In this document: positions 1-32,471 of the stretch, piece by piece | Numbering within the stretch: the first letter of the stretch is position 1 | Layout: each line of letters begins with the position of its first letter | Made by a program: the position numbers and the translations under genes | Notes under the pieces: model-generated | The model's input: the letters and a program-made list of their open reading frames with translations, nothing else | Told to the model about the DNA's origin: nothing | The model's database searches: none | From: Candidatus Thioglobus sp. | GTDB lineage: Bacteria; Pseudomonadota; Gammaproteobacteria; PS1; Pseudothioglobaceae | Direction: 5' to 3' | NCBI GenBank assembly: GCA_028345055.1 | Contig: JAOMCO010000013.1 | Location: 1-32,471 of the forward strand | Length of the DNA stretch: 32,471 bases

Positions 1-1
1 T

Positions 2-196
2 TTTCTTGGGATGGGCGTTAAACCACCAACACCTTCCTGGGGTAGTATCCTTAATGATGGCTTCAATTTAATACGTAATACTCCTTGGCCAATTATTGCT
101 GGTTCAATTCCATTAGTTATAGCCACACTTGGCTTTACTTTCCTTGGTGAATCATTAAGAGATTTGCTTGATCCCAAACTTAGAAAGTTAATATGA
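2..196 (+). CDS. ABC peptide importer permease, DppC/OppC family (3' end only)
   Basis: This is the C-terminal end of an inner-membrane permease of a di/oligopeptide (or nickel/peptide) ABC importer. The frame is open from base 2 and reads FLG then MGVKPPTPSWG, the conserved segment just after the EAA loop of DppC/OppC proteins. A last membrane segment (PIIAGSIPLVIATLGFTFLG) follows, and the typical ending LRDLLDPKLRK. The ATG at 11 is an internal methionine, not the start; the gene begins upstream of the window. Its TGA stop overlaps the next ATG (ATGA at 193-196), so it is translationally coupled to the two ATPase genes behind it. The substrate cannot be told from this fragment. Confidence 0.9.
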   Translation, partial: FLGMGVKPPTPSWGSILNDGFNLIRNTPWPIIAGSIPLVIATLGFTFLGESLRDLLDPKLRKLI

Positions 197-1161
197 GTAA
201 TAACATTCTAAGAATTCGTGATTTATCGGTTAATTATCTAACTAATCGGGGTATATTGAAAGCGTTACGTCACGTTAATCTTGATATACCAAAGGGCTCA
301 ATTGTTGGCGTAGTTGGTGAAAGTGGTTGTGGAAAGTCCACTTTGATTACTTCAATTATTCGACAACTTGATGCTAATGCTGATATTCCTAATGGCTTGA
401 TTGAGTTTGAAAAGCAGGATCTTCTTAAACTTTCGAAGGATAAAATGCGTAATATTTCTGGTACTAAGATATCGACTGTATTTCAGAACCCTATGTCAAC
501 ACTTAATCCGGTTATATCGATTGGGCGTCAGATGATCGATATCCAGTATCGTGATAAGGCTAGTAAGAAGATAAAAAAACAACGTTCGATTGATATGTTG
601 ACTAAAGTTGGTATACCAGATCCTGATATCCAGCTCAACCAATATCCACATGAGTTATCAGGAGGGATGCAGCAACGAGTATCGATTGCCATGGCATTGC
701 AAGGAGGTCCATCTTTACTGATTGCAGACGAACCCACTACTGCACTTGATGCGACTCTCGAGGTTCAGATACTTAAATTGTTAAAAGAGCTTCAGGAGGA
801 ATTTGGTTGCTCAATCTTATTCATTTCCCATCACCTTGGAGTTATAGCTGAACTATGTGATCATGTAGTAGTAATGTACGCGGGCCAAGTTGTAGAGCAG
901 GGAAGTACACACGAAATATTCAATAATCCAGCTCATCCATATACAGTTAAATTATTAGAATGCGACCCTGCAAGTATTTCTAAAAAGCAACGCTTGTTGC
1001 CAACAATCCCTGGAGAAATACCTGACCTTATAAATTTATCTGGAGGATGTATATTTAAAAACCGATGTGATCAATCTATTGACCGCTGTGATAAAGATTC
1101 TCCAATATTAAATGAATTTGGCAAGGACCATTTTGTAAGTTGCCACTTAACTGAATCATGA
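193..1161 (+). CDS. Peptide ABC importer ATP-binding protein, DppD/OppD family
   Basis: Cytoplasmic ATPase subunit that would power the permease pair of a di/oligopeptide importer. The 322 residues show Walker A GESGCGKST (about 42-50), the Q-loop Gln at 98, signature LSGGMQQR (155-162), Walker B LLIADEP (175-181) and the switch His in ISHH near 213. The C-terminal tail is the family-specific oligopeptide extension, with four cysteines (C286, C292, C299, C317). In DppD/OppD these spacings are known to bind an iron-sulfur cluster. The length is normal for the family. The gene overlaps the preceding permease and the following ATPase by ATGA tetranucleotides, a tight operon. Which peptide is carried is not visible. 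Confidence 0.93.
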   Translation: MSNNILRIRDLSVNYLTNRGILKALRHVNLDIPKGSIVGVVGESGCGKSTLITSIIRQLDANADIPNGLIEFEKQDLLKLSKDKMRNISGTKISTVFQNPMSTLNPVISIGRQMIDIQYRDKASKKIKKQRSIDMLTKVGIPDPDIQLNQYPHELSGGMQQRVSIAMALQGGPSLLIADEPTTALDATLEVQILKLLKELQEEFGCSILFISHHLGVIAELCDHVVVMYAGQVVEQGSTHEIFNNPAHPYTVKLLECDPASISKKQRLLPTIPGEIPDLINLSGGCIFKNRCDQSIDRCDKDSPILNEFGKDHFVSCHLTES

Positions 1162-2144
1162 GTAACTTACTTTCAATAAAAAATCTGCGTGTTAGGTTTC
1201 GAACTAAGTCACCATTTCAGGCAATAATAAAAAAAATAGAAGATCCATTCATAGATGCAGTCAGAAAGGTTTCATTAGAGATTAAACAGGGTGAAACCTT
1301 TACCCTAGTTGGTGAAAGTGGCTCGGGGAAGTCTACCTTAGCACTAGCTACTGCCGGCTTACTAAATGCTGAAGAAGGCCAGATTAAATTTATGAATGAG
1401 GATGTGACCACTATGACATCATCACAAATAATGGCTTATAGAAAAAAGATTTCATATATCTGGCAAGATTCGATTGGTTCGCTTAGTCCAAGGATGAGTG
1501 TAGGTTCATTAATTACTGAAGCTTATAAAATACACAACCTTAAAGATCGAGATCTAAAAATGGAAGCAAATCGATTACTAAAACTAGTTGGATTACCCGC
1601 ACAAATTAGTGAGAGATATCCTCACCAACTCAGTGGTGGGCAGGCTCGACGTGTTGGCGTCGCAAGAGCTATATCCCTAGATCCAAAACTGATAATTGCT
1701 GATGAACCGACTGCAGGTCTAGATGTCTCAGTGCAAGGTGAAATATTGAACTTACTAAACAAGCTTAGGGATGACTTAGGAGTCAGTTTATTTGTAATTA
1801 CTCATAATCTAAATATTGTACGACACATCTCTGATAAAACTGCGGTAATGTATCTGGGTCGATTTGTTGAACAAGGCCAAACTGATGATATCTTTGCAAA
1901 CCCAAGGCATCCATATACTCTAGCATTATTATCGGCAAATCTAACACCTTATCCAGAAGTAAGTTTTGAGAATAGAATCGAACTTACTGGTGAGGTTCCT
2001 AGCCTTATGGATCGCCCGAATGGATGTGAATTTCATACACGCTGTCCTTTTTCTAGTGAACATTGTGATGATGAGTTTCCACCAATACATACTTTTAAAA
2101 GTCAGCAAATTCTGACCTGTCACTACCCTCTAAATAGCAATTAA
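1158..2144 (+). CDS. Peptide ABC importer ATP-binding protein, DppF/OppF family
   Basis: Second ATPase of the same importer, expected to pair with the DppD-type subunit as a heterodimer. The 328 residues carry Walker A GESGSGKST (52-60), Q-loop Gln 103, signature LSGGQ (158-162), Walker B IIADEP (179-184) and the H-loop His 216. As in the upstream subunit, the C-terminal oligopeptide domain has a four-cysteine set (C290, C296, C303, C321). The start overlaps the upstream stop by four bases. The gene is followed after 2 bases by a secreted-peptidase-like hydrolase, suggesting that imported material is processed by that enzyme. Confidence 0.93.
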   Translation: MSNLLSIKNLRVRFRTKSPFQAIIKKIEDPFIDAVRKVSLEIKQGETFTLVGESGSGKSTLALATAGLLNAEEGQIKFMNEDVTTMTSSQIMAYRKKISYIWQDSIGSLSPRMSVGSLITEAYKIHNLKDRDLKMEANRLLKLVGLPAQISERYPHQLSGGQARRVGVARAISLDPKLIIADEPTAGLDVSVQGEILNLLNKLRDDLGVSLFVITHNLNIVRHISDKTAVMYLGRFVEQGQTDDIFANPRHPYTLALLSANLTPYPEVSFENRIELTGEVPSLMDRPNGCEFHTRCPFSSEHCDDEFPPIHTFKSQQILTCHYPLNSN

Positions 2145-2146
2145 TT

Positions 2147-4138
2147 ATGGGAGTTATTGAGATTAATCATTTTTGGATACCAATGCCGGATGGTGCTCGA
2201 CTTGGTGCTCGAATGTGGTTACCAGATAGCAAAGAATCCTACCCAGCTATCCTTGAGTATATTCCATATAGAAAAGATGATTACACAGTAAAACGGGATT
2301 CAAATACAATCGCTCATTTTGCTAAGCATGGTTATGCCTCTATCCGCGTTGATATGCGAGGGTCAGGCAGCTCTGATGGTATTCTTTACGATGAATATAC
2401 TAATCAGGAAATAGATGACGGTGTCTCTGTAATCGATTGGATTGCTCGTCAGTCTTGGTGTAATGGTAAGGTCGGAACAATGGGAATTTCATGGGGAGGA
2501 ATTACAGGATTGCAACTTGCTCAGCGATCCCCTGAGGCACTTAAAACAATCATCTCACTTGGATCAACTGACCAGCGTTATTATGATGATGCGGGCTACT
2601 ATATGGGCTGTATGGTAGGACAAACACTTGGTTGGGGTGCGATTATGTTCGGATATAATTCACGACCACCAGATCCTGAATTAGTAGATGATTGGAAAAC
2701 ACTTTGGCTTGAGCGACTTAAAAAAACTCCTCACTATTTAGAGCGATGGCTTAAACATCAACATAACGATGAGTATTGGTTAAACAACTCAGTTGATGTA
2801 AATTATTCTAAGATTAAAATACCAGTTTATGTTATCAGTGGTCATGCAGACTGCTGGCCAAATACTGTGCCTCGTTTGTTGGAGAATCTTAATGTGCCAA
2901 TTCGTGGTTTGCAGGGTCCATGGTGTCATCGATATCCTCATCTTGGCATTCCTGGCCCAACTGTAGATTTTCTTTCTGACGCTGTTCGTTGGTTTGATAA
3001 CTGGTTAAAAGAAAAAGAAACTGGAATCATGGACGAGGCAACGTACCATGTATTTTTACAAGATACTGTTAAACCCAAGACTTATTATGATGATAGACCC
3101 GGTCGTTGGATTGGATTATCGAGCTGGCCATCAGAACAAGTCGAAACTAAGTGCTTCTATTTAAATCAAGAGAGTTTATCTGTCAAAAAAATACCTAATC
3201 AATCAATGAAAATTTTATCACCGCAAACGGTAGGTCAATGTTCGGGAGAATACATGCCTTGGTTTGCATTTGGAGTGGCAGAAGAATTACCTGGTAATCA
3301 GAATATTGAGGATTCTGAATCACTAGTTTTTGATACTGAAATGCTTGAACTTCCTCTGGAAATTCTGGGCAATGCTGCTCTTACTTTGCATTTGAGTAGT
3401 GATCATCCACAAGGACTAGTTGCAGTTAGGCTTTGTGATCTTTGGCCAGACAATTCAAGCACATTGATTACTCGTGGAATTTTAAACTTGTCTCAACGAA
3501 ATGGAAAGTCATATCCTGAGGTAATGATTCCAGGAGAGCCTGAAGAAGTTATAGTTGATTTGAACCATGTTGCTTATACTGTACCAAAGGGCCATAAGCT
3601 TCGACTAGCTGTTTCGACAAGTTACTGGCCAATAGCTTGGCCAGCTCCAACTAATACTTCCTTAACAATTTATTCAGACTTAAGCTTATTAAAACTGCCA
3701 GTTCTTAGAAAAAATGTATCTACTGAGGCGCCAAAAGATTTCATTAATAATAATTTATCTGAGGAAGAGTCAACCATCACCATTCGAGAATTTAGCCAAA
3801 ATCGTCAATCTAGTTTTGATAAAAAGCAGAATTTGAACATAATTGAAGTAAAGGCTGATAATGGAAAAATTAGAATTAAAGAGAGCGGAATGGAAATGGG
3901 ATCAAAGTCTCTTGATCGTTTCAGTATTGGCGAATCGGATCCTCTTTCTGCAATTGCTGAATATGAATGGGAGTGGGAATATGGACGAGGTAATTGGCAA
4001 ACAAAAACACATACCTATACAAAAATTACTTCAGATCTAAATTATTTTTACCTTCATGCGGTTTTGATTGCCTGGGAGGGAGACAAACAAGTGTTTAAAA
4101 AAGGTTGGGATCAGAAATTTAAACGAGACCATTTTTAG
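2147..4138 (+). CDS. CocE/NonD family alpha/beta hydrolase (X-Pro dipeptidyl-peptidase-like)
   Basis: A 663-residue alpha/beta hydrolase of the S15/CocE group, whose known members are X-Pro dipeptidyl peptidases, cocaine esterase and cephalosporin-type acylases. The catalytic domain opens with MPDGARLGARMWLP (13-26) and VDMRGSGSSDG (68-78). The nucleophile elbow is GISWGG with Ser115, the likely acid is Asp235 in SGHADCW, and the base is His261 in GPWCHRYPH. The C-terminal half is the jelly-roll domain of the family, recognisable around LEILGNAALTLHL and VPKGHKLRLAVS. No signal peptide is seen, so it is probably cytoplasmic. It sits 2 bases behind a peptide importer, so cleavage of an imported peptide or amide is likely. 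The substrate is not predictable. Confidence 0.85.
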   Translation: MGVIEINHFWIPMPDGARLGARMWLPDSKESYPAILEYIPYRKDDYTVKRDSNTIAHFAKHGYASIRVDMRGSGSSDGILYDEYTNQEIDDGVSVIDWIARQSWCNGKVGTMGISWGGITGLQLAQRSPEALKTIISLGSTDQRYYDDAGYYMGCMVGQTLGWGAIMFGYNSRPPDPELVDDWKTLWLERLKKTPHYLERWLKHQHNDEYWLNNSVDVNYSKIKIPVYVISGHADCWPNTVPRLLENLNVPIRGLQGPWCHRYPHLGIPGPTVDFLSDAVRWFDNWLKEKETGIMDEATYHVFLQDTVKPKTYYDDRPGRWIGLSSWPSEQVETKCFYLNQESLSVKKIPNQSMKILSPQTVGQCSGEYMPWFAFGVAEELPGNQNIEDSESLVFDTEMLELPLEILGNAALTLHLSSDHPQGLVAVRLCDLWPDNSSTLITRGILNLSQRNGKSYPEVMIPGEPEEVIVDLNHVAYTVPKGHKLRLAVSTSYWPIAWPAPTNTSLTIYSDLSLLKLPVLRKNVSTEAPKDFINNNLSEEESTITIREFSQNRQSSFDKKQNLNIIEVKADNGKIRIKESGMEMGSKSLDRFSIGESDPLSAIAEYEWEWEYGRGNWQTKTHTYTKITSDLNYFYLHAVLIAWEGDKQVFKKGWDQKFKRDHF

Positions 4139-4141
4139 GTT

Positions 4142-4167
4142 TTTATCTTTTTAAGATAAATATTTTC
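4142..4167 (+). terminator. Weak candidate terminator hairpin between convergent genes
   Basis: A perfect 8-base inverted repeat (4142-4149 and 4153-4160) with a 3-base loop begins 3 bases after the hydrolase stop and is followed by a T-rich run. It lies between convergent genes, where a terminator is expected. The stem is almost entirely A/T, so its stability is low and this is only a candidate. Confidence 0.3.
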
Positions 4168-4187
4168 TAATATGAATATAAGTTCTA

Positions 4188-5117
4188 TTAGGAAAGCCTA
4201 ATTAATTTATAGGCGTTGTTGAAGTCTCTAATTGAAACTACATTTTTGCCAGCAAGCTGAACTCTTTTTAAGCTTAATATTCCATCACCAGTTGCTATGA
4301 GACAAACTTTTTTATTTTGCTCTATGACCGAGCCTGGAAGAGCAGAAGTTTTACTTGATATCACTTCGGCTTCAATAATTTTTATGACCTTTTCTTTAAA
4401 TTCATTAGCTTCTGCATTGCATTGCGCAATAGGACGCGGATTGAAGGCTCTAATCATTTGATTAATATTTTCTGCACTTTGATTCCAGTCAATTCGAGCT
4501 TCAGCTTTTAAAATCTTTTTGGCATAATTAGCTTTTGTATGGTCTTGAGTTTTAGCATTGAGCTCAGGGAGTTGTTCTATTGTTTCCATTATGAGATCAG
4601 CACCCATTATCGATAAGGATTCAGTTAGTGAGCCAGCTGTCTCAAAATTTGCAATATTTTGTTTCCTTGTTAAAAGAGTATCTCCAGTATCAAGACCTTC
4701 ATTCATTTGCATTATTGAGACTCCAGTCTCTTTATCTCCTGAAAGAATTGCTCTTTCAATGGGCGCTGCTCCTCTCCAACGAGGAAGAAGAGATGCATGA
4801 ATGTTCAAACAACCAAATTTAGGTAGATCTAGTACTTCTTTTGACAAGATTTGGCCATAAGCAGCTACAATAATTAAATCTGGCTCAAGAGAGGCAAGTT
4901 TCTCTACGTTTTGCTCATTGCTAAAATTTTCAGGTTGAATAACTTCTAAGTTATTTTCAAGAGCAAAGTTTTTGACCGCACAAGAGGTCAGAACTTTTCC
5001 TCTACCTTTGGGCCTATCTGGCTGACAATAGACTGCTATAACTTGATGATTGGAGTTATGGATTTTAGATAATGCAGGGACTGCAAAGTCAGGAGTTCCT
5101 GCAAAAATAATGCGCAT
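4188..5117 (-). CDS. fmt: Methionyl-tRNA formyltransferase
   Basis: Transfers a formyl group from 10-formyltetrahydrofolate to initiator Met-tRNA in the cytoplasm. The 309-residue length matches the family. The N-terminal formyltransferase domain shows [16 protein letters not shown], the folate/catalytic signature LNIHASLLPRWRGAAP with Asn105 and His107, and Asp143 in NEGLDTGDTL. These correspond to the N/H/D triad of the E. coli enzyme. The C-terminal tRNA-binding domain follows from about residue 205. The start codon shares one base with the argH stop (TAATG on the minus strand), indicating coupling. The usual partner def is not in the window; here fmt is cotranscribed with argH instead. 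Confidence 0.97.
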   Translation of the reverse strand: MRIIFAGTPDFAVPALSKIHNSNHQVIAVYCQPDRPKGRGKVLTSCAVKNFALENNLEVIQPENFSNEQNVEKLASLEPDLIIVAAYGQILSKEVLDLPKFGCLNIHASLLPRWRGAAPIERAILSGDKETGVSIMQMNEGLDTGDTLLTRKQNIANFETAGSLTESLSIMGADLIMETIEQLPELNAKTQDHTKANYAKKILKAEARIDWNQSAENINQMIRAFNPRPIAQCNAEANEFKEKVIKIIEAEVISSKTSALPGSVIEQNKKVCLIATGDGILSLKRVQLAGKNVVSIRDFNNAYKLIRLS

Positions 5118-6502
5118 TATTTTATTGAATTTCGACCCACTTTTATAGCACTCAAAATCTGCTTTGGAGAGGTGCCGCCAAGGTGATCTCTTGAGTTGAT
5201 AGAACCCTTTAATGAAATTGCATCAAATACTTCAGAACTAATTTTTGAGTTAAATTCTTGAAGCTCATCTAAAGTAAATTCACTCAAATCCTTATTACTT
5301 TTAATTCCATAAGCAACAGCTTTTCCAACAATATCATGAGCATCCCTAAATGGCAAGCCTTGTTTGACAAGGTAGTCCGCTAGATCAGTTGCAGTTGTGT
5401 AGCCTTTGATTGCAGAATTAAGCATGTTTTCCTTTTTGGCTTGAATCTTCGGCACCATATCGGCAAAAATACGAAGGCAAGAGTAGATTGTTTCAACGCT
5501 ATCAAAAAGGGGCTCCTTATCTTCTTGATTATCTTTGTTGTAAGCTAAAGGTTGTCCTTTCATGAGTGTCAATAGTGATATTAGATTGCCAGTAACCCTT
5601 CCAGTTTTACCCCGAACCAATTCAGGAACATCTGGATTTTTCTTTTGAGGCATAATCGATGAACCAGTACAAAAACTATCTGGAAGCGATATGAAATCAA
5701 ATTGAGCACTGGACCATATAATAAGTTCTTCAGAAAACCTTGAAAGATGCATCATGATAAGGCTTGCATTTGATGCAAATTCTATTGCAAAGTCGCGATC
5801 ACTCACGGCATCTAAAGAGTTCTGACTGATTCGCTCAAACCCTAATAATTCAGCAGTTCGCTCTCGATTAATTGGATAGCTTGTTCCAGCAAGTGCTGCG
5901 CTTCCTAGCGGCATTGTATTGATACGTTTAAAGCTTTCTTGAAGTCGCTCCCTATCACGTTTAAACATTTCAAAATATGCTAAAAGGTGATGACCAAAGG
6001 TTATGGGCTGTGCAGCCTGAAGATGAGTATAGCCAGGCATTATTGTATTATTTTCCTGTTCAGCAAGATCAAGTAGTGCATTTAAAAGTTTTGTTAACTC
6101 CTGATTTATCATCACAACATTATCCCTGAGATAAAGTCTAATGTCTGTTGCTACCTGATCATTTCGCGAGCGACCTGTATGAAGTTTTTTGCCTGGCTCA
6201 CCACAAATCTCAGTAAGCCTCGACTCTATATTCATGTGCACATCTTCAAGATCAGTTGACCAGTTGAATTCACCTGAAATTATTTCACTTTTGATTTGGT
6301 TAAGACCATCTAGGATTTCTTTCAATTCAAAATCTGTTAAAACCTCAACCTCATTAAGCATTGTTGCATGTGCTATTGAACCCTCAATATCATAAAGTGC
6401 AAGGGCTTTATCAAAAGAAATAGAAGCGCTAAATATTTTAACAAACTCGTCCGTCGGCTCATTAAAGCGGCCACCCCATAAATGATTTGTTTTAGAAGTC
6501 AT
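5117..6502 (-). CDS. argH: Argininosuccinate lyase
   Basis: Last step of arginine synthesis: argininosuccinate to arginine plus fumarate, in the cytoplasm as a homotetramer. The 461 residues include [10 protein letters not shown] (107-116), TTHLQ-type motif [10 protein letters not shown] (157-166) and the fumarate-lyase signature [11 protein letters not shown] (280-290), with Ser281 as the expected catalytic residue. The length is normal and no lesion is seen. It is the first gene of an argH-fmt pair and faces hemC across a 216-base divergent region. Confidence 0.97.
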
Positions 6503-6718
6503 TTTTATATTTACTCAGTTTTAATACAAATTCAAATTAATGCACATTATTCCAGTATCTAAGCTCTAAGTTACTGAAATTGATATAAAAACCTATTTAA
6601 ACATTTAAGACTAAAAGAAATATAAATTTTAAATTGAAAGTAAAATTATTGTATTAGCCAACATTCATAATCAACACTCGATAAAATATTGTTGAAATAG
6701 ATTTCATTTGGAGGCATC
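6503..6718. promoter_or_regulatory. Divergent intergenic region argH / hemC
   Basis: A very AT-rich gap between the divergent starts of argH and hemC. It must hold promoters for both directions, but I could not pick convincing -35/-10 pairs. The only clear element is a strong Shine-Dalgarno sequence GGAGG at 6710-6714 directed at hemC. No RNA gene or small ORF with recognisable similarity is seen. Confidence 0.4.
6710..6714 (+). promoter_or_regulatory. Ribosome binding site deciding the hemC start
   Basis: GGAGG is an almost full anti-Shine-Dalgarno match, stronger than most sites in this window. It lies 4 bases before ATC 6719, 10 before GTT 6725 and 13 before CTG 6728. No ATG/GTG/TTG lies in a usable position, so this site argues that initiation uses ATC at 6719. 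Confidence 0.6.
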
Positions 6719-7633
6719 ATCACTGTTCTGAAAATTGCCACACGTAAGAGTCCTTTAGCCCTATGGCAAGCTGAGTTTGTCAAATCTAAGTTGGAAGATT
6801 TGTATCCAGATTTAAAGGTCGAACTGGTAAAAATGACTACACAGGGTGATCAAAATCTCAACTCACCACTCTCGAAGATAGGTGGCAAAAATCTTTTTAT
6901 AAAAGAGTTAGAAGTAGGAATGATGGAAGGTATAGCTGATATTGCTGTGCACTCCATGAAAGATGTTCCCTATGAGTTACCTCAAGGATTTGAAATAGGC
7001 GCAATTCTTGAGCGTGAGAATCCATTTGATGCTTTTGTTTCTAATAATTTTGACTCTATTGAAGATCTTCCAATTGGTGCCAGAGTTGGTTCTTGCAGTT
7101 TGAGAAGAATCGTTCAGCTGAAATCATTAAGGCCAGATTTAGCTATTTTAGACCTTCGTGGTAATGTCAATACACGCTTAAAAAAGCTTGATGATGGAGA
7201 GTATGATGGAATTATTCTAGCCTGCTCAGGACTAATAAGGCTTGGGTGTGAGGTGCGAATTAAGCAACATCTTAGCCCTGATAAATCATTACCAGCAGTT
7301 GGTCAGGGGGCGCTTGGTATCGAGATAAGAGCTAATGACCATGAAATAAGTAGTCTTATAGAGCCACTTATTCATAATAAAACTTTTAACGAGGTGAGTG
7401 CAGAGAGATCACTGAATACTACTCTTAAAGGAGGTTGTTCTGTTGCAATTGGTGCATATGCAACAAGCTTAGGATCTGAGTTGACACTCAGTGGAATGGT
7501 TGGAAATGTAGAATCTGGAGAAATTTTAAAGGTTGAGGAATTTGGCGATATTAACAAGCCAATAGATTTAGGTGTGAGTGTGGCAAATAAACTTTTATCA
7601 TTAGGGGCAGGAGAGTTGTTAAATGAGAAATGA
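6719..7633 (+). CDS. hemC: Hydroxymethylbilane synthase (porphobilinogen deaminase), non-canonical start
   Basis: Polymerises four porphobilinogens into hydroxymethylbilane in heme/tetrapyrrole synthesis. The conserved N-terminus LKIATRKSPLALWQAEF is encoded from 6728. The frame is open back to a stop at 6698, yet holds no ATG, GTG or TTG before TTG 6791, which would remove that motif. The best start is ATC at 6719 behind GGAGG (6710-6714, spacing 4), giving 304 residues and an N-terminus of the type M-T-V-L-K-I-A. CTG at 6728 is an alternative with poor spacing. With this numbering the catalytic Asp is about 82 (HSMKDVP), then GSCSLRR and DLRGNVNTRL, and Cys240 in LKGGCSVAIGA carries the dipyrromethane cofactor. 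It overlaps the next gene by 11 bases. Confidence 0.92.
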   Translation: MTVLKIATRKSPLALWQAEFVKSKLEDLYPDLKVELVKMTTQGDQNLNSPLSKIGGKNLFIKELEVGMMEGIADIAVHSMKDVPYELPQGFEIGAILERENPFDAFVSNNFDSIEDLPIGARVGSCSLRRIVQLKSLRPDLAILDLRGNVNTRLKKLDDGEYDGIILACSGLIRLGCEVRIKQHLSPDKSLPAVGQGALGIEIRANDHEISSLIEPLIHNKTFNEVSAERSLNTTLKGGCSVAIGAYATSLGSELTLSGMVGNVESGEILKVEEFGDINKPIDLGVSVANKLLSLGAGELLNEK

Positions 7634-7925
7634 ATTAATTCTATCTAATCAGCAATTAGAGAATCAGTTAAAAGAGCTTGAAGACTGGAATATTAAAAAT
7701 AAAAAGCTTTTTAAAGCTTTTAAATTTTCAGATTTTGCTGAAGCTTTTGAATTTATGAGCTTAGTTGCAATATTAGCTGAAGCAATGGACCACCATCCAG
7801 AATGGTCAAATGTTTATAATGAGGTTGAGATTAATTTAGTTACTCATAGTGAAGGTGGAATCACGCAACTTGATATTGATTTAGCTAAGAAAATTGATTC
7901 TCAATATCATGATTTAGACTTTTAA
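7623..7925 (+). CDS. Pterin-4a-carbinolamine dehydratase
   Basis: Small (100 residues) cytoplasmic enzyme that dehydrates 4a-hydroxy-tetrahydropterins, recycling the pterin cofactor of aromatic amino-acid hydroxylases. The family is also linked to molybdopterin metabolism. The signature MDHHPEWSNVYN (about 56-67) contains the conserved His-His-Pro-Glu-Trp, and VTHSEGGIT supplies the later conserved His and the DIDLA segment. The start ATG lies inside the hemC end (11-base overlap), so it is translationally coupled to hemC. Its stop overlaps the convergent ftsY stop. No phenylalanine hydroxylase is present in the window, so the physiological pterin is unknown. Confidence 0.9.
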   Translation: MRNELILSNQQLENQLKELEDWNIKNKKLFKAFKFSDFAEAFEFMSLVAILAEAMDHHPEWSNVYNEVEINLVTHSEGGITQLDIDLAKKIDSQYHDLDF

Positions 7926-9268
7926 TCAAAAAGGGCATCAACAAAATCTTTTGCATTAAACGGCTTTAAATCTTCAATTCCCTCACCAACACCAATAAAA
8001 CGAATAGGTAATTTGAGGGAATCTGATATTGAAAATAAAACACCACCCTTTGCTGTTCCATCAAGCTTTGTTATGGCTAAACCTGATAAGCTAATAGATT
8101 TATGAAATTCATTGGCTTGTTGAACGGCATTTTGGCCTGAACCACCATCAATAACAAGAAGTGTTTCATGGGGGGCATCCTCATTATGTTTCTTAAGAAC
8201 TCTTTTTATTTTTTCGAGTTCTTGCATAAGATTATCCTGAGTATGAAGTCTTCCAGCAGTATCAGCAATTAAAATATCAATTTTCTTGGCTATAGCTGAT
8301 TGGTATGCATCATAAACCACTGAGGCAGCGTCGGCTCCAGTTTTTTGAGCTATCACAGGTATATCATTCCTCTCACCCCAGACCTGAAGTTGCTCTACTG
8401 CAGCAGCTCTAAAGGTGTCTCCAGCTGCAAGCATGACAGTTTTACCATCACTCTGAAATAATTTTGCAAGCTTACCAATTGTAGTTGTTTTTCCAGCACC
8501 ATTAATCCCAACTACAAGAATGACAAAAGGCATTTCAGGACTAGGCTCTAGATGATTTTCAGCAATTAGAAGTGATTCCAATTCAATCTTGATGAGTTGA
8601 TATAAACTATCTTCATTTTTAAGTTCTTTCCTAGAGGCTTTTTGTCTAACACTTTCGATGACTTTATCAGTAGTTTGTATACCTATATCTGAACTGATTA
8701 AAAGAACTTCTAATTCCTCAATAAGATCATCATCAATTTTCTTTTTACCAATAATTAGTGATGTGAGTCCATCACCAAGCTTTTGTTTTGATTTAAAAAG
8801 CCTATCCTTGAGAGAGGGCTTCTTTTTTTCTTCTTCAGTTTTACGCTGCTCTTCTTCTAACCTAAGCTTTTCTTCAGCTTGCTTAGCCGCCTCTTTAGCA
8901 AGTATTTCAGCTTCTTCAGCCTTTTTAACTTTTTCTTCTTCAGTTTTACGCTGCTCTTCTTCTAACCTAAGCTTTTCTTCAGCTTGCTTAGCCGCCTCTT
9001 TAGCAAGTATTTCAGCTTCTTCAGCCTTTTTAACTCTTTCTTCTTCAGCTTTTAAAGCAAGTTTTTCTGCCTCCTTAAGTGCTTCATCTTTTACCTTAAG
9101 GTCCTCCTTTATTCTTTTCTCTGCAGCTTCTGAAGCCTTTAACTCTTCAATTTTTGCTTGATTTTCAGCATCAGCAAGCTTTTTTTTTGATTTAAAAAGC
9201 CTATCCTTAAGAGAGGGTTTGTTTTTAACTTCTTCAGATTTTTTATTTTTTTTAAAAAAATTCAGCAT
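7922..9268 (-). CDS. ftsY: Signal recognition particle receptor FtsY
   Basis: GTPase that docks SRP-ribosome complexes at the inner membrane. The 448 residues split into a charged Lys/Glu-rich A domain (1-148), an N helical domain (about 150-240) and the GTPase domain. P-loop GINGAGKTT is at 254-262, then DTFRAAAVEQL, DTAGR (336-340), TKLD (400-403) and AKGG. The A domain contains two identical 35-residue units beginning VKKAEEAEILAKEA (at about 79 and 114). It is also bracketed by two copies of KPSLKDRLFKSK (17-28 and 150-161). The motif normally DATTGQNA reads DGGSGQNA here (374-381). It is convergent with the hemC operon, with overlapping stops. Confidence 0.96.
   Translation of the reverse strand: MLNFFKKNKKSEEVKNKPSLKDRLFKSKKKLADAENQAKIEELKASEAAEKRIKEDLKVKDEALKEAEKLALKAEEERVKKAEEAEILAKEAAKQAEEKLRLEEEQRKTEEEKVKKAEEAEILAKEAAKQAEEKLRLEEEQRKTEEEKKKPSLKDRLFKSKQKLGDGLTSLIIGKKKIDDDLIEELEVLLISSDIGIQTTDKVIESVRQKASRKELKNEDSLYQLIKIELESLLIAENHLEPSPEMPFVILVVGINGAGKTTTIGKLAKLFQSDGKTVMLAAGDTFRAAAVEQLQVWGERNDIPVIAQKTGADAASVVYDAYQSAIAKKIDILIADTAGRLHTQDNLMQELEKIKRVLKKHNEDAPHETLLVIDGGSGQNAVQQANEFHKSISLSGLAITKLDGTAKGGVLFSISDSLKLPIRFIGVGEGIEDLKPFNAKDFVDALFD
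8786..9217 (-). repeat. Dispersed 33-bp direct repeat bracketing the ftsY A domain
   Basis: 8786-8818 and 9185-9217 are identical except for one base (8810 versus 9209) and lie 399 bases (133 codons) apart in the same frame. Both encode the KPSLKDRLFKSK segment. One copy sits at the very start of the A domain and the other at the A/N domain boundary, so the whole acidic region is an insertion-like block between two copies of the membrane-proximal helix motif. Confidence 0.85.
8825..9035 (-). repeat. Tandem 105-bp duplication inside the ftsY A domain
   Basis: The segment beginning at 8825 is repeated with an offset of exactly 105 bases. Bases 8825-8930 match 8930-9035 without a mismatch, and after one mismatch the match continues for about 12 more bases. 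The unit is 35 codons, keeps the frame and encodes a charged helical repeat. Perfect identity at the DNA level points to a recent in-frame duplication or ongoing repeat homogenisation. Confidence 0.9.
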
Positions 9269-9415
9269 TAAGTTTGTAGATTATTTTTTGAATTCAAATT
9301 TTACTATGCGGTAAGACATCAGATATATAAGTCGTTAATAAAAAAAGATTAAGCTTGAATAATAAACATAAAAACACAGCAAAACGGTATTATGTTTTTA
9401 TTTTTTTGAATAATT

Positions 9416-9841
9416 ATGCTTTGGGTTAAGGCAATACATTTATTTGCAATGGTTTCATGGATGGCTGGGATGTTTTACTTGCCAAGGCTATTTGTTTATC
9501 ATTCCATGGCAGAAGATGAAATTAGTATAGAGCGATTCAAGATTATGGAGAGAAAGCTTTATAACGGTATCATGATGCCTAGTTTTATTCTTACAACTGT
9601 TTTAGGTTTTTGGATGATGCAGAGTTATGCATGGGAGGTTTATAGCGGTATGTATTGGCTTAAGGCAAAACTATTTCTTGTGTCTATTCTTATAGCCTAT
9701 CACTTTTACTGCGGGCATTTATTGAAAGTTTTTGCAGAGGATAGAAACTTCAAGTCTCATGTCTTTTTTAGGTGGTTTAATGAGTTTCCAGTAATTATAT
9801 TAATTGGAATTATTATTCTCGCAGTTGTTAAGCCATTTTAA
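9416..9841 (+). CDS. hemJ: Protoporphyrinogen oxidase HemJ (CopD/UPF0093 family membrane protein)
   Basis: Inner-membrane enzyme converting protoporphyrinogen IX to protoporphyrin IX, the hemJ-type alternative to hemG/hemY. The 141 residues form four hydrophobic segments (about 1-20, 52-70, 84-102, 121-140). Family marks are the early His8 in KAIHLFAMVSWMAGMFYLPR, the FVYH segment ending at His29, and WLKAKLF (81-87) with conserved lysines. The ATG at 9416 gives the usual N-terminus although no strong Shine-Dalgarno is visible. The hemC gene lies only 1.8 kb away, so two heme steps are in this region. It precedes a dioxygenase gene by 8 bases, probably one transcript. Confidence 0.88.
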   Translation: MLWVKAIHLFAMVSWMAGMFYLPRLFVYHSMAEDEISIERFKIMERKLYNGIMMPSFILTTVLGFWMMQSYAWEVYSGMYWLKAKLFLVSILIAYHFYCGHLLKVFAEDRNFKSHVFFRWFNEFPVIILIGIIILAVVKPF

Positions 9842-9849
9842 GATTAGAT

Positions 9850-10506
9850 ATGAGTATTTCAGAAGATACAAAAGAATTAAATTCGTATATTAATGAGAGA
9901 GTTGATATTGACTCTGTTGCCTCTTTTAAGGGCAATGAACATATCGTAAAACTAAAGCTTAAATTTGATATTGAGAAAATAAGAAAGGCTCTAGACACCA
10001 TTAAAGCTGGTTCAGAGTTTAAGACTGCTGCATCTGGTTTTCATGCTCTAGCAATGACTCAAAGAAAAAATAGTTCTGCTCAGTCTGATGAAGATTTAGT
10101 GGGGCGATACTACACTCGAACTGATGAAAGCTATCAAGAGACTGCTATGGATGAATTGGTGGATGAGGCATCCTTCTGTGAGCTTGTTGATATATTCAAG
10201 GGTACATATTTTGAAACAATATACACTGAGCTAACTGATCGATATCCAATTGGTAGGGTCCGTATTCTTGAAAAAGATAGCTTTAACTGCAACTCTTGGC
10301 ATAGGGATCCAGAGCCAAGGCTACACATTCCAATTTACACCAATCCCGGCTCACTATTCATAGTGAACCATCATTGCACTCACCTTCCAGCAGATGGATC
10401 TGTATACTTTACTGATACGCGTGGCTACCATACTGCGCTTAATGGAGGATATAAACCCAGAACTCATCTAGTAGCAACATTGGCCTATCCTGAGTATAAG
10501 CCCTAG
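9850..10506 (+). CDS. Aspartyl/asparaginyl beta-hydroxylase-like Fe(II)/2-oxoglutarate dioxygenase
   Basis: A 218-residue protein whose C-terminal half fits the Asp/Asn beta-hydroxylase fold. It shows an HxD iron-binding pair in NSWHRDPEPRLHIPI (His151, Asp153), a distal His194 in TRGYHTALNGG, and Arg204 in KPRTHLVATL as the probable 2-oxoglutarate anchor. This spacing and the HIPIYTNPG strand after HxD are typical of the family. No signal peptide or membrane segment is visible, so it is cytoplasmic. The N-terminal 100 residues are not recognisable. It lies 8 bases after hemJ and 12 before a threonine aldolase gene. The target (a free amino acid, peptide or protein) cannot be told. Confidence 0.7.
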   Translation: MSISEDTKELNSYINERVDIDSVASFKGNEHIVKLKLKFDIEKIRKALDTIKAGSEFKTAASGFHALAMTQRKNSSAQSDEDLVGRYYTRTDESYQETAMDELVDEASFCELVDIFKGTYFETIYTELTDRYPIGRVRILEKDSFNCNSWHRDPEPRLHIPIYTNPGSLFIVNHHCTHLPADGSVYFTDTRGYHTALNGGYKPRTHLVATLAYPEYKP

Positions 10507-10518
10507 AATTTTATAGCT

Positions 10519-11580
10519 ATGAATCAATACAGTTCAAATACCAGTCATTCTCCAAAAATGCATTTAAAAAAGCTAATTGATTTTAGGAGTGATACTGTTA
10601 CTCTGCCTTCCAAGGAGATGCTTCAAAACATTCAAAATGCCACGCTTGGGGATGATGTCTATGGGGAAGATGGAGCGGTTAGCGAACTTCAAGACTATAC
10701 CGCAAAATTATTAGGTAAAGAGGCGGCACTTTTTTTCCCAAGCGGTACCCAGAGCAATCTAACTGCAATACTTTCTCATTGTCAGCGTGGTGATGAGGTT
10801 CTCATTGGAAAAAGTTACCACACCAATGTATACGAAGCAAGGGGCGCATCTGTTTTGGGGGGTGTTGGCATTTGCCCAATTGAAACATCAGACTCAGGAT
10901 CAATGAATATTGAAGACATGCTTGATCAAATCAAGGATGATGACCCACATTATGCTGTTACAAAATTACTTTGCCTTGAGAATACTTTCTCAGGAAGAGT
11001 TCAACCTCAAAGTGAACTTGATGAACTTGCAAAAGCTGCCCATAGTAACAATCTAAAGGTGCATTTGGATGGCGCCCGTCTTTTTAATGCACATATTCAC
11101 TCTGGACTTACAATGAAACAATTGACAAAGTCCTTTGATAGCGTATCAATATGCCTATCAAAGGGCTTAGGGTCTCCGGTGGGGTCATTGCTAGTTGCAG
11201 ATAAGCCTACTATTAATAGAGCTCATCGGCTCAGAAAAATGCTTGGAGGAGGGATGAGACAGGTAGGTGTTATTGCTTCTTGCGGCATGTACGCTCTAGA
11301 AAATAATATTCAAAGGCTTCAAGTGGATCATGATAATGCCAAACTTCTTGCGAGTGGGCTTGCGTCAATAGAAGAGCTTTCAATAGAGTTTTCTGAAAGT
11401 CAAACAAATATGGTTTTTGTCAATTGCCCAGATTCTCACAGAGTGGGATTAGAAAAATTTTTATTTGAAAAAGAAATAATAGTATCAAATCTTGAACGAG
11501 GAAGACTTGTATGCCACCTTGGCATAGAAGAGAAAGATATATTATTTGTTATTGATACTTTTAAAGATTATTTTAAATAG
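10519..11580 (+). CDS. ltaE: Low-specificity L-threonine aldolase
   Basis: PLP enzyme cleaving L-threonine/allo-threonine to glycine and acetaldehyde, or related beta-hydroxy amino acids. The 353 residues show the N-terminal signature DFRSDTVTLP (21-30), GDDVYGEDG, the cofactor-stacking region FFPSGTQSN, HLDGARLFNA with Asp184, and the PLP lysine 215 in CLSKGLGSPVGS. The start at 10519 leaves a 20-residue leader before the conserved core. The internal ATG at 10558 would give the more usual short N-terminus and cannot be excluded. It follows a putative amino-acid hydroxylase by 12 bases. A link through beta-hydroxy amino acids is possible but only inferred. Confidence 0.9.
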   Translation: MNQYSSNTSHSPKMHLKKLIDFRSDTVTLPSKEMLQNIQNATLGDDVYGEDGAVSELQDYTAKLLGKEAALFFPSGTQSNLTAILSHCQRGDEVLIGKSYHTNVYEARGASVLGGVGICPIETSDSGSMNIEDMLDQIKDDDPHYAVTKLLCLENTFSGRVQPQSELDELAKAAHSNNLKVHLDGARLFNAHIHSGLTMKQLTKSFDSVSICLSKGLGSPVGSLLVADKPTINRAHRLRKMLGGGMRQVGVIASCGMYALENNIQRLQVDHDNAKLLASGLASIEELSIEFSESQTNMVFVNCPDSHRVGLEKFLFEKEIIVSNLERGRLVCHLGIEEKDILFVIDTFKDYFK

Positions 11581-11585
11581 CCAGT

Positions 11586-12356
11586 TTAACTAAGAACCTG
11601 ATCTAAAAATGCCTTTGTTCGATTATTTTTGGGGTTATTAAAGAATTCTTCTGGAGTGTTCTGTTCTACAATTTCACCTTCATCCATAAAGATTATTCTA
11701 TCAGCAACCTGTTTTGCAAAGCCCATTTCATGAGTGACACAAATCATCGTCATTCCACTTTCTGCGAGCTCAACCATCGTATCCAATACTTCAGAAACCA
11801 TTTCTGGATCAAGGGCAGAGGTAGGCTCATCAAAAAGCATTACTTTTGGTTGCATACATAAACTTCTTGCAATTGCAACACGTTGTTGTTGTCCACCAGA
11901 GAGTTGTTCAGGGTATTTATCAGCTTGTTCTGGAATCTTGACCTGTTTAAGTAATGCCATTGCTCTCTCTTTTGCTTCATTTTGATCAATTCCTCTGACC
12001 CAATTTGGCCCTGCCATGCAGTTTTCAAGAACAGTTAGGTGTGGGAATAAATTAAAACTTTGAAAGACCATACCAATATCTTGTCGAACAGTATCAATAT
12101 CTTTCATTCTTTCGTGAAGTTCAATACCAGTAACAGTTATTTGTCCTTCCTGATGGGCTTCTAATCGATTAAGGCATCTAATTAATGTAGATTTTCCAGA
12201 ACCAGATGGACCGCAAATGACAATTTTTTCTTTAAGTTTAATCTCTAAGTCAATATTTTTTAAAGCTTGAAAATCCTCATACCATTTACTTACACTTTTG
12301 AGAGATATTATTGGTTTATCTTCTGAATTTGTCTGCATTTTAATATTATTAGCCAT
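11586..12356 (-). CDS. Polar amino-acid ABC importer ATP-binding protein (GlnQ/AapP family)
   Basis: Cytoplasmic ATPase of a polar amino-acid importer, last gene of a three-gene minus-strand operon (binding protein, permease, ATPase). The 256 residues carry Walker [10 protein letters not shown] (49-57), Q-loop in [10 protein letters not shown], signature LSGGQ (152-156), Walker B MLFDEP (173-178), TSALDPEM and the switch His in [17 protein letters not shown] near the C-terminus is the usual ending of this family. It starts 2 bases after the permease stop. The exact amino acid is not predictable; glutamate, aspartate or general L-amino acid uptake is typical. Confidence 0.93.
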
Positions 12357-12358
12357 AA

Positions 12359-13336
12359 TTAAGTCTTTTGTTGATATTTTCTCTCAATACGAGCTTGAAT
12401 CATTTCAAGTATGATTGTTAGAAGCCAATAAATCATTGCTGCTGTGAGTAACATTTCTAAATGATTAAAATCTTTTGCACCTAGTTTTTTAGCCAGGAAC
12501 ATAATCTCCCATATTCCAAGAACAGAAACTAATGAACTATCTTTAAGCATGGCAATGAATTGGTTACCAGTTGGTGGAATGATCAGTGGTATCGATTGTG
12601 GCAGGATAATTTTTCGAAGTATTAGGCCAAATGGAAAACCTAATGCTCTTGAAGCTTCCCATTGCCCCTTTGGTATGCTTTGGATTCCTGCACGAAAAAT
12701 TTCTGTCATGTAAGCACCATAACATAGTGAAAGCGCAGCAATTCCAGAAGGAATAGCATCAATCATGAATCCCAATTGAGGAAGACCCATATAGATTAAA
12801 TAAATTTGAAGTAGAAGAGGAAGCCCTCTAAATAAAGAGGTATAAAAACTTGCTATTGCATAGGCAAATCCATTATTTGAAAGTTTCGCAATAGCTCCAA
12901 CAATTGCTATAGCAGTGGCGATTAAAATCGATACTGCTGAAATATAAATTGTCGTGAAAAGACCTTTAGAAATCATAAGACCAATTTTGCTTGGCTGGCC
13001 AGAAAAAATATACGCTATCTCAAGGTCAAAAGAATATGCGAAGGCTAAAAAGAGCAAAAACAACTCTATCCATACAATTAATATTTGAATTTTTAATCTA
13101 GCAAAACTGATTAATAATAAATTTGCAACAAATAATATTGTAAGGACAAATGAAACTGCTAAACGTCCAAAAAAGCCACTTTTTTCAGGGTTTCCAATGA
13201 CTGGACTAAGGAACTCACCAAAAATGGTATTGGTGAAATTAAAGGTAAAAAAAATCGCCAATACCGCTATTGAAAGACCGAAAAGGAAAGCCGGCTTATG
13301 CAGCGCCTTATCTTCAACAACGGTATCGACGAACAT
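12359..13336 (-). CDS. Polar amino-acid ABC importer permease (HisM/AapM type, extended N-terminus)
   Basis: Inner-membrane permease, 325 residues, about 100 more than simple GlnP/HisM proteins. The N-terminal third contributes two to three additional membrane spans (about 18-36, 57-77, 84-104), as in AapM/BztC-type permeases. The conserved transport domain follows: [36 protein letters not shown] and the ATPase-contacting EAA loop [22 protein letters not shown]. Only one permease gene is present, so a homodimer is expected. It lies between the binding-protein gene (46-base gap) and the ATPase gene (2-base gap). Confidence 0.9.
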
Positions 13337-13382
13337 ACCTTTTTCTAAAAATTAAGTAAAACTTATATATTTACTATTAATC

Positions 13383-14240
13383 TTAGTAAGCAACTGTGTA
13401 ATCGTTAGAGCTACCATCTGCATTTTTAAACCACTTCATAGACAAAGATGTCAGCGTGTAGTCTTTTTGCATTTCAAGAATAATTCTAGCGATTTCTGCG
13501 TCTAACTCAGCATCACTATTGCCCTTATCAGTCGCAACTGAAAGAGGCTCATAGAAAGCAGGATCACCTAAGAACTTAATAGGATAGCCATCTTCTATAG
13601 CACCTTGAATCATTGGAACAGAATCAATAATACCATCATTACGAACGCCTGCACCTAGACGAGTATCATCAAGACATGTATGGCCATCAGCAAGAGCAGT
13701 AATAGTTCCTGGTGTAACTTTATATGTAAATGCAGGTGCATTAAGCATATCTAAACTTCCTTCAAGATACATTTCCCAGGTTGAAGATGCTGTAGTGCAT
13801 ATATTCTTACCATTTAAACCAGCCAAAGTAGTGACAGGTGAATCAGTGTGAACTGCAAAGGCTGCTGGAGTGTAATAATATACTGCTGGAAAGTTTAAAA
13901 CTTTAGAGCGACCTTCTGTTGGAGTCATTGATCCAACAGAAACATCCCAACGCATATTCCAGTTACCTGCTGTAATAACGCCCCAGTCAGGTGTAATGAA
14001 GCGAGCTTCAACGCCCATACGCTTTGCAATCTCTCTGCCAACGTCAACGTCAAATCCTTCCATCTCACCAGCATCATTAATATATGAGAATGGTGCCCAG
14101 TTTGCATCAGTAGCAATCATTAATTCGTTGTTATTTTTAATGTAATCATAAACCACGCCTGCTTGAGCAGTCATGCCTATTGATAATAGTAATGCTGTAA
14201 AAGCAATTGACGACTTTTTAAAGCCTAACTTAATACTCAT
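13383..14240 (-). CDS. Periplasmic amino-acid-binding protein (SBP family 3)
   Basis: Periplasmic receptor of the downstream permease and ATPase, 285 residues. An N-terminal signal peptide (K-rich start, hydrophobic core, cleavage probably after AQA at about residue 27) precedes the family 3 fold: LMIATDANWAPFSYI, GFDVDVGREIAKRMG and GSMTPTEGRSKVLNF. A cysteine pair (in KNICTT and GHTCLD) may form a disulfide. A good ribosome binding site (GGAG) stands before the ATG, stronger than those of the two downstream genes, as usual for binding proteins made in excess. The ligand-binding residues differ somewhat from GlnH/HisJ, so I give no ligand. Confidence 0.92.
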   Translation of the reverse strand: MSIKLGFKKSSIAFTALLLSIGMTAQAGVVYDYIKNNNELMIATDANWAPFSYINDAGEMEGFDVDVGREIAKRMGVEARFITPDWGVITAGNWNMRWDVSVGSMTPTEGRSKVLNFPAVYYYTPAAFAVHTDSPVTTLAGLNGKNICTTASSTWEMYLEGSLDMLNAPAFTYKVTPGTITALADGHTCLDDTRLGAGVRNDGIIDSVPMIQGAIEDGYPIKFLGDPAFYEPLSVATDKGNSDAELDAEIARIILEMQKDYTLTSLSMKWFKNADGSSNDYTVAY

Positions 14241-14346
14241 TTATCTCTCCTTTATATGTTTAAGAATTTATGAACCTACAATTGTACACATATTTTGAAA
14301 TGAAACCAGTCATCAAAACAGATTAAATTGTAAAAATAACTTGTCT

Positions 14347-15246
14347 TTAAGCTTTAAAAATGCCTGTTGAAAGATAGCGATCTCCACGATCACAGATAAT
14401 AGTCACAATGACAGCATTATCAACCTGTTTTGAAAGTTCAATCGCTGATGCCACAGCACCTCCAGCTGATATTCCAGAAAAAATACCTTCATGGACTGCT
14501 AAATCTCTTGCAGTCTGTTCAGCACTTGATTGAGATACATCCATAATTCTATCGACCCGAGTTGAATCAAAAATTGTTGGAAGATATCCCTCTGGCCAGC
14601 GCCTGATTCCTGGAATATGAGATTCTCCATCAGGCTGAATTCCAATAATTTGAACTGATGGTTTCTTTTTCTTTAAATATTTTGATACGCCCATTATTGT
14701 TCCTGTTGTTCCCATAGAGCTTACAAAATGAGTAATCTCACCATTAGTGTCCTTCCATATTTCTTTAGCAGTTGAGGAAGCATGAGCATCTGGATTATCT
14801 TGATTAGCAAATTGATTCAGCTGAAGACCTTTTCCTTCCTTGCTCATTTGATTGGCTAAATCCCTTGCACCTTCCATTCCAAGCTCTTTAGAGACAATGA
14901 TTAATTCAGCTCCATAGGCCGTCATAGCATCTTTTCTTTCTTGGGATAAGTTCTCTTGCATAATTAGAGTCATCTTATAGCCCTTAATCGCTGCGACCAT
15001 TGCAAGTGCAATACCGGTGTTGCCACTCGTTGCTTCAATCAGATTATCTCCTGGTTTAATTTCTCCTCTTTTTTCAGCTTGAGTAATCATATTAAGCGCT
15101 GCACGATCTTTAACTGAGCCAGCAGGATTATCACCCTCTAGTTTTCCAAGGATAATATTTGACGGATTAGGATTTAATCGTTGAAGGCGAACTAATTGAG
15201 TTCCTCCAATGCATTGATCAATTGTTTTGTATCGCTGGTTATTCAT
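14347..15246 (-). CDS. cysM: Cysteine synthase B
   Basis: PLP enzyme making cysteine from O-acetylserine and sulfide (or thiosulfate for the B type). The 299 residues show the PLP-lysine motif NPAGSVKDRAA with Lys46, the substrate loop EATSGNTGIALA, and SSMGTTGTIMGVS for the cofactor phosphate. The C-terminal ICDRGDRYLSTGIF is the CysM-type ending. Size and the EGDNPAGSVKDR variant favour CysM over CysK. It is on the same strand as thrC and hom, 43 bases after thrC, and could be the third gene of that operon. Confidence 0.93.
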   Translation of the reverse strand: MNNQRYKTIDQCIGGTQLVRLQRLNPNPSNIILGKLEGDNPAGSVKDRAALNMITQAEKRGEIKPGDNLIEATSGNTGIALAMVAAIKGYKMTLIMQENLSQERKDAMTAYGAELIIVSKELGMEGARDLANQMSKEGKGLQLNQFANQDNPDAHASSTAKEIWKDTNGEITHFVSSMGTTGTIMGVSKYLKKKKPSVQIIGIQPDGESHIPGIRRWPEGYLPTIFDSTRVDRIMDVSQSSAEQTARDLAVHEGIFSGISAGGAVASAIELSKQVDNAVIVTIICDRGDRYLSTGIFKA

Positions 15247-15289
15247 AAATCGTTAGATATTATCATAAACTTTTATAGCCAGCAAAAAA

Positions 15290-16357
15290 CTACATATTGT
15301 CTAGGATAGCTTTTTTAACCTCTTCTAGAGTTGGGTTGACATTAATCATTGCACCAGTATCACATTGAGATATAGCTGTATCTGGGTCTTTAAGTCCATG
15401 ACCTGTTAGTGTACAAACAACGCTTGAGTTGTCAGGTATTTTTCCAGATTGGATGTCCTTTAAAGCTCCAGCAACTGAGATTGCAGAGGCAGGTTCGCAG
15501 AAAATACCCTCTTTCTCAGTCAATAATTTTTGCGTTGAGAGGATCTCCTTATCGGAAAAGCAGTCAAACCAGCCATTTGAATCTTTACTAAGCTTTAATG
15601 CTTTATCCCAGCTTTGTGGATTTCCAATTCTTATAGCAGTCGCTAATGTTTCGGGTTTTTTGACTCTTGAACCTTTTATAAACGGAGCTGCACCTTCAGC
15701 TTGATAACCAAGCATTATTGGCTTAGAGGATGCTTTTCCAGCTTCAAAGTATTCTGTATAGCCCATCCAGTGTGCAGTTATGTTTCCTGCATTGCCAACA
15801 GGAAGGCAGTGATAATCTGGCGCATGTCCAAGCTCTTCAATGATCTCAAATGCTGCCGTTTTTTGACCTTGAAGTCTAAACGGATTGATTGAGTTAACAA
15901 TTGAGACTGGCGCAAATTCAGCTACCTCTTTGACAAGCTGCATTCCATCATCAAAGTTACCCTTAATCTGGATAATTGTTGAGCCATGTATCATAGCCTG
16001 TGCAAGCTTTCCTAAGGCAATTTTTCCTTCGGGTATAACTACAAAAGCTTTGATGCCTGCTCTTGCAGCATAAGCAGCAGCAGCAGCAGAAGTGTTACCA
16101 GTGGAGGCGCAAATAATCGCTTTAGAGCCACTCTCAACAGCCTTTGTAACAGCCATAGTCATTCCACGATCCTTAAAAGATCCTGTAGGGTTAAGACCTT
16201 CATACTTTATATAGAGTTCAACCTGCGTTCCCATTTCACAAGGAATATTTTCAAGTCTAATTAAAGGTGTATTACCTTCACCGAGGCTTATAAGGCGGGT
16301 TTTATCACCAACTGGGAGCCTATCTCTATATTTCTCAATCAATCCCGTATATCTCAT
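15290..16357 (-). CDS. thrC: Threonine synthase
   Basis: Converts O-phosphohomoserine to threonine with PLP. The 355-residue length matches the short (class II, non-E. coli) type. The PLP lysine is Lys62 in LNPTGSFKDRGMT. Other marks are STGNTSAAAAAYAARAG, the glycine-rich phosphate site LPVGNAGNITAHW and ICASTGN. The C-terminal region EPASAISVAG and LTGHGLKDP is typical. It follows hom by 18 bases, forming the usual hom-thrC pair. The thrB kinase is not in this window. Confidence 0.96.
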   Translation of the reverse strand: MRYTGLIEKYRDRLPVGDKTRLISLGEGNTPLIRLENIPCEMGTQVELYIKYEGLNPTGSFKDRGMTMAVTKAVESGSKAIICASTGNTSAAAAAYAARAGIKAFVVIPEGKIALGKLAQAMIHGSTIIQIKGNFDDGMQLVKEVAEFAPVSIVNSINPFRLQGQKTAAFEIIEELGHAPDYHCLPVGNAGNITAHWMGYTEYFEAGKASSKPIMLGYQAEGAAPFIKGSRVKKPETLATAIRIGNPQSWDKALKLSKDSNGWFDCFSDKEILSTQKLLTEKEGIFCEPASAISVAGALKDIQSGKIPDNSSVVCTLTGHGLKDPDTAISQCDTGAMINVNPTLEEVKKAILDNM

Positions 16358-16375
16358 ATTTACCCTCTAATAAAC

Positions 16376-17653
16376 TTAGTCTAGTAATTCGATATGAATA
16401 ATTTGCACGTCAGCCTGATTAAATTCGCTTGCTTCAATCTTCTCTTTAATGCTCATCACTGTTTTAGTACTGATCTTGTCAGTTGTGATTGCAATATGAG
16501 CATTATTGTTTTCATCAACCTGTTTTTGAATAAGTGCCTCGATACTAACGTTGTGGTCATTAAATATCCCCGTGACTTTCGCGAGTACTCCTTTGACATC
16601 AGTAACTAGAAGCCTCAAAAAGAATTCACTATAAATAGAGTCATTATCAACGACAGCAATTTTTTGTTGCGATTTCCAGCCCAAAGTATGATTACTTGTT
16701 TGATGATTGATAATATCATTAAGATCTGCAATAACAGCAGAAGCTGTTGCTTCATCTCCAGCACCAGCGCCATAGTAAAGGCTTGTACCTAATGCATCAC
16801 TCTTTACCATTACAGCATTCATTACACCATCAACCTGTGCGATAAGTTGGTTATTCGATACTAATGTAGGATGAACACGTAACTCAATGCCATTATCAGC
16901 CCTTTTTGCAATTCCAAGATGTTTAATAGTGTAGCCAAGTTCATTAGCATGCAGAATATCTTCTGTTGTAATTTTACTAATCCCCTTGGTATAAATTTTT
17001 TTAAACTGAATTTCAGTTCCAAAGGCAATTGCAGCAAGTATTGAGAGTTTATGCGCAGCATCAATTCCTTCAATATCAAAAGTTGGGTCTTCTTCAGCAT
17101 AGCCAAGTGCTTGAGCTTCTTTCAATACATCATCAAAATCTCTACCTTTCTCCTTCATATCAGTAAGGATAAAGTTGCCTGTTCCGTTGATTATTCCAGC
17201 GACGGATTCAATATTATTTGCGCTAAGTCCTTGCTCTAAAGCTTTAATAATTGGAATTCCACCTGCAACAGAAGCTTCAAACAAGAATCGAACTTTTTTC
17301 TTGTTAGCCAGCTTAATGAGTTCATTGCCGTGATTTCCAATCAGTGCTTTGTTTGCAGTGATGATATGTTTGCCATTATTTATAGCAGTTTCTACAAGTT
17401 CCTTAGCAAGCCCAAATCCTCCAATAAGCTCAAGAACAACATCAATATCTGGGTGATTTACTACCTCAAATGGATCCTCTGTCAATTTTATTTTTGAAGT
17501 ATCACAAATGCGTTTCTTTGTTAAATCTCTAACGCCTGCAATGACCAGCTCTATTTCAACACCTGTACGTCTTTTTATAGATTTGCTATTTTTTTGCAAT
17601 ACATTTACAACACCGCCGCCAACAGTACCGAGACCAAGAATTCCAACTTTCAT
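16376..17653 (-). CDS. hom: Homoserine dehydrogenase
   Basis: Reduces aspartate semialdehyde to homoserine with NAD(P)H at the branch to threonine and methionine. The 425 residues contain the Rossmann motif GLGTVGGG (7-14), TANKALIGNHG with the conserved Lys, the signature FDIEGIDAAHKLSILAAIAF, and GIINGTGNFIL. A C-terminal ACT domain (about 348-425) is present, indicating allosteric control, usually by threonine. It is monofunctional, with no aspartokinase fusion. It heads the hom-thrC(-cysM) minus-strand operon. Confidence 0.96.
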   Translation of the reverse strand: MKVGILGLGTVGGGVVNVLQKNSKSIKRRTGVEIELVIAGVRDLTKKRICDTSKIKLTEDPFEVVNHPDIDVVLELIGGFGLAKELVETAINNGKHIITANKALIGNHGNELIKLANKKKVRFLFEASVAGGIPIIKALEQGLSANNIESVAGIINGTGNFILTDMKEKGRDFDDVLKEAQALGYAEEDPTFDIEGIDAAHKLSILAAIAFGTEIQFKKIYTKGISKITTEDILHANELGYTIKHLGIAKRADNGIELRVHPTLVSNNQLIAQVDGVMNAVMVKSDALGTSLYYGAGAGDEATASAVIADLNDIINHQTSNHTLGWKSQQKIAVVDNDSIYSEFFLRLLVTDVKGVLAKVTGIFNDHNVSIEALIQKQVDENNNAHIAITTDKISTKTVMSIKEKIEASEFNQADVQIIHIELLD

Positions 17654-17777
17654 TTTTGTTTTTTATAAATTCGAATGCGACATTATACCAACCAGTGAAA
17701 ATGACTCACTAGAAATCATGTTTAAAAATGTTGTTGTAGCAAATGAGCTGTATAAATGAGTAATCTTTAAAAAGAGT

Positions 17778-19232
17778 TTATTTTAGACCACCCATGCAGA
17801 TGTATTTGAGCTCCATGAAGTCATCGATCCCATAGTGAGAGCCTTCTCTTCCGAGTCCAGATTCCTTAACACCTCCAAATGGAGCAACTTCATTAGATAT
17901 AACACCTTCATTAATTCCAACCATACCATATTCTAAAGCCTCAGAGACTCGCCAGATTCGGTTGATATCTTTTGTATAGAAGTAAGAGGCTAGTCCAAAC
18001 TCAGTATCATTTGCAAGTTTAATTGCCTCATCTTCTGTTTTGAATTTGAAAACGGGAGCTAGAGGTCCAAAAGTTTCTTCAGAGGCCATTTTCATGGAAG
18101 TATCAACATTACTTATGACAGTTGGTTCGAACATCGTACCACCGTTCTCATGAGGTTTTCCACCTGCAACAATGACCGCTCCTCTATCAACTGCATCAGC
18201 CAAATGATCCTTAACCTTATCTAGTGCTTTAAAACTTATAAGAGGACCTTGATTCACACCTTCATCCATTCCATAGCCTACATTAAGTGTCTCTACTGCT
18301 TCACCCAGTTTTTTAACAAATCTATCGTAAATACCTTCCTGGACAATAAAGCGATTTGTGCAAACACAGGTTTGCCCGGTATTTCTGAATTTAGAAATCA
18401 GTGCACCAGATACTGCTGAATCTAGATCTGCATCATCAAAAACTATAAAGGGTGCGTTACCCCCAAGCTCCATCGATACTTTTTTCATTGTATCAGCACA
18501 GTTTCGAGTAAGGATTTTTCCAACAGCGGTCGAGCCTGTAAAAGAAAGTTTGCGAACAATTGGGCTATCAGTCAATGCCTTTCCAATCTCACTTGAGTTG
18601 GTTCCAACAACAACATTTAAAATGCCTTCAGGAATCCCAGCTTGCTCTGCAAGCTCTGCAATAGCAAGTGCTGATAAAGGAGTCTCAGCGGCAGGCTTAA
18701 TGACAACTGGGCAGCCTGCTGCTAGAGCAGGTGCGCATTTTCTTGTAATCATTGCTATCGGAAAATTCCATGGAGTAATTGAGGCTACAACACCAATTGG
18801 CTGCTTTATAACTAAAATCCTTCTATCATTGGATGGAGTTGGGATAATATCTCCATAGGTTCTCTTGCCTTCTTCAGCAAACCATTCAATGAATGATGCC
18901 CCATAGCCAACCTCTCCTCTTGCTTCAGCAATTGGTTTTCCTTGTTCAGCTGTCATTAATATAGCAAGATCTTCTTGATTTGCCATAATCAGGTCAAACC
19001 ACTTTTTAAGAATAATAGCTCTCTCTTTGGCTGTTCTAGCTCTCCATGAAGGCCATGCATTATTGGCTGCATCAATGGCCTCATTTGTCTCTTTTTTACC
19101 CATGTCTGGTAAAGTGATAATAACCTCATTCGAATAGGCATTTGTGACATCAAAGCGTGATTTTGCATCATCACCAACCCACTTACCGTTGACATAGCCA
19201 TGCCCTTTGAGAAGACTAGAGTTCGTTAACAT
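17778..19232 (-). CDS. gabD: NAD(P)-dependent succinate-semialdehyde dehydrogenase (GabD type)
   Basis: Oxidises succinate semialdehyde to succinate, feeding GABA carbon from putrescine breakdown into the TCA cycle. The 484 residues show PWNFPIAMITRK, FTGSTAVGK (231-239), the general-base Glu255 in SMELGGNAPF, and catalytic Cys289 in GQTCVCTNR. The second cysteine two residues later is typical of GabD. LMTAEQGKPIAEARGEV and GASFIEWFAEEGKRTYGD are strongly GabD-like rather than PuuC-like. It lies 82 bases behind the diamine importer on the same strand. As the only aldehyde dehydrogenase in the window, it may also accept gamma-glutamyl-aminobutyraldehyde or glutarate semialdehyde (inference). 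Confidence 0.9.
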   Translation of the reverse strand: MLTNSSLLKGHGYVNGKWVGDDAKSRFDVTNAYSNEVIITLPDMGKKETNEAIDAANNAWPSWRARTAKERAIILKKWFDLIMANQEDLAILMTAEQGKPIAEARGEVGYGASFIEWFAEEGKRTYGDIIPTPSNDRRILVIKQPIGVVASITPWNFPIAMITRKCAPALAAGCPVVIKPAAETPLSALAIAELAEQAGIPEGILNVVVGTNSSEIGKALTDSPIVRKLSFTGSTAVGKILTRNCADTMKKVSMELGGNAPFIVFDDADLDSAVSGALISKFRNTGQTCVCTNRFIVQEGIYDRFVKKLGEAVETLNVGYGMDEGVNQGPLISFKALDKVKDHLADAVDRGAVIVAGGKPHENGGTMFEPTVISNVDTSMKMASEETFGPLAPVFKFKTEDEAIKLANDTEFGLASYFYTKDINRIWRVSEALEYGMVGINEGVISNEVAPFGGVKESGLGREGSHYGIDDFMELKYICMGGLK

Positions 19233-19268
19233 TTGTAATCCTTATTCTTATTTGATTGAAAGACGACA

Positions 19269-19274
19269 ATTATA
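19269..19274 (-). promoter_or_regulatory. Candidate -10 element for gabD
   Basis: A consensus TATAAT is read on the minus strand 36 bases upstream of the gabD ATG, inside the 82-base gap after potI. The matching -35 is poor (a GGGACA-like hexamer at 19 bases), so gabD may have its own weak promoter or may simply be read from the importer operon. Confidence 0.3.
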
Positions 19275-19314
19275 ATAGCCTAGAGAGAAAAAGTGTCCCT
19301 GAAACCTATTAGAA

Positions 19315-20103
19315 TTAGATCGTTTGTTGTTTTTGCTTCCTACCAATGATCGAAGCAGTTATAACGCCGAGTGTCACCAACCCAACAAGTATCGTTGAAA
19401 CTGCATTGATTTCTGGCGTAACTCCTAGTCTTACCATTGAATAAATCTTCATGGGTAGAGTTGTAGAGCCTGGTCCTGACGTAAAGCTTGCAATAACCAA
19501 GTCATCAAGGGATAGAGTGAAAGATAAAAGCCAGCCAGCAATTACTGCCGGAAGAATAATTGGAAGCGTGATTAACATAAAGGTTCTAAAAGGGGTACAA
19601 CCTAAATCAAGCGCTGCCTCTGTGATGCTATCATCATAACTTGACATTCTGGATTGAATGACGACCGCGACATAGCACATTGAAAAGGTTATATGAGCAA
19701 GAGTTACGGTAAATACTCCTCTATCAACGGCAAGTGCAACAAACATCAGTAAGGTCGATAGACCAATAATAACTTCAGGCATTACCATTGGAGCGTAGAT
19801 CATTCCAGAAAAAAGAGTTCTGCCCCTAAAACTCCCAAAACGAGTCATTACCAAGCCTGCAATTGTCCCAAGAATCGTTGCTACAGTAGAGGATATAAAA
19901 GCAACCTTGATCGTTACCCATGCCGCATCCTTTATGCCCTGATTTTGCATGAGTTCACCATACCACTTTGTAGAGAATCCACCCCAGACAGTTACTAGTC
20001 TTGATTCATTAAAACTAAATAAAATCAGCAATATAATTGGAATATATAGAAAAGAAAATCCAATCACTAGGGCGGCAATATTGAAGCTTCCAAACTTTTT
20101 CAT
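19315..20103 (-). CDS. potI: Putrescine/spermidine ABC importer permease (PotI/PotC/SpuH type)
   Basis: Second inner-membrane permease of the diamine importer, 262 residues with about six membrane segments. The first is IAALVIGFSFLYIPIILLILFSF-like (split here: IAALVIGFSFLYIPI). The ATPase-contact loop EAALDLGCTPFRTFMLITLP (161-180 region) and the ending SFTLSLDDLVIASF are classic PotC/PotI. It overlaps the potH gene by four bases (20100-20103). Function is inferred from family and from the adjacent binding protein. Confidence 0.92.
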   Translation of the reverse strand: MKKFGSFNIAALVIGFSFLYIPIILLILFSFNESRLVTVWGGFSTKWYGELMQNQGIKDAAWVTIKVAFISSTVATILGTIAGLVMTRFGSFRGRTLFSGMIYAPMVMPEVIIGLSTLLMFVALAVDRGVFTVTLAHITFSMCYVAVVIQSRMSSYDDSITEAALDLGCTPFRTFMLITLPIILPAVIAGWLLSFTLSLDDLVIASFTSGPGSTTLPMKIYSMVRLGVTPEINAVSTILVGLVTLGVITASIIGRKQKQQTI

Positions 20104-21017
20104 GATATTGCCTTTTCTTGTGACTTTTGATAGAGCATAATCGGCACCACAAGCAAGGCCAACAATATAATAGCTACCGCTGAGGCAACAGGCCAGTCTC
20201 GGTTATAGAAGAATTCTGTCCATAACACTTTACCAATCATCAAAGTTTCTGAACCTCCTAGAAGGTCTGGAATAACAAACTCACCCATGACAGGAATAAA
20301 GACCAAAAAGCATCCAGCTAGAATACCCGGAAGTGAGAGTGGAATAGTCACAGTCCAAAAAGTTTTAAAGGGTCTGCACCCTAAATCTGCTGCCGCCTCC
20401 AATAGACTCATATCCATTTTTTCTAAGTTGGCATAAAGAGGCAAAATCATAAAAGGAAGATACGAATATACAATTCCAATATAAACAGCAAGATCAGTAT
20501 TCATAATGATTAGAGGCTTATCTATAATCCCAATTGATATTAAAGCTAAGTTTAATAGACCTTCAGTTTTAAGGATTCCAATCCAAGCATAAACCCTAAT
20601 TAAAAAAGAAGTCCAGAAGGGCAGAATAACAAGCATCAATAATATACCTCTCCAGCGACTTGGAGCTTTGGCTACGCTGTATGCAATTGAATATCCAATA
20701 ATTAAAGTCAAAATTGTTGAGATAATTGCAATTTTTAAACTAGATAGATAAGCTTTAATATACAAAGAGTCGCTAAATAAAAATAGGTAACTTTCAAGAC
20801 TGGCACGAATTGATGGAAGTAAAGAGTTGCCCCATTCAAAAAGAGCAGTGTAAGGAGGTATAGCCATAATTGGCTCTGCAAGACTAATCTTTAAAACAAA
20901 GATAAATGGCAACATAAAAAACATTAACAGCCATAAATACGGGATTGCAATGACAGCTCGCCTACCATTAAAAATGGATTTTAAGAGACTTTGAGTTTTT
21001 CGAGAGTTACTGATCAT
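20100..21017 (-). CDS. potH: Putrescine/spermidine ABC importer permease (PotH/PotB/SpuG type)
   Basis: First permease of the diamine importer, 305 residues, with an amino-terminal cytoplasmic stretch, a membrane segment near 20-45 and five further segments. The EAA loop EAAADLGCRPFKTFWTVTIP and GEFVIPDLLGGSETLMIGK are family landmarks; the latter is nearly invariant in PotB/PotH. It begins 3 bases after the ATPase stop and overlaps potI, so the transport genes are translationally coupled. Confidence 0.92.
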   Translation of the reverse strand: MISNSRKTQSLLKSIFNGRRAVIAIPYLWLLMFFMLPFIFVLKISLAEPIMAIPPYTALFEWGNSLLPSIRASLESYLFLFSDSLYIKAYLSSLKIAIISTILTLIIGYSIAYSVAKAPSRWRGILLMLVILPFWTSFLIRVYAWIGILKTEGLLNLALISIGIIDKPLIIMNTDLAVYIGIVYSYLPFMILPLYANLEKMDMSLLEAAADLGCRPFKTFWTVTIPLSLPGILAGCFLVFIPVMGEFVIPDLLGGSETLMIGKVLWTEFFYNRDWPVASAVAIILLALLVVPIMLYQKSQEKAIS

Positions 21018-21020
21018 ATT

Positions 21021-22151
21021 TTAAGAGAGTAGAACAACCACTGAGTGCGGCTCCCAATGAAGATAGACTTCATCCTCCCATGTTAGGTGATGCTCCTCAG
21101 TCCTGACTCGATTTGCACGAATAGCTTTGAGAATTCTGCCATTATCTAGCCTGACATGATAGGTTGAAAAGCTACCTCCATAGGCAATATCCTCTATCCT
21201 ACCCTTTAAAATATTATGCTGATTAGTAGGCTTCTTTTTTGATATTTCAAGTTTTTCAGGTCTGATTGCAAACCACATTTCATCTCCAGTTGATGCACCG
21301 ACCTCTTGTGTTGCAAACACAATCGAGTTTGCATCATCTGAATGGAGTTGAGTACCTACTTCATTTTGGCCTTTATAGATGCCTCTTAGAAGATTGACAT
21401 CTCCTATAAAGTCAGCTACATCCTTATTTACAGGAGCTTCATAAATCTCTGTTGGTGTTGCAACTTGAATCAAGTTTCCTGAGTCCATAACTCCAATTCG
21501 ACTTGAAACTGTCATAGCCTCCTCTTGATCATGAGTTACGATGACAAAAGTGACTTCAAGTTTTTCTTGTATATCCATGAGTTCAAACTGAGTTTGTTCT
21601 CTGAGTCTTTTATCAAGAGCTCCCAGGGGCTCATCTAGAAGTAATAATTTTGGTTGTTTTGCTAAACTTCTTGCAAGCGCAACTCGCTGACTTTGACCTC
21701 CAGAAAGTTGATTAGGTTTTCTCTTGGCAAAATCTGTAAGTTCAACTAGCTCGAGCATTTCTTCAACCCTTTGACTGATTTTATTTGGAGGAAGATTATC
21801 TTGCTTTAGCCCAAAAGCGATATTTTTCTCAACAGTCATATGAGGAAATAAAGCGTAGGATTGAAACATCATATTGATTGGTCTAAGGTGAGGCGGTATT
21901 TCAGAGATATCTTCACCATCTAGAAGTATCCTTCCATCAGTTATTTTCTCAAATCCCGCAAGCATTCGAAGTAGGGTTGTCTTGCCACAGCCAGAGGGAC
22001 CTAGTAATGAGAAAAACTCATTCTTATAAATATCTAAATTGAGGCTATCAATAGCAGTGAAATCACCGAATTTTTTAGTGACATTTTCAATTTGAATATA
22101 AGGCTTTTCAGACGCATTAAGCCACGGAGAAGCTGATAACGTTTCAGACAT
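21021..22151 (-). CDS. potG: Putrescine/spermidine ABC importer ATP-binding protein (PotG/PotA/SpuF type)
   Basis: Cytoplasmic ATPase of the diamine importer, 376 residues. Walker A GPSGCGKTT (51-59), Q-loop Gln97 in MMFQSYALFPH, signature LSGGQ (149-153), Walker B LLLLDEPLGALD (169-180) and switch His in VTHDQEEAM are intact. The C-terminal third (about 250-376) is a TOBE-type regulatory domain (FAIRPEKLEIS, GGSFSTYHVRLDNG). A strong stem-loop lies between this gene and the upstream binding-protein gene. Confidence 0.94.
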   Translation of the reverse strand: MSETLSASPWLNASEKPYIQIENVTKKFGDFTAIDSLNLDIYKNEFFSLLGPSGCGKTTLLRMLAGFEKITDGRILLDGEDISEIPPHLRPINMMFQSYALFPHMTVEKNIAFGLKQDNLPPNKISQRVEEMLELVELTDFAKRKPNQLSGGQSQRVALARSLAKQPKLLLLDEPLGALDKRLREQTQFELMDIQEKLEVTFVIVTHDQEEAMTVSSRIGVMDSGNLIQVATPTEIYEAPVNKDVADFIGDVNLLRGIYKGQNEVGTQLHSDDANSIVFATQEVGASTGDEMWFAIRPEKLEISKKKPTNQHNILKGRIEDIAYGGSFSTYHVRLDNGRILKAIRANRVRTEEHHLTWEDEVYLHWEPHSVVVLLS

Positions 22152-22175
22152 AATTGCAAATTTAAGAAGAAATAA

Positions 22176-22202
22176 CCTTCATGATGCAATGCATCATGAA
22201 GG
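22176..22202 (-). promoter_or_regulatory. Strong 13-bp stem-loop between potF and potG
   Basis: 22176-22188 and 22190-22202 form a perfect 13-base inverted repeat around a single central base, so in RNA an 11-bp or longer stem with a tight loop. It sits in the 67-base gap after the binding-protein stop and before the ATPase start, and no clean U-run follows. The position fits an intra-operon mRNA-stabilising or partially terminating hairpin that raises binding-protein output over the membrane components, as known for other binding-protein operons. Confidence 0.65.
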
Positions 22203-22218
22203 TAGTATGGAACTATTA

Positions 22219-23310
22219 CTACTGACCAGTAGTAACCTTAGTCCAAGTTCTAGTAATCACTCTTTGTGATTTTGCATCATAGGTAGGGCTAATGTATAAG
22301 CCTGCCATGACTTCAGGCGTTGGATAGACAGCAGGATCATTCAACAGATCTTCTTCTAATAACGGCTGTGATGCTAAGTTACCATTTGCATACCAAACAT
22401 AGTTTGTTGCAGTAGCAATCTGCTCAGGATCCATTATCCAGTTGATATACTTATGAGCATTAGCAGTATTTGGCGCATCCTTTGGAACTGCTAACTGATC
22501 AAACCACATTAGAGCACCTTCTTCAGGGATTGAGTAGACAATTTCGACACCATTTTCTGCATCCCAGGCCGCATATTGAGCCATGAATATATCACCTGAC
22601 CAACCAACTACAAGGCAAATATCTCCATTTGCAAGGGCATCGATGTATTGAGATGAATGGAACTTTTGAATGTGTGGGCGAACTTTTGTAAGAACAGCTT
22701 CCGCTTTAGCTATGACATCCTTATCAGTGCTTCTTGGATCTTCACCAAGATATGCAAGCGCTGCAGGTATGATTTCAGTTGGCGCATTTAGTAAGTGGAC
22801 ACCGCAGTCTGCAAACTTAGAGACCACATCTGGATCAAATACCATCGCAAGAGATGATGTTGGAGCGTTCTCCATTCTTTCGTTAATCATTCCTTCGTTG
22901 TAACCGATTCCAGTTGTCCCCCACATATAGTTTACTGAGTAATCATTCAAAGGGCCAAATTGTGCAACCTGTTCTTCAATATCACTCCACATGTTTCCGA
23001 TATTTGATAATTTTGATTTATCAAGTTTTTGGAAAACACCAGCTTGAATTTGACGAGCTAAAAAGCTACTTGATGGAACTACAACATCGTATCCAGAGCC
23101 ACCAGCAAGAAGCTTCGCCTCTAGAACCTCATTTGAGTCAAATACGTCATAAACTACTTTAATTCCTGTTGCAGCAGTGAAGTCATCATTGACTTGCTCA
23201 TCAATATAATCTGACCAGTTCAAGACATTAACAACCTCTTCTGCAACTACCGCTTGAGCTGAAAATGTTAGTGCTCCAGCTATGAGCAGTCGATTTAACT
23301 TATTTTTCAT
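22219..23310 (-). CDS. potF: Periplasmic putrescine-binding protein (PotF/SpuD type)
   Basis: Periplasmic receptor delivering diamines to the PotGHI complex, 363 residues. A signal peptide (MKNKLNRLLIAGALTFSAQA, cleavage near residue 23) precedes VLNWSDYID. There Trp32, Asp34 and Tyr35 match the amine-binding residues of PotF/PotD. GWSGDIF (Trp237, Asp240) and Asp271 in WFDQLAVP match further ligand residues known in PotF, favouring polyamines. A GGAG-type ribosome site precedes the ATG. The 98-base gap to the upstream gene suggests an additional promoter, but none is convincing. Putrescine versus spermidine or cadaverine preference cannot be decided by eye. Confidence 0.92.
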   Translation of the reverse strand: MKNKLNRLLIAGALTFSAQAVVAEEVVNVLNWSDYIDEQVNDDFTAATGIKVVYDVFDSNEVLEAKLLAGGSGYDVVVPSSSFLARQIQAGVFQKLDKSKLSNIGNMWSDIEEQVAQFGPLNDYSVNYMWGTTGIGYNEGMINERMENAPTSSLAMVFDPDVVSKFADCGVHLLNAPTEIIPAALAYLGEDPRSTDKDVIAKAEAVLTKVRPHIQKFHSSQYIDALANGDICLVVGWSGDIFMAQYAAWDAENGVEIVYSIPEEGALMWFDQLAVPKDAPNTANAHKYINWIMDPEQIATATNYVWYANGNLASQPLLEEDLLNDPAVYPTPEVMAGLYISPTYDAKSQRVITRTWTKVTTGQ

Positions 23311-23408
23311 TTTTTTTTCTCCTTTTATTTTTTACTTTTAACTAATTTGATTATATTAAATTTTTATATTTAATACTCACCTTTTTTTAAAATACAATCA
23401 AGTTTATA

Positions 23409-24770
23409 TTAAAGATGTCTTAAATATGAATTGTATTCAAAATCTGTAACCGTACTTTCAAACCTATTTATTTCATGCTCTTTCACAACCTTAAAAGATT
23501 TTTGAAACTGCTCACCAAAAAATTCTTTTACAGTCCTTGATTGACTAGTCTTATCAATTGCCTCTCGCCAAGTTATTCCTAATTCAGCTTTATGCTGGGC
23601 ATGAGCATTCCCAACTGTTTCCTTATCAAGAGGGTATTTATTTTCAATTCCTGAGAGCACGCTTGAGAGGATTGATGCAAAAACTAAATAAGGGTTAGAG
23701 TCTGCACTCGCAAGTCTAAATTCTAATCTTGTTGCACTTTCTGAGGCATCTGGAATTCTGATTAGTGCTGTTCTATTTTCATTACCCCAGCTGAGCGTTG
23801 TTGGAGCATGATCCGCATTATGAATAAGCCTCCTATAGGAGTTTGAATGCGATGCATAAAACGATAGAAAGTCAGGAGTTGTTTTTAGAAGACCAGCAAT
23901 TGCATCTGCAAAAATACCTTTTGGCTGATCATTAGAATCCAGTTTAAAAAGGTTATTCCCTTTTTTATCAATAATACTTAGATGAGCATGCATTCCATTG
24001 CCCGCCTCATCAGAAAAGGGTTTTGCCATAAAGGTTGCATTGAGATTAAATTGTTTAGCGCAGTTCTTTATTGATCTTTTCATTAAAAACGCTTGATCAG
24101 CCATCAAGAGAGGGTCATCATGATGAAGTAAATTGATTTCAAACTGACCGGGAGCACACTCTGCAATAGCGGTTTCAGAAGGGATGCCAAGTGCTTTTGC
24201 ACTTTTATCAACCAAATCAAAGAAATCTTCAAAATCATCCATAACATTTAGGTTAAGTAACTGGACTTCTCTATAGCGCCTGTTCGTTCCAGGAATCAAG
24301 GGCATTTGTGGATGACCATGTTTCGTGAGCTGTTTATCAATTAAATAAAACTCCATTTCAGGTGCTATGACTGGCCTCATTCCAAGCTCATCAAAACGAT
24401 TGAGTACACTTTTTAATATGTTTCGAGAATCGGCATAGATTGCTTTACCATCGGCATCTTCCATGCTGACAAGGCACTGCGCAGTTTTATTGGAGCTCCA
24501 AGGCGTCAATGCCAGTGAATTTTCAACAACTCGACAAGTTGCGTCACCATCTCCTGTTGTCATAACGAGTCCTGTACCCTTAGGATTGTCACCCCAAATA
24601 TCAAGAACATAGCTTGAAACAGGCATTTTTAATCCACCATCAACTGCCTTAATCAGTGTTTTGGGTGAGGCACTCTTACCTCTTGCAATACCATTAAAAT
24701 CGACATAAATAAATTCAATTTTTTTTAGCTCAGGGTTTGCACTGAGAAATTTCTCTGCAAAGTTTTTCAT
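23409..24770 (-). CDS. puuA: Gamma-glutamylpolyamine synthetase, glutamine-synthetase family (PuuA/SpuB type)
   Basis: Expected to ligate glutamate to putrescine (or another amine) with ATP, first step of the gamma-glutamyl route. The 453 residues have the GS fold marks: metal-binding Glu138/Glu140 in APEMEFYLID, AECAPGQFEINL (203-214), His261 in NGMHAHLS, and NRTALIRIP with RLEFRLASADSNPYL. The adenylylation motif of housekeeping GlnA is missing and the short N-terminal beta-grasp fits PuuA-like proteins. It heads the minus-strand importer operon and faces the SpuC-type transaminase gene. The amine specificity is inferred from this context. Confidence 0.88.
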   Translation of the reverse strand: MKNFAEKFLSANPELKKIEFIYVDFNGIARGKSASPKTLIKAVDGGLKMPVSSYVLDIWGDNPKGTGLVMTTGDGDATCRVVENSLALTPWSSNKTAQCLVSMEDADGKAIYADSRNILKSVLNRFDELGMRPVIAPEMEFYLIDKQLTKHGHPQMPLIPGTNRRYREVQLLNLNVMDDFEDFFDLVDKSAKALGIPSETAIAECAPGQFEINLLHHDDPLLMADQAFLMKRSIKNCAKQFNLNATFMAKPFSDEAGNGMHAHLSIIDKKGNNLFKLDSNDQPKGIFADAIAGLLKTTPDFLSFYASHSNSYRRLIHNADHAPTTLSWGNENRTALIRIPDASESATRLEFRLASADSNPYLVFASILSSVLSGIENKYPLDKETVGNAHAQHKAELGITWREAIDKTSQSRTVKEFFGEQFQKSFKVVKEHEINRFESTVTDFEYNSYLRHL

Positions 24771-24934
24771 AAATTAACTTAATTTTATAGTTTAGTACTA
24801 GATTATTTCAAGACAAAATATGAAATAATTATTGCTAGAAAGTAAAAAAAGATTACACTATATCATCTAATTATAAAAGACAAAATGTATTAATTATTTT
24901 TATGCATTGATTTCAAATTATTTAAGGAAAAGAT
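24771..24934. promoter_or_regulatory. Divergent control region of the diamine island
   Basis: A 164-base very AT-rich gap between the divergent puuA-like and transaminase genes, which must carry promoters for both arms. It holds a 9-base perfect inverted repeat with a 10-base spacer (24802-24810 and 24821-24829), centred where a dimeric repressor could control both directions. A TTGCTA / TACACT pair (24832 and 24854, 16-base spacer) is a possible plus-strand promoter. No regulator gene for this arm is visible in the island. Confidence 0.4.
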
Positions 24935-26308
24935 ATGTCTGCAAGTACATCAGCTCTTCAGCAAAAAAATGCTAAGCACCTCATTCAATCATTCAGTGAC
25001 TTAAGTTATATTAAAAATCCTGAGTCAACCCATATCATCAGTCGCGCTGATGGAGTTTATATTTATGATAACGATGGCAAGAAAATTCTAGATAGTATGT
25101 CTGGATTATGGTGCGTCAATATGGGTTATGGTCAGCATTCAATTATTGATGCAGTCAATGAACAAATGAAGGAGCTTGTTTACTACAATAACTTTTTTGG
25201 TTCGAGCCATCCATCTGCTATAAAGCTATCTGAAATGATTGCTAACAAAACACCAGAAGGAATGAATAAGGTTTATTTCTGTGGCTCTGGTTCTGAGGCA
25301 AATGATACTGTTGTTAGGCTAGCAAGACACTACTGGGCTGCAAGGGGAAAGCCTTCTAAATCGGTGATTATCAGTCGAACAAATGCTTACCATGGCTCAA
25401 CAATGGCTGGAGCTAGTTTGGGCGGTATGAGTGCTATGCACGCACAGGGCGGCTTACCAATAGCAGATATTGAGCATATTGATCAACCCTATTATTACGA
25501 TGCTTGCGTTGAGGCTGGCGGAAAGATTGATGTGGATGAATTTGGACTAAAAATAGCTCAAAGCTTAGCTAAAAGAATTGATGAGCTTGGTGAAGACCGT
25601 GTTGCTGCATTCATTGCAGAACCAATTCAAGGTGCAGGAGGAGTTATTATCCCACCAAAAACTTATTGGCCTGAGATTAGCAGAATTTGTAAGGAGAGAG
25701 ATATTCTCTTAGTGGCTGATGAGGTGATTTGTGGTTTTGGAAGGACTGGAGAATGGTTCGGTTCTGGTCACTTTAACTTTAAGCCTGATTTGATGCCATT
25801 TGCTAAGGGTGTAACCTCAGGGTATCTTCCAGTTGGTGGAGTCATTGTAAGAGATGATATAGTCGATGTCCTTGCTGCAGCTAATCAAGAATTTGCACAC
25901 GGTTATACCTATTCTGGGCACCCAGCTTGCATGGCTGCTGCTGTTGCTAATCTCGAGTTAATGGAAAATACAAATATACTGGACCAAGTCAAAAATACTA
26001 CGGCTCCTTATTTAGCTAGCAAGTGGAAGGATCTAGAAAATCATCCTTTGGTGGGTGAGGCTAGGCAACTTGGAATGCTTGCAGCAATTGAGATAGTTAA
26101 GGACAAAGAGCACTGTAAAAGGTTTGAAAATAGTGCTGAGATAGTTGGTAAGTGTCGTGATTTTTGTTATGAAAATGGCATAGTCATGAGAGCAATCAAA
26201 ACCAAGATGGTTATAGCGCCTCCGTTAATTTGTAATAATGATCACATTGATGAAATTATTGAGAAAGTATGGAAATGTCTTGATTTGACAGCTCAGTCGA
26301 TCAAATAG
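24935..26308 (+). CDS. spuC: Putrescine-pyruvate aminotransferase (SpuC type, class III)
   Basis: PLP-dependent class III transaminase, 457 residues, expected to transfer the amino group of putrescine (or cadaverine/GABA) to pyruvate, giving aminobutyraldehyde and alanine. Marks are GLWCVNMGYGQ (58-66), the cofactor phosphate loop GSGSEANDT (117-125), AYHGST, Asp262 in ADEVICGFGRTG, and the Schiff-base Lys291 in PFAKGVTSGYLPVGG. These segments are SpuC-like rather than GabT-like. A good AAGGA ribosome site precedes the ATG. It is the first gene of the plus-strand arm and no separate GabT is seen, so it may also act on GABA (inference). Confidence 0.88.
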   Translation: MSASTSALQQKNAKHLIQSFSDLSYIKNPESTHIISRADGVYIYDNDGKKILDSMSGLWCVNMGYGQHSIIDAVNEQMKELVYYNNFFGSSHPSAIKLSEMIANKTPEGMNKVYFCGSGSEANDTVVRLARHYWAARGKPSKSVIISRTNAYHGSTMAGASLGGMSAMHAQGGLPIADIEHIDQPYYYDACVEAGGKIDVDEFGLKIAQSLAKRIDELGEDRVAAFIAEPIQGAGGVIIPPKTYWPEISRICKERDILLVADEVICGFGRTGEWFGSGHFNFKPDLMPFAKGVTSGYLPVGGVIVRDDIVDVLAAANQEFAHGYTYSGHPACMAAAVANLELMENTNILDQVKNTTAPYLASKWKDLENHPLVGEARQLGMLAAIEIVKDKEHCKRFENSAEIVGKCRDFCYENGIVMRAIKTKMVIAPPLICNNDHIDEIIEKVWKCLDLTAQSIK

Positions 26309-26317
26309 TTTTTTAGA

Positions 26318-27586
26318 GTGCAATCATATTACCAGGCTACAAGAAATTTTGAAATAGACCAGCCTGCTCTTAAAGGCGATCATGAGGTAGATGTTTGCAT
26401 CATTGGTGGTGGCTATACTGGCCTTTCATCTGCCCTTTATCTAGCTAATGAGGGAGTCAATGTTCTTCTTATTGAGTCTAACAAAATAGCGTCAGGAGCC
26501 TCTGGAGCAAATGGTGGGCAAGTTTCTGGTGGAATGAGAAGAGATCAATTTTATTTGGAAAAAGCTTTAGGGTTTGATAAAGCCAAGGCTTTATGGGGTA
26601 TAGGAGAAGAGTCAAAATATCATGCAAAAGGTTTGATTGATAAATATCAAATTAAGTGTGACTACAAGAAGGGAATCGCTCATCCAAATCATAAGCAGAA
26701 ATATTGTGAAGAATCAAAGCAATATGTTGATCATATGATTAATAAATATGATTACAAAGATATGGTTTATTTAAATGACAACCAAATGAGAGAGGTCACT
26801 GGTTCAGATTCCTATTATGGCGGAAGTTTTGATGAGGGGGAAGCGCACTGTCACCCACTCAATTATGCTCTAGGTATTGCAAAGGCTAGCCTTTCAGCAG
26901 GTGCAAAAATCTTTGAAAATACTGCTGCAATAGGATACAAGGTCCATGATAGTTGCGTAAGAGTTGAGACGCAGAAGGGTTCTATTAAAGCTGATCGCCT
27001 CATTCTTGCTTGTAATGGGTATCTTGGTAACCTTGAGAAGCGCTTAACCTCAAAAATCTTGCCAATGAACAATTATATTGTTGCAACTGAGCCACTTGGC
27101 GATGAAATGGCTCGTAAAATAAATCCTCGTGATATTGCTTTTGCTGACTCAAGATTTGTCATTAATTACTTTCGTTTAAGTGCAGATAAGCGACTACTTT
27201 TTGGTGGTGGAGAAAATTACTCTAAAGACTTATCCAACAATATAGTGCCTATCGTGACCAAACCTTTAGAAAAAATTTATCCCTTCCTTAAGGGAATCAA
27301 AATCGACTATGCATGGGGTGGAAAGCTTGCAATAACCATGAATCGTCTTCCATTCTTTACTTCACTTTATAATGATAAGGTTATTTCGGCACAAGGCTAC
27401 TCAGGTCAAGGCGTTGCTTTGGCAAGCTATTCAGGAAAAATAGTTTCTGAGAAAATAACTGGTGATGGGAAAACTTTTGATATTATGTCCAGTATTCCAA
27501 GAAAAAGCTTTCCTGGAGGTAGATTTTTACGAAACCCAAGCATGAAGATTGGTATGCTTTACTACTCTTTATTAGACAGAATCTAA
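26318..27586 (+). CDS. puuB: FAD-dependent gamma-glutamylputrescine oxidase (PuuB/DAO family)
   Basis: A 422-residue flavin oxidoreductase of the D-amino-acid-oxidase superfamily. The dinucleotide motif is DVCIIGGGYTGLSSALYLA (25-43), followed by the family region KIASGASGANGGQVSGG. In a PuuA-like context it should oxidise the free amine of gamma-glutamylputrescine to the aldehyde with release of ammonia and hydrogen peroxide. The C-terminal GYSGQGVALASYSGK closes the FAD site. The start is GTG at 26318, 9 bases after the transaminase stop. No ATG lies nearby and the N-terminus then fits the family. The substrate is inferred from neighbours. Confidence 0.85.
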   Translation: MQSYYQATRNFEIDQPALKGDHEVDVCIIGGGYTGLSSALYLANEGVNVLLIESNKIASGASGANGGQVSGGMRRDQFYLEKALGFDKAKALWGIGEESKYHAKGLIDKYQIKCDYKKGIAHPNHKQKYCEESKQYVDHMINKYDYKDMVYLNDNQMREVTGSDSYYGGSFDEGEAHCHPLNYALGIAKASLSAGAKIFENTAAIGYKVHDSCVRVETQKGSIKADRLILACNGYLGNLEKRLTSKILPMNNYIVATEPLGDEMARKINPRDIAFADSRFVINYFRLSADKRLLFGGGENYSKDLSNNIVPIVTKPLEKIYPFLKGIKIDYAWGGKLAITMNRLPFFTSLYNDKVISAQGYSGQGVALASYSGKIVSEKITGDGKTFDIMSSIPRKSFPGGRFLRNPSMKIGMLYYSLLDRI

Positions 27587-27598
27587 AGGAAAAAGTAA

Positions 27599-28567
27599 AT
27601 GAGTATTGATGACTTTGAAGATATAAACACTGACCAGGCTTTTACCAAAAAAAGCCTATATGGCAGATCAAATGAGATGACCTATGGTGGAGCTCTAAGT
27701 TTTCTTAGGCGCAAATACACAAAAGATTTAAAGGGTGTTGATATTGCAGTCAGTGGTATCCCTTATGATGCTGCAACTAGTTTCAGGCCAGGTGCAAGAT
27801 TTGGTCCTAAGGCTATAAGAGAAGCATCCGTTCAGCTTGCTGAGTTGCTAGCTTTTCCTGATGGAATCGATCCATTTAAGACTTTAGCTGTCACAGATTA
27901 TGGAGATTGTGAATTAGATTATGGTTTTCATGGCAATGTTATTTCTGAGATTGAAAATCATGCTAAAACTATATTGGATTCTGGAGCTGAAATGCTTACT
28001 TTTGGCGGTGATCATTTTGTGACTTATCCGCTATTAAGGGCCCATGCAGAAAAGTATGGACCTATTGCCCTTGTTCATTTTGATGCGCATACTGATTCTT
28101 GGCCTGATGAAGACGGTAGACTTGATCACGGAACTATGTTCTCCAGAGCAATTAAAGAGAATTTAATTGATACTAAGCATTCTATCCAAATTGGAATCAG
28201 AACGCATAACAGTAATACAAAAGGGGTCACTATTCTTGATGCTCCTTGGGTTCATGAAAATGGTATTAACAAGGTGATCAATAAAATTATTGATGTTGTG
28301 AAAGACGCTCCTGCATATCTGACTTTTGATATTGATGGTCTTGATCCTGCCTATGCTCCAGGAACTGGTACGCCAGTTTCAGGTGGACTGACTTCAGCTC
28401 AGGCACTAGGAATTATTAGGGGCTTAGAGGGTTTAAATTTTATAGGGGCAGACGTTGTAGAGGTTGCACCAGCTTATGACCATGCCGATATTACAGCTAT
28501 TGCAGCAGCAACTATTGCTCATGACTACCTAGTATTAAGAGCAAAACAAAAGAATAAAAAAACATAA
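27599..28567 (+). CDS. speB: Agmatinase / ureohydrolase family
   Basis: Hydrolyses agmatine to putrescine and urea with a binuclear Mn centre. The 322 residues carry all ligand positions: His139 in GGDHFVTYP, Asp162, His164 and Asp166 in HFDAHTDSW, and Asp244/Asp246 in TFDIDGLDPAYAPGTG. The preceding AAAGGA-like ribosome site and 12-base gap from puuB indicate one operon. Guanidinobutyrase (releasing GABA) is an alternative within the same fold that the island would also accommodate. Sequence marks alone do not separate the two with certainty. Confidence 0.88.
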   Translation: MSIDDFEDINTDQAFTKKSLYGRSNEMTYGGALSFLRRKYTKDLKGVDIAVSGIPYDAATSFRPGARFGPKAIREASVQLAELLAFPDGIDPFKTLAVTDYGDCELDYGFHGNVISEIENHAKTILDSGAEMLTFGGDHFVTYPLLRAHAEKYGPIALVHFDAHTDSWPDEDGRLDHGTMFSRAIKENLIDTKHSIQIGIRTHNSNTKGVTILDAPWVHENGINKVINKIIDVVKDAPAYLTFDIDGLDPAYAPGTGTPVSGGLTSAQALGIIRGLEGLNFIGADVVEVAPAYDHADITAIAAATIAHDYLVLRAKQKNKKT

Positions 28568-28579
28568 TCATTATAAATT

Positions 28580-29293
28580 ATGAAAATAGGAATACTTTTA
28601 GTTGGAAGAGCTTCAGAGGATTTAGTAGAGAAGTACGGAACATATGCTGAAATGCTTATTGCACTGATTAACTCAGAAGGCCAGAACTTTGAATTCAAAA
28701 CATTTAATATTCTTGATTCTGTGTTTCCAGAAAATCATTCAGTTTGCGATGGCTGGATAGTAACAGGGTCTCCCCATGGTGTTTATGAGGATCACTCATG
28801 GATTCCAACTGTAAGTCAGCTGATCAATGATATCTATAATGCTAATATGCCCATTTTTGGAGTCTGCTTTGGACATCAATTGATTGCTCAGGCTCTTGGT
28901 GGGCATGTTGAAAAATCAATTAAGGGTTGGGGTTTAGGACTTCACACTTATAAAATTCACAACAGTGCAAGCTACATGGGTAATTTGTCAGAAGAGTTGA
29001 CTCTAAATATTTGTCATCAAGATCAGGTTCTTCAGTTGCCAGAGAATTCAACTCTCTATGCATCTTCAGAATTTTGTGAAAATGCTGGCTTTTATATCAA
29101 GGATAAAGTTTTAACAATGCAAGCTCATCCAGAATTTGAGGTTGAGTTTATAGTGGCATTGCTAAATGCTCGACGAGAGGTCATCATTCCAAAAGAATTT
29201 ACAGATCCCGCACTTAAGAAGCTTAAGGATGAGCCTAAAAGTGTTCAGTCAACTCAGTTTGCTCAGACTATAAGGCAGTTTTTTTTAGGTTAG
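28580..29293 (+). CDS. Class I glutamine amidotransferase-like hydrolase (possible gamma-glutamyl hydrolase)
   Basis: A 237-residue stand-alone class I amidotransferase domain resembling the GMP-synthase glutaminase half. The triad is intact: Cys96 in FGVCFGHQLIAQALGG, with His183 and Glu185 in QAHPEFE. VTGSPHGVYED forms the oxyanion-side loop. It lies 12 bases behind speB as the last gene of the plus arm. Diamine operons normally use PuuD/SpuA (peptidase C26) to release GABA from gamma-glutamyl-GABA. This protein has a different domain pattern and may fill that role here (inference). Its stop overlaps the convergent lhgO stop by 9 bases. Confidence 0.75.
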   Translation: MKIGILLVGRASEDLVEKYGTYAEMLIALINSEGQNFEFKTFNILDSVFPENHSVCDGWIVTGSPHGVYEDHSWIPTVSQLINDIYNANMPIFGVCFGHQLIAQALGGHVEKSIKGWGLGLHTYKIHNSASYMGNLSEELTLNICHQDQVLQLPENSTLYASSEFCENAGFYIKDKVLTMQAHPEFEVEFIVALLNARREVIIPKEFTDPALKKLKDEPKSVQSTQFAQTIRQFFLG

Positions 29294-30496
29294 ATTGTTA
29301 TAAGCCTCAGTTGCTTTTTTGGTGATATATTTTCCAATTGGTATTGCAGACGTGGCTGCTGGTGAGGGCGCATTGCAAACATGAATAGAGCGTTTGCTTT
29401 CTGCAAATAAAAAGTCATGGACAAGTGTTCCATCTTCTAATACCGCTTGAGCTCTTATTCCTGCCGGATAAGGCTCTAAATCATTAATCTTAATATTAGG
29501 ACTATATTTTTGCACTTCTTTTAAATACCCTTGTTTAAATATTGAATTTTTCATCTCATAAATACCAGATTTGAGGTTTTTTTTAATGACCCTATGGAAA
29601 CCTTTAAAAGATAAGAATTCGATTGTATCTCGCAAACTAAAATTGAGTTTATTGTAACCCTCACGTTTGAATCCTAGGACTGCATTTGGACCAACTGTAA
29701 TGGTGCCATCAATCATTTTAGTTAAATGCACTCCTAAGAAAGGTAAATCAGGATCAGGAATAGGGTAAACAAGATGTTTAATGAGGCTATTGTGCTTAAT
29801 TGGAAGTCTAAAGTACTCACCTCGAAATGGTATGATTTGGAAATTAATTTTTATATTGAGTAATCTTGCTACTCTATCAGCCATTAATCCAGCACAGCAA
29901 ATTAGGTATTTAGTATTTAAGGATTCACTTGAAGTAATAATCTTAATCTTTTCTTTATCTTCCTCAAGACTAACTACTTCTGAATTAAGAAGAAACTCAC
30001 CACCCTTCGACTCAAATTCCTCTGACATTTTTTTTGTAATTAGTTTATAGTCAACAATCCCTGTGGATTTTACAAAAAGAGCGCTAATACCCATAATATT
30101 AGGCTCGATCTCATTCAGCTGCTTTTGATCTAAGACTTCAACGCTTATCTCATTTGATTTAGATCGCTCGTGCAGCTCATGCATGCGTTTAAGCTCAACT
30201 TGATTTGTAGCAACTAATAATTTTCCGCACTGTTCATAAGGGATATTATTGATTGAGCAGAAGTTAATTGTCTCTTTGAGACCTTCACGACAAAATTGCG
30301 CTTTTAAGCTTCCTGGCTGATAATAAACACCAGAATGGATAACCCCACTATTGTGCCCTGTTTGGTGTTTAGCAAAAGAGCTCTCTTTATCAATTAATAG
30401 AATCTTTTTGTCTGGATGTTTATCAATAAGAGAAAGCGCGGTAGATACGCCTACAATACCTCCACCTAAAACTACATAATCATAAATTTCTTTCAT
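29285..30496 (-). CDS. lhgO: L-2-hydroxyglutarate oxidase/dehydrogenase
   Basis: FAD enzyme oxidising L-2-hydroxyglutarate to 2-oxoglutarate, passing electrons to the quinone pool. The 403 residues show the FAD motif VVLGGGIVGVSTALSL (8-23), the family hallmark TGHNSGVIHSGVYYQPGSLKA (positions 46-66), FRGEYFRLP, and the C-terminal NAPSPAATSAIPIGKYI. It lies directly downstream of the csiD 3' fragment on the same strand (37-base gap), preserving the csiD-lhgO order known from enterobacteria, where it completes glutarate conversion to 2-oxoglutarate. With csiD broken upstream it has lost its native promoter unless another one serves it. Confidence 0.92.
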   Translation of the reverse strand: MKEIYDYVVLGGGIVGVSTALSLIDKHPDKKILLIDKESSFAKHQTGHNSGVIHSGVYYQPGSLKAQFCREGLKETINFCSINNIPYEQCGKLLVATNQVELKRMHELHERSKSNEISVEVLDQKQLNEIEPNIMGISALFVKSTGIVDYKLITKKMSEEFESKGGEFLLNSEVVSLEEDKEKIKIITSSESLNTKYLICCAGLMADRVARLLNIKINFQIIPFRGEYFRLPIKHNSLIKHLVYPIPDPDLPFLGVHLTKMIDGTITVGPNAVLGFKREGYNKLNFSLRDTIEFLSFKGFHRVIKKNLKSGIYEMKNSIFKQGYLKEVQKYSPNIKINDLEPYPAGIRAQAVLEDGTLVHDFLFAESKRSIHVCNAPSPAATSAIPIGKYITKKATEAYNNLT

Positions 30497-30533
30497 TAAT
30501 TAATTGATTTAAAGTGGATTTTCTTTCATTTTA

Positions 30534-31178
30534 TTAAATAAATACTCCTCTTTGGCGAAGAAGTTCTCGGTGAAGGTCTTTATTTGCAAAAAACTTATCT
30601 CTGCCATGTAGCCAAAAATAATTATTGATTATTAACATACTTCCTTCATTTAGTTTGATATTGTATGTGTTAGATTCTCTTTCAAGTGATTCACCCAGCT
30701 CATATAGATATAGTCCCTGAGTCATATTAGCTGGCTCAGCAAATTGATCTATGAAGGATATTATGGGAAGATCTCCATCTTTTTCAATAAAGATTGGATG
30801 TGAGGTTTTATAGTCAATATTTTTACTAGAAGGCGAGCCCCATTGAATATCTTCTTTAGCAACAGGATGGCTATGAAATTTCTCTAACTCTTCCCAGTCA
30901 TCTAAATGTAGAAGAAGTGAACCTCCTCCCTCAACATTTAATTCTAGAATTTTTTGCATAATAACCCAGTCGGTTTTCTCTTTAACGTAAGTACCATCAT
31001 TATGTAGTTCCATTCTTCTATGGGCTTGACGAAGATAACTATCACTATTGTCATCATTTCTTACTGAAAATCGTGCATAAAATTTTCCAGACATTGAGTC
31101 AAGATTTGGCAGACCTATAAGATGTGATATGGCCGTTGAAAGAAGAATATTAAAATCAATAAACTCTTCACATGTAAC
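30534..31178 (-). pseudogene. csiD: csiD (glutarate 2-hydroxylase) 3' part, separated from its 5' end
   Basis: The C-terminal two thirds of the Fe(II)/2-oxoglutarate enzyme CsiD/GlaH. Preserved are FYARFSVRN, the iron ligands in MELHNDGTYV (His31, Asp33 counted from the ATG at 31094), LLLHLDDWEELE, the distal ligand in FWLHGRDKF (His163) and LLRQRG (Arg182, 2-oxoglutarate anchor). Translation upstream of that ATG still reads CsiD (STAISHLIG, LPNLDSM), so the ATG is internal. Similarity to remembered E. coli CsiD starts only near its residue 102, at about 31176. From there to the right the DNA is rppH on the other strand. The 186-residue product from the internal ATG lacks the N-terminal domain and is probably inactive. 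Confidence 0.85.
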
Positions 31179-31180
31179 TC
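31165..31180. other. Head-to-head breakpoint joining csiD and rppH fragments
   Basis: CsiD similarity (minus strand) runs up to about 31176 and RppH similarity (plus strand) begins at about 31174 with VTLIAKT. Both genes lack everything 5' of this point. The joint lies on a 6-base palindrome ACATGT (31170-31175), small enough to be a microhomology. No insertion sequence or target duplication is visible. Confidence 0.8.
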
Positions 31181-31515
31181 TTATAGCTAAAACTCCAAAA
31201 TGGCTCAGGTATGAGCTTCCAAATGAGCATATTCGAAGAACACAAAAACCAACTTGTATCGGGCAGAAACAGGTCTGGTATTTGTTAAAACTTGATACCA
31301 GTGACGAGGAAATATCTCTTGATCTTCATGAAGAAATTGAGTTCGATGACTGGAAGTGGGTTGATTACTGGAAACCAGTTGATGAAGTAATTAATTTTAA
31401 AAGAGATGTTTACGAGGATATGCTAAAGGCACTTGCACCTATTCTTTTTAACAATGAGCATAGCATCCCTACTAAGCTATCAAGACCATTACAATTCAGT
31501 GCCATAAAGTTATAG
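31174..31515 (+). pseudogene. rppH: rppH (RNA pyrophosphohydrolase) 3' part without Nudix box
   Basis: RppH removes pyrophosphate from the 5' end of mRNAs to start decay. Visible are the post-Nudix half: VTLIAKTPKWLRYELP, IRRTQKPTCIGQKQVWYLL, EIEFDDWKWVDYWKP, VINFKRDVYEDML. They match E. coli RppH from about residue 58 onward. The upstream Nudix box with its catalytic glutamates is absent. The bases where it should be encode CsiD on the opposite strand, and an ATG at 31129 with 15 preceding codons is antisense to CsiD. The fragment therefore cannot be a working hydrolase. Its stop overlaps the convergent csiR stop by 6 bases, which looks like a native arrangement. Confidence 0.85.
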
Positions 31516-32178
31516 TTGAGATAAACTCTTTTTAATTATCTCTACTGGGGTCATAATATGCTCCTCAATTAGCTTTGATGAAGACTTTTTATCTCTCTCA
31601 AGAGCCAAAATCATGAGGGCTGCGTGTTCATTTTGATTAATTTTAAGTGTGGCTATATTTGAGACATTCTCTCTAAGCCATAAACTTCGATACCTTTTTG
31701 ATTTTTCAATAAGAGAGCTTCTTATTTGAAAAAGTCTTGGTGACATGCAGCCCGCAACTAATGCCTCATGAAACTCTCCATGGCGACTTTGCCACTCTTC
31801 AACATCTAAATCATTTTCTTTACTGTACTTATTTAATCGGTGCGAGGCAGCTATTACTTTAGCCTCCCAATAGTCATCACCTTTGTCAATAGCCATCTCA
31901 ATACAAAGAGATTCTATCTTTGCTCTTGTTTGATAGATATCTGTTAAGTCTTCAATTGAAATATCACTGACATAGAAACCTTTCTGATTTTTTGAAACAA
32001 CCAAATCTTTTGCAATTAGTTGAGATAAAGCTTCTCTAAGTGGGCTAGTTCCAACATTATATTTTTCTTTTAATGTTTTAATGTGTAACTTTTGTTTAGG
32101 AAGAAATTCACCCGAAATAATATCATTTTTTAATGAGTCAAGTATTTGGGAAGCAGTGTTATCTCTAGAATCAGTCAT
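31510..32178 (-). CDS. csiR: GntR-family (FCD) regulator CsiR/GlaR
   Basis: A 222-residue FadR/FCD-type transcription factor. Residues 10-70 are the winged helix-turn-helix (KNDIISGEFLPKQKL, GTSPLREALSQLIAKDLV, NQKGFYVSD). Residues 78-215 are the all-helical FCD ligand domain with candidate metal/ligand histidines in RHGEFHEALVAGC, NEHAAL and EEHIMTP. The pattern of conserved stretches is close to E. coli CsiR (GlaR), the glutarate-responsive repressor of csiD-lhgO. It is divergent from the csiD 5' end at 32280 with a shared 101-base control region, so it very probably regulates csiD and itself. It looks intact. Confidence 0.88.
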   Translation of the reverse strand: MTDSRDNTASQILDSLKNDIISGEFLPKQKLHIKTLKEKYNVGTSPLREALSQLIAKDLVVSKNQKGFYVSDISIEDLTDIYQTRAKIESLCIEMAIDKGDDYWEAKVIAASHRLNKYSKENDLDVEEWQSRHGEFHEALVAGCMSPRLFQIRSSLIEKSKRYRSLWLRENVSNIATLKINQNEHAALMILALERDKKSSSKLIEEHIMTPVEIIKKSLSQL

Positions 32179-32220
32179 TTATATACAAAAATTAGATCAT
32201 TAAGAAATAGATATTACAGT

Positions 32221-32249
32221 TTGAATTTTATCATAAATGTAGTTATAAT
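32221..32249 (+). promoter_or_regulatory. Sigma70-type promoter of csiD
   Basis: TTGAAT (32221-32226) and a consensus TATAAT (32244-32249) are separated by exactly 17 bases and point at the csiD start 30 bases downstream of the -10. The -10 lies inside the proposed CsiR operator, so binding would block transcription. This is the best promoter in the window. Confidence 0.7.
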
Positions 32250-32268
32250 TAACAAATGTCGACATTTT
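32237..32268. promoter_or_regulatory. CsiR operator: paired ATGT-N5-TNNT sites with a 14-bp palindrome
   Basis: ATGT-N5-TTTT is at 32256-32268 and a near copy ATGT-N5-TAAT at 32237-32249, with 6 bases between them. The first overlaps a perfect 14-base palindrome, AAATGTCGACATTT (32254-32267). From memory, the E. coli CsiR/GlaR sites are TTGT-N5-TTTT and ATGT-N5-TTTT separated by 6 bases, the same architecture. The sites cover the -10 and the expected transcription start of csiD. Confidence 0.6.
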
Positions 32269-32279
32269 AATATTTCATA

Positions 32280-32471
32280 ATGATTTCACACAAAAATAAT
32301 ACTGGATTTAGTCTTTTTAGCCAAAAGGATAGCCCCCGTCTTCAGAAGCTTACAATACATGATGAAATAATTGATAAATTTATCAAATGTACAGAAAAGA
32401 TTGATGTTCAGTCAATTGAATATAAGCCATTTCTTCGTTTTTATATTGCCAACCGTCTCAACGAGCTTACA
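32280..32471 (+). CDS. csiD: csiD (glutarate 2-hydroxylase) 5' end, runs off the window
   Basis: Sixty-four codons from ATG 32280 are open to the window end. The reading NTGFSLFSQKDSPRLQKLT followed by VQSIEYKPFLRFYIANRL matches the N-terminus of CsiD as remembered from E. coli (SGFTL, SPRLLELT, ALEYKSFLRF). It is divergent from csiR with a promoter/operator between them, the expected native 5' end of the gene. The remaining part lies outside. A 3' part of csiD is found on the other strand at 30534-31178, and the two pieces do not overlap in content within the window. Confidence 0.82.
   Translation, partial: MISHKNNTGFSLFSQKDSPRLQKLTIHDEIIDKFIKCTEKIDVQSIEYKPFLRFYIANRLNELT

Follow-up and report, generated by a model that had tools for sequence, protein, structure and literature searches.

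In the Candidatus Thioglobus contig analysed here, csiD (glaH) lies in two pieces on opposite strands and rppH is broken at the same joint. We attribute this arrangement, with a probability of about 0.94, to an inverted chimera that arose while the genome of a single cell was being amplified with phi29 polymerase; this reading is a strong inference and not a proof. Most likely the cell's own genome carries rppH, csiR, csiD and lhgO intact and in their usual order. The window, that is, the whole stretch of DNA analysed (32,471 nucleotides), is the entire contig C5, which ends at 32471, so that there is no sequence beyond this position. A first-pass annotation of the window had preferred a real inversion or a reversible switch and had named an inverted template-switch artefact as the alternative. 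We found no support for its preference. Its alternative agrees with a contig end that lies 94–100 nt from the breakpoint, with traces of trimming at the contig ends and with a second joint of inverted form, which lies in the essential gene murC.

Profile searches identified the gene pieces on either side of the joint (Table 1). With Pfam, bases 30534–31178 of the minus strand matched CsiD at profile positions 88–294 (E = 3.3e-99), and the plus-strand piece at the contig end matched positions 2–54 of the same profile (E = 1.4e-12). The minus-strand piece, named glutarate dioxygenase GlaH by NCBIfam, represents approximately the last two thirds of csiD. The rppH half was assigned by NCBIfam to RNA pyrophosphohydrolase (E = 2.5e-37) at 128 bits, below the cut-off of 139 bits, as expected for half a gene; a Pfam scan of this half assigned no family. 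The profiles thereby bear out the first-pass annotation in its naming of the CsiD and RppH segments, in placing the 3' and 5' parts of csiD on the minus and plus strands, respectively, and in having rppH, matched from model position 65 onwards, broken at the joint with csiD.

Table 1. Features at the joint and in its vicinity (window coordinates).
Feature	Position	Strand	Remarks
lhgO, L-2-hydroxyglutarate oxidase, intact	29285–30496	-	NCBIfam NF008726, 598 bits
csiD (glaH) 3' part	30534–31172	-	In frame, stop codon included; Pfam PF08943, NCBIfam NF002814; partner of the 5' part at 32280–32471
Joint, csiD (minus) to rppH (plus)	31168–31180		Ungapped comparison with G006; palindrome ACATGT at 31170–31175
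rppH 3' part	31174–31515	+	NCBIfam NF001937, model positions 65–158 of 161
csiR, GntR/FCD regulator, intact	31510–32178	-	NCBIfam NF008576, 224.3 bits against a cut-off of 218
csiD 5' part (initial 64 codons), truncated at the contig end	32280–32471	+	Pfam and NCBIfam

The gene fragments at the joint contained no internal stops. Relative to G006, the nearest complete relative, dN/dS was 0.05 for the csiD 3' part and 0.30 for the short 5' part, which was less conserved than the 3' part in all 18 relatives compared; for the rppH 3' part synonymous sites were saturated and dN was 0.093. Intact frames and low dN/dS are compatible with continuing selection on these genes or with a break of very recent date.

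Gene order was compared in related genomes, as the first-pass annotation had proposed, using one genome per species, all from species other than that of the window. All 18 relatives in which csiD matched over nearly its full length had the uninverted order rppH(+) csiR(-) csiD(+) lhgO(+), with lhgO downstream of csiD in every case, and it is this order that a single flip of the window's block restores, rejoining csiD beside lhgO, setting csiR divergent and rebuilding rppH, as had been predicted. In five of the 18 (L037, L039, L040, L047 and L052) csiR was missing between rppH and csiD; these genomes retain csiD and lhgO without the adjoining regulator. The 18 exclude G027, whose contig starts within csiD, and genomes of the genus with no or a weak csiD match. 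When a 401-base probe spanning the joint was searched against 28 other genomes of the genus, none aligned across it; 22 matched on one or both sides, and the six without a match are uninformative. Matches began or ended no more than about 16 nt from the joint; the one exception was a short match of G011 elsewhere in the probe. Among comparable genomes the window's arrangement was thus private to this assembly. Identity to G006 was 82.2% and 81.7% on the two sides of the joint, and this near-equal divergence makes both sides look like the same genome.

Alignment with G006 placed window positions 4209–31171 at 472737–500043 (+) and 31183–32471 at 501424–500138 (-); on G006 the joined pieces are therefore inverted and separated by about 1.4 kb. 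In a base-by-base comparison the csiD side matched up to 31171 and the rppH side from 31171, a position accurate to within a few bases. The distance from the contig end to the csiD breakpoint was 100 nt when measured on 17 of the 18 relatives and 94 nt on G006, whose csiD is shorter by two codons; that the nearest relative gives 94 nt and not 100, with a breakpoint certain to a few bases, counts against the chimera. Very likely the untrimmed contig ended at the csiD breakpoint itself, which a hairpin in the assembly graph would explain and a fixed inversion does not. Complementary bases common to the two breakpoint regions numbered 5–7 within 40 nt in all 18 relatives, the same as in random pairs, and a long shared stretch is therefore not what joined the two regions. 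Likewise, no inverted repeats linking the two breakpoints were found in the relatives' regions, for each of which at least the five longest pairs were inspected. To count the bases shared at 31171 itself, where the sides meet within the palindrome, the unrearranged sequence of this species is needed.

The assembly, of Pseudothioglobus type, consists of 54 contigs with 1,314,976 bases and is 74.4% complete. Its contigs follow a text sort of the numbers 1–54 assigned by falling size with one exception (2090 before 2194), and this one contig of 54 out of size order counts against the chimera. The smallest contig is 2090 nt, and the contig order and this minimum fit one assembly with a 2-kb cut. 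Eleven gaps between neighbouring contig ends were listed on G006, nine of them of 233–445 nt and two of more than 1.6 kb, and no overlap between contig ends was found in the 599,679 of 1,314,976 own bases compared. In the portion of PMC5519541 relevant here, a single-cell pipeline is described that cuts 100 bp off each contig end and retains contigs >2000 bp. Trimming of 2 x 100 nt predicts both gaps of 233–445 nt and the lack of end overlap, and the assembly looks like the product of such a pipeline with end trimming. The contig order, the 2-kb cut and the end-gap pattern all agree with this origin, from which we infer phi29 amplification of the sample.

A second inverted joint was found on contig C41 (L172), in which miaA (bases 2–326) is joined inversely to murC and its neighbours (314–3073). 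The joint lies at 314–326, a stretch of 13 nt covered by both alignments. In G006 the pieces are located at 503789–504113 (-) and 510631–513381 (+), 6.8 kb apart, and in G028 the miaA and murC pieces stand in the same relation, also apart. The murC gene on C41 was the sole copy found when the own genome was searched at the DNA level; its product has 449 residues compared with 469 for MurC of G006, the C-terminal end being replaced where miaA begins. At a distance of about 140 nt from the joint, contig C26 resumes. Because walled bacteria require murC, it is very improbable that a living cell carries the C41 joint, which is likely to be the same kind of artefact as the joint on C5. A census against G006, which set 599,679 of 1,314,976 own bases against 1.2 of its 1.71 Mb, took in 93 of 108 contig ends, the other 15 being 3' ends of long contigs; 54 of the 93 aligned, and only contigs matching the compared 1.2 Mb were judged. 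In this partial census C5 and C41 had the only local inverted joints; further breaks of colinearity with G006 occurred on, among others, C4, C13, C16, C27, C30, C32 and C34.

Joints of this kind are known from amplified single cells. In the part of the study by Lasken and Stockwell (2007; PMC1855051) that concerns chimera structure, 475 chimeras from one amplified Escherichia coli cell are reported, of which 406 were inverted, 337 of these joining segments <10 kb apart, with at least 2 complementary bases at the joint in 76.8% of cases. The C5 joint likewise connects two unique segments of one genome in inverse orientation; the separation is below 10 kb in both of our cases, about 1.4 kb on C5 and 6.8 kb on C41, and the C5 joint was absent from independent genomes (0 of 28, 22 of them comparable). 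The length of complementary stretch taken as characteristic of such a joint was 2–21 nt. On this model, a 3' end that was being extended out of lhgO into csiD would have been displaced at about csiD codon 96–98 and would have reannealed, via a few complementary bases, inside rppH some 1.4 kb further on. Extension would then have run back the other way through the rppH 3' part, csiR and the csiD 5' part, and then a second time through csiD and lhgO. Such a product would form a hairpin in the assembly graph with sequence already used as its sole exit, the contig would stop at the csiD breakpoint, and trimming of 100 bp from the end would leave it 94–100 nt short of that point.

The missing parts of the two genes were sought elsewhere in the assembly. 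A family profile search of the assembly, of which the 74.4% completeness has to be kept in mind, did not recover the rppH 5' part, and the corresponding search for csiD gave one weak match on C1 (23.5 bits). A DNA search with the neighbours of rppH found miaA pieces on C26 and C41 and nothing between there and rppH; as this search overlooked the window's own rppH 3' piece, short pieces can escape it. No intact rppH or csiD was found elsewhere in the incomplete assembly, and neither a second lhgO copy nor a rejoined csiD was seen, all of which counts against the chimera. Two candidates for rppH were rejected. The C1 match in the family search (26.6 bits) belongs to a 309-residue protein of a different kind, a frame at 1468–2397 of L004, which we take to have a MutT-type Nudix start followed by a thiamine-phosphate-synthase-type domain. 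The C10 match, obtained in a protein search of part of the own genome, covered 25 residues and was too weak for rppH.

It appears improbable that a true inversion of about 1.4 kb, broken within csiD and within rppH, has become fixed and has cost the cell both enzymes. Such an inversion has in its favour that a single flip accounts for the gene pieces and that the assembly yielded no intact csiD or rppH. However, it requires that a contig end happened to fall no more than about 100 nt from the second breakpoint, for which the chance is about 0.6% for a 150-nt stretch (54 one-direction contig ends in 1.31 Mb), and the second such joint, cutting murC and miaA, again has a contig end about 140 nt away. 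The conserved, stop-free csiD 3' part also speaks against it, although a recent break would look alike, as does the failure to see the inversion in 28 other genomes of the genus, 22 of them comparable. As the joint is most likely an artefact, no loss of the glutarate hydroxylase or the mRNA-decapping enzyme is to be inferred.

Fainter still is the prospect of a reversible DNA switch, with both orientations present in the cell or population and breaking the assembly graph at both ends; we give equally little credence to a real, polymorphic flip by which some cells would shut down CsiD, and with it glutarate hydroxylation, at the same time as RppH and mRNA decapping. Mixed orientations would also explain a contig end at the breakpoint, and the joint carries a 6-nt palindrome. 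Against this, in 18 of 18 relatives no inverted match lying within 40 nt of the breakpoints was longer than random stretches give, so that inverted repeats at both block ends were not found there (the window has one end only). The two orientations were not both present among the 18 relatives or the 28 genus genomes, none of the latter, 22 of them comparable, having the flipped form. One state of the switch would moreover cut both enzymes. Among 15 window segments scanned against Pfam there was no recombinase match. A misassembly of metagenome reads without amplification is similarly far-fetched. Many of the relatives are metagenome-assembled genomes, which favours it, but the contig order is consistent with a single assembly and not with a bin, with the proviso that bins may be renumbered. 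Assemblers seldom join unique sequence wrongly, and bases 31000–32471 occur once in the own genome, with no long inverted repeat at the relatives' breakpoints. The amplification chimera accordingly remains our preferred reading, and csiD and rppH should be treated as unassembled in this genome and not as lost. Two of 54 contigs with inverted joints, breaking four genes in a census of part of the genome, call for caution in inferring gene loss or rearrangement from this assembly. An inverted joint with its partner breakpoint about 100 nt past a trimmed contig end is suggested as a flag for such errors.

Other features of the window were observed in passing. Within 17778–31172 the csiD–lhgO pair adjoins an apparent cluster for polyamine uptake and breakdown, the genes of which are presumably a transporter, a glutamine-synthetase-like gene, a class III aminotransferase, an FAD oxidoreductase and an agmatinase-like gene; this position may link diamines to glutarate and 2-hydroxyglutarate. 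Bases 1–4208, encoding dipeptide-type ABC transporter ATPases and an S15-family peptidase, had no match in the 1.2 of 1.71 Mb of G006 compared. Parts of the G006 region at 703–716 kb were found in other contexts, on L165 (C34) at 6179–11756 and on L136 (C4) at 17718–20000, and L161 (C30) skips this region, as if an island had been split up or moved in this genome. In the minus-strand reading frame at 7922–9268, which we take to be FtsY-like, an acidic stretch about 30 residues long is duplicated in tandem, the two copies being nearly identical.

Other Pseudothioglobus-type rppH–csiR–csiD–lhgO regions contain the same genes as the window, the nearest being about 82% identical in DNA, and most of the 18 relatives also share its neighbours (GATase, agmatinase-like and FAD oxidoreductase genes). 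The relatives have a whole csiD and no joint, whereas in the window the csiD–csiR–rppH block is reversed and cut at both ends. The C5 joint stands in a finished contig and its amplification is deduced from the assembly, whereas the chimeras in the consulted portion of PMC1855051 were observed in reads of amplified DNA. In structure, the C5 joint and the inverted chimeras described in that portion are alike: two segments of the same genome, in inverse orientation, <10 kb apart and, for the C5 joint probably, with at most a few shared bases.
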